NCBI GenBank assembly: GCA_016786785.1 | Contig: JAEUVR010000350.1 | Span: 1-40,924, forward strand | Length of the DNA: 40,924 nt | Direction: 5' to 3' | DNA from: Chitinophagaceae bacterium | Lineage (GTDB): Bacteria; Bacteroidota; Bacteroidia; Chitinophagales; Chitinophagaceae | Shown here: one piece after another, positions 1-40,924 of the stretch | Numbering within the stretch: the first letter of the stretch is position 1 | Layout: the number at the start of each line of letters is the position of its first letter | Made by a program: the position numbers and the translations under genes | The notes under the pieces: generated by a model | Told to the model about the DNA's origin: nothing | The model's database searches: none | The model's input: only the letters and a program-made list of their open reading frames with translations

Positions 1-789
1 AAGCGGAACAGGAACCGTGGTCAATACTTCATTAAAATAATCTACCGCCGTATCAATGACCTCATTATTGTTCACCGATACCTTTATCCTGCGGGAATTC
101 AGCGCGTCGCCCATTACGCCAAAGCGCAGCGTAGCGTCCGGCCCGCCGGCATAAACCTGTAAATTGGTATTATTGACCGACAAGGGCGTGGCAGGCGTAA
201 TATTGGCGCTGGACCAGAACTCTCCCTTATCAAAAGAGCTGGAATATACATACTGACCTACTACGGCGGCAAAGCCAAAATTCATCTTGGCATTAAAATA
301 AGTAGCCGCCTTATGCATAAAATAGGGCTCTGCGGAAGGCAGCGGCCCCGAAAGATCATTGGTTCTGGCAGTATAGAAAGCGCCGGACTGGTTGGTATTG
401 ACGCTTAAAAAATAAACCGCCGTGTCGGTGAAAAAGCTGAGCTTATCCGAGTGTTGATAGGTCGGATTCCGGTACAGTTCCTTATCAGGCCCGCCATCGT
501 TCTTTTCTCCCCAAAACTCGATAAACCCGTCGGAAGGCAGGGGTCCCGAGGGAACAGAAGGATAGATCAACGTTTTTTTACCATTTCTCCATAATTCAAA
601 AAAACGAACGTCTACATTGCCTATTCCCGCATTGTCCAACGCAGATTTGGGTATCCGGTACAACCCGGTAGCGCCGACTTTGAATTTATAATAGGTTTGC
701 GCATGTTTTATCCATTCATTGTTGAACTGCTGCGCGCCTGCGGATACGCAAACAATGAAGAACAAAATCAGCGTAATGAATCTTTTCAT
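1..789 (-). CDS. PorU2-like T9SS sortase, N-terminal part (cut by window edge)
   Basis: An open frame starts at ATG 789 and runs for 263 codons off the left edge of the window. It begins with a signal peptide (MKRFITLILFFIVCVSAGAQ) and continues with a beta-rich exported region (FKVGATGLYRIPKSAL, FELWRNGKK, GFIEFWGEKNDG). This matches what I know of the N-terminus of PorU-type C25 peptidases, the sortases that cut the C-terminal signal off type IX secretion cargo and attach it at the cell surface. The catalytic His/Cys region lies outside the window, so the family call rests on the N-terminus and on the neighbour. It follows the PorV-like gene by 47 bp on the same strand, and this pair (PorV2 then PorU2) is common in Bacteroidota. 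Another large C25-family or T9SS surface protein is possible. Confidence 0.6.
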   Translation of the reverse strand, partial: MKRFITLILFFIVCVSAGAQQFNNEWIKHAQTYYKFKVGATGLYRIPKSALDNAGIGNVDVRFFELWRNGKKTLIYPSVPSGPLPSDGFIEFWGEKNDGGPDKELYRNPTYQHSDKLSFFTDTAVYFLSVNTNQSGAFYTARTNDLSGPLPSAEPYFMHKAATYFNAKMNFGFAAVVGQYVYSSSFDKGEFWSSANITPATPLSVNNTNLQVYAGGPDATLRFGVMGDALNSRRIKVSVNNNEVIDTAVDYFNEVLTTVPVPL

Positions 790-836
790 AAAATGGCTAT
801 TCGAGGGCGTCATAGGGTATAAGATAATCTGAATGA

Positions 837-1946
837 TTATTTGTTTTCTTTTTTCTTAAGATCCAGCTTAAATGAAAAAACATGCGTATAGAGCGGGTTA
901 GACTGATTAGCGAGGTTAGTAAAAGCATAATCTATTTGCACATTGGAAATCTTAAACCCCACGCCTACGCTGGGTTGATATATCCATACCTTTTGAATAT
1001 TTGCCGAATCATTATCATCCAATGCCTGCTGGAAGTTATTGATTCCTCCCCGCACAAAAAAGACATCTTTCCATGAGACTTCCAATCCCAGCTTGGGATC
1101 AAGGCTCGCGATATTGGAAGACAGGACTGTATTTCGCCTTCCGTCAAAACTGAAGTCGAAATTGGCTTCAGCCAGCAAGTTCATGTTTTTATTTAGCCTG
1201 AAACTATATGCTCCTCCCAATATGAGCCGGGGAGCAGTAAGCTCTGTGGATTTAACCGGGATATCGTTATTGGTAACATAAAACACTTCCCTCATCTTTT
1301 CGGTAAGATTGAATGACCATGCATTAAAGGTTGTCGTAACATCCCTGGCAGATACTCCAAGTTTCCAACGATTAGCCTGGATCTGGATGCCCGCGTCAAA
1401 TCCGAATCCCCAGGCGCTGGTAAAATCGCCCGCCTTGCGATGGATCACTTTGGCATTGATGCCGGCATTTATTTTTTTATCCTTTTTTAATTTTATCTGC
1501 TGGGCAAAAGACGCCAGGAAAGCATAGTCGGCAGAGGAAAAGCTGGTGATATTACTAAAATTTATCGACCCGTCGGGCTCTACCAGAAACAAAGTATTTG
1601 GGATGTCATCCACTGCAAAACGCAATAAACTCAACCCCAGCGTCCTTTTATTATCTTTTAAGGGCAGGGCTAGGCTGGCATAATCATACTTGCCTATGCC
1701 CGCAAAATATTCGGCATGCATCAGGTTAAGCTGCGGCTGATCTTTTATGTTCACCAATCCTGCAGGATTCCAGTAACCCGAAGTTCCGTCGTTCACGGAA
1801 GCGACCTGGGCCCCTCCCATCGCCAGCCCCCTGGCGCCTGCTCCGATATTTAAGAATTCATTGGAATATTTGCGAAACTGGGCGTTACTATACTCCGGGC
1901 GCGATACCAAGAAGAGTATTCCTAACAGGATAAAGGGCTTTTTCAT
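837..1946 (-). CDS. PorV/PorQ family T9SS outer-membrane protein (PorV2-like)
   Basis: A 369-residue protein starting at ATG 1946. A signal peptide (residues 1-22, ending SNAQ) is followed by the PorV/PorQ hallmark near the mature N-terminus: FLNIGAGARGLAMGGAQVA, then SGYWNPAGL. The rest is alternating beta-strand sequence ending in aromatic/hydrophobic strands, as in FadL-like barrels. PorV proteins are outer-membrane barrels that shuttle type IX cargo from the translocon to the PorU sortase. The PorU2-like gene follows immediately on the same strand, so the two are probably co-transcribed and work as a pair. The family assignment is strong; the PorV2 subtype is inferred from the neighbour. 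Confidence 0.8.
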   Translation of the reverse strand: MKKPFILLGILFLVSRPEYSNAQFRKYSNEFLNIGAGARGLAMGGAQVASVNDGTSGYWNPAGLVNIKDQPQLNLMHAEYFAGIGKYDYASLALPLKDNKRTLGLSLLRFAVDDIPNTLFLVEPDGSINFSNITSFSSADYAFLASFAQQIKLKKDKKINAGINAKVIHRKAGDFTSAWGFGFDAGIQIQANRWKLGVSARDVTTTFNAWSFNLTEKMREVFYVTNNDIPVKSTELTAPRLILGGAYSFRLNKNMNLLAEANFDFSFDGRRNTVLSSNIASLDPKLGLEVSWKDVFFVRGGINNFQQALDDNDSANIQKVWIYQPSVGVGFKISNVQIDYAFTNLANQSNPLYTHVFSFKLDLKKKENK

Positions 1947-2146
1947 GTATCAATTTTCGGAATAAGCGATTTGAATGAGACCTATTTACTTAGCTTATAG
2001 CTGCATTTCTGCGAACAGTTGAACCCTGCTCTGGTTGCACAACGGCTATTTTACTCAAGTCATGCTCAAAACCAATGATTTTGACCAGATTTCTAACGGC
2101 AGTTTAACGAAATTATTGCATTTTTCAACAAAGCCGCGCTATTCCC

Positions 2147-2154
2147 TATCTTTG
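2147..2154 (+). promoter_or_regulatory. Bacteroidota -7 box upstream of tyrS
   Basis: TATCTTTG is an exact match to the Bacteroidota -7 consensus TAnnTTTG and lies 65 bp before the tyrS ATG. No good -33 TTTG is visible at the expected 19-21 bp spacing, so this is a partial promoter match. Confidence 0.5.
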
Positions 2155-2219
2155 CATAAGACATTGATTTACCAGCATCTGGGTCTTGCCATCCAGCTAG
2201 CCATTCTATATTATTTTTT

Positions 2220-3497
2220 ATGAATCTTATTCAAGAATTAACCTGGAGGGGAATGCTCCAGGACATCATGCCCGGTACGGCCGAACAACTGGAAAAAGAA
2301 CCGACCACCGGGTATATCGGATTTGACCCCACTTCAGATTCTCTCCATATCGGCAGCCTGGTTCCCATCCTGCTATTGCTCCATCTGCAGAAAGCGGGAC
2401 ATAGGCCGGTAGCCCTCCTGGGGGGCGCTACCGGCATGATCGGCGACCCTTCCGGAAAAAGCGAGGAAAGAAATCTCCTGGGAGAAGATCAACTCGAAAA
2501 AAACGTGGCGGGCATTAAAAAACAACTCTCTAAATTCCTTGATTTCAATAGCTCTCAACCCAATGCCGCGACAATCGTCAATAACTACGACTGGTTCAAA
2601 GGAATGGGGTTCATTGAATTCCTGCGCGATGCGGGCAAACATATTACCGTGAATTACATGATGTCGAAAGACAGCGTACGCAAGCGTATAGAAGGGGAAA
2701 CGGGCATCAGCTACACCGAATTCGCATACCAGCTGATGCAGGGATATGATTTTTACTGGTTATATAAACATAAAAACTGTAAACTGCAGATGGGCGGCAG
2801 CGACCAATGGGGCAATATCACCACGGGCGCGGAGTTTATCAGGAGAAAGGCCGGAGCCGAAGCTTTTGCATTTACCTGCCCCCTGATCACGAAGGCCGAT
2901 GGAGGAAAATTCGGGAAAACGGAAAAAGGCAATGTGTGGCTGGATCCGGAAAAAACCTCCCCTTACCAGTTTTACCAGTTCTGGCTTAATGCCGCAGACG
3001 CAGACGCAGAAAAATGGATCCGGATATTTACATTCCTGGACAGACCGGTCATTGAAGCGCTTATCCTTGAACACCACAAGGATCCGGGCGCAAGGCTGCT
3101 TCAAAAAACCCTTGCAAAAGAGCTGACCGTTTTTGTGCATAACCAGGAGGAATATGAAAAAGCGATAGAAACGACTGAAAAACTGTTTTCCCAGCAAAAT
3201 GCGCCGGCAGAACAGCTTAGCGTGTCGGATCTTGAGTCCATGGAAGGCGTGGTAAAGTTTGATTATCCCCTGGAAAAACTTAAACAGGGCATTGACATCG
3301 TAAGCTTTCTCGCAGAAACGACGATCTTTCCCAGCAAGGGCGAAGCCCGCAAGATGGTACAGCAGGGCGGGGTAAGCATTAACCGGAATAAGCAAAGCGA
3401 TACTAATACCCGGCTAGACCAGGATCTGCTATTGCATAGCCAATACCTGCTGGTGCAAAAAGGCAGGAAAAATTATTACCTGGTGAAAGCGGTATAA
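2220..3497 (+). CDS. tyrS: Tyrosine--tRNA ligase
   Basis: A 425-residue class I aminoacyl-tRNA synthetase that activates tyrosine with ATP and charges tRNA-Tyr in the cytoplasm. The Rossmann domain has the HIGH-type signature HIGS (residues 43-46) after [13 protein letters not shown], the Tyr-binding segment GGSDQWGNI (192-200) and the KMSKS-type loop KFGKT (230-234). The C-terminus (about 345-425) is an S4 RNA-binding domain with [18 protein letters not shown]. Length is normal for bacterial TyrRS. The start is the first ATG of the frame, placed directly before the conserved N-terminal helix, with a -7 promoter box 65 bp upstream. Nothing is missing; this is a housekeeping gene. Confidence 0.97.
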
Positions 3498-3569
3498 TAC
3501 CGGAGCAATGGTTACGGAGCAGCGGCCCGTATTATGCGCGGATCTGCAATAGCTTTATCATGGAACGCT

Positions 3570-3614
3570 TTGCAGACGCGGCAAGCAACTTGCCGCATTA
3601 TTAAAAGTCTGCAA
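3570..3614 (+). other. Two-tier hairpin in the tyrS-tRNA gap
   Basis: The 292 bp between tyrS and tRNA-Gln hold one clear structure. An inner perfect stem GCGGCAAG/CTTGCCGC (3578-3585 with 3589-3596, loop CAA) is nested inside an outer perfect 8-bp stem TTGCAGAC/GTCTGCAA (3570-3577 with 3607-3614). There is no following T-run, so it is not a standard terminator. It could be an RNA processing structure at the 3' end of the tyrS message or a REP-like DNA palindrome. Confidence 0.5.
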
Positions 3615-3726
3615 TCCGGTCTTCCACGCTATATTACGCGATTCGACGCGTTGAGGCATCATACCAGATCACACCTATCCGGCTTGATTAGAAATTCAAA
3701 GCAAGTCTGTGCCAGCTCAATTTTCT

Positions 3727-3758
3727 TTTGGAATGTCTTGATGCAGAACGTATTTTTG
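3727..3758 (+). promoter_or_regulatory. Promoter of tRNA-Gln(TTG)
   Basis: TTTG at 3727-3730 and TATTTTTG at 3751-3758 match both halves of the Bacteroidota sigma-A promoter (TTTG, about 20 bp, TAnnTTTG) with exactly 20 bp between them. The tRNA begins 31 bp after the -7 box, leaving a short 5' leader. Confidence 0.7.
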
Positions 3759-3789
3759 CGTCCCTTTGGGCGTTTTACCGTTAAAACGA

Positions 3790-3863
3790 TGGCCTATAGT
3801 ATAATGGTAGTACGACAGATTTTGGTTCTGTTTGTCTTGGTTCGAATCCAGGTAGGCCAACCA
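3790..3863 (+). tRNA. tRNA-Gln (anticodon TTG)
   Basis: The cloverleaf can be drawn fully. The acceptor TGGCCTA (3790-3796) pairs with TAGGCCA (3853-3859), with discriminator A 3860 and an encoded CCA at 3861-3863. The anticodon arm is ACAGA-TTTTGGT-TCTGT, giving anticodon TTG (reads CAA, Gln), and the T-loop contains TTCGAATCC. It has its own promoter and a strong terminator. The core is nearly identical to the tRNA-Gln(CTG) at 33586, so the two are paralogues. Confidence 0.95.
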
Positions 3864-3865
3864 TC

Positions 3866-3907
3866 CGGGACAAGTCGATTTTTTTCGCGCTTGTCCCGTT
3901 TTTATTT
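3866..3907 (+). terminator. Rho-independent terminator of tRNA-Gln(TTG)
   Basis: A perfect 9-bp stem CGGGACAAG/CTTGTCCCG (3866-3874 with 3890-3898) is followed by TTTTTATTT, three bases after the encoded CCA. Confidence 0.85.
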
Positions 3908-3965
3908 CCGCCAGAACCTGAAGCCTTCTCTTATGGAGATTCCACTCGTACGCAAAACGCTTGAG

Positions 3966-4766
3966 CTATAAATAACCAAGATGAATACAATAATTCACAA
4001 GTTCAGCCGAGGACTTAGTGGCGGTTTTACGCAGCATGTTCTGGCGGTGATTGTCAACTGTTTTTATAGAAAGTCCCAATTGAGAAGCAATTTGCTTGCT
4101 GCTAAACCCTCTGGACAGGTAACCCAGAATTTCAATTTCCCTGCCTGTTAGCTTATTGATTATTTGCATTTGGCTGAACAGGTCTTTGTCAGTATAAAAA
4201 AAGCGCGTGGACTTGACATCAGACGTATCCAGAATAGTCATAAGTGGATCGCCATTCTTTTTGATGTGAGAAATATCTGTTACGATTATAAGACCATAGA
4301 TCCATTGTTTTTTTTCGTTTAAGATACCGTTTAAGTATTGAACCATTACCCAGTAATATTCATGATTAACATTTTTGATTCTAAAATATAAAGTTGGTTT
4401 TACATGGGGCCTTTTTTCATCCGGGAGATTAGGATAATGGGACATCCAGAAATTAGTAAATGCCATAATAGCCGGAATATCATCGGGATGTGTAATGCTA
4501 TGTATTAGCATATTATCTGCCTGAAAAATATTCTTATTTAACGGCGTCATTGTCTCTATCGCTCCTCCTCCTGCAGTATGTTTCCAGGTAGTAAAATCTA
4601 TTACAAACCAAAAAAAAGGACCTATGGCAAACTTCTCAAAACCATCAATGATAGGTTTGTATATTTCATGGGCATCAATTTCTTTCTTGGCAGCGTGCGA
4701 AATTGCAGGATGCGTTCTTAAAGTATCTACGCTTAATGGAGTAAGAATCGCTGCTTGTTTGTTCAT
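3966..4766 (-). CDS. LuxR-type regulator with PAS-like sensor domain
   Basis: A 266-residue protein. Residues about 30-165 form a PAS_3-like sensor fold with the typical SITHPDDIPAI segment and the RIKN...YYWVMVQ strand pair. Residues about 200-266 are a LuxR/GerE helix-turn-helix (LTGREIEILGYLSRGFSSKQIA, then LSIKTVDNHRQNML). No phospho-acceptor receiver domain is present, so it is a one-component regulator of unknown signal. It lies convergent to tRNA-Gln and divergent from the decayed gene and T9SS cargo gene, which are candidate targets by position only. The family call is strong and the ligand is unknown. Confidence 0.85.
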   Translation of the reverse strand: MNKQAAILTPLSVDTLRTHPAISHAAKKEIDAHEIYKPIIDGFEKFAIGPFFWFVIDFTTWKHTAGGGAIETMTPLNKNIFQADNMLIHSITHPDDIPAIMAFTNFWMSHYPNLPDEKRPHVKPTLYFRIKNVNHEYYWVMVQYLNGILNEKKQWIYGLIIVTDISHIKKNGDPLMTILDTSDVKSTRFFYTDKDLFSQMQIINKLTGREIEILGYLSRGFSSKQIASQLGLSIKTVDNHRQNMLRKTATKSSAELVNYCIHLGYL

Positions 4767-4954
4767 CTGCCTAGGTATAAATCCCTATTCAGGGGTTTTA
4801 GAGAATGGTTAATTTTGACACAGGAAGTTAAAAAAAATCATCCAGATAAAGTCTGGAGTTTTACTTTATTGTTAGCATAGTTTAACCGGAATATTGATTA
4901 CTTCTTACAAATAACAGAATAAAATATCAACTGTTAATCACTTCAACATTTTCA

Positions 4955-5275
4955 ATTATCAACAGATTGCTATTTACACTTTTTGCATTAACCACAGCTT
5001 CTTTAAATAACACAGTCTCCAGTCAAAGTAAGTTTTCTTTACTGAAGGTAGCAGACCGGTGTTTTTTGGTTGAGGATCGTAAAAGGACAAAACAGCGTTC
5101 ACACGTTAATGAGGGCTCATTTTGAATATATAAAGGGATAGCTAACGCAAATACCTACAATAAAAAGTACGATGAACTTTTCGAAATGAAAATGGGAGAG
5201 AAATATTTCATGCAATGTTTTATGCAGCATGATGGCAATTTGTTAAAGTCTACTATTCGCTGGGGCTATTCTTAA
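4955..5275 (+). pseudogene. Decayed gene for a small exported protein (in-frame TGA)
   Basis: One frame is open from about 4955 to a TAA at 5273-5275 except for a single in-frame TGA at 5123-5125. The first part reads INRLLFTLFALTTASLNN, which looks like a Bacteroidota signal peptide, then VSSQSKFSLLKVADRCFLV. After the TGA it reads ANTYNKKYDELFEMKMGEKY and ends in RWGYS. No ATG precedes the hydrophobic stretch; ATT stands at the expected position. I do not recognise the family. The reading is an old gene of about 107 codons that lost its start and gained a stop. Chance open frames in AT-rich DNA are the alternative. It fills most of the 525-bp gap between the LuxR-type gene and the cargo gene. 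Confidence 0.35.
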
Positions 5276-5291
5276 TTCTGAAAATCTATTT

Positions 5292-8200
5292 ATGAGGCTT
5301 TTAATTCCAATTCTCTTGTTGGTATTTCATACAGTCAGTTGGCAAGCCCGGGCGCAGTGTACATTCCAGTCATTAGGTCCAGATGACGCAAGTCCTGTCA
5401 GTTTTGCCCGCGCCGATTATCCTTCATTGGCTATTGATGCAACAGGACTGCTGTATGTGGCCTACGCTGATATTGATAATCAATTTAAAGTTAAGGTTAG
5501 AAAGTACGATGGTTCTAGCTGGATAAATCTCGGTCTGCCCAATTTTTCAGGGTACATGGCGGAAAATGTCCGCATTGCGGTAGATTCGGACAATACACCC
5601 TACGTTGCATATAGAGCTGAGGACTATAGTCAGAAAATTTCAGTGATGAAATTTAACGGCACAGATTGGGAGCCTGTGGGCCTGCCCGGGTTTTCTGCCG
5701 GGAAGGCTGAATACATTAATCTGTTGATCGATGAGAATAATATTCCCTACGTGGCCTACAAAGATGCAGGCAACAGTAAAAAAGTAACTGTAATGAAATT
5801 TACTGGTGGCGCATGGGTAACTTTAGGAACTGCGGGGTTTTCCACTTTCGAAGTCAAAGCCGTTTCACTAAGCATTGGCGCTGACGGCTCTCTCTATGTT
5901 GCATTTACCGATACGCAATTCAATCTTGAAACAAGGGTGATGAAGTATAACGGGTCTGGTTGGTCCATGGTGGGAACGTCAGTCAGTTTTAACTCCGACT
6001 ATAATTCCCTGGCCATTAATAACGAGGGAATCCCGTATCTGGCTGTCACGATAGGCTCCAATGGCGGCAGGATGATGAGATATTCAGAAGGGCAATGGAG
6101 ACAGGTGGGACCAGATTTTGCCAGTACTGGTTTGTCTGATATTTCGCTAGCGCTGAATAGTGAAGGCATTCCCTATGTATCGTATCAGAATACAGGAATA
6201 CAGGGAAAGCCCACCGTGAAGAAGTTGGAAGGCACTGATTGGGTAACGCTTGGAAATACGGAACTCTCGCACAGAATGTCTTTATCTCCTTCGATCGCAT
6301 TAAACTCATTCGGCGTACCTTATATCCTGTACAGCGACCAGACCAACGGAGGAAGGGCACGGGTCACAAAATTCGAGGGCGCCGAATGGACGCAAGTGGG
6401 AACCCAGGGTATTTCTTTATCCGCAGCCAGCGCTGCTTCGCTGGCAATCGATAGCAAGGGGAGCCCTTACCTGGCCTTCAATGATAATTTGAATGGAGGA
6501 AAAGCCACCCTGATGAAACATAATGGGGCAAGCTGGTCGCCATTGGGTGAACTGGGGTTTTCTGCCGGGCATGTAAATTATCTCTCCCTCAGCATAGCGA
6601 AAGCGACCGATATTCCCTTTGTGGCTCATTCAGATGGTTCACAGGGAAATAAGGTTTCTGTGATGCAATATCTCTCCTCCGGTTGGGCTAATGTCGGTTC
6701 TCCGGGGTTTTCTGCGGGGATTTCTAATTATGTTTCTCTGGCTATCAATGCTGGAGGTGTGCCTTTTGTGGCTTTCCAGGATTTTGGAAATGGCGGACGT
6801 ACAACGGTGATGCGATTTAATGGCAATAACTGGGTGAATGTAGGAACAGCGGGGTTCTCTGCAGGAACATCAACGCATGTAAAGCTGGCTATTGATGCCG
6901 ACGGGGTATTGTATGTTGGATTCAAAGATAATGGCAACAGTGGTAAAGCAACCGTAATGAAATTCAATGGGAGTAGTTGGGTAAATGTGGGTGTTGCAGG
7001 TTTTTCCGCCGGCAGTACCGAAAACCATAGCCTGTCGATTGATACAGCAGGAGTACCCTATATTGCATTTCAGGATTTTTCGGCCGGTAACCGGGTAAGC
7101 GTTATGAAATTTAACGGCGCCAATTGGGTGAATGTAGGTAACCCCGGTTTTTCTACCGGAGTAACAACCAACGAGATTTCGCTAATTACCGATGCTGCCG
7201 GAACACCTTATATTGCTTTCAAAGATGCCGGAACCAACAACAAGGCAAGAGTGATGAAATACACAAATGATAGTTGGACCGAGCTAGATGCTTTCGGTTA
7301 TTCCCCCTCATCATTAAGACATCTTTCCCTGGCTGTTGATGCGGCCGGCACACCTTTTTTAGCCTATTCAAGTGGAGAAGTCTGGGCAAAAAAGCAGTAT
7401 CAATCACTTGCTTCTTCCACTACGCAGGTCAGCGCAATACTTGCACCGCCTTTTAGCGGTTTGTTCAAAAACGATTGTGCTACTATCGCTACCATTACCC
7501 CTAATGCAGACAATCCACTAAACGGGAACACCACGGTAAAAGTATGGGTGGACAATGTACAGCCCGCTGCATATGTAAAACGACATTACGAGATCGAGGT
7601 TCCCCAAGCTATTGCGGCAACGGCTACAGCCCGTGTAACGCTTTATTTTAGCCAGTCCGACTTTGATCTCTTTAATTTTATAGCGCCCATTGATCTTCCA
7701 ACAGCTCCTGATGATGAACCGGGTATAGCCAATTTACTGATTGAAAAAATAGCCGGTATCAGCAGGGATGGCAGCGGAAGGCCGGGGAGCTATGAAGGAG
7801 TTTCAGAAACCTTTCATCCCAAAAATGATGATATCGTCTGGAATACCATCGCCGGCCGATGGGAGGTTAGCTTTGACGTAACGGGCTTCAGCGGCTTTTT
7901 TGTAAAAACCCAGGCAACCTCATTGCCTGTACAATGGCTGCAGATCCACGCTCGCCTCAACAACCAGCAACAGCCCATTTTGAATTGGGAGGTCATGGAA
8001 TATAATGTCGCAGCTTATCATGTAGAAAGTAGTGAAGATGCTTCCAATTTCCGCCTTATTGATCGTATACCAGGTAAAGGGGACGGCGCCAATAGTTATC
8101 AGTACGAAGGAACAGTAAAAGTTAACCAACCCACCTGGTACCGGATACGGCAGGAAGACATAGACGGAAAGATCGCCTACTCCAAAATATTAAAGCTGGT

Positions 8201-8435
8201 TCCTGACAGGTCTGAAGAGGGTATTAACCTTTATCCCAATCCGGTAAAAGACAACTTGTATATCGCCGGAACAGGAAGGACCGGCTCTGCGCAGCTAATA
8301 GATTTGCAAGGACGCATATTGAGTAAGATAGTATTCAATGGAAGTCCTAAGTGGCTCAATATGACAGGATGTGCTCCCGGAATTTATCTACTTAAAACAC
8401 AGGATGGTCAAACATACAAGATTCTGAAGAAATAG
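5292..8435 (+). CDS. T9SS-secreted 14-repeat beta-propeller protein
   Basis: A 1047-residue secreted protein. A signal peptide (residues 1-22, ending ARAQ) is followed by 14 tandem units of about 45 residues with the pattern SLAID-x2-G-x-PYVAF-x-D...K-x-TVMKFNG-x2-WVNVG-x2-GFSAG, the last truncated. Fourteen such units would fit two seven-bladed beta-propellers. Residues about 710-890 form a non-repeated beta-rich domain, then an Ig-like stretch (LPVQWLQIHARLN...WYRIRQEDIDGK), then a type A T9SS sorting domain (LYPNPVKDNLYI...APGIYLLKTQDGQTYKILKK). It should be exported by the type IX system and attached to, or released from, the surface. No catalytic residues are recognised, so a binding or adhesive role is likely. 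Confidence 0.85.
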   Translation: MRLLIPILLLVFHTVSWQARAQCTFQSLGPDDASPVSFARADYPSLAIDATGLLYVAYADIDNQFKVKVRKYDGSSWINLGLPNFSGYMAENVRIAVDSDNTPYVAYRAEDYSQKISVMKFNGTDWEPVGLPGFSAGKAEYINLLIDENNIPYVAYKDAGNSKKVTVMKFTGGAWVTLGTAGFSTFEVKAVSLSIGADGSLYVAFTDTQFNLETRVMKYNGSGWSMVGTSVSFNSDYNSLAINNEGIPYLAVTIGSNGGRMMRYSEGQWRQVGPDFASTGLSDISLALNSEGIPYVSYQNTGIQGKPTVKKLEGTDWVTLGNTELSHRMSLSPSIALNSFGVPYILYSDQTNGGRARVTKFEGAEWTQVGTQGISLSAASAASLAIDSKGSPYLAFNDNLNGGKATLMKHNGASWSPLGELGFSAGHVNYLSLSIAKATDIPFVAHSDGSQGNKVSVMQYLSSGWANVGSPGFSAGISNYVSLAINAGGVPFVAFQDFGNGGRTTVMRFNGNNWVNVGTAGFSAGTSTHVKLAIDADGVLYVGFKDNGNSGKATVMKFNGSSWVNVGVAGFSAGSTENHSLSIDTAGVPYIAFQDFSAGNRVSVMKFNGANWVNVGNPGFSTGVTTNEISLITDAAGTPYIAFKDAGTNNKARVMKYTNDSWTELDAFGYSPSSLRHLSLAVDAAGTPFLAYSSGEVWAKKQYQSLASSTTQVSAILAPPFSGLFKNDCATIATITPNADNPLNGNTTVKVWVDNVQPAAYVKRHYEIEVPQAIAATATARVTLYFSQSDFDLFNFIAPIDLPTAPDDEPGIANLLIEKIAGISRDGSGRPGSYEGVSETFHPKNDDIVWNTIAGRWEVSFDVTGFSGFFVKTQATSLPVQWLQIHARLNNQQQPILNWEVMEYNVAAYHVESSEDASNFRLIDRIPGKGDGANSYQYEGTVKVNQPTWYRIRQEDIDGKIAYSKILKLVPDRSEEGINLYPNPVKDNLYIAGTGRTGSAQLIDLQGRILSKIVFNGSPKWLNMTGCAPGIYLLKTQDGQTYKILKK

Positions 8436-8916
8436 ATTGATGAAGACCATACGATAAAAGCATTTCAATACATGCCCTCTTTTTTGCCAGCAATTTAAAA
8501 AGCAATAGTATGAGAAAGAAATTATTCCCTTTATGCCGCAATGGCTTTTTATGAGCCTCTAAAAGCGGAAAAAGTGAAGGCTAAGCTTTCTTAGACTAAG
8601 AAATATTGAATAATTTTCTCAGAAAAGAGATACCCTTTTCGTTGCCAAAGTAGGGAGAATGTAACAGTAAGAAATTAAATTCTTTTGCCCATACAGGCAG
8701 AACTCAAACAAGAAATGAAAAGTTTAGCAATAGGTAGCACAACAATAACATACGCTACTACAAATCTACCAAAGGCATTTATTACATTCCCCTGTTGGGT
8801 GAAACACTAAACGAGTGGAAACAGTTTATTAAACAGGCGCCAGCAAAATGCATAAAAGCTGAAAATGCTCTGAAACAACACCGGCAGCGGCAAAAATTTG
8901 CCGCCAGCCATAAAGA
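8436..8916. other. Gene-free gap with short reading-frame remnants
   Basis: This 481-bp gap separates the T9SS cargo gene from the convergent end of the PUL. It holds two short frames beginning with plausible ATGs: 8510-8554 (MRKKLFPLCRNGFL) and 8715-8810 (31 codons, starting MKSLAIGSTT). Neither has a promoter or a recognisable product, and both look like remnants or chance. A hairpin near the PUL end is listed separately. Confidence 0.4.
8887..8904 (-). terminator. Possible PUL operon terminator hairpin
   Basis: A perfect 7-bp stem GCGGCAA/TTGCCGC with a 4-nt loop lies 13 bp past the stop codon of the last PUL gene on its transcript. The following T-run is weak, so termination is plausible but not clear. 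Confidence 0.4.
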
Positions 8917-9927
8917 TCAGACCCAACTCATCAATGGATATTTTTTCCCCAACACAGCCTCCGCGTCGCTGTCGAGCCAGTTCGATAAAAGAGTAGCATA
9001 TACCTCTCGGAAATCAATAACCGCAGGTAAACTGTTCTTTTCGAGATCAGGAAGAGGGTTGTAAATGCCCTGCGAACGAAGGGAACGCCCTAAAACGATC
9101 AGGTTGCCGCCGTTACCATGTTCTGTTCCGCGTTTGTTGTTCTCTCGCGCTGTTCTGCCAAATTCCGAGTATACTACGACAAGCGTGGACCGCCCATTGG
9201 ACGTTTCTTCCAGCCGGTTAAAAAAGGACGACAGACCATCTGATAAAGCGCGTAACAACATCGCATGCCGCTGCTGCTGCATCTGGTGCGTGTCGAAGCC
9301 ATCCAGCGCTATATGATGCATCGGTTGACCTGAAGCGGCGTTTAATATATCCGCTACCCGCCGCAACTCCTCTCCGAAATCGTCTACGCAGCAGCTGTTA
9401 TCCGCGTCTTCGGGAATAGCAGGAAGGGCGGGCGTCATGGTTATTTCATTAGCCAGCCGGTCTGCCGCCGGCTTGCAATCTTTCCTCCGAAGGTCTTCTG
9501 CCCGTTGCAGCCAGCACTTTTGACCATCAGGTTTTTCCAGGCCTGTTTGCCAGATCGCGGCGGCATGGTAATGCGATAATTCCTGCTGTGGAATGCCCAC
9601 GCCGTTGAGGATAAGCATCTGGCCATTCTTATATAAGGGGAGCAGCGTTCCTATACAAGGATGCAATCCGTACTGATGATCCAGCGGCAATACTTCATCA
9701 GGATGAATGGCAAGTCCCGGCCGTTGTTTATAATAAGCGGGGTTGGCATAGGGGATCACGGTATTGAGCCAGTCGTTCCCTCCCCGTAAATGGATCATAA
9801 CAATGTTGCGTTCAGCGGCTGCGGCGGCTGCGGGAGGATTGCACGCGAACTGTAACAGTCCGGGTACAAATAAGGCGCCGGAGCCAAGGCCTGCCTGCTT
9901 GATAAAGGATCTGCGTTGCATAAGCAT
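8917..9927 (-). CDS. DUF1501 family exported protein
   Basis: A 336-residue protein with a Tat-type leader (QRRSFIKQAG, then a hydrophobic stretch). It has the DUF1501 signatures MIHLRGGNDWLN, SHYHAAAIWQTG and, near the C-terminus, VVVYSEFGRTARENN followed by GTEHGNGGN. DUF1501 proteins resemble the alkaline phosphatase/sulfatase fold group, but their reaction is unknown to me. It is usually found next to a DUF1800 gene; none is present here. Instead it is the last gene of the PUL, 10 bp after the transporter, so a role in glycan processing is inferred. ATG 9921 (MQRRSF) is an equally good start. Confidence 0.85.
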   Translation of the reverse strand: MLMQRRSFIKQAGLGSGALFVPGLLQFACNPPAAAAAAERNIVMIHLRGGNDWLNTVIPYANPAYYKQRPGLAIHPDEVLPLDHQYGLHPCIGTLLPLYKNGQMLILNGVGIPQQELSHYHAAAIWQTGLEKPDGQKCWLQRAEDLRRKDCKPAADRLANEITMTPALPAIPEDADNSCCVDDFGEELRRVADILNAASGQPMHHIALDGFDTHQMQQQRHAMLLRALSDGLSSFFNRLEETSNGRSTLVVVYSEFGRTARENNKRGTEHGNGGNLIVLGRSLRSQGIYNPLPDLEKNSLPAVIDFREVYATLLSNWLDSDAEAVLGKKYPLMSWV

Positions 9928-9937
9928 GAATTAATTA

Positions 9938-11215
9938 TTAAATAACATCCGGCGCAGGTTGATCTATCCGATTTCCCGGACGATAACCGTTCAGTCCGTA
10001 AAAAACAATATAACAGTAACAAACAACCGGAATAATAAACGCCATAGCCCAGGAAGAATGATCTTTTATTACTCCCTGCAGAAAGGAAACAACAGCGCCT
10101 CCTACAATAGCGGTCGACAACAATCCGGACGCCACCGTGGTATGTTGCCCCAACCCGTTTACGGAGAGTGAAAAGATAATCGCAAACATAACGGAATTAC
10201 ACAACCCAACGGCAATCATCGTCCATACGGCCAGATAACCATCAGAGAAAATAGAAACCAGGATCAGCGCCGCGGCTATTGCGCCGCATGCAGCCAGTAC
10301 AGTCTGCGGCCGCGCCATTCGCAGCAAGAAAGCGCCCGCCAGCCGGCCGACCAGCATTCCGCCCCAATAATAAGCTACATAATGATTGGCATCCTTTTCG
10401 GAAACAGCAAGCACATCGGCGATGTAGTTTGTAAGAAAGGTGCCGATAGCCACTTCTGCGCCCACATAACAGAAGATACCGCCGATGCCGAAATTCAGGT
10501 TCCGGAAAGAAAAAACACTTTTCACTGCCGGTTGGTCGGCATTATTTCCAGCAGAAGCGGTTGTTTTAATAACAGGCAATTTCAATACAGAGAGCGCAAT
10601 TGCAATAACGGCGAGAAGGAGGGCTATACCTAAATAGGGATATTTAACCGCATCGCTGGAAGCGGTTGCCCCTTCCAGTTCGGAAAGGATAAAAGCTGCG
10701 CCGAACAAGGGCGCCACAGTTGTTCCCACCGAGCCCACGCCTTGTATAAGCGTTAGCCGCGAAGAGGCTGTACGCGCCGGTCCCAATACAGTGACATAAG
10801 GGTTAGCCGCAACCTGCAGCAATACAATGCCAATAGCCAGCACAAACAATGCGCCCAGGAATACGGCGTACTGATGAAATACCGAAGCCGGATAAAACAG
10901 CAGGGCGCCTGCGGCTGCAATACAAAATCCCCATACCATTCCTTTCTGATAACCGATGCGTTGCACTATTTTGCCGGCAGGTATCGACATGAGTCCATAC
11001 GTGAGAAAGAAATAGAACTGCACCAGCGATGAAGAGGTATAATTCAGATCGAACCCCTTCCTGAAAAAAGGCACCAGCGTATCGTTCAGGCAGGTAATAA
11101 ATCCCATCATGAAATAAAGTACCCCCAGGGAGATCAGCGCGGGCAGATAGCTGGTTTTCTGGCCATTCAGCGAGGGCTCTGCCAAAGGAGTATCCGTGGA
11201 TGCTATGTTTGCCAT
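9938..11215 (-). CDS. FHS-type sugar MFS transporter
   Basis: A 425-residue inner-membrane protein with about 12 predicted helices. It carries the signatures of the fucose/glucose/galactose (FHS, FucP/GluP) branch of the major facilitator superfamily: GFITCLNDTLVPFFRKGF in helix 1, LLQVAANPYVTVLGP, TASSRLTLIQGVGSVGTT and, in the second half, YVGAEVAIGTFLTNYI. These proteins usually import a monosaccharide with protons. It starts 4 bp after the epimerase, and this tight linkage suggests it brings in the sugar that the epimerase converts. The exact sugar cannot be read from sequence; a GlcNAc/ManNAc-type hexosamine is inferred from the epimerase. Confidence 0.88.
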   Translation of the reverse strand: MANIASTDTPLAEPSLNGQKTSYLPALISLGVLYFMMGFITCLNDTLVPFFRKGFDLNYTSSSLVQFYFFLTYGLMSIPAGKIVQRIGYQKGMVWGFCIAAAGALLFYPASVFHQYAVFLGALFVLAIGIVLLQVAANPYVTVLGPARTASSRLTLIQGVGSVGTTVAPLFGAAFILSELEGATASSDAVKYPYLGIALLLAVIAIALSVLKLPVIKTTASAGNNADQPAVKSVFSFRNLNFGIGGIFCYVGAEVAIGTFLTNYIADVLAVSEKDANHYVAYYWGGMLVGRLAGAFLLRMARPQTVLAACGAIAAALILVSIFSDGYLAVWTMIAVGLCNSVMFAIIFSLSVNGLGQHTTVASGLLSTAIVGGAVVSFLQGVIKDHSSWAMAFIIPVVCYCYIVFYGLNGYRPGNRIDQPAPDVI

Positions 11216-11219
11216 AAAA

Positions 11220-12413
11220 TTATTTTTCCAGGATGATTTGTTTGCTCTTTTCTTCTATTGCCAGCAAGGTTTTCCATCCCTGGTACAGGCTGCGGGGCAC
11301 ATGAAAACAACCTTTCCATTTACCGCCTTTTAAAGGCAAAAACACCTGTCCTGAACGGTTCAGATACCCATACCATTCTCCATTAACGGGATCGGGAAAA
11401 CGCGACCATGTATAATCATGCAACTGCTCAAACCATTCCCAGCACTTAGGATCAGCGGTATGGCGGTATCCTTTCAGCATACAAACCAGCGCCTCAGCAT
11501 GCACCCACCATAGCTTCTGGTCCCACTCCAACGGCAGGGAAGGTTTATTACGGTAATCCAGGAAATAAAAAATACCGCCTTCCTTTTTATCCCACCCGTA
11601 CTCCATGATACGGAGGGAAATAGCAGTTGCCTTTTGGATGAGTTGACGATCCCCGGAACGTTCTGCAAGGTCCATGATGAACCAAAGCGCTTCCAGGCCA
11701 TGCCCGGGGTTTATCAAGCGTCCTTCCATGCTATCGCAGAAATTCCCCTGTCCGTCTACGTTTTCCAATATCAGGCCCGAATCTTTTTGATAAAAGACAT
11801 CCATCACAAGGTGGATAGATTGGCGGATGGTAGATTCTACCAATGTCGGCTCCAGCAAGGGTTCCATTTCGAGCGCCAGATTGGAGAGGATCATGGGAAG
11901 AGAAAAACTCTGCAGCGGACGGGCGCCAGGATAAGCTTTTGAATATATCCCTTTTGGATTGTCGCTCCGCTCGAGTATGTTACGAAATGTGGAAGTAGCA
12001 ATATCGCCATACTCCTTGTTACCGGTAGCGGTACAGAGCTGAGCAAAAGCCATGGCTGCAAAGCAGTCGGAGAAAATATTATATGGTTGTATCAGCGGAT
12101 GACCCTCTCGGGTAAGCGAGAAATACCAGTTGCCAGCGGCATCTCGACCATGCTCCTGCAGAAAGCGGGCTCCTGAAATAGCAAAATCCAGCCATTCCTG
12201 TCTTTGCTCTACCTTGTTGTACAGCATAGAAAAAGTCCAGACCTGGCGGCATTGCAACCAGATGAATTTATCGGTATCGTACACTTTTCCCTGCTCGTCG
12301 AGGCAGGAAAAGTAGCCGCCGTATTCTCTGTCACCCGAATTATTCAGCCAGAATGGAATGATGTCGTTCAGGAGGGCGTCCTTATAAATCTGCGCGTATG
12401 CTACATTTGTCAT
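11220..12413 (-). CDS. N-acylglucosamine 2-epimerase (AGE family)
   Basis: A 397-residue (alpha/alpha)6-barrel epimerase. Expected active-site residues are present: R56 in LQCRQVWTF, H238 in INPGHGLE, E307 in WWVHAEAL and H371 in KGCFHVPRSL. They sit one position away from R57, H239, E308 and H372, which I recall for the cyanobacterial GlcNAc 2-epimerase. The KGCFHVPR segment is also typical of the renin-binding-protein branch. This favours interconversion of GlcNAc and ManNAc over cellobiose 2-epimerase or mannose isomerase activity, though the family is versatile. No signal peptide is seen, so it is cytoplasmic. It lies 17 bp after the esterase gene and 4 bp before the transporter in the PUL. 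Confidence 0.88.
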   Translation of the reverse strand: MTNVAYAQIYKDALLNDIIPFWLNNSGDREYGGYFSCLDEQGKVYDTDKFIWLQCRQVWTFSMLYNKVEQRQEWLDFAISGARFLQEHGRDAAGNWYFSLTREGHPLIQPYNIFSDCFAAMAFAQLCTATGNKEYGDIATSTFRNILERSDNPKGIYSKAYPGARPLQSFSLPMILSNLALEMEPLLEPTLVESTIRQSIHLVMDVFYQKDSGLILENVDGQGNFCDSMEGRLINPGHGLEALWFIMDLAERSGDRQLIQKATAISLRIMEYGWDKKEGGIFYFLDYRNKPSLPLEWDQKLWWVHAEALVCMLKGYRHTADPKCWEWFEQLHDYTWSRFPDPVNGEWYGYLNRSGQVFLPLKGGKWKGCFHVPRSLYQGWKTLLAIEEKSKQIILEK

Positions 12414-12430
12414 ATTCTCTGCATGTATGA

Positions 12431-13738
12431 TTAACGGTGTTCATTAAATTTTTTCAATATCCAATTGTTCACTCTTTCCCATTGATCAGGAGCCGACCAG
12501 TGTCCCAGAGTAGGGTCTGTGAATAATTCTTTCGGCGCTGTAATAACATTATACGCGGCATAGGTTGAAGTAGGAGCGCATGCCTCGTCATTAAATCCCC
12601 AGAGATAGAAACCTGGCGCTTTTAGCAAACGCGCAAAATTGACGATGTCGTAATAACGGGAGGTTTCTATTTTTTTCTGTTGTATCGGATCGTTGATATC
12701 TTCAATACGAAACATTTGCGGCGCTCCGCCGGCGCGGCCATGGAGATAACCAGTAAGATCAGAGAGAGCAGGATAAAGAGAAGCTATATAATTCACCCGC
12801 TTATCCAGCGCTGCCGCTACTATGGCAAGCGCTCCGCCCTGACTACCGCCATCTACTGCCAGCCGTTTACCATCAAATGCATCCAGCGTAAACAGAAAAT
12901 CAATGGCTTTGATACAACCCAGAAATACGCGTTTATGATAATAAAGATCGCGGTTGTCGAGGTTGAACATAAAATATCCGTTTAATGCGCTGGCATTAAG
13001 AGCAGGATACAATTCTTTATTCAGCGTCATAGGAATACCGTGTATTCCCATATCGAGCGTGATAACTCCTTTTTCCGCAAGCGCAGGATTTCCATACAGC
13101 GGCCATACGCCCGCTCCCGGAAATGTAATAACAGCGGGATATTTTCCTTCTTTTTTGGGGACGCAAAGAATGCCGTATAGTTTACCGCCCGGCGAATAAT
13201 GGTTAAAGCTGATCTCGTATACATTTACTTTATCGGTGGATCTTTCGGGAATAGGCGTAAATACCGGCTCCAGGGGAATTTTTGAAGAAGCGGCTATGCT
13301 GTTGTTCCAGAATTCCAGGAAATCCGCCGGAGCCGTAGCGTAAGCATTGATCTGCAGAGGGTCAAAGCCGACTGTGCAGAGATTGCGATAGGTTTTACCC
13401 TCCGCCTGCATAGTGACTATACACCTCAGAAAACCCGGCTCGCTAAGCGTTCCTCCTTTTATTATGGCAGAGCCTTTAATAGTTAAAGCGCCGGATTGCG
13501 CAGGAGGCATTTTCTCAGGCCCAACCTCATAGTAGATCTCTGCGCGCGGAATGGGCCTGCCATTATCAAGCACAGTTACCCGGAAAGTAACCGGCTCTCC
13601 TGTTTTATAGATTGCAGCGGGACGGTCGGGCTTAATGCTGATCTGAATCCTGGCCGTCGTATCGGGTTGCGCATGAACGGCTGCGTTAAACAAAAACAAA
13701 CCTATTACCCCTATGGAAATCGAAATGACCCTGTACAT
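12431..13738 (-). CDS. Acetyl-xylan-esterase-like (AXE1/CE7) exported hydrolase
   Basis: A 435-residue protein with a signal peptide (about residues 1-23, ending VHAQ). Residues about 28-125 form an Ig-like beta domain (GEPVTFRVTVLDNGRPIP). An alpha/beta-hydrolase domain follows, with nucleophile S299 in VDGGSQGG, acid D384 in WGFNDEACAP and H413 in LGHWS, the AXE1/CE7 arrangement. The family removes acetyl groups from sugars. In the PUL it would act in the periplasm or at the surface to deacetylate the glycan or its oligosaccharides. The start is ATG 13738, 3 bp after the cytoplasmic DUF4434 gene. Specificity for xylan should not be assumed, since no xylan-cleaving enzyme accompanies it. Confidence 0.85.
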   Translation of the reverse strand: MYRVISISIGVIGLFLFNAAVHAQPDTTARIQISIKPDRPAAIYKTGEPVTFRVTVLDNGRPIPRAEIYYEVGPEKMPPAQSGALTIKGSAIIKGGTLSEPGFLRCIVTMQAEGKTYRNLCTVGFDPLQINAYATAPADFLEFWNNSIAASSKIPLEPVFTPIPERSTDKVNVYEISFNHYSPGGKLYGILCVPKKEGKYPAVITFPGAGVWPLYGNPALAEKGVITLDMGIHGIPMTLNKELYPALNASALNGYFMFNLDNRDLYYHKRVFLGCIKAIDFLFTLDAFDGKRLAVDGGSQGGALAIVAAALDKRVNYIASLYPALSDLTGYLHGRAGGAPQMFRIEDINDPIQQKKIETSRYYDIVNFARLLKAPGFYLWGFNDEACAPTSTYAAYNVITAPKELFTDPTLGHWSAPDQWERVNNWILKKFNEHR

Positions 13739-13741
13739 TCT

Positions 13742-14680
13742 TTATGGCTTTAATGTCTTCATGTATTCCTTATACCGATCATATAAATGTCCTGCCTGCA
13801 AGTAAGCCGATTGAGGGCTCATAAAATGAGAGAATTCAAAAGTGATGGCTTTATCAAAGCCCGCCTGGCGCGCCGCTTCGAGCTTTAATCGCAGCTTTTC
13901 AAATTTGATCGGCAAAAAGCGGATGGGCATATCCCTGTCGAAAGTTTCGGCGTTGGTCCAGCATTTCATACCGTATTTGTCGGCCAGCTTTTTATTTACT
14001 TCAAAAAACCCCGGCAGCAGGTCGTATTCAATATGGCCATCCTGGAAAGCCACGCTATCCACTACATTTTTTATTCCGTCAAAGATCTCATTCCATTCTT
14101 TTTCGTGCTGATCGAGCGTTACCGAATCCGGTTTGGATTCAATGTTGTCGAATGTATATACCGCTTTAGTGCCATCGATAAAGGGAGAGATAAAAGTGGG
14201 CAGGTTGCCGGAAATATCTTTACAGTGTTTGCCCAGCGTTGCATACAGATCGATGATCTTACCCACTTTCCGACTGATCTCCTGGGAAAGATACCAGCCT
14301 TTAAAAGATTTAAAATGGCCGTATTTTTTCCATACTTCATCTATCACCTTCAGGTTGATGTCCACTTCTTTCTGGTAGTCGCCCTGGTGCCAATAGACGC
14401 CGGAGTCGTACAGACCGAAGTAAAAGCTCATACGGTGCTTGTCCGCCAGCTCCAGGAACATTTTTACGAGATCCACCGGCGGCTGATAAGCCCGCTGTTC
14501 TTTCATCAGGACCTGCGACGGATACGTGATCCATCTCTTATGCCCGCTGCGGATAAGGTATACGCTGTCGATACCGATGGCTTTCATGTGCGAGAAGTCG
14601 GCATCCCATTCAGCGCGTCCCCAGTTCTGGTGGGGGATATCGTGGCTGATTTCGTCTAAGAAAGTTCCTGTAATTTTCAT
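13742..14680 (-). CDS. DUF4434 putative glycoside hydrolase, cytoplasmic form
   Basis: A 312-residue protein without signal peptide, starting directly with GTFLDEISHDIPHQNW. It has the DUF4434 TIM-barrel pattern and aligns by eye with the preceding gene product. Shared acidic positions are E134 in GWYLSQE, D214 in AFQD and E245 in WTNAETF, plus FSHFMSP near the end. The two conserved glutamates are about 110 residues apart and lie on predicted strand ends, as in retaining hydrolases of the GH-A type. A role in cleaving imported oligosaccharides in the cytoplasm is inferred; I know of no established reaction for DUF4434. It is located mid-operon in the PUL, 18 bp after its paralogue. Confidence 0.75.
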   Translation of the reverse strand: MKITGTFLDEISHDIPHQNWGRAEWDADFSHMKAIGIDSVYLIRSGHKRWITYPSQVLMKEQRAYQPPVDLVKMFLELADKHRMSFYFGLYDSGVYWHQGDYQKEVDINLKVIDEVWKKYGHFKSFKGWYLSQEISRKVGKIIDLYATLGKHCKDISGNLPTFISPFIDGTKAVYTFDNIESKPDSVTLDQHEKEWNEIFDGIKNVVDSVAFQDGHIEYDLLPGFFEVNKKLADKYGMKCWTNAETFDRDMPIRFLPIKFEKLRLKLEAARQAGFDKAITFEFSHFMSPQSAYLQAGHLYDRYKEYMKTLKP

Positions 14681-14698
14681 CAGTATATTTTTTATCTG

Positions 14699-15700
14699 TT
14701 AGTTTAATTTCCCTGTTTGCACATATTGCAGGTACTGGTTATGATAAGGGCCTGTTACGGTAACCGGGCTATAATAATGCGAATACGCAAAGGTGATGAT
14801 ACCGCTGACATAAGGTTGCACGATTTTCATTTGTTCTATGAACCTGTCTACCGGGGCGCTGGACCAGTAGCTTTGCACAAAAGTTTCGGCGTCGGACCAG
14901 AATACCAATCCTTTCTTAGTACTAACGGCTTTGGCCAGGTGCGAAAACCAACTGTCGAGCATTTCTATTGTCAATCCCCCGGCGCCTATACAATCCTGCG
15001 GAGCGAATATATCTCCCGCAGCAAAACGGGTTTTAGAAAAAACATAGGTCCACATTTTCTCATACTCTGAGGCCGTGCCGACGCGATAGTTCATAAAGGG
15101 GCAGATCATTACCGGCATACCTGGCGTGAGCGCATGCAGGTGATCCAGGCTTTTGTTCAACGCCTCAGCGAGCATATCCTGCCGGCCTCGGGCGGTGTAG
15201 TTCAGATTATCGATCTCCCATACCCAGTACCAGCCGTAAAACGCATTTTTGTATTTGTTTGCATATTTGTTCTTTATTTCGGTAGCTATCTGGTTGCCGA
15301 TATCCATCTGATCGTACAACCATTCAGCGGAGTAACTATTCCACCAACGCTCATCGAAATTAAGCCCGATAAACACTTTTATACCGGCTTTTTCAGCGTT
15401 TCGCAAACACATATCCAGCAGATCTTTACCGTATTTGCTGTCGAAGCCGGGAAGGTCGCTGGCATACATTGCGTGATTGCCAATAACGGTAGCTGTAAAA
15501 ACGATATAGCTCATCTTCACTTCTTTCAGTATGCTCAGCTCCTGCTGCCATTTGGCGTCATTCCAGTTCTGCACCAAAAAATCCTGAATGAAAGTGCCAT
15601 TAGCTATCGGATAATCGCCTGCATCGGTAGCTGCGCTTTTCTTGCAGTGGACAGTCGTCATTGCTATCAGTAGCAGGCATATCATTGTTTTTATACGCAT
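14699..15700 (-). CDS. DUF4434 putative glycoside hydrolase, lipoprotein form
   Basis: A 333-residue lipoprotein. The leader MRIKTMICLLLIAMTTVHC ends at a lipidation cysteine, C19, followed by KK. The body starts with GTFIQDFLVQNW and keeps the DUF4434 pattern, including E162 in GWYWVWE, D236 in APQD, E272 in WSDAETF and YSHYYSP. These positions correspond to those of the cytoplasmic paralogue downstream. It would sit in the outer membrane or periplasm and make the first cuts in the glycan. It lies 17 bp after the glycan-binding protein gene. The enzymatic role is inferred from fold, conserved acids and context. Confidence 0.75.
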   Translation of the reverse strand: MRIKTMICLLLIAMTTVHCKKSAATDAGDYPIANGTFIQDFLVQNWNDAKWQQELSILKEVKMSYIVFTATVIGNHAMYASDLPGFDSKYGKDLLDMCLRNAEKAGIKVFIGLNFDERWWNSYSAEWLYDQMDIGNQIATEIKNKYANKYKNAFYGWYWVWEIDNLNYTARGRQDMLAEALNKSLDHLHALTPGMPVMICPFMNYRVGTASEYEKMWTYVFSKTRFAAGDIFAPQDCIGAGGLTIEMLDSWFSHLAKAVSTKKGLVFWSDAETFVQSYWSSAPVDRFIEQMKIVQPYVSGIITFAYSHYYSPVTVTGPYHNQYLQYVQTGKLN

Positions 15701-15717
15701 ATTGAGAGCGAGGTAAT

Positions 15718-16830
15718 TTATTTAGCCGGAACGATCCGGAAATTACAGAATGATACGTCGTAATCATCCGGACCATGGCCGTCAAAAGTAATCTGCCATA
15801 CATATGCCCTATCCTCGATAGGGTTCTTTAACTGCTTCATGGGTATGGTAACCGTTTTCCATTTGCCATTGGTGGTAAAACTTCCTGTTCCTGTTTCTTC
15901 AAAGGGTTTCCACTGGTAAGCGGGGCCGTAATCCAGGTAGAAGGTAGCCTGCATATTCCGGATAGGCTTGAGTGCGTTAACCTCAAATTTTAATACATAG
16001 TTATCCGTAGCGCCTACAACGCCTAAGTGGCGGGGTACGGAAAAAAGCGTCAGCCATTGATAATTGGCGTCCCAGTTTTGTACCACATGATAATAATTAC
16101 CATTGATAGGCGCCGGAACCGGGCCTGAAGAAGCCATCCATCCGCCATAGATCTCGTCGTCAGGATAGGGCGTAAGCGGGAAGAACAGGTTGCGGTCGTC
16201 GCGGAAATAACCGTCTGTTGAAAGAGGCGCCGAAAGTTTCGGACTATTGATAGTTACCTTACCCACCTGCGCGCCCGGCGGCACAACTACTTTAATAGCA
16301 TCTGCAGAGGCCTCAACAATAGGCGCTTTCACGTTGCCGGCGAAAGTAACTTCGCCTTCTGTTTCGTTCACATCGTAGAGGTCGAAGTTTTTACCTACCA
16401 GAACAAGCGTATCGCCGATGGCGGTATATTCGTTATACATACCTTGGAGCGCCAGCACAGGAATGTTGATGGTAAAATCATAAGAAGCTACGCCCCCCTT
16501 TGTAGTCACTTCAATTTTATTGTTCACCGCGGAGGGGATACGCCGGGGGATTTTTACGCTGATCATGGAATCGACGGCATAAAAATCATTCCTTTCCACA
16601 ACTTCATTATTGAATGTCACCTGCTGCGCAGTGGAGAGATTCATGCCATATATGATCAGCCAATCGTTCAGATTGCCTTCTTTCAAATTGGCGGATAATT
16701 CCAGGGGCTGCGCCACGCGGGTTATAACGGGAACCCCTGGGGCGGACTCCTTATCCTTTTTGCAGGAGATAACAGCAAAAGTTACCAGTAAGGATAAAGC
16801 GCCCGTTGTAATAATTCTATAAATAGACAT
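15718..16830 (-). CDS. Surface glycan-binding lipoprotein (SGBP-B-like)
   Basis: I choose ATG 16830, giving 370 residues, because the leader MSIYRIITTGALSLL followed by VTFAVISC then KK forms a proper lipoprotein signal. An in-frame start further upstream at 16941 would overlap susD and put 37 non-leader residues before it. Two IPT/TIG-like Ig domains follow (about 25-115, with LIIYGMNLSTAQQVTFNN; about 115-205, with DTLVLVGKNFDL). The C-terminal half (about 205-370) is beta-rich and aromatic-rich (HVVQNWDANYQWLTLF, DYGPAYQWKPFEETG), as in SGBP-B proteins that hold a polysaccharide at the surface for the SusCD porter. Position after susD supports this. Confidence 0.82.
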   Translation of the reverse strand: MSIYRIITTGALSLLVTFAVISCKKDKESAPGVPVITRVAQPLELSANLKEGNLNDWLIIYGMNLSTAQQVTFNNEVVERNDFYAVDSMISVKIPRRIPSAVNNKIEVTTKGGVASYDFTINIPVLALQGMYNEYTAIGDTLVLVGKNFDLYDVNETEGEVTFAGNVKAPIVEASADAIKVVVPPGAQVGKVTINSPKLSAPLSTDGYFRDDRNLFFPLTPYPDDEIYGGWMASSGPVPAPINGNYYHVVQNWDANYQWLTLFSVPRHLGVVGATDNYVLKFEVNALKPIRNMQATFYLDYGPAYQWKPFEETGTGSFTTNGKWKTVTIPMKQLKNPIEDRAYVWQITFDGHGPDDYDVSFCNFRIVPAK

Positions 16831-16858
16831 AACTATATTTTTTTCGTGTGCATTAGCA

Positions 16859-18481
16859 TTACCATCCGGGATTATTTCCCGAAATAGACGAATTGGAATT
16901 GATTTCATCGATGGGGATCGGCAAAAGCAGGTTGCGCTCAACCCTCACTTTGGAAATATTATCCTGGTTAACAGAAATCTGGTTCATCGCCTGGAGATAG
17001 ATCCCCCAGCGGAGAAGATCGAAACGGCGTTTGGACTCAAACACCAGCTCGCGGCCTCTTTCTTCCAGCACGTATGAGCGGAACTGTTGTTTGGTCATTC
17101 CCGCCGGAGCTTTGGCAGCATGACTCCTGGTTCTCACAGAATCCAATGAACGGTAAGCCGCAGCCGTAGGTCCGTTTACTTCATTCTCCGCTTCCGCATG
17201 CATCAGCAATACCTCTGCAAATCGCAGCTCGGGATAAAATGCATCGGAGTTCTGCGGCTTCGGATCAGAGACATAACTGTATTTCTGAGAGTAGGCATGA
17301 TTATAATACTCCGCGCTGAATGAGTACACACGGCCTGCGCCATCCGTTTCATATTTGGCCGCGTCTCTTTCCGGATAAAAAAAGTAACCGGTGTTATTAG
17401 GATCTCCGTAGTCTACAATGAACTGATGGCGTACGCCGTGCAACACCCTGTCGTCGTTGTCTTCGTAGTTATCATAGTGATTATTTGTCATCCAGACAGC
17501 GCCTACGTTGCTCCTGTCCTCCTTAGCGGCGTTGAAATAGTAATTCAGATCGGTTTGGAGATCAGGGTTGCCGTTGAGCGCCTGTATCTCCCACATATGT
17601 TCCCCGGTATTCCGGTTCTGGATCTTCCACAGATCCATAAAATCGGGAAAAAGACCGTACTCGGCGCCATCTATCAACTGCGATGTTTTCTTGCGCGCTT
17701 CTTCATATAGTTCCTGGCTATTGAAAGATTCATATCCTTTCACCACATCCTTGTTGTAGGTATAATACATATTGTTCTGTCCCCCGCGTACGCTGATGGT
17801 TTCATTGGCCAGCGAGCCGGACGCCATGGTCAGATAAGTTTTCGCAAGAAGGGCAGAAGCCACTCCACGGGTCACGCGGCCTTTTTCGCCTGATCTTCCG
17901 TCTTTATGCGAATAGAGCATTTCCTCCGCTTTTTTGAGATCGGCGATAATGAATTCGTATGTTTCTGCCACCGATGCCCTGGGTTGGTTCGGGTCGGCGC
18001 CTGATGCAAGCGTTTTATCGCGCAGCGGAACGCCTCCGTAAATTCTTACAAGGTTAAAATAGGCCCAGCCGCGCAGGCAATGGGCTTCGCCGAGTATTCG
18101 CTGTTTCAGGTCTTGGTCCATCGCGATATCAGGCACGTTGGTCAGTACGCTGTTGGCGCGGGAGATCAATAAATAATGATCATTCCAGATGGTGTTCACT
18201 CCCCAGTACGCGAGCGGATTACCGGCGCCCATACTGCCCAGGAACCAGCCAGCCCCGGAAGAATGATCCGAATCGAGGTCGAGCAGCCAGAAAGCCTGCT
18301 TATAAAAGCCCGTGGCGAGCAGAACATTATATACTCCGCTAAGAGCGGCCAGCGCATCGTCGCCGTTTTTATAAAAGTTGTTGGGAGAAATGAAGTCGTA
18401 TGTTTTTTCTTCCAGACTTTTTTTACAGGAGCCCATCAAAAAGGCCGCTGCAAAGAGAAATAGGATGAATTTATGCCTCAT
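16859..18481 (-). CDS. SusD/RagB family nutrient-binding lipoprotein
   Basis: A 540-residue outer-membrane lipoprotein with leader FILFLFAAAFLMGSC and then KK. It shows the SusD pattern: LSGVYN near the start, HCLRGWAYFNLVRIYGGVPL, then AKTYLTMA, and the C-terminal SusD domain with YPELRFAEVLLMHAEAENEV and RGRELVFESKRRFDLLRWG. SusD proteins act as the lid of the SusC channel and bind the incoming oligosaccharide. It lies 23 bp after susC. Binding specificity cannot be read here. Confidence 0.95.
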   Translation of the reverse strand: MRHKFILFLFAAAFLMGSCKKSLEEKTYDFISPNNFYKNGDDALAALSGVYNVLLATGFYKQAFWLLDLDSDHSSGAGWFLGSMGAGNPLAYWGVNTIWNDHYLLISRANSVLTNVPDIAMDQDLKQRILGEAHCLRGWAYFNLVRIYGGVPLRDKTLASGADPNQPRASVAETYEFIIADLKKAEEMLYSHKDGRSGEKGRVTRGVASALLAKTYLTMASGSLANETISVRGGQNNMYYTYNKDVVKGYESFNSQELYEEARKKTSQLIDGAEYGLFPDFMDLWKIQNRNTGEHMWEIQALNGNPDLQTDLNYYFNAAKEDRSNVGAVWMTNNHYDNYEDNDDRVLHGVRHQFIVDYGDPNNTGYFFYPERDAAKYETDGAGRVYSFSAEYYNHAYSQKYSYVSDPKPQNSDAFYPELRFAEVLLMHAEAENEVNGPTAAAYRSLDSVRTRSHAAKAPAGMTKQQFRSYVLEERGRELVFESKRRFDLLRWGIYLQAMNQISVNQDNISKVRVERNLLLPIPIDEINSNSSISGNNPGW

Positions 18482-18504
18482 AACAAATAGCTTATTTTTT
18501 TACT

Positions 18505-21500
18505 TTAGAATACGCATTGTACGCCGATGTTTATTACGCGCGAGTTAGGGTAACCGCCCAGGTCAACGCCCCTGAGGGCAGGGTTCTCTCCATATCCATT
18601 TACATCGGGATCAAAGCCTGAATAATTGGTAATGGTGAGCAGGTTGGCGGCGCTGACAAAAACCCGCAGTTTTTCTATAAGCCGCATTTTCGGCTGCCAG
18701 TTATATCCGATGTTCACATTTTTCAATCGCAGGTAAGAGCCGTCTTCGATAAAACGCCGCGAAAACTGGAAGGTTCGCCAATATTGCACTTCCGCCTTGG
18801 GCTGCGTAGCATGCTCCCAGTTTTCCGGCGTCCAGCGGTTATCATAGATTGTTTGCGTAACGTTATTATAAGCGCCTACATTCGACAGATACAGCGTATT
18901 CATATTCAGGATATCTCCTCCTTTCACGCCCTGTATAAATAAAGAGAAATCGAAATTGCGATAATTAAAATCAGTGGTAAACCCATAGGTGAAATCGGGG
19001 TTTACATCGCCGATCACTATCCGGTCCTTATCGGTCAATACGCCATCAGGAGTAATATCGCGATACCTGACCTCTCCGATGGTTCTTTTAATGATGGCAT
19101 CGCTCTGATGGGCATAGAACGGATTTGCCCTCACTTCAGCCTCATTACGGAAGATACCGTCTTCCACATATCCATATAAAGCCCCTATAGGCAAACCAGC
19201 CCGCTGTATAAAGGGAAGATCATTATTAAACTTGACGCTGCTGGCGAATTGCTCTGCCACATTACCGATATCCAGGATCCTGTTACGGTTGAAAGCTATA
19301 TTACCGCCGATGTTCCAGGTAAAATCCTTGCCCGATACGGGAGTAGCCGATAAAGCCACTTCCAATCCCTTATTGCTGACGCTTCCGACGTTCTGCAGGG
19401 CAAACGTAAAGCCGGTGCTGCCGGGCGTAACGATATTCTGCAACAGGTCAAACGTTTTCTTGGAATAGTAATCAACGTTCAGACGGATCCTGTTTTCCAG
19501 AAATGCGAGGTCCGCTCCAATATTATACTGATCGGTCGTTTCCCATTTCAGGTTTTCATTAGCAGGTCCGGCCCATATATCGTCGGCATAACCGCTGGAA
19601 AGAGATCCGTTAAAAGCATAATTATACGGAATCAGCTTCGACAGCGATTGATATGGGTTAATAGCCTGGTTGCCCGTACGTCCATAGCTCATGCGAATTT
19701 TAGCGTCGCTGATAATTTTATTATCGCTCATGAAGCGCTCATTACCGATGTTCCAGGCAATGGCTGCAGAAGGGAAGAAAGCCCATTTATTGTTTTTGGC
19801 AAACTTGCTGGATCCGTCCCTGCGGAAAGAAGCGGTGAACATATAGCGGCTGTCATAGGTATAATTAACCCTGGCCAGCATCGACGCCAACGCAGTGGAG
19901 GACTTACCAGACCTTGGTTGAGAATAAACCTGTCCGCCCGCCATATTGTTATTCTGCAGGAGATCGTTCACGAAATTGCTGGCCTGTTGATTCTTATAAT
20001 TGCTAACGAACGATTCATAGGTAGCTCCAGCGGTGGCTGAAACAGTATGCGCGCCAAAATCGTTGAGGTAAGACAGGATGCTCTCCGAGGTAACCGAGCG
20101 CGAATTGTAATCGCTTTTATAAGCCAGCCCCTGACTTTGCATGCCTTCATATACCAGGCGGGGGAAATACTGATCGCGCTGGCTGCCATAAATTCCAATT
20201 CCGAGGTTTTGCCTGAACTTAAATCCTGCCGGCAGCGCGATCTCGACATAATTGGAAGAAAAGACCTGACTCACGTCAATACTGTTCAAAACATTATTCA
20301 CATACAGGTAAGGGTTAGAAGTCGTGATAGAACGGGCAAAGTCGTTCAGCGTTGAGTCGAATACGCCTACCGTAGGTTGAAAAGCCAGCGCGGCCCTTAC
20401 AACGCCCGCCTGCACCGAAAGATCTTCCGTATTGGTTTTTACCATTTTGTTTTCGCTTCTGGAAAAGCTGGTGAAAGAACCGGCCGTCATCCATTTTTTA
20501 ACGTTGCGCGACAGGTTCATGCTTATGCCATATTTGCGAAAAGAAGAGGAAGATATAACGCCCTGCTGATTGAGATAGTTGCCCGAAAGGGAGTAGCTGC
20601 CTTTTTCATCTCCGCCCGAAAGAGTGAGCGTGTGATTATGCGTTTGCGCAGTGCGAAGGATCTCATCCTGCCAATCAGTGCTATTGCCGATAAAGTCTTC
20701 CGGCGCCTTGGCATAATACAATACATTGGGATCCGCCATGGAAGGGATCCATTCTCCCGGAAAGGGCAATGCGTAATTTGTTCCCTCGAAATAGTTTGAA
20801 TTGGCATACGCTTCGTTTTGCAGCGAAGCGTATTGATAAGCGTCCAGCATATCAATTTTGCGAATAACCTGCGTAAGCCCGTAATTGAGATTGAGCTCCA
20901 CCTTATCTCCTCCTTTTTTTCCCTTTTTTGTGGTGATCATCACAACGCCGTTGGCGCCCCTGGAGCCGTAAATAGCCGTGGCAGAGGCGTCGCGCAGAAT
21001 ATCGATCGATTCTATGTCGGAAGGATTAAGAAATGCCAGCGCATTGATCGATTGTTTATCGCCGGCTTCCACAGATCCCGGCGTAGCGCCGCTATTATTT
21101 GAAGCAAGGGGCGCTCCGTCGATCACATATAAAGGTTGTGTGCCGCCGAGAAAGGAATTTGTTCCCCTGATCTGCATGCTGAGCCCGGCTCCCGGGGCGC
21201 CGTCGTTCTGGTTGATCACCACGCCGGCCACCCGCCCCTGTAATCCAGAAAGCAGGTTGGTAGGAGAACCCTTCATGATCTCGCTTCCCTTAACCGATGA
21301 AATAGCGCCGGTTACATCGGAACGTTTTGCGGCGCCATATCCGATCACCACGACTTCATCCAGACCGGCAACGGCTACCTGCAGCGTGATGATAAGCTGA
21401 TCTTCATTGCGAAGCGCCTGGTATTCCTGGCTCTTATAGCCAACGGCAGAAAATACCAGCCAGGATTTTTCAGGAACGCGTATCATAAAGTTTCCCGCGG

Positions 21501-21771
21501 CATCCGTGGCTGCGATCTGCCGACCGCCTTTTACCGAAATGGTTACCCCTTGTAAAAAGCTCCCAGGCGTATTGCCATCGGCGACCTTTCCCCTTACGAT
21601 CAGTTCTTTTTGCTGGAACAGTGTGGAATGAACCGGGAGGCGATTGTCCGCTATTCTTGCGGCGCCGACAACTGGCAGCGAAAGAAGGCCGCACAATAAC
21701 CAGAAGACCTGCCGCAATGCTGTTTTCGGGAAATTGGGAATGGAGGGCCTATAAACCTTTTCCATAAGCAT
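18505..21771 (-). CDS. SusC/RagA family TonB-dependent transporter
   Basis: A 1088-residue outer-membrane transporter. A signal/anchor region (about 20-40) is followed by a carboxypeptidase-regulatory-like domain (VRGKVADGN to VGYKSQEYQ), the TonB-box-like DEVVVIGYG, and a plug domain with LLSGLQGRVAGVVI, QIRGTNSF, PLYVIDGAPL and DIESIDILRDASATAIYGSR. The rest is the 22-strand barrel ending VINIGVQCVF. No STN (anti-sigma signalling) domain is present, so expression is probably not governed by a FecI/FecR pair but by the divergent ROK regulator. It is the first gene of the nine-gene PUL. ATG 21765 is an alternative start. Confidence 0.95.
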   Translation of the reverse strand: MLMEKVYRPSIPNFPKTALRQVFWLLCGLLSLPVVGAARIADNRLPVHSTLFQQKELIVRGKVADGNTPGSFLQGVTISVKGGRQIAATDAAGNFMIRVPEKSWLVFSAVGYKSQEYQALRNEDQLIITLQVAVAGLDEVVVIGYGAAKRSDVTGAISSVKGSEIMKGSPTNLLSGLQGRVAGVVINQNDGAPGAGLSMQIRGTNSFLGGTQPLYVIDGAPLASNNSGATPGSVEAGDKQSINALAFLNPSDIESIDILRDASATAIYGSRGANGVVMITTKKGKKGGDKVELNLNYGLTQVIRKIDMLDAYQYASLQNEAYANSNYFEGTNYALPFPGEWIPSMADPNVLYYAKAPEDFIGNSTDWQDEILRTAQTHNHTLTLSGGDEKGSYSLSGNYLNQQGVISSSSFRKYGISMNLSRNVKKWMTAGSFTSFSRSENKMVKTNTEDLSVQAGVVRAALAFQPTVGVFDSTLNDFARSITTSNPYLYVNNVLNSIDVSQVFSSNYVEIALPAGFKFRQNLGIGIYGSQRDQYFPRLVYEGMQSQGLAYKSDYNSRSVTSESILSYLNDFGAHTVSATAGATYESFVSNYKNQQASNFVNDLLQNNNMAGGQVYSQPRSGKSSTALASMLARVNYTYDSRYMFTASFRRDGSSKFAKNNKWAFFPSAAIAWNIGNERFMSDNKIISDAKIRMSYGRTGNQAINPYQSLSKLIPYNYAFNGSLSSGYADDIWAGPANENLKWETTDQYNIGADLAFLENRIRLNVDYYSKKTFDLLQNIVTPGSTGFTFALQNVGSVSNKGLEVALSATPVSGKDFTWNIGGNIAFNRNRILDIGNVAEQFASSVKFNNDLPFIQRAGLPIGALYGYVEDGIFRNEAEVRANPFYAHQSDAIIKRTIGEVRYRDITPDGVLTDKDRIVIGDVNPDFTYGFTTDFNYRNFDFSLFIQGVKGGDILNMNTLYLSNVGAYNNVTQTIYDNRWTPENWEHATQPKAEVQYWRTFQFSRRFIEDGSYLRLKNVNIGYNWQPKMRLIEKLRVFVSAANLLTITNYSGFDPDVNGYGENPALRGVDLGGYPNSRVINIGVQCVF

Positions 21772-21845
21772 GTTTTGATTTGATGAAGCAATGTTTGATT
21801 TATTGGATCGTATTCCGAACTGCGAAACAATAATACACCTAAAAT

Positions 21846-21897
21846 AATAATTAAAATTATTAATTGAACAATAATTAATAATAATTTTTATTAATTA
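21846..21897. promoter_or_regulatory. Array of inverted half-sites between susC and the ROK gene
   Basis: The half-site TTATTAATT occurs at 21857-21865, as its complement AATTAATAA at 21873-21881, and again at 21888-21896. Neighbouring copies form two overlapping perfect inverted repeats with start-to-start spacing of 16 and 15 bp. A third palindrome AATAATT-AA-AATTATT (21846-21861) abuts them. Position between divergent susC and the ROK gene suggests an operator. The DNA is very AT-rich, which raises the chance background. Confidence 0.5.
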
Positions 21898-21941
21898 ACC
21901 GTGCAATTAGTCTTTTTTTACATAAATGCTTCGGTTATAAG

Positions 21942-22027
21942 GTATATTTGTACCTGTATCATTGGCTTTAGACAATTAAAAGCGATCATGGAAAAGCTGG
22001 GCGCTGCATATTTGTATCTGTATTATT
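21942..22027 (+). repeat. 22-bp direct repeat in the ROK leader
   Basis: Copies at 21942-21963 and 22006-22027 agree at 19 of 22 positions; both contain ATATTTGTA followed by CTGTAT. Start-to-start distance is 64 bp. The first copy includes the -7 box; the second has CATATTTG in that place. It may be a duplicated promoter or regulator site. Confidence 0.45.
21943..21950 (+). promoter_or_regulatory. -7 box upstream of the ROK gene
   Basis: TATATTTG matches the -7 consensus TAnnTTTG and would start transcription about 85 nt before the ROK ATG. No clear -33 element is seen. Confidence 0.45.
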
Positions 22028-22043
22028 CACTATAACCTCGCAG

Positions 22044-23270
22044 ATGGTAAAGAATTATTCATTTCTGCACGAGTTGCAAAACGAGGATGTGGCAGGAGTA
22101 GCGTATAAAAACCGTACGCTTATCCGTCGCATACTGGCTCATTTTGCCAATTCCGGCAATGCCACCATTACCGACCTTAGTAAGCTGCTGAATACAAGCG
22201 CGCCTAAAACAGGCGAGCTTATTGCGGAGCTGATCGAGGCCGGACTGGTAAAGGATTATGGTAAAACCGGGTCTTCTGTGGGAAGACGTCCCAATATCTA
22301 CGGTCTTGCTCCGGATTCAGCGTTCTTTGTAGGGGTGGAAGTAAAGAATAATTATATCAATATCGGGCTGCTTGATTTTAAGAAGAACCTGGTGAAGCTT
22401 TCGGAACGATTGCCTTATACGCTCAGCAATACGCAGAAATCCCTGGATGATCTTTGTCAGATTGTGAAAACATTTATTGAAGAGCTGAAAGATATTGCCG
22501 AAAAAGTGCTGGGCATCGGCATTAATCTTTCAGGACGTATTAATTACAAAACCGGTTACAGTTATAGCTTCTTCTACTTTAACGAAGAACCATTGAGCAG
22601 CGTAATCGAACGGAAGATCGGAATACCCACCTATCTGGATAATGATTCCCGGGCCATGGCCTATGGCGAGTTTTGCAGCGGGGTGGTACATGATGAAAAG
22701 GATGTCCTTTTTATCAATATTGATTATGGAATAGCCATGGGCGTTATGATCAATGGCGAATTATATTACGGCAAATCGGGATTTGCAGGTGAATTCGGGC
22801 ATATTCCGTTTTTCCAGAATGAGATCTTATGTCATTGCGGAAAGAAAGGCTGCCTGGAAACGGAGACCTCTGGCAAGGCGCTGATCGATCAGTTTCGTCA
22901 GCAGCTGCGGGAAGGCGCAAGTTCCCTGCTGGGCAGCAAATACAAAAGTATCGACGATATTAAACTGGACGATATTATTGACGCGGCGAACAACGACGAT
23001 ACCCTCGCTATTGAACTGATTGCAAAAATCGGGGAGAAGCTTGGTAAGGCGATAGCCGTGTTGATCAATCTGTACAATCCGGAGCTGATCATTCTCGGCG
23101 GACGGCTCGCGAGTACCGGCGATTACATTTATTACCCTGTAAAAAGCGCTATCCACAAATATTCCCTCAGCCTCGTGAACAATGATACCCAGCTAAAAAT
23201 TTCCCGGCTCGGCGCCAAAGCGGGCGTGATCGGCGCCTGCCTGATGGTCCGCAATAAATTGCTGGGGTAG
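22044..23270 (+). CDS. ROK family transcriptional regulator
   Basis: A 408-residue NagC/XylR-type regulator. Residues about 20-85 are a winged helix (TITDLSKLLNTSAPKTGELI, then GSSVGRRPN). The rest is a ROK sugar-binding/kinase-like domain with GIGINLSGRI, LDNDSRAMAYGEF, GEFGH (249-253) and the zinc motif CHCGKKGCLE (263-272). These proteins are usually repressors released by a sugar or sugar-phosphate, often GlcNAc-6P or glucose. Divergent orientation with susC across an inverted-repeat array makes it the likely switch of the PUL. A GlcNAc/ManNAc-related inducer would fit the epimerase. It ends 23 bp from the convergent ABC permease gene. Confidence 0.92.
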   Translation: MVKNYSFLHELQNEDVAGVAYKNRTLIRRILAHFANSGNATITDLSKLLNTSAPKTGELIAELIEAGLVKDYGKTGSSVGRRPNIYGLAPDSAFFVGVEVKNNYINIGLLDFKKNLVKLSERLPYTLSNTQKSLDDLCQIVKTFIEELKDIAEKVLGIGINLSGRINYKTGYSYSFFYFNEEPLSSVIERKIGIPTYLDNDSRAMAYGEFCSGVVHDEKDVLFINIDYGIAMGVMINGELYYGKSGFAGEFGHIPFFQNEILCHCGKKGCLETETSGKALIDQFRQQLREGASSLLGSKYKSIDDIKLDDIIDAANNDDTLAIELIAKIGEKLGKAIAVLINLYNPELIILGGRLASTGDYIYYPVKSAIHKYSLSLVNNDTQLKISRLGAKAGVIGACLMVRNKLLG

Positions 23271-23293
23271 TGGATACCGGCAAATGAATCAAA

Positions 23294-25663
23294 TTATTCC
23301 GCCCTTAAACTTTTCGCAGGATCCACGATAGCCGCTTTTATAGCCAACGAGCTGACTGTTATGAACGCTATCAATACTACAATAAGACCAGCTACAACAA
23401 ACACCCACCACTGGAGAGTGATGCGATAGCTGAAGCCCTGCAACCATCTGTCCATCGCCCACCATGCAACGGGAAATGCCAGCACAAAAGACATAATTAC
23501 CAGTTTAAGAAAATCTTTTGATAATAAAGCAGTAATGCCTATGACCGAAGAACCCAATACTTTACGCACGCCTATCTCTTTTATTCGCGACTCTGCCATA
23601 TATGCCGCCAGCCCGAATAAACCGAGGCAAGAGATGAAGATGGTAAATGCCGTAAATATGTTTACAAGCGTTCCAAATCGTTTCACCTGATCAAACTTAT
23701 GGCCATAATCCTCATCTACAAACTTGTATGTAAAAGGGAAGTTAGGATTATACTTTTTGAATATTTTCTCGGCCTGTTCCAGGTTAGCGAGCATCGACCG
23801 TCCCGGATTCATTTTCATGTGAAGGGCGCTGAACAAAGCACTGTTGGCAGGCCCGGAAATTAGCATCGGTTTGGCAGGTTGAAACGGAGAGTCAATAATA
23901 AAATCCCTAATCACTCCTACGATGCGCCATTCTACTCCATAGTCTTTTACGATCTGGCCGATAGGATCTTTGAATTTCATGACTTTTAATGCCGATTCGT
24001 TAATGATCATGGCCGTTGAATCGGTAGGGAATTTCTTAGGATCTATATCCCGGCCAGCAATAAATTGAAATCCTATCGCCTCAGCGAGTCCGCCGTCCTC
24101 TGAGAATCGAACAAAATTAGTTCTGTCGTTAGGGTCCTTTCCCTGCCATTCCTGCCCCCAACCAATGCTCCATACTTGAGTAATTGGAGAATTAGTTTTG
24201 ATAACAGCAGTAGCAGCCCCCGAAGAAAGCAGTTCTCGCCTGATCAACTCAAAATTTTTACTAATATCACCGGTAAAACTATGATAAACGAGATCAACGT
24301 TTTTATAACCAACCTCTCTTTCAAAGGCAAAACTTATTTGTTGCCTGATGATCGTTGCTCCGATAATCAGGATAGTCGCAAAAGCGAATTGTAGAATAAC
24401 CAACACTTTGCGCGGGGTTACAAGCGTCCGCGGCTTTTCGAATGTTCCCTTTAATACTTTTACCGGCTTAAAAGATGAGAGGAAGAAGGAAGGATAACTT
24501 CCGGCAAGTAACCCGGTTGCTAAAATGAAACCCAGCATTCTTAATATAGTTACGGGATTTGTAATATCGAACGAGATCCGTTCATTGAATAATTGGTTAA
24601 AGGCAGGAAGAAGAAGAATAGTAATAATAATAGCAAGGACGCCTGCAATTAATGAGATGAGGATAGACTCGCCGATAAACTGTCCTACAAGAGAAGACTT
24701 TTTAGCGCCAACAACTTTTCTAATACCCACTTCTTTAAAACGCCTTTCGCTTCTCGCTGTGCTTAGGTTCATAAAATTAATACAGGCAACCAATAAAATG
24801 ACTAACGCGACAGCAGTAAACATCCGCACAATAGAAATCAATCCATTTCCATTTTCGACGCCATTTGTAAAGTTTGAATAGAGATGCCAGCGATTCATCG
24901 GGTAGAGAAACATTTCCCATCCGGGAATTGAGTTATCGTGTCTCGAGCGCATATCTTTCAATTTGTTATTTGCAGAAGCCAGACTAGCATTGGGCTTTAA
25001 TAGCACATAGGTTCTAAGGGAAAGATTTCCCCAATATGAATAATCATTGCCTTTAGATATTTCATAGCTATAGGGCAACAGATATTCAAAATCGAACTGT
25101 GAATTTGCAGGAATATCTTTCAGAACGCCGGTTACGGTAAAATAATCCTTATCGTCCAGCAAGAAGGTTTGTCCCAATGCCTGACCATTTTTGAATAATT
25201 TATCGGCAAACGATTTCGTAATAACTGCCGAGTGCGGACCATTAAGCGCAGTTTTAATATCTCCTTCAAGGAGCGGAAATGTGAATATTTGTAAAAAATT
25301 GGAGTCGACAATATGGCCTTTGGCAAACAACCTTTTCTCGCCTACGGCGAATAGCCTTTCATAAGGCCATCCAAACCTTGTCGCATGTTCTACCTCCGGC
25401 GCTTCGCTATTAATTGTTGGAGAAAGTACCGTTGGGGTATAGTTCCATGCCCTCAATTCGCCTTCCATATTCACGCGATTCCACACTTCATATATCCTAT
25501 CCTTGTTCTTATGAAAATCATCATAACTCACTGTATGCTGCACCCACAACAGTATGATCATCGCGCTGGCCATTCCAATCGCCAACCCCAATATATTGAT
25601 GAATGAAAAAGCTTTTTGGCGAAGAAGGTTACGAATCGCTATTTTGATATAATTATGGAACAT
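23294..25663 (-). CDS. Two-FtsX-domain ABC transporter permease
   Basis: A 789-residue inner-membrane protein of the large Bacteroidota ABC permease type. It has an N-terminal helix (AFSFINILGLAIGMASAMII), a MacB-like periplasmic domain, a first FtsX domain with three helices (VALVILLVACINFMNLSTAR and the conserved KEVGIRKVVGAKK), a second periplasmic domain, and a second FtsX domain (ESRIKEIGVRKVLGSSVIG and two further helices). It works with the ATPase at 27029-27709 in mechanotransmission-type export of molecules or lipoproteins. The stop codon of the tolC-like gene is 2 bp upstream, and it is the last gene of the efflux operon. The substrate is unknown. Confidence 0.92.
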   Translation of the reverse strand: MFHNYIKIAIRNLLRQKAFSFINILGLAIGMASAMIILLWVQHTVSYDDFHKNKDRIYEVWNRVNMEGELRAWNYTPTVLSPTINSEAPEVEHATRFGWPYERLFAVGEKRLFAKGHIVDSNFLQIFTFPLLEGDIKTALNGPHSAVITKSFADKLFKNGQALGQTFLLDDKDYFTVTGVLKDIPANSQFDFEYLLPYSYEISKGNDYSYWGNLSLRTYVLLKPNASLASANNKLKDMRSRHDNSIPGWEMFLYPMNRWHLYSNFTNGVENGNGLISIVRMFTAVALVILLVACINFMNLSTARSERRFKEVGIRKVVGAKKSSLVGQFIGESILISLIAGVLAIIITILLLPAFNQLFNERISFDITNPVTILRMLGFILATGLLAGSYPSFFLSSFKPVKVLKGTFEKPRTLVTPRKVLVILQFAFATILIIGATIIRQQISFAFEREVGYKNVDLVYHSFTGDISKNFELIRRELLSSGAATAVIKTNSPITQVWSIGWGQEWQGKDPNDRTNFVRFSEDGGLAEAIGFQFIAGRDIDPKKFPTDSTAMIINESALKVMKFKDPIGQIVKDYGVEWRIVGVIRDFIIDSPFQPAKPMLISGPANSALFSALHMKMNPGRSMLANLEQAEKIFKKYNPNFPFTYKFVDEDYGHKFDQVKRFGTLVNIFTAFTIFISCLGLFGLAAYMAESRIKEIGVRKVLGSSVIGITALLSKDFLKLVIMSFVLAFPVAWWAMDRWLQGFSYRITLQWWVFVVAGLIVVLIAFITVSSLAIKAAIVDPAKSLRAE

Positions 25664-25665
25664 AG

Positions 25666-27027
25666 TTAAAATTTCATTTTCCCCTGTAAAAAATCAAGTA
25701 TCCTCATACTAAACACATAATCATATCGCGCATTGACAAGGTTAATGGCCGACTTGTCGTAGGCGCTTTTGGATACGATAAAATCGACGATCGTTCCGGC
25801 TCCAAAGCTGTAACGTGATTGCGCCCTCTGAAAAGACTCTCGAAAAGCATTTGCCTGACGCTTCGATACTGCATACTTCTCCTTCGAGAACTGCATATTG
25901 TAGAAAGCCTCCTCTACTATCTGTCTTAGCTGTATTTGCGTAGTTTTCTCCAACGCTAAAGCATTGTCCTGTTCTATTTTTGCGAGCTTTACGGCGTTTC
26001 GGGTTCTGAAGCCATTTAATATCGGAACAGAAAGCCCAACAGAAAACGAACTGTTTCTATTGTTAAGGATCTGCTCATTGTATTTGATATCGGCGGCTCC
26101 GGAGTAATTACTATTCGCCCCGGCATACAGCGCCAGCGAAGGGAAAAAGCCTGAACGACTCAATCTAATATCCATCTCACTGGCCTTTCGGCGGAGACCG
26201 GCAACCTTGACCATTGACAAGTTTTCCAATGCAGCCTCGTATATCGCCTCGGATGAAACCGTATCATCAAGCGTCATCGTCTCTGCATCCAGCGGAGGCA
26301 ACTGCATGTTTTTGGCGTATGGAATATTCATTAGCTGGGCAAGGACCAACTTAGCGTCTTCCAAGGCCTTTAGCGCATTGATAACCGAAAGCTCATCCCC
26401 GGCATACAGACCCTTAAGATCATAATACTCTCCCGGCGCTATGGCTTCCTGCTCGTAAAGCGTAGCTATACGATCTAATTGCTTCCCGGCAGCTTCTTTC
26501 TGCGTATTCGCCAGCGCCGCCAGCTCTTTTTTAGAAAGCACATTGAGGTATGCGCGAATAATATTTAATGCAAGAAGCTCTTTAGCCTGCTGTACCTCTA
26601 ACTTATCCGCTTCATAAACAAAGGAATTCCTGCGGATGGCATTAAATAAGGCAAAACCTTTAAACAAAGTAACGCCGCCTGACAGGATTGGACTAGCATA
26701 GTTATACTGCTGATTCACGTAAGCATTGGTGAACGGGTCGATACTTCTTCCCAGATTAATACCGGTAGTATAACCGGCGTTCAGCGTGGGCAATAAATTG
26801 ATTTTTGATTGACTGAGCGCCAGTTTTCCCCTTTCTACCTGTAGCTGCGCCTGTAAAACATCCTGGTTATTGTAAAACGCAATATTGACACACTCGGCCA
26901 GCGTCATCGTAACAAGATTTTGGCCAGCGCCAGAGACTCCAATACCTTCTATGCTTGCTTGTGAGAAAGCCTGCGCGCCAACCATACACGACAGTGTCAG
27001 GAAAAAATATGAAACCCTTCTTTTCAT
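25666..27027 (-). CDS. TolC family outer-membrane efflux protein
   Basis: A 453-residue outer-membrane channel subunit. I choose ATG 27027 because it opens a clean signal peptide (MKRRVSYFFLTLSCMVGAQA, cut after AFSQ); the frame extends 4 codons further to a TTG that would overlap the ATPase gene. Two TolC/OEP repeats are visible: LAECVNIAFYNNQDVLQAQL with LPTLNAGYTTGINLGR, and the second with SFFPSL-like FFPSLALYAGAN and SVGLSVPILNGF. Coiled-coil stretches follow each. It forms the exit duct for the adaptor/ATPase/permease encoded around it. One base separates it from the ATPase stop. Confidence 0.92.
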   Translation of the reverse strand: MKRRVSYFFLTLSCMVGAQAFSQASIEGIGVSGAGQNLVTMTLAECVNIAFYNNQDVLQAQLQVERGKLALSQSKINLLPTLNAGYTTGINLGRSIDPFTNAYVNQQYNYASPILSGGVTLFKGFALFNAIRRNSFVYEADKLEVQQAKELLALNIIRAYLNVLSKKELAALANTQKEAAGKQLDRIATLYEQEAIAPGEYYDLKGLYAGDELSVINALKALEDAKLVLAQLMNIPYAKNMQLPPLDAETMTLDDTVSSEAIYEAALENLSMVKVAGLRRKASEMDIRLSRSGFFPSLALYAGANSNYSGAADIKYNEQILNNRNSSFSVGLSVPILNGFRTRNAVKLAKIEQDNALALEKTTQIQLRQIVEEAFYNMQFSKEKYAVSKRQANAFRESFQRAQSRYSFGAGTIVDFIVSKSAYDKSAINLVNARYDYVFSMRILDFLQGKMKF

Positions 27028-27028
27028 A

Positions 27029-27709
27029 TCAACCCACAAGAATATTTTCCGTTATCGTTTGTCCGTCGAGCATGCGGATGATCCGGTGGCTATACCTCGC
27101 ATCATGCTCGCTATGCGTCACCATTACTATTGTCGCGCCTTGCTCATTGAGCTCTGTCAGCAATTGCATCACTTCATTTCCATTATTGGAATCCAGGTTG
27201 CCCGTTGGCTCATCGGCGAGGATCAGCTTAGGATGATTAACCACCGCCCGGGCCACCGCCACGCGCTGCTGCTGTCCCCCTGATAATTGTTGCGGATAAT
27301 GATTTCTTCTGTGCATGATCTTCATTTTATCCAACACTTCTTCCACCCGCTTTTTTCTTTCGGAAGATTTCACCCTGGTATAAATCAGCGGCAATTCCAC
27401 ATTTTCAAATACCGTCAGCTCATCGATCAGGTTAAAGCTCTGGAACACAAATCCGATATTATGCTTACGCAAGTCCGAACGGCTGCGCTCATTTAGATTG
27501 CCTACTTCCTCTCCGTTAAACAGATAACTCCCGCTATCGATGCTATCCAGCAACCCGATAATATTCAGCAAGGTGGATTTTCCGCAGCCCGAAGGACCCA
27601 TGATCGCCACAAACTCGCCCTTCTTTACTTCTAAAGAAATCTTGTTGAGCGCAGTAGTTTCTATTTCCTCCGTTCTGTAAACTTTAATAAGCTCTGTAAT
27701 CCTGATCAT
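27029..27709 (-). CDS. MacB/LolD-type ABC transporter ATPase
   Basis: A 226-residue ATPase with all motifs in place: Walker A GPSGCGKST (about 39-47), Q-loop FVFQSFNLIDEL, signature LSGGQQQRVAVARA, Walker B LILADEPTGNLDS and switch histidine in VMVTHSEHD. Length and sequence match the LolD/MacB exporter branch. It drives the FtsX permease of the same operon. It lies 13 bp after the adaptor gene and 1 bp before the tolC-like gene. Confidence 0.95.
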   Translation of the reverse strand: MIRITELIKVYRTEEIETTALNKISLEVKKGEFVAIMGPSGCGKSTLLNIIGLLDSIDSGSYLFNGEEVGNLNERSRSDLRKHNIGFVFQSFNLIDELTVFENVELPLIYTRVKSSERKKRVEEVLDKMKIMHRRNHYPQQLSGGQQQRVAVARAVVNHPKLILADEPTGNLDSNNGNEVMQLLTELNEQGATIVMVTHSEHDARYSHRIIRMLDGQTITENILVG

Positions 27710-27722
27710 AACGGTTGTTGGT

Positions 27723-28979
27723 TTAGTCGTCCTGTAATATTAATTCTTCTTTTTTTTCGTAAGCATTGTAAGTTGAAGTGATCACTTTGTCGCCGGGTTT
27801 AAGGCCGCTGATGATCTCATAATATTCCGGGTTTTGCCGGCCGGTCTCGATAGGCGCCTTATAAGCGCGCTGACGATCGCCATCTATTTTAAATATCCAG
27901 TTTCCCCCGGTCTGCTCATAATATCCTCCCCGGGGAATCATTACTGCCGGCGCAGCATCGCTCAGCGTCAGACGCACTTGCAATGTCTGTCCCCTTCTGA
28001 TACCGCCCGGTATTGCGCCTGTAAACTGCATATCCACCTGGAACTGTCCAGAAGCCACCTGAGCATATACCTTCTTAATAACCAGGCCATACATGGTATC
28101 GTTAAAGTTAAATTCTGCTTTCAACCCGGTAAATATCCTCGAGATATAGTGCTCATCAATGTTCGCGCGTATTTTAAATCCTCTCAACACATCTATCTGA
28201 CCCAACCGCTCCCCCTTATTCTTATTCTGACCTATCTCCGCGTCGAGGGCCGTAAGCTGCCCGTCGACCGGCGCACGCACGATAAGGTCGCCCACCTTCT
28301 TTCGCATCACCTCGAGCGCATTCTGCGTACGCTGATAGGATTGACGTGTTTGTTCCATTTCTTCCCTGGCGGCAAGCGAATCCTGCCGGAGGATCTGCTC
28401 GGTAAGCGCTTTCTTTTTTACCTGATAGTCATAGGCGATCTGCGATTGCCTGAACTCCTGCCCGCTGATCACTTTCTCCCTATACAGTTCTTTATTGAGC
28501 AGGTAAACCCGCTCCGCTTCTTTAAAAGTATTGTCTACATCGGCCATCTGGTTTAGCTTGGCGATAGTGTTCTGCCTCGCAGCATTCTGCGATATCTGCA
28601 TCTGTGTAAGCAGGTTAAAAACCGATGTCTCCTGGTTCACGAGATTCAGCTCCAGGTCAGTGTTCGACAACCGCAGAATAGGAGCGTCTTTTTTAACCAT
28701 TGCGCCGTCATCGGCATATTTTTCCTCCACTCTCCCTCCCTCCGCCGCATCGAGGTAAATGGTCGTGACTGGCTGCACAATGCCTGTGACAGGAATGTAT
28801 TCTCTGAAACTTCCTTTTATGACCTCGTTGATAACGATGCGAGAACGATGAACATTTAAACGATTGCTTCCCGCGGCTGAATGCAGCGCGGGTACTGCAA
28901 ATGCTATTATTGCAATAGCTGCCGCCATCCACAGGATCCTTTTCAGCGTCCATTTTTTCTTTTTGATAACCGTGTCCAA
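27723..28979 (-). CDS. HlyD/RND-type periplasmic adaptor
   Basis: A membrane-fusion protein of about 418 residues. An N-terminal helix (RILWMAAAIAIIAFAVPAL) is followed by a lipoyl half-domain (AAEGGRVEEKYADDGAMVKK), a long coiled coil (about residues 95-220), the second lipoyl half (VRAPVDGQLTALDAEIGQ) and beta-barrel/membrane-proximal domains (GQTLQVRLTLSD, PRGGYY). No ATG precedes the membrane helix. I place the start at TTG 28979, giving LDTVIKKKKW read as MDTVIKKKKW, which resembles family members. The frame stays open upstream to TTG 29036, but that would run through the sigma-54-like promoter. It is the first gene of the efflux operon. Confidence 0.85.
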   Translation of the reverse strand: MDTVIKKKKWTLKRILWMAAAIAIIAFAVPALHSAAGSNRLNVHRSRIVINEVIKGSFREYIPVTGIVQPVTTIYLDAAEGGRVEEKYADDGAMVKKDAPILRLSNTDLELNLVNQETSVFNLLTQMQISQNAARQNTIAKLNQMADVDNTFKEAERVYLLNKELYREKVISGQEFRQSQIAYDYQVKKKALTEQILRQDSLAAREEMEQTRQSYQRTQNALEVMRKKVGDLIVRAPVDGQLTALDAEIGQNKNKGERLGQIDVLRGFKIRANIDEHYISRIFTGLKAEFNFNDTMYGLVIKKVYAQVASGQFQVDMQFTGAIPGGIRRGQTLQVRLTLSDAAPAVMIPRGGYYEQTGGNWIFKIDGDRQRAYKAPIETGRQNPEYYEIISGLKPGDKVITSTYNAYEKKEELILQDD

Positions 28980-29012
28980 TATGCAATCATTTAAGCGGTA
29001 CGCTCTATTCTT

Positions 29013-29027
29013 TTCAAAGCCGTGCCA
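29013..29027 (-). promoter_or_regulatory. Sigma-54-like promoter of the efflux operon
   Basis: Read on the minus strand, TGGCACG (29027 to 29021) matches the -24 half of the sigma-54 consensus fully, with C before it. The -12 half, TTGA, comes after 3 instead of 4 spacer bases and ends in A instead of C, so that half is poor. Transcription would start about 25 bp before TTG 28979. The neighbouring NtrC-type activator makes the site plausible. Confidence 0.45.
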
Positions 29028-29072
29028 GAATTGCAACTATATGATTGTCATTTTTTTAAACAAATCCCAGCG

Positions 29073-29120
29073 ACGATAAGCGCACGAATACGAACGATAA
29101 GTGTACGGTTTTGATACACT
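29073..29120. promoter_or_regulatory. Tandem repeats, candidate activator-binding sites
   Basis: ACGATAAGCGCACG (29073-29086) and ACGATAAGTGTACG (29094-29107) differ at 2 of 14 positions and are 21 bp apart, two helical turns. The second overlaps a dyad AGTGTA/TACACT (29100-29105 with 29115-29120). They lie about 70-115 bp upstream of the proposed sigma-54 start, the usual place for NtrC-family binding sites. Confidence 0.5.
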
Positions 29121-29174
29121 GTATACTACTTGTAAAAAATGATGACCGAGGTAGATAGAAGTTATTTATATTGA

Positions 29175-30503
29175 ATGATGTTATTGAAAAATGCGTCAAT
29201 ATTGGTTGTAGACGACGATCCGGATGTGCTTACCGCGGTCAGGTTGCTGCTGAAGACCAGGGTGAAGGAAGTGGTCACAGAGAAGAACCCCGATAATATA
29301 TTACCGCTGCTTTCGGAAAACAAGTTTGATCTCGTTTTGCTGGATATGAATTACCGGTCGGCATTGAATACCGGGAACGAAGGCGTTTACTGGTTATCGA
29401 GGATCTTAAGTTTTCGCCCCCAACTACCGGTTATCATGATCACAGCATACGGGGATATCGATCTGGCGATCACTTCTCTGAAAAAAGGCGCGGTAGATTT
29501 TGTCGTAAAACCCTGGCAGAACAATAAGCTAATCAGCGTCATAGAAGAAGCGCTTAAAACTCATAAGAAAAAAGAAAAACGCTCGGGCCGCGACGAGTTG
29601 ATCGGCGAATCGGACCTGATGTGCGAGCTGTTCCATAAAATTGAAAAAATAGCCCCAACCGATGCAAATATCCTGATACTCGGAGAAAATGGCACGGGAA
29701 AGGATCTCGTGGCCAAATCCATTCACCAACATTCGCTCCGAAACGGTTATCCCTATATAAAGGTAGACGTAGGCGCATTAACAGATACCCTTTTCGAAAG
29801 CGAGTTATTCGGCCATAAGAAAGGCGCATTTACCGATGCGCGCGAAGACAGAGAGGGAAGGATAATCGCAGCCAATCACGGGACTCTTTTCCTGGATGAG
29901 ATAGGCAATATTTCCCTGCAACAGCAGGCGAAGCTGCTAAGCGTATTACAAAACCGGCAGGTCACAAAACTCGGAAGCAACGAACCTGTGGCCGTTGATA
30001 TCCGCCTGCTCTGCGCTACTAACGCGCCATTGCAGGAACTCGCTAACGAAAACCGGTTCAGAAAAGATCTTATCTATCGCATCAATACCGTTGAGCTGAT
30101 CATCCCGCCGCTGAGAAAAAGAGGCAATGATATCATACTGCTGGCAGAGCGCTTTATAAAAATGTATGCCGAGAAGTATTCTAAATATACCCTCGAACTA
30201 GGCGACAGCGCCCGGGAAAAGCTGAAACATTATCCTTTCCCCGGAAACGTGAGAGAGCTGCAATATATTATTGAAAGAGCCGTGGTGATGTCGGAGCAGT
30301 TGGTACTGGAATCGAAAGACATTGTGTTCTCTCCTATCGAAAGCCGACCGGCTGTTGAAGACGATCTGAATTTAAATGCAGTGGAAAAAAACGCTATACT
30401 ACGAGTGATAGAAAAACATAATGGCAATATTTCCAGAGCGGCAAAAGAATTAGGCATTACGCGCACATCATTATACAGGAGGTTGAGCAAGCATGATATC
30501 TGA
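29175..30503 (+). CDS. NtrC-family sigma-54-dependent response regulator
   Basis: A 442-residue activator. The receiver domain (about 8-125) has acidic residues VVDDDPD, phospho-acceptor D57 in LVLLDMN and K112 in VVKPW. The AAA+ domain has Walker A GENGTGKD (170-177), Walker B TLFLDEIGN (237-245) and the sigma-54 loop as GAFTDA (217-222) instead of the standard GAFTGA. The C-terminus is a Fis-type helix-turn-helix (NISRAAKELGITRTSLYRRL). It should activate sigma-54 promoters after phosphorylation, most likely that of the divergent efflux operon. The kinase gene overlaps its end by 11 bp. ATG 29178 is an equally good start. Confidence 0.93.
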   Translation: MMLLKNASILVVDDDPDVLTAVRLLLKTRVKEVVTEKNPDNILPLLSENKFDLVLLDMNYRSALNTGNEGVYWLSRILSFRPQLPVIMITAYGDIDLAITSLKKGAVDFVVKPWQNNKLISVIEEALKTHKKKEKRSGRDELIGESDLMCELFHKIEKIAPTDANILILGENGTGKDLVAKSIHQHSLRNGYPYIKVDVGALTDTLFESELFGHKKGAFTDAREDREGRIIAANHGTLFLDEIGNISLQQQAKLLSVLQNRQVTKLGSNEPVAVDIRLLCATNAPLQELANENRFRKDLIYRINTVELIIPPLRKRGNDIILLAERFIKMYAEKYSKYTLELGDSAREKLKHYPFPGNVRELQYIIERAVVMSEQLVLESKDIVFSPIESRPAVEDDLNLNAVEKNAILRVIEKHNGNISRAAKELGITRTSLYRRLSKHDI

Positions 30504-31833
30504 AAAATTTGAATGGCGACTGGCCGTAGGCATCCTGCTGTTGTTTACGACAATATCGACGGGCGCGATACTGGCGGCGAAAGGAGAGTATATCTACCTG
30601 TTATTGATAGCGCCTATCATTATCTGGCAGCTTATTTCCTGGTACCGGGCGAGGGTTTTGTTAACACGTCAACTTCGTCAATTCCTTGAAGCTGTTCGTT
30701 ACGGCGACTACACAACGGGTTTTTCAACGACAAAAGCTTCAGAAGAGCTTTCCCTTCTGAAAGAAGGGTTAGACGCGATCAACAACAATTTTCGCAAGCT
30801 ATCCAGGGAAAAAGAAACGCAGCATCAATATCTGCAAAACATCCTGTCGATGATAGATACGGGCATACTGTCTTTTGATACGGAAAATGGAGAAGTGATC
30901 TGGATGAATGAAGCAATGAAGCAGATGCTGAATCTGCCGTATATCAAAACCATTCACGCTTTGGACAAAAGAAACAACAATCTCCATAAGGATATCATGG
31001 CTATACGACCGGGTCAGTCGAAAGTAATAGTGATTGACAATGGATCAAGCGCTGTGAAAATGCTATTGTCTGCCGCCTCCTTTCTTACCGAAGGCCGGAG
31101 ATATACCCTTCTGGCTTTTCAGAATATCAATGAAGCCATTGATGAAACGGAAACCAGGGCCTGGCGAAAACTGTTAAGCGTGCTCACGCATGAGATCATG
31201 AACTCCATTGCGCCTATTGCCTCGTTGGCGGAAACAATGAGCGGCCGCCTACAGGACATAAAAGATGATCAGCCCGACGAGACCGCTTTGGAGGATATCC
31301 AGCTGGGTATTAAAACGATCAAAAGCAGGACAGACGGTTTATTGAAGTTTGCAGAAGCATACAGGAGCCTGAATAAAATTTCGATCCCTGATCTTCGGAA
31401 AATATATGCAAGGGATCTGTTTGAGAATCTGTATTCGCTGATGCTGCCTACCCTAACTGAAAAGCATATAGAAATGGAGATTATCCTGAAAGACCCCGGT
31501 CTACATTTCGAAGGAGATGTTCACCTGATCGAACAGGCTATGATCAATCTGCTGGTGAATGCGATTGAGGCCGTAAAGAATAGTGAACGTCCGCGTATTG
31601 CCGTAGCGGCCTATAAGGAAGCTACCGGCAAAACAGTACTCAGAGTGTCTGACAATGGCAGCGGCATACCCGATGAGCTTCTCGACGCTATATTTGTTCC
31701 CTTTTTTACCACTAAAAAGAATGGAAGCGGCATAGGATTAACATTATGCAAGCAGATCATGCTATTGCATCATGGCAATATCGAAGCGCGCAATACTGCT
31801 GGCGGCGGGACCCGTTTTTTAATGACGCTGTAG
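30493..31833 (+). CDS. Membrane sensor histidine kinase
   Basis: A 446-residue kinase. Two N-terminal helices (about 9-28 and 34-50) enclose a very short periplasmic loop, then a HAMP-like/coiled linker, a PAS-like domain (about 112-215, [13 protein letters not shown]...VIWMNEAM), the dimerisation helix with H233 in [14 protein letters not shown], and an HATPase_c domain with N box [12 protein letters not shown]1 [30 protein letters not shown]. The NtrB/NtrY-like H-box fits partnership with the upstream NtrC-type regulator, with which it overlaps by 11 bp. The small sensor loop suggests it senses membrane or cytoplasmic signals rather than a periplasmic ligand. Confidence 0.93.
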
Positions 31834-32107
31834 GAGGGCTATGCCAGGAGGAAGGAAATATATTTATTATCAATATGTCAAACATATAGCTATTGTCACA
31901 ATAAACAAAAAACATCATACGTTTGCTCATTATTACAAACAAATATGAATAAACCTTTGGGCGTACGCATCTCTAACAGCCAGTCGCCAGATAGTCATCA
32001 TAAATGAGTGGCTTGCCTGCAGTAAGTTCAATAAGCTGAAGCCAGCGTATACCCATATTATGTCCTTTATAAAATTAAATTTACATTTAAATCCTAAAAC
32101 ACACTTT

Positions 32108-32614
32108 ATGCGTAAACTAATGATGTTAAGTATTGCCTTGGCCGGAACGATGATTGCTTTCGCTCAAAATGACAAAATGCACAAACACAACGGCGAAAAA
32201 CTCGATGTTAAGATTATCAAGGTAGCAGAATTTGTTATCAATTTTACTTACCCGGGCGAAACAGCCGAGCAGACAATCGGTAAATATGCAGTTGCGAAAA
32301 TTGAATATGCAAGCGGCCGAAAGGAAGATATCTCCGAGAAAATTGTGGTCAATGATAAGGAAGATTGGGAAAAAGTAATTATTCTGGAAGAAGCGACAGC
32401 CGCTGTAGGCCTTAAAAGACAAGGAGAAATCAGGGGTAAAACCGCCGGCATGCTTAGTTACCGCACTTCCGGCAATGCTGATAAGAAGTCAATGGAAAGA
32501 CTGAAAAAAGAAGCTGCCGAGATGGGAGCCCCCTTCGTTTTGCTGACGAGCGAAAAGGATAGCCGCTTTACCACGCAATCTATCAAGAAAGGATTTGCCT
32601 ATTCTTATAAATAA
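32108..32614 (+). CDS. Exported protein of unknown function
   Basis: A 168-residue protein. I choose ATG 32108 because it opens a clear signal peptide (MRKLMMLSIALAGTMIAFAQ); an ATG at 32060 would add 16 residues in front of it. The mature part begins NDKMHKHNGEKLDVKIIKV and contains GKYAVAKIEYASGRKEDISEKI, a pattern seen in many small Bacteroidota exported proteins that combine a 'to be stored as GUID' beta segment with a charged tail. A cysteine or catalytic motif is absent. I do not recognise a named family. It is monocistronic, with its own terminator at 32636-32669. Confidence 0.7.
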   Translation: MRKLMMLSIALAGTMIAFAQNDKMHKHNGEKLDVKIIKVAEFVINFTYPGETAEQTIGKYAVAKIEYASGRKEDISEKIVVNDKEDWEKVIILEEATAAVGLKRQGEIRGKTAGMLSYRTSGNADKKSMERLKKEAAEMGAPFVLLTSEKDSRFTTQSIKKGFAYSYK

Positions 32615-32635
32615 CTTAATCTTGATATAACAAAC

Positions 32636-32669
32636 AACCTCGCTCTATCTCCGAACGGGGTTATTTTTT
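32636..32669 (+). terminator. Rho-independent terminator
   Basis: The stem AACCTCG/CGGGGTT (32636-32642 with 32656-32662, one G-T wobble) is followed by ATTTTTT. It lies 21 bp past the stop of the exported-protein gene. Confidence 0.65.
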
Positions 32670-32796
32670 GTCTGGCCCAGAGAGCTGCGTAGCCGCTCAT
32701 TTTTACTGCTTACGCTACTCGACGCTATCTCTTCCTGGCAAAACCAAGGGAGCCGCTACTGCCGCATAAATAGCCGCATGTTTTCCATAACTTAAT

Positions 32797-32804
32797 TAAC
32801 TTTG
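32797..32804 (+). promoter_or_regulatory. -7 box upstream of the DUF983 gene
   Basis: TAACTTTG matches TAnnTTTG and lies 112 bp before the DUF983 ATG. No clear -33 element is seen. Confidence 0.4.
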
Positions 32805-32916
32805 CTGGACAAAATATTCTCTATCCCGAGAAAAAGCTTTTCAACGGATCTATCGGGAAATAAGCGAATAGCCCTGGGAATGCAAATGCCGGTTTCGTCA
32901 ATTAAAAAAACTGATA

Positions 32917-33381
32917 ATGTGCGCAGATACTGCCAACGACCATAAGCCCAACAAGATCCTCAGCCTGCTTAGCAATCGCTGCCCGCGATGCCGCCGGGGG
33001 AAGTTATATATACATGCCAACCCCTATAAGCTCAAGACCATGCTACTGATGAACGACCCATGCCCGGTTTGCGGACAGGTCACCGATATGGAACCGGGCT
33101 TTTATTATGGCACCAGCTATGTAAGCTACGCGTTGGGCGTAGCTATCAGCGTCGCTTCCTTTATCGCATGGTGGGCGCTGATAGGTTTTTCCCTTAGCGA
33201 TAACCGCTTCTTTTATTGGATGGGCGTAAATGCCGTATTACTGATCGTTTTGCAGCCCATGCTTATGCGCCTGGCCAGAACCATCTGGCTCTCCTTTTTT
33301 GTTTCCTATAGCCCACGCTGGAAAGAGGGCGATGTGGTGAAAGCGGAAAGGGTAAACAAGTCGATGAAAAACGCCTGGTAA
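32917..33381 (+). CDS. DUF983 small zinc-ribbon membrane protein
   Basis: A 154-residue protein with two CxxC pairs, NRCPRC (about residues 21-26) and DPCPVC (about 47-52), forming a likely zinc ribbon at the cytoplasmic N-terminus. The DUF983 core MEPGFYYGTSYVSYALG follows, with two to three transmembrane helices. Function is unknown; the family is widespread in Bacteroidota and Alphaproteobacteria. The gene stands alone. A perfect 8-bp inverted repeat (TAAGGCTT/AAGCCTTA, 33379-33386 with 33413-33420) begins at its stop codon and may protect or end the message. Confidence 0.88.
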   Translation: MCADTANDHKPNKILSLLSNRCPRCRRGKLYIHANPYKLKTMLLMNDPCPVCGQVTDMEPGFYYGTSYVSYALGVAISVASFIAWWALIGFSLSDNRFFYWMGVNAVLLIVLQPMLMRLARTIWLSFFVSYSPRWKEGDVVKAERVNKSMKNAW

Positions 33382-33560
33382 GGCTTATTATATGTAACAG
33401 TGAAGCCTTATCCAACACGGAAGGTTACAGCAGTGCCTTTTTTATCTGCCAGGCTGTGGAGCCCGTTTGAAAATGCAGGTTTCGCCCGGTTTTTCTCAAA
33501 ATTTTCAAATAAATGGCCTGCAAATTAGCGCACAGCTTTAATTTTAAATAAATAGTTCTG

Positions 33561-33568
33561 TATCTTTG
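33561..33568 (+). promoter_or_regulatory. -7 box of tRNA-Gln(CTG)
   Basis: TATCTTTG matches TAnnTTTG and lies 17 bp before the tRNA, giving a leader of about 10 nt. It is the same octamer as upstream of tyrS. Confidence 0.6.
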
Positions 33569-33585
33569 CAAACCCAAATCATCCT

Positions 33586-33656
33586 TGCCTGATAGTATAA
33601 GGGTAGTACGACAGATTCTGGATCTGTATGTCTTGGTTCGAATCCAGGTCGGGCAA
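33586..33656 (+). tRNA. tRNA-Gln (anticodon CTG)
   Basis: The acceptor TGCCTGA (33586-33592) pairs with TCGGGCA (33649-33655) with one G-T pair and discriminator A 33656. The anticodon arm ACAGA-TTCTGGA-TCTGT gives CTG (reads CAG, Gln). The T-loop is TTCGAATCC. The next bases are CGA, so the CCA end is not encoded, unlike in the sister tRNA-Gln(TTG) at 3790. Confidence 0.95.
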
Positions 33657-33661
33657 CGAGT

Positions 33662-33694
33662 AACCCCGAAGCTTCGCTTCGGGGTTTTGTTTTT
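33662..33694 (+). terminator. Rho-independent terminator of tRNA-Gln(CTG)
   Basis: A perfect 11-bp stem AACCCCGAAGC/GCTTCGGGGTT (33662-33672 with 33676-33686, loop TTC) is followed by TTGTTTTTT. Confidence 0.9.
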
Positions 33695-33812
33695 TCCGCA
33701 ACAAGCGCAAGCTTGCTTGTGCGAGTGGAGGGGAAAACAAAAACAGCCTGCTGGCGCAGGCAGGGTTATTTGGATAATGTAAAGCGGGTTGGATCATCAA
33801 GCGAAGCGAAAT

Positions 33813-33829
33813 AATCCAGGTCGGGCAAC
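33813..33829 (+). repeat. Partial copy of the tRNA-Gln(CTG) 3' end
   Basis: AATCCAGGTCGGGCAAC repeats exactly the tRNA segment 33641-33657 (T-arm and acceptor 3' strand plus one base), 172 bp downstream. The sequences on both sides differ. A duplicated tRNA 3' end is what site-specific integration leaves behind, but only 155 bp lie between the copies and no integrase is present. An abortive tRNA duplication is the alternative. It sits in the 308-bp gap between the tRNA and the dehydrogenase gene. Confidence 0.6.
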
Positions 33830-33841
33830 TTAACTTTTCGG

Positions 33842-33870
33842 AAAACCGCTACGTTTTGTAGTGGTTTTTT
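33842..33870 (+). terminator. Second terminator, after the tRNA remnant
   Basis: The stem AAAACCGCTAC/GTAGTGGTTTT (33842-33852 with 33858-33868, one G-T wobble, loop GTTTT) is followed by TTGTTTG. It lies 12 bp after the partial tRNA copy, at a distance similar to that between the intact tRNA and its own terminator. Confidence 0.7.
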
Positions 33871-33913
33871 GTTTGTGTCTATGCCTGGCCCAAACGACTT
33901 CACCTTCCGTTAA

Positions 33914-33921
33914 TATATTTG
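33914..33921 (+). promoter_or_regulatory. -7 box upstream of the dehydrogenase gene
   Basis: TATATTTG matches TAnnTTTG and lies 43 bp before the ATG at 33965. No clear -33 element is seen. Confidence 0.5.
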
Positions 33922-33964
33922 TTCGGAAAATAAATAACTTATATTCATGCCAAAATAAAGCAGG

Positions 33965-35080
33965 ATGCCTATCAATTGCCTCGCCGCCCTGACTACGGGA
34001 AAAGGTGATTTTTTTATTGACGAGATCCGGGTGGAAGACCCGGGACCGGATGAGGTATTGGTTCAGCTAAAAGCGGCAGGCGTATGCCATACCGACTATG
34101 ATTCGCTGAACTGGAATAAGACAATGGTGTTGGGCCACGAAGGCGCAGGAGTAGTGGTAGCCGTAGGCGCGCAGGTAACTGGTTTAAAAGCGGGCGACAA
34201 AGTAATGCTCAACTGGGCAATGCCTTGCGGTCATTGTTTCCAATGCATCGAAGGGAATCAGCATATATGCGAAAACAACTCCCCCGTTACCGGAGGCATG
34301 TATGGTCCAAATGGCGGTCATGCGCATACCGGCGGAACGACCTTTAATAATATGCCCGTGGAACGCTCTTTTAACCTGGGCGCGCTTTCGGAGTACGCGT
34401 TGGTGAAACAGGCGGCAGTGGTAGTGAACGCCTCTTCCAGGATATCATTCGAAGCGGCCAGCATCATTGGTTGCGGCGTCATGACGGGCTATGGCTCGGC
34501 GGTAAATGCAGCAAAAGTAAAGCCGGGCAGCTCCGTGGCGGTATTAGGAACCGGCGGCGTAGGGTTAAGCGTAATACAGGGCGCGCGGATATCAGGCGCG
34601 GCCAATATCATAGCGGTTGATATCAACCCGACCCGACTGGAAATGGCGCAGCGCTTCGGCGCTACCAACATCATCCTCGCCGACAAAGCGGACAAGGGCC
34701 TGGCGCAAGCCGCTGAAAAAGTAAAAGCCCTAACCGACGGAAGAGGCGCAGACTACGCATTTGAATGCACCGCCATACCGCAACTGGGAGCGGCGCCGCT
34801 GGCTATGGTGCGCAATGCAGGCATCGCCGTACAGGTAAGCGGGATTGAAGAGGAGATCACGATCGACATGAATCTTTTTGAATGGGATAAAATATATATT
34901 AATCCGCTCTACGGCAAATGCCGGCCGCAGATCGATTTCCCTGCCATAACCAAATTATACGACAACGGTCGGTTTTTGCTGGAGGAAATGATCACGCGCC
35001 GCTATGCCTTAGATGAATTGGGCAAGGCGTTCGACGATATGCTGCACGGCAGGAATGCAAAAGGAGTGATTGTTTTCTAA
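33965..35080 (+). CDS. Zinc-dependent alcohol dehydrogenase
   Basis: A 371-residue medium-chain dehydrogenase. Catalytic zinc ligands are C41 in GVCHTDYD, H58-E59 in GHEGAG and C170 in IIGCGVMTG. The structural zinc site is C88, C91, C94 and C102 (PCGHCFQC...HIC). The NAD-binding motif is GTGGVG (195-200), with acidic D219 at the end of strand 2 (IIAVDIN), favouring NAD over NADP. The IIGCGVMTGYG segment resembles the class III/formaldehyde-dehydrogenase and NDMA-dependent branches. It oxidises an alcohol or hydroxymethyl adduct, or the reverse; the substrate is not visible. The esterase gene follows at 29 bp, so the two may be one unit. Confidence 0.9.
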   Translation: MPINCLAALTTGKGDFFIDEIRVEDPGPDEVLVQLKAAGVCHTDYDSLNWNKTMVLGHEGAGVVVAVGAQVTGLKAGDKVMLNWAMPCGHCFQCIEGNQHICENNSPVTGGMYGPNGGHAHTGGTTFNNMPVERSFNLGALSEYALVKQAAVVVNASSRISFEAASIIGCGVMTGYGSAVNAAKVKPGSSVAVLGTGGVGLSVIQGARISGAANIIAVDINPTRLEMAQRFGATNIILADKADKGLAQAAEKVKALTDGRGADYAFECTAIPQLGAAPLAMVRNAGIAVQVSGIEEEITIDMNLFEWDKIYINPLYGKCRPQIDFPAITKLYDNGRFLLEEMITRRYALDELGKAFDDMLHGRNAKGVIVF

Positions 35081-35109
35081 GTATGAATAGCTTTAAATGA
35101 TAACCAGAT

Positions 35110-35910
35110 ATGCCCGGATTCAGAACCATTGAAATTTCTAATCCCGTTTTTGAACAGCAGCAATTGCGTTTCCTGACGGTTAAAACAAATTCGCTGAAAG
35201 GGAGAGGCGATATCTGCATCTTTATTCCTCAGGGAACAACCGAATTGCAAAATATGCCGGTATGCGTGCTATTACATGGCGTGTATGGCAGCGCCTGGAG
35301 CTGGGCCTTCAACGCCGGCGTGCACAGAAAGGCCCAACAGATGATTGACAAAGGAGAAATAGCTCCCGTAATAATTGCCATGCCTTCAGATGGCCTATGG
35401 GGAGACGGGTCGGCCTATCTGCCGCACCATTCCCTGGATTTTGAAAAATGGATCGCTTCCGACGTGCCGGAAACGCTTATTGCCTCTTTCCCACAGGTAT
35501 CGGAACAGTCCCTGTTCTTTATCGCAGGATTATCCATGGGAGGATTCGGCGCGCTACGCATCGGCGCAAAATACAATCAGCGGTTCAGCGGAATGGCAGG
35601 CCATTCCTCTATAACGGAACTACGCCAGCTATCGCTGTTCGTGGAAGAAAACCCGGACGACTATGCGCAACCGGTTAAGAGCGATGAAAGCGTATTAGAT
35701 ACGATATTAAAATACAGGGAACAACTTCCGCCATTCCGCTTTGACTGCGGAAGCGACGATCTCCTCATCAATGAAAACAGGATCTTACATCAGCAGTTAT
35801 CGGCGAACAACATCCCGCACATATATGAAGAGTTTGAAGGAGAACATGAATGGCCTTATTGGGAGGAACATGTGGCAAGCACGCTGCAGTTCTTCCATAC
35901 ATTACTGTAA
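35110..35910 (+). CDS. Esterase D-like alpha/beta hydrolase
   Basis: A 266-residue serine hydrolase of the esterase D/antigen 85-like type, without signal peptide. The oxyanion region is VCVLLHGVYGS; the nucleophile elbow is GLSMGG (S142); the acid is D216 or D217 in CGSDDLLI; the histidine is H246 in GEHEWPYW. This fold includes S-formylglutathione hydrolase, but its typical GHSMGGHGAL and cysteine signature are changed here. Linkage 29 bp after an alcohol dehydrogenase hints at thioester or ester removal after alcohol oxidation. The substrate is open. Confidence 0.85.
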   Translation: MPGFRTIEISNPVFEQQQLRFLTVKTNSLKGRGDICIFIPQGTTELQNMPVCVLLHGVYGSAWSWAFNAGVHRKAQQMIDKGEIAPVIIAMPSDGLWGDGSAYLPHHSLDFEKWIASDVPETLIASFPQVSEQSLFFIAGLSMGGFGALRIGAKYNQRFSGMAGHSSITELRQLSLFVEENPDDYAQPVKSDESVLDTILKYREQLPPFRFDCGSDDLLINENRILHQQLSANNIPHIYEEFEGEHEWPYWEEHVASTLQFFHTLL

Positions 35911-35980
35911 ACGCCTGTTACGCATATCATTCATAAAGCGTTTAAGTAATGAAGCAGGCTTGCCTGGGCTCGTTTGAACG

Positions 35981-36529
35981 TCATTTTATGATATACGAAA
36001 ACTTGAAGTCAATAGCAGGATAAATCGTCCCAAAACCATAATCCACATCATGCGCATACCCTGCCCCAATATGCGAATTGAACGTCCATCTTTTATCAAC
36101 AGGTCTTTGCAATCCCCAATGAATATTCGCCAGGAAACTATTTCTGATGAGGTCGTTCCTTTTATATAACGGCGTGTTGAATTTAAGCCTGATGCCAAAA
36201 TAATTTCCGGAGTTATTCGCAGTTGATTTACCTGCTTCTATTCTTTTTTTGATATTGTAATAAAATTTTGGCGTAACGGAGAAATACAATGCCGGTTTGA
36301 TAAACTGGTATTCAAGCGAGCTCTCGCCAATATTGTATCCGCCGCCAAAACCAAGCGACAACTCCGATACCAGCGATTTACTTAAGCGTGGCTCGTAGGT
36401 CGCGCCGATGCCCTGAAGTCCCAGGTCCAGCTTTGTTAACGTCCTTAATCCGATCTCATTGCTCTTGTTTTGCCCATAACAGATGCCTTGATAAATGATC
36501 AACAAACCCAGGGCAAAAGAAAATTTCAT
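35981..36529 (-). CDS. Predicted outer-membrane beta-barrel protein
   Basis: A 182-residue protein with signal peptide MKFSFALGLLIIYQGICYGQ. The mature part is a run of alternating hydrophobic strands separated by turns (LSLGFGGGYNIG, ALYFSVTPKFYYNIKKR, NYFGIRLKFNTPL, SHIGAGYAHDVDYGFG) and ends in FKFSYIIK, close to the aromatic end typical of barrel proteins. About 8 strands fit the length. No named family is recognised. It is convergent with the esterase gene and lies at the start of an AT-richer block on the minus strand. Confidence 0.65.
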   Translation of the reverse strand: MKFSFALGLLIIYQGICYGQNKSNEIGLRTLTKLDLGLQGIGATYEPRLSKSLVSELSLGFGGGYNIGESSLEYQFIKPALYFSVTPKFYYNIKKRIEAGKSTANNSGNYFGIRLKFNTPLYKRNDLIRNSFLANIHWGLQRPVDKRWTFNSHIGAGYAHDVDYGFGTIYPAIDFKFSYIIK

Positions 36530-36658
36530 ATGTCTTCTATATTTTTCATCTATAAATCAATAGAAAAATAGACAATTTTGGGCATCTCGAAAAAATAAAT
36601 TTCGGGTATACTTAGCATGTGGATACAAAATAAAAAGAGGTTGGGATTGGCCCCGTCT

Positions 36659-37354
36659 TCATGCGTTTATATCCGCCTGCCAATATTCAAAAGTCTTTGT
36701 TTGTCCGTCGTCCAATTTAACATTTCGGGAAATTTTGTTTATCTGCGAAATAGAGAAGTCAATTTCTCTTTTGAATAAACCTCCCGCATATGCCAGCGTA
36801 TGGTATTCGCCGTTCTCGCCGCAAACGTCAATATCCTCGGGGAATGAGCCTATCGTATCCTTGTCTAAATCTTTCCCGATAAATACGCTATCTAATTTAT
36901 CGGCTTGCGTAACAATGATTTTCGCTTTGATGCCTGAGCCCAGGAACTCGCCTATGATTTCGGCAGATGATTTATCCCAAAGCGGCTCCACTACCTCAAT
37001 GCCTAAAGGATTAAGTTTACTTTCTCTGTAGGCTCTTATATCGGACAGAAAAATATCCCCAAAAATGAAATGACTAACTTCTTTTTGCTTAAAATACTCA
37101 ACGGTTCCATTCATCTTTTCGTCATAGTTTGCCAGGGTTCCTGACAACAATACCAGGTAAAGAGGAATACCGATACTGTATGCCTGTTTGGATAGCGCTT
37201 CTAACGGAATAGCATGAACGGAAGACCTTAACGTTTCCTCGTCAATTGTCGTTAATAATGAAATAACGTCGAACTCATTGCCATTCAATATGCTCTGAAG
37301 CGCCAAGGCAGAATCCTTTCCGCCGCTCCAATTAAATACCGCTTTCTTTTTCAT
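36659..37354 (-). CDS. Dph6-like ATP pyrophosphatase (diphthine--ammonia ligase family)
   Basis: A 231-residue protein. I choose ATG 37354, which opens MKKKAVFNWSGGKDS and lies 2 bp after the upstream stop; the frame extends to a TTG at 37366 that would overlap that gene. SGGKDS is the PP-loop that binds ATP; the Dph6-type core continues with LLTTIDEET, HFIFGDIFLSDIRAYRE, GIEVVEPLW and DVCGENGEYHT. In eukaryotes and archaea the family makes diphthamide by amidation. Bacteria lack diphthamide, so another adenylation-dependent amidation is likely. The close methionine aminopeptidase neighbour could mean a shared peptide or translation target. Confidence 0.85.
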   Translation of the reverse strand: MKKKAVFNWSGGKDSALALQSILNGNEFDVISLLTTIDEETLRSSVHAIPLEALSKQAYSIGIPLYLVLLSGTLANYDEKMNGTVEYFKQKEVSHFIFGDIFLSDIRAYRESKLNPLGIEVVEPLWDKSSAEIIGEFLGSGIKAKIIVTQADKLDSVFIGKDLDKDTIGSFPEDIDVCGENGEYHTLAYAGGLFKREIDFSISQINKISRNVKLDDGQTKTFEYWQADINA

Positions 37355-37356
37355 TA

Positions 37357-38121
37357 TCAATTCCAAACCCCATTCATTTCTGTGAGGATAATGGGTTCTC
37401 CGTCAGTAACGACAATCGTATGTTCGTGCTGCGCCATCAACCCTCCTTTATTGCCAACCATTGTCCAGCCGTCATTCAGCGTCATCGCATAAGTTGATGT
37501 TGTCGATATGAACGTTTCAATAGCAACAACGGCGTTCTTCTTAAATCTTGTCAGGTTAAGCCGGTCTCTGTAATTTGCTATTTCGCCTGGTTCCTCGTGA
37601 AGGCTTCTTCCTACGCCATGTCCTGTCAGGTTCTTAATCACTTTGTAGCCGCGCTTCTTAGCCTCTGTTTCTATCAGGTACCCTATATCCGAAATACGGA
37701 CTCCGCCCTTGATGTTAAAGATCGCCTTATGCAAAATCTGTTTTGAGGCGTCTACCAGTTGCTGATGCCGGTTAATATCTTTGCCAAGAACGAATGAACC
37801 TCCATTATCTGCCCAAAAACCGTCAAGTTCTGCTGAAACATCTATATTAATCAGCTCGCCCTCTTTAAGTATTCTCTTATCGGAGGGGATGCCATGGCAG
37901 AATTCATTGTTTACGCTTATGCAAGTCCAACCAGGAAAACCATAGGTTAAGTAAGGCGCAGATCTCGCGCCAAAATCCGAGAGGATCTTTGCCCCGTAGT
38001 CGTCTAATTGTTTAGTTGTCATACCGGGTTGAGCATAGTCTCGCATCTTCTTCAAAGTATAGGCAACGGCTTCGCTAGCCTTTTTCATCCCTATCAGTTC
38101 AGTTTCCTTTGTTATTGACAT
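37357..38121 (-). CDS. map: Type I methionine aminopeptidase
   Basis: A 254-residue metalloprotease that removes N-terminal methionine from new proteins. All five metal ligands are visible: D94 (INIDVSA), D105 (FWADNGG), H168 (LTGHGVG), E202 (VAIETF) and E233 (QHEHT), with the substrate histidine H76 in FCHGIP. Spacing matches the E. coli enzyme. The DNGGSF segment differs from the usual D-T/S-A-R-T-F. It is not beside the ribosomal-protein genes where the housekeeping copy usually lies, so it is probably a second, accessory copy. It forms a two-gene unit with the Dph6-like gene, 2 bp apart. Confidence 0.93.
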   Translation of the reverse strand: MSITKETELIGMKKASEAVAYTLKKMRDYAQPGMTTKQLDDYGAKILSDFGARSAPYLTYGFPGWTCISVNNEFCHGIPSDKRILKEGELINIDVSAELDGFWADNGGSFVLGKDINRHQQLVDASKQILHKAIFNIKGGVRISDIGYLIETEAKKRGYKVIKNLTGHGVGRSLHEEPGEIANYRDRLNLTRFKKNAVVAIETFISTTSTYAMTLNDGWTMVGNKGGLMAQHEHTIVVTDGEPIILTEMNGVWN

Positions 38122-38147
38122 ATCAGTTTTATCTATTTGTTTGTTAT

Positions 38148-38233
38148 AATGCTACGGATAACGGAAGCAAGCCGCGGGCCCTTGGCTGCAAGTTGCAACA
38201 AGGGCGCCGAACCGCAGTTGAATATCGGGCATT
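38148..38233. other. GC-rich imperfect palindrome (attC-like or REP-like)
   Basis: This 86-bp structure lies between two AT-rich genes. Outer arms AATGC...GATA (38148-38160) pair with TATC...GCATT (38223-38233) except for unpaired bases. A middle stem GCCCTTG/CAAGGGC (38178-38184 with 38199-38205) and a tip TGCAA/TTGCA (38187-38191 with 38193-38197) close it. The nested imperfect arms and position directly after the stop of the esterase gene on the minus strand recall integron attC sites. The RYYYAAC and GTTRRRY core boxes are not evident, so a REP-type element is equally likely. Confidence 0.4.
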
Positions 38234-38279
38234 GAAAATACTCGTAAAACATATCTTTACAAAAGCTTCCTTGTGTTTT

Positions 38280-39479
38280 TTATTTGTCCTTAGTATCATT
38301 AAAAAAAGCGATCAAATCATAGTTTTCAGATAAGCGAAGAGAAGATGTAATTATCCGACCGGTTGCCCCAATATTCCTGAGCATTTTAATTTTGCGGCCC
38401 ACTAAAGGAGCCGTTACTGTATTTGTCATGGCATTACTAACTGGTAAAAGGAAATTGGAATATCTACATTGCTTAAAGTAATATTCAATAGCTTTTTTAT
38501 CCTCTACCTCATTAAAAAACGCATTCTCATATTGCTCTGTCTTAAGGTTATAAGTATTTACGCGACCCATGTTAAAATCGGTTCCAATGACAAAATACTT
38601 TCTCTTATAAAGATTATTCAAAAGATAGCCCATTGAAGATAAGCCTGAAAACTTTGTTTTTTGCAGATGGCCATTGTGCGCTAAAACGATCACTTTATTA
38701 TCAAATGTCTTAGATATAATGAAATTTATATGTTCAAACATATATTTATCTCTGACATTAAAATCGTCCTTGCCAAACCTTTGTCGATAGGCAAAATCAA
38801 TCTGTTGGCTAAGAAGCGAAAGATAATATCTACACGATGAAGCATTACAACCTGCCTTCATTTTTTCAGCCGCTTTTTCCATGTCTTTGAAGTCCTGTTT
38901 GGAAAGATTTTTATATCCCATGCCAACATCTCCGGTAAACTTATCTAAAACGGGGTCAACTTTTTTAAAGGGATAGAGGCCTTTCAGTTTCTGAATGATT
39001 CCATAAAATCCTCTTACTTCAGCTCCGTAAATATGAACCCTCTCTTTTTCGGGCCTGCTTTCGTTATATAATCTCAACCACTCTAGTTCCGTTCGATTTG
39101 CGATTACAGGGCGAAGCTCTCCCAACATCTCCAGGCTATCCACTTGACCATTAATATAGGCGTCGACCCTTTCTGCGGCTAAAATATCTCCTTCATCTAC
39201 AATTGCTTTATAATCCATTTGCTGTATTAGAAATCTTACAATCCGCCGCCTGTATTTATTGTATAGATCGGTTCCATGCGTACTCTCTCCAATCCCAATA
39301 ATAGCCGCATCCTTTGCCATTTCTTTTAGAAATTCCAGGTCTTCAAACCCATCTTCGGGATTGACCGTTGCAATCGGCATTATGAGGGTATTAAGTTCAT
39401 TAATCAATTTTTCATTATCCTGGCAAGCCCCTTTAGTCGCTATAAAAACAATAAACGCCAGGATAAAATATGATTTCAT
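38280..39479 (-). CDS. Erythromycin esterase family protein, exported
   Basis: I choose ATG 39479 (399 residues) because it opens a signal peptide, MKSYFILAFIVFIATKGACQ. A start at 39557 overlapping the sigma gene by ATGA would add 26 residues before it. The erythromycin-esterase (Ere) family core is present: GIGESTHGT with E65 and H68, VDEGD with E96, and VIVLAHNGHL later. Ere-like enzymes hydrolyse macrolide lactones, but most family members in Bacteroidota have no tested substrate, and export to the periplasm is unlike the cytoplasmic resistance enzymes. AT-rich composition and a palindromic element after its stop suggest it was acquired. Resistance should not be assumed. Confidence 0.85.
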   Translation of the reverse strand: MKSYFILAFIVFIATKGACQDNEKLINELNTLIMPIATVNPEDGFEDLEFLKEMAKDAAIIGIGESTHGTDLYNKYRRRIVRFLIQQMDYKAIVDEGDILAAERVDAYINGQVDSLEMLGELRPVIANRTELEWLRLYNESRPEKERVHIYGAEVRGFYGIIQKLKGLYPFKKVDPVLDKFTGDVGMGYKNLSKQDFKDMEKAAEKMKAGCNASSCRYYLSLLSQQIDFAYRQRFGKDDFNVRDKYMFEHINFIISKTFDNKVIVLAHNGHLQKTKFSGLSSMGYLLNNLYKRKYFVIGTDFNMGRVNTYNLKTEQYENAFFNEVEDKKAIEYYFKQCRYSNFLLPVSNAMTNTVTAPLVGRKIKMLRNIGATGRIITSSLRLSENYDLIAFFNDTKDK

Positions 39480-39553
39480 ACGGCTAAAATATAAAATTGA
39501 ATTTAAGGGATAGCATTGAGATTTTTGCCGAAGACGGATTATCAACGCCCTGT

Positions 39554-40129
39554 TCATCCATAATTCATAAGGTCATTGTACAGGTCATACAATCGTTTAC
39601 GCAGGTGTTTTACGGCATAATGCTTTCTCGACAATAGCGTATTGACAGGAGCATTGATGGTTTTTGCCACTTCTTTGACAGGCAGGCCTTCCAATTCGGT
39701 AAGCTCAAAAGCCTCTCTTTGTTCAGGCGGCAATTCCGACAGGGCCGCTTCCAGCTCTTTCCAGACAAGCGAACGCATATATTCCGTTTCAGCGCCCGGG
39801 CTGTCATCGCTGAACAATATCTCCGAGAACGCTTCCAGCGCGTTTCCTTCATCATCATACCGCGGGACCGGCCACTCTTCTTCCCGTTTTTTCCTGCTTT
39901 TATTAATAATGGTATTCCGGGCAACGCGGTATAGCCAGGCAGCGACCTGTTCTATCGGGCTGATATTGCTTTCAACCGTTTTAATCAGCTGATAAAAAAC
40001 ATCCTGTAAAATATCTTCCGCATCTTCTTTATTGGAAACCCGCTTCCCTATAAACGATCTCAGGCGGGACTGATGTTCTTTTACCAGCCGCTCAACATCT
40101 GGTTTTCCGGTATGGTCATTTATCTCCAT
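39554..40129 (-). CDS. ECF-type RNA polymerase sigma factor
   Basis: A 191-residue sigma-70 family factor. I choose ATG 40129 (MEINDHTGKPDVERLVKEHQ); the frame extends to a TTG at 40192, deep inside the preceding gene. Region 2 has EDAEDILQDVFYQLIK and AAWLYRVARNTIINKSRKK; region 4 has LPPEQREAFELTELEGLPVKEVA and TLLSRKHYAVKHLRKRL. An acidic linker separates them. The start lies 14 bp inside the end of the two-TM protein gene, so the two are translationally coupled. No FecR-type anti-sigma gene is nearby, which makes the two-TM protein the likely partner. Confidence 0.93.
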   Translation of the reverse strand: MEINDHTGKPDVERLVKEHQSRLRSFIGKRVSNKEDAEDILQDVFYQLIKTVESNISPIEQVAAWLYRVARNTIINKSRKKREEEWPVPRYDDEGNALEAFSEILFSDDSPGAETEYMRSLVWKELEAALSELPPEQREAFELTELEGLPVKEVAKTINAPVNTLLSRKHYAVKHLRKRLYDLYNDLMNYG

Positions 40130-40481
40130 CGCCTTGTTTTGCCGGCCCTTCCATATCAAAATGTTCCGCTCCGAATGGATGTCCAAATCCAAAATTCCGT
40201 CTCTTATTAATAAATTCTTTTCGTTGTTCCGGCGTCATGTTCATCCATTTTTCACGAATATGGCTTCCCCTGTCCCGCATCATCATCCCTCCCCTGCCAA
40301 ATCCAAAACGTCCAAAAAGAATACGCGTCAGCAAGAACAATCCTAGCGCCTGCCAGAAATTAATGACGGTTAATCCGAAGATATCCGGCATCAGCCAATT
40401 CCACAACAGCATTATCGCTCCGCTTACGCCAGCCAATGCCGCGACAACCATTAAAACTATTTTTTCGACTCTTTGTTTCAT
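40116..40481 (-). CDS. Small two-TM protein coupled to the sigma factor
   Basis: A 121-residue membrane protein. I choose ATG 40481 (MKQRVEKIVLMVVAALAG); the frame extends to a GTG 11 codons earlier. Two helices (about 8-30 and 36-56) place both ends in the cytoplasm by the positive-inside rule. The C-terminal tail has a Gly/Arg/Met-rich stretch (RFGFGRGGMMMRDRG), then IREKWMNMTPEQRKEF, matching the repeats in the small protein upstream. The sigma gene starts inside its end. A cytoplasmic tail next to a sigma factor suggests an anti-sigma or sensor role; this is inference, and no family is recognised. Confidence 0.75.
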   Translation of the reverse strand: MKQRVEKIVLMVVAALAGVSGAIMLLWNWLMPDIFGLTVINFWQALGLFLLTRILFGRFGFGRGGMMMRDRGSHIREKWMNMTPEQRKEFINKRRNFGFGHPFGAEHFDMEGPAKQGDGDK

Positions 40482-40507
40482 ATATTTCAAATATAATTGA
40501 CCAATTA

Positions 40508-40561
40508 AAACCACATAGGACCGCTGGTCTTTTATCGCAAACGCATGGGCCTATGTGGTTT
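40508..40561 (-). terminator. Long stem-loop between the small-protein and two-TM genes
   Basis: Perfect 12-bp arms AAACCACATAGG/CCTATGTGGTTT (40508-40519 with 40550-40561) enclose a 30-nt loop with a GACC/GGTC mini-hairpin. On the minus-strand transcript the stem is followed by TTAATT, a weak tail. It may be a terminator or attenuator that lowers read-through into the sigma operon. Confidence 0.55.
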
Positions 40562-40571
40562 GAAAAGCTTA

Positions 40572-40871
40572 TTAATGCCCGCATCCCCAAAAGCCGCGTG
40601 TCCAGCGTCCCCGGCTCTCAAAAGCCTGTTTACGTTCATCCACGAATGCCTGCTTTTCTCCCGCCGACATTTGCATCCATTTTCCGCAAAGCTCGTCCAG
40701 TTTTTCTACTGAAAAGCGGTCCTCGGCGATATTTCCGAATCGCTCATTCGCAAACGCAAGTTTCTCGCTGTCGGTCATCTCCGACCATTTCTCCCGGAAT
40801 TGTTTTCTTGCTTCTTTATCGAAAGGATTTCTTCCAAAGAAACCCATTCCAAAATCTCTTGTTGTCATCAT
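40572..40871 (-). CDS. Small protein with KW-x2-M repeats
   Basis: A 99-residue soluble protein without signal peptide or helix. It carries two copies of one motif: REKWSEMTDSEKLAFANER (about residues 26-44) and GKWMQMSAGEKQAFVDER (about 63-80). A third version is in the tail of the two-TM protein encoded next. Ends are Gly/Arg/aromatic-rich (GMGFFGRNPF, RGRWTRGFWGCGH). No named family is recognised. Proximity and the shared motif suggest that it interacts with, or competes with, the two-TM protein. ATG 40868 is an equally good start. A perfect palindrome lies 27 bp upstream. Confidence 0.7.
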   Translation of the reverse strand: MMTTRDFGMGFFGRNPFDKEARKQFREKWSEMTDSEKLAFANERFGNIAEDRFSVEKLDELCGKWMQMSAGEKQAFVDERKQAFESRGRWTRGFWGCGH

Positions 40872-40897
40872 GTAGTTTTTTATTTAGTTTGTTTCTT

Positions 40898-40911
40898 TAA
40901 GAGCGCTCTTA
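40898..40911. promoter_or_regulatory. Perfect 14-bp palindrome, candidate operator
   Basis: TAAGAGCGCTCTTA is fully self-complementary and lies 26 bp before the start of the small-protein gene, where an operator would sit. The regulator, if any, is outside the window. Confidence 0.5.
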
Positions 40912-40924
40912 CTTATGAAGACAA

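Follow-up and report, generated by a model that had tools for sequence, protein, structure and literature searches.

Gene content and layout of the locus

The window, a 40,924-nucleotide stretch of DNA from a member of the Chitinophagaceae, carries between positions 8917 and 21771 nine ORFs, all on the minus strand, with a susC homologue first and a DUF1501 gene last (Table 1). The intergenic gaps calculated from the coordinates are, in the order from susC to the DUF1501 gene, 23, 28, 17, 18, 3, 17, 4 and 10 bp, in full agreement with the spacing of 3-28 bp on one strand given by an earlier note on this DNA. The 28-bp gap depends on the start of the gene for the surface glycan-binding protein (SGBP), taken as the ATG at 16830 (MSIYRIITTGALSLLVTFAVISC, lipoprotein signal) in place of the upstream TTG from which the listed ORF (15718-16941) begins and overlaps susD. 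The susC and susD homologues are adjacent and the glycan-handling genes co-directional, an arrangement characteristic of a PUL. The earlier count of nine genes is correct for the operon; the locus, however, has a tenth gene, encoding a divergently oriented NagC-like ROK regulator. Copies of this gene that are 65% identical lie, likewise divergent, at related loci, and its product likely regulates the PUL. A 27-nt direct repeat upstream of it (21944, 22008) was considered as the operator and rejected, being absent upstream of related ROK genes. In three loci of Chitinophaga (L003-L005), too, a DUF1501 gene lies 3' of this MFS gene, and the remaining genes in the window, when scanned, proved unrelated to the PUL.

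Table 1. Genes of the locus, with the profile matches and sequence features on which their annotation is based
Gene product	Position	Strand	Evidence
SusC/RagA TonB-dependent outer-membrane transporter, 1088 aa	18505..21771	-	NCBIfam TIGR04056 848.9 bits, over cut-off; Pfam Plug, TonB barrel
SusD-family glycan-binding lipoprotein, 540 aa	16859..18481	-	Pfam SusD_RagB E 1.7e-30, SusD-like_3 E 1.2e-23
Surface glycan-binding protein, SGBP-B type with TIG domains	15718..16830	-	Pfam SGBP_B_XBD E 9.8e-20, TIG E 4.5e-8; lipobox after ATG
DUF4434 paralogue b, exported lipoprotein, proposed surface/periplasmic GH	14699..15700	-	Pfam DUF4434 E 1.5e-66; lipobox-like LIAMTTVHC; E162, D236, E272
DUF4434 paralogue a, probably cytosolic, proposed GH on imported oligosaccharides	13742..14680	-	Pfam DUF4434 E 4.7e-78; E134, D214, E245
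CE7 (AXE1) carbohydrate esterase, signal peptide and N-terminal extension	12431..13738	-	Pfam AXE1 E 1.2e-43; PDB cephalosporin C deacetylase 1l7a E 4.4e-31
N-acyl-D-glucosamine (GlcNAc/ManNAc) 2-epimerase, AGE type, cytosolic	11220..12413	-	NCBIfam NF052547 669.8 bits vs cut-off 600; Pfam GlcNAc_2-epim; PDB 2gz6 E 1e-158
GluP/NagP-like sugar MFS transporter, inner membrane	9938..11215	-	NCBIfam TIGR01272 gluP 300.8 bits vs cut-off 202.55; Pfam MFS_1
DUF1501 protein with Tat-like signal	8917..9927	-	Pfam DUF1501 E 6.8e-23
ROK-family transcription factor, NagC-like, winged helix	22044..23270	+	Pfam ROK E 5.5e-55, HTH_24; best NCBIfam NagC 200 bits, below equivalog cut-off 650

What cuts the glycan? 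Searches of the nine proteins with Pfam and NCBIfam profiles, those for GH5, GH39 and GH29 included, returned no GH or lyase family over its cut-off, as the earlier note had claimed, and the only traces stayed below threshold (the epimerase against GH76, E 0.076, 12.9 bits vs 25.9; paralogue b against GHL6, E 0.034, 14.8 bits vs 35). A locus without a classical GH is nevertheless not free of CAZymes, since the AXE1 esterase belongs to CE7.

The DUF4434 proteins as putative glycoside hydrolases

Both DUF4434 proteins exceed the Pfam PF14488 cut-off by far (263 and 225 bits vs 30), and both are predicted to fold into (beta/alpha)8 barrels (model pTM 0.88 for paralogue a and 0.80 for paralogue b). 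The comparison with structure databases that the earlier note had proposed places one solved structure closest to both models, namely that of BT_0435 (4H41; VIA Z 41.3 for a, 26.9 for b), of which paralogue a is an orthologue (E 2.7e-145). Next come enzymes of clan GH-A, with GH5 beta-mannanases and a GH164 beta-mannosidase at their head (Z 18-20; VIA Z 19-20 for paralogue b against the GH5 mannanases). These are the closest characterised GH folds, without a sequence-family match, and their substrate is mannan, not ManNAc; their catalytic Glu residues lie at strands 4 and 7. PslG of Pseudomonas aeruginosa, a hydrolase encoded in an exopolysaccharide synthesis operon, has a similar clan GH-A-like barrel (Z about 18 to both models) at only 10-11% identity and acts on a different polymer, and the GHL10 protein Cwp19 is also among the structural neighbours.

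In the model of paralogue a, E134 follows strand 4 (126-130), D214 strand 6 (209-213) and E245 strand 7 (239-243), so that by strand position Glu residues occupy the ends of strands 4 and 7, as in clan GH-A. This Glu/Asp/Glu triad is invariant in all 87 DUF4434 sequences compared, drawn from PUL and nfr contexts and including E. coli YbcH. Fold and triad together argue strongly that the DUF4434 proteins are glycoside hydrolases, in which E134/E245 and E162/E272 would, from their position in the fold, be the catalytic residues. The earlier note had arrived at the DUF4434 proteins as the cutters by elimination; the proposal gains from the barrel and the triad, but elimination by itself is a weak argument, because most relatives' PULs also hold other candidate GHs (GHL10-DUF4985, GHL10, GH20, GH92). 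Its further suggestion of a new hydrolase family calls for caution: DUF4434 is already a Pfam family with one of its structures solved, although the literature searched contained no published activity for a DUF4434 (PF14488) protein.

The two paralogues are not redundant: b is a lipoprotein and a lacks an export signal; with no in-frame start upstream, paralogue a is probably cytosolic. An orthologue of paralogue b, 51% identical, occurs in two genomes, and scanning of viral contigs found no DUF4434 relatives. That only one of the two proteins is exported had escaped the earlier note, as had the pointers to ManNAc, i.e. the epimerase and the nfrBA-ybcH operon.

Two opposite genomic contexts

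DUF4434 genes reside in two opposite contexts, proteobacterial nfr synthesis clusters and Bacteroidota PULs. In all six proteobacterial lineages seen (E. coli, Pseudoalteromonas, Thalassospira, Comamonadaceae, Variovorax and Zymomonas; the gammaproteobacterial search drew on plasmid and chromid records), the DUF4434 gene adjoins nfrA, usually together with nfrB (a homologue in Pseudoalteromonas, Thalassospira, Comamonadaceae and Variovorax, only a fragment in Zymomonas) and often with wecB, which Thalassospira, Comamonadaceae and Variovorax have inside the cluster. These are the genes for the polymer of the N4 glycan receptor (NGR), which depends on UDP-ManNAc. The E. coli representative is YbcH (DUF4434, E 1.5e-69), which shares the Pfam family and the three invariant residues with the present proteins, yet is distant in sequence, has a shorter C-terminal end and belongs to an operon, nfrBA-ybcH, for synthesis and secretion rather than catabolism. 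WecB makes UDP-ManNAc, and NfrB has been proposed to polymerise it (PMC8669469, PMC8669472). Genetics suggests that NGR contains ManNAc; no publication of its structure was found in the literature searched.

On the catabolic side, the most constant neighbour is the AGE epimerase, present in 56 of 80 DUF4434 loci and, in the present locus, with conserved His-containing motifs (NPGHG and FHVPR). Of the 32 DUF4434 genomes, 24 have it within 25 kb of DUF4434, where 0.61 would be expected, and 28 contain an NF052547 epimerase that scores over the cut-off, compared with 10 of 264 others; in neither count are the genomes phylogenetically independent. Because the reaction of AGE is reversible, the enzyme does not prove ManNAc to be the input; taken together, however, the neighbouring epimerase and the nfrBA-ybcH operon of E. 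coli indicate a ManNAc substrate, which this genomic context makes likely. Other neighbours vary, with GH20, GH92, GH27, GH97, GHL10, metallophosphoesterases or GDPD in some relatives' loci. The B. thetaiotaomicron region BT0434-BT0454 has SusCD, DUF5009, GHL10-type and calcineurin-type genes in common with the relatives identified in this analysis (PMC10434189); its GH89 (BT0438), GHL10-type and DUF5009 genes are absent from the present locus, which in turn has the second, exported DUF4434 protein and the CE7 esterase as extras. From this variation and the GH89 of the B. thetaiotaomicron counterpart, substrates may be mixed or lineage-specific across DUF4434 PULs. Moreover, BT_0439, the SusC of that counterpart, has been seen with human milk oligosaccharides and with GOS (PMC5238430), an observation that counts against the ManNAc reading.

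A proposed pathway for ManNAc-containing exopolysaccharides

We put DUF4434 forward as a putative retaining hydrolase whose substrates would be ManNAc-containing exopolysaccharides; what is new here is the likely substrate class of the family and of the PUL. The cluster probably digests such ManNAc polymers made by other bacteria, and the chances seem evenly balanced that its substrate is an NGR-like exopolysaccharide of the NfrA/NfrB/WecB type; the N4 receptor glycan itself is an unproven candidate. Somewhat less assured is the wider view of DUF4434 as a new GH family specific for ManNAc polymers in both producers (YbcH) and Bacteroidota feeders, BT0434-BT0454 included. No report of an acetylmannosaminidase or mannosaminidase was found in the literature searched.

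In the presumed order of steps, SusC, SusD and the SGBP would capture the polymer, and the exported paralogue b would cut the chain by the double displacement of clan GH-A, with Glu162 as acid/base and Glu272 as nucleophile. The CE7 esterase would then remove acyl groups in the periplasm and the MFS carrier import the sugar or short oligosaccharide, from which paralogue a (Glu134, Glu245) would release ManNAc in the cytosol. The AGE epimerase would convert ManNAc into GlcNAc for a ROK kinase and NagA encoded elsewhere (copies of NagA are present in the genome, as is one ROK kinase-like gene), all under control of the NagC-like ROK protein. In the producers, YbcH would be the periplasmic hydrolase typical of synthase-dependent exopolysaccharide systems.

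Alternative substrates and roles

Could the ManNAc reside in a different glycan? Poly-ManNAc-phosphate and ManNAc linkage units occur in nature, and DUF4434 might be a GH acting on a phosphodiester-linked capsule or the linkage unit of wall teichoic acid instead of an NGR-like homopolymer. The mention of the serogroup A capsule (PMC8669472) fits this, as do the calcineurin-like phosphoesterases in 13 of 80 related loci, the closest locus with an orthologue of paralogue b (L118) having two of them plus a glycerophosphodiesterase. We consider it unlikely, as Pfam finds no phosphoesterase in the present locus, and YbcH and its proteobacterial relatives adjoin nfrA/nfrB, not teichoic acid or phosphopolymer genes.

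Equally doubtful is a PUL for GlcNAc-rich host or bacterial glycans (e.g. alpha-GlcNAc-capped or heparosan-like), in which the epimerase has a side role and DUF4434 cuts GlcNAc or neighbouring linkages. BT0438 is a GH89 alpha-GlcNAcase (PMC8225759, PMC10434189), an HGSNAT-like DUF5009 occurs in 39 of 80 relatives (PMC12423673) and GH20 in some, and regulator and carrier are NagC/NagP-like. Nonetheless, GlcNAc use needs no dedicated 2-epimerase, yet AGE is the neighbour that recurs most; Pfam detects neither GH89 nor DUF5009 nor GH20 in the present locus; and B. finegoldii has, between AGE and SusC, a 712-aa protein with no Pfam GH89 match.

That the DUF4434 proteins lack catalytic activity and serve in binding or as a scaffold is improbable, even though YbcH has been described as a putative periplasmic scaffold that is dispensable for N4 infection (PMC8669469). 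The cutter would then be encoded elsewhere in the genome, where other GHs, e.g. GH20 genes, do exist. Against this, very divergent sequences strictly keep Glu/Asp/Glu where a GH-A-like barrel has its catalytic positions. Nor is it unusual in such systems that a periplasmic hydrolase is dispensable for secretion.

Finally, sialic acid operons of Bacteroidetes include AGE epimerases, NanLET/NanOU loci pair one with an MFS carrier beside a SusCD-like pair as here, the SusD matches NanU weakly (E 9.1e-8, 31.6 bits vs cut-off 425) and 4H41 is titled 'putative alpha-L-fucosidase', but a PUL for sialic acid (the source of ManNAc) or alpha-L-fucose is very improbable: Pfam shows neither a sialate lyase nor a sialidase nor a nanA-class gene in the locus, nanA exceeds its cut-off in none of the 32 DUF4434 genomes, and the fucosidase label is unsupported by profiles or linked genes, with a GH29 fucosidase only low in the Foldseek list and no fucose genes in the locus.

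Implications

If DUF4434 does hydrolyse ManNAc-containing exopolysaccharides, an uncharacterised family whose crystal structure has been known since 2012 would acquire a function, and YbcH would be the missing periplasmic hydrolase of the E. coli Nfr exopolysaccharide system, the machine that makes the N4 receptor glycan. A substrate class could be named for BT0434-BT0454, a region of the human gut symbiont B. thetaiotaomicron that is induced in vivo, and the enzyme would offer a means of working out the identity of the N4 glycan receptor, a molecule of unsolved chemistry in the literature searched. The finding would also point to a food chain, with Bacteroidota feeding on surface glycans of Proteobacteria.

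The DUF4434 proteins of the cluster

The nine genes of the PUL are, as their ORF coordinates confirm, tightly packed on one strand with spacings of 3-28 bp, and Pfam and NCBIfam searches bear out both the gene assignments of the earlier note (the esterase being CE7) and its statement that no classical GH or lyase occurs among the nine, no such profile having been reached. The third gene starts at ATG 16830, downstream of the TTG that opens the longest ORF. A DUF1501 gene after the same MFS gene recurs in three Chitinophaga DUF4434-AGE clusters (L003-L005). Conservation of the repeat upstream of the ROK gene was looked for in relatives and not found, and the export set with its two-component pair is unrelated to the PUL.

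Features in the window and in compared loci
Feature	Position	Strand	Remarks
1047-aa repetitive, propeller-like protein	5292-8435	+	type IX secretion sorting tail (Por_Secre_tail, E 3.1e-8)
DUF1501 gene	8917-9927	-	
DUF4434a	13742-14680	-	BT_0435 orthologue
DUF4434b	14699-15700	-	divergent paralogue, 26% identity to DUF4434a
27-nt direct repeat	21944-21970, 22008-22034		upstream of ROK gene; copies 81% alike, 64 bp apart
NagC-like ROK regulator	22044-23270		divergent from PUL
ABC export set (permease, OEP, ATPase, HlyD)	23294-31833		adjoins sigma-54 response regulator/histidine kinase pair
YbcH, E. coli K-12	NC_000913.3 587091-587981 (L117:2092-2982)		invariant E144, D211, E245
Zymomonas plasmid nfr operon	L123:4498-8837		nfrA in two reading frames, nfrB a 111-aa piece, DUF4434 intact
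PUL with closest DUF4434b	L118:7164-19293		relative from the window's family; three DUF4434 genes
712-aa protein, B. finegoldii	L113:13547-15685		between AGE and SusC, about at the place of B. thetaiotaomicron GH89 BT0438

Are the DUF4434 proteins the cutters, as had been proposed by elimination? Both are predicted to fold as (beta/alpha)8 barrels whose nearest solved structures are 4H41 (BT_0435, titled putative alpha-L-fucosidase) and then clan GH-A enzymes, foremost GH5 beta-mannanases and a GH164 beta-mannosidase, with PslG slightly lower; the GHL10 protein Cwp19 is also among them. An alignment of 87 members taken from both PUL and nfr contexts shows six invariant residues: one Trp, Tyr and Glu within GWYxxxE, a Gln-Asp pair and a further Glu (W25, Y130, E134, Q213, D214 and E245 in DUF4434a), and in the DUF4434a model Glu, Asp and Glu lie just after strands 4, 6 and 7. 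This layout, expected for a retaining clan GH-A enzyme, is positive evidence for catalysis, presumably by that mechanism, and together with the fold it backs the proposal beyond elimination; DUF4434 is very probably a glycoside hydrolase.

DUF4434b, for which just 2 of 296 genomes sampled from the window's family hold an orthologue (51% identical), has a lipoprotein signal, whereas DUF4434a has no export signal and its frame cannot be extended upstream, which argues that the two work in different compartments, perhaps as outer cutter and inner trimmer. Orthologues of the a type carry Tat or lipoprotein signals in Bacteroidales and Flavobacterium and no export signal in Chitinophaga, Sphingobacterium and others.

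A probable ManNAc-containing substrate

E. coli YbcH, encoded by the third gene of nfrBA-ybcH, matches DUF4434 (Pfam). That NfrB builds the exopolysaccharide serving as phage N4 receptor from WecB-made UDP-ManNAc is the conclusion of two papers from 2021, one of which calls YbcH auxiliary and assigns it no activity (PMC8669469, PMC8669472). Because YbcH keeps all three invariant acidic residues of the GH-A-like barrel, this protein, which publications describe as auxiliary or as a scaffold, may actively hydrolyse the Nfr exopolysaccharide. Among plasmids and chromids, all proteobacterial DUF4434 genes looked at, from Pseudoalteromonas, Thalassospira, Comamonadaceae, Variovorax and Zymomonas, lie next to nfrA, with wecB inside the cluster in three of these five lineages; the neighbouring genes lie on opposite strands in Variovorax, and the Zymomonas operon looks degraded.

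On the catabolic side, an AGE 2-epimerase accompanies DUF4434 in 56 of 80 Bacteroidota SusCD-type loci. In a sample of the window's own family it lies within 25 kb of DUF4434 in 24 of 32 DUF4434 genomes (0.61 expected), and the AGE subfamily NF052547 exceeds its cut-off in 28 of these 32 against 10 of 264 lacking DUF4434, counts that are inflated by relatedness yet cannot easily be produced by it alone. The PUL epimerase is close to solved GlcNAc 2-epimerases, and the genome also encodes NagA and a ROK kinase-like gene. Producers would convert GlcNAc to ManNAc and polymerise it, whereas eaters carry the enzyme for the opposite direction. Sialic acid is unlikely to supply the ManNAc, because profile searches found no sialate lyase in the locus and none above the nanA cut-off in the 32 genomes. 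On balance we lean towards a ManNAc-containing glycan, give about an even chance to a ManNAc-exopolysaccharide PUL cut by DUF4434, and hold its likeness to the N4 glycan receptor only tentatively.

Variation among related loci

The 80 loci also hold GHL10-DUF4985 (37), GHL10 (11), GDSL esterases (45), HGSNAT-like DUF5009 (39), SSS symporters (38), FAD oxidoreductases (26), calcineurin-type phosphoesterases (13) and, in some, GH92 and GH20. GHL10, GH20, GH92 and the like are candidate cutters or tailoring enzymes of those PULs; a Pfam search found no such accessory cutter in the present locus, where exported DUF4434b may replace the relatives' GHL10 lipoprotein. In L118, two calcineurin-like phosphoesterases, GDPD, SASA esterase, GH27 and an ADP-ribosylglycohydrolase-like protein suggest a phosphate-substituted glycan. 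The B. thetaiotaomicron counterpart includes a GH89 active on alpha-GlcNAc (PMC8225759); the B. finegoldii 712-aa protein matched no family convincingly and nothing in the PDB. Given these varied cutters and the GH89, the DUF4434 family may target more than one ManNAc-containing glycan and not just a single homopolymer.
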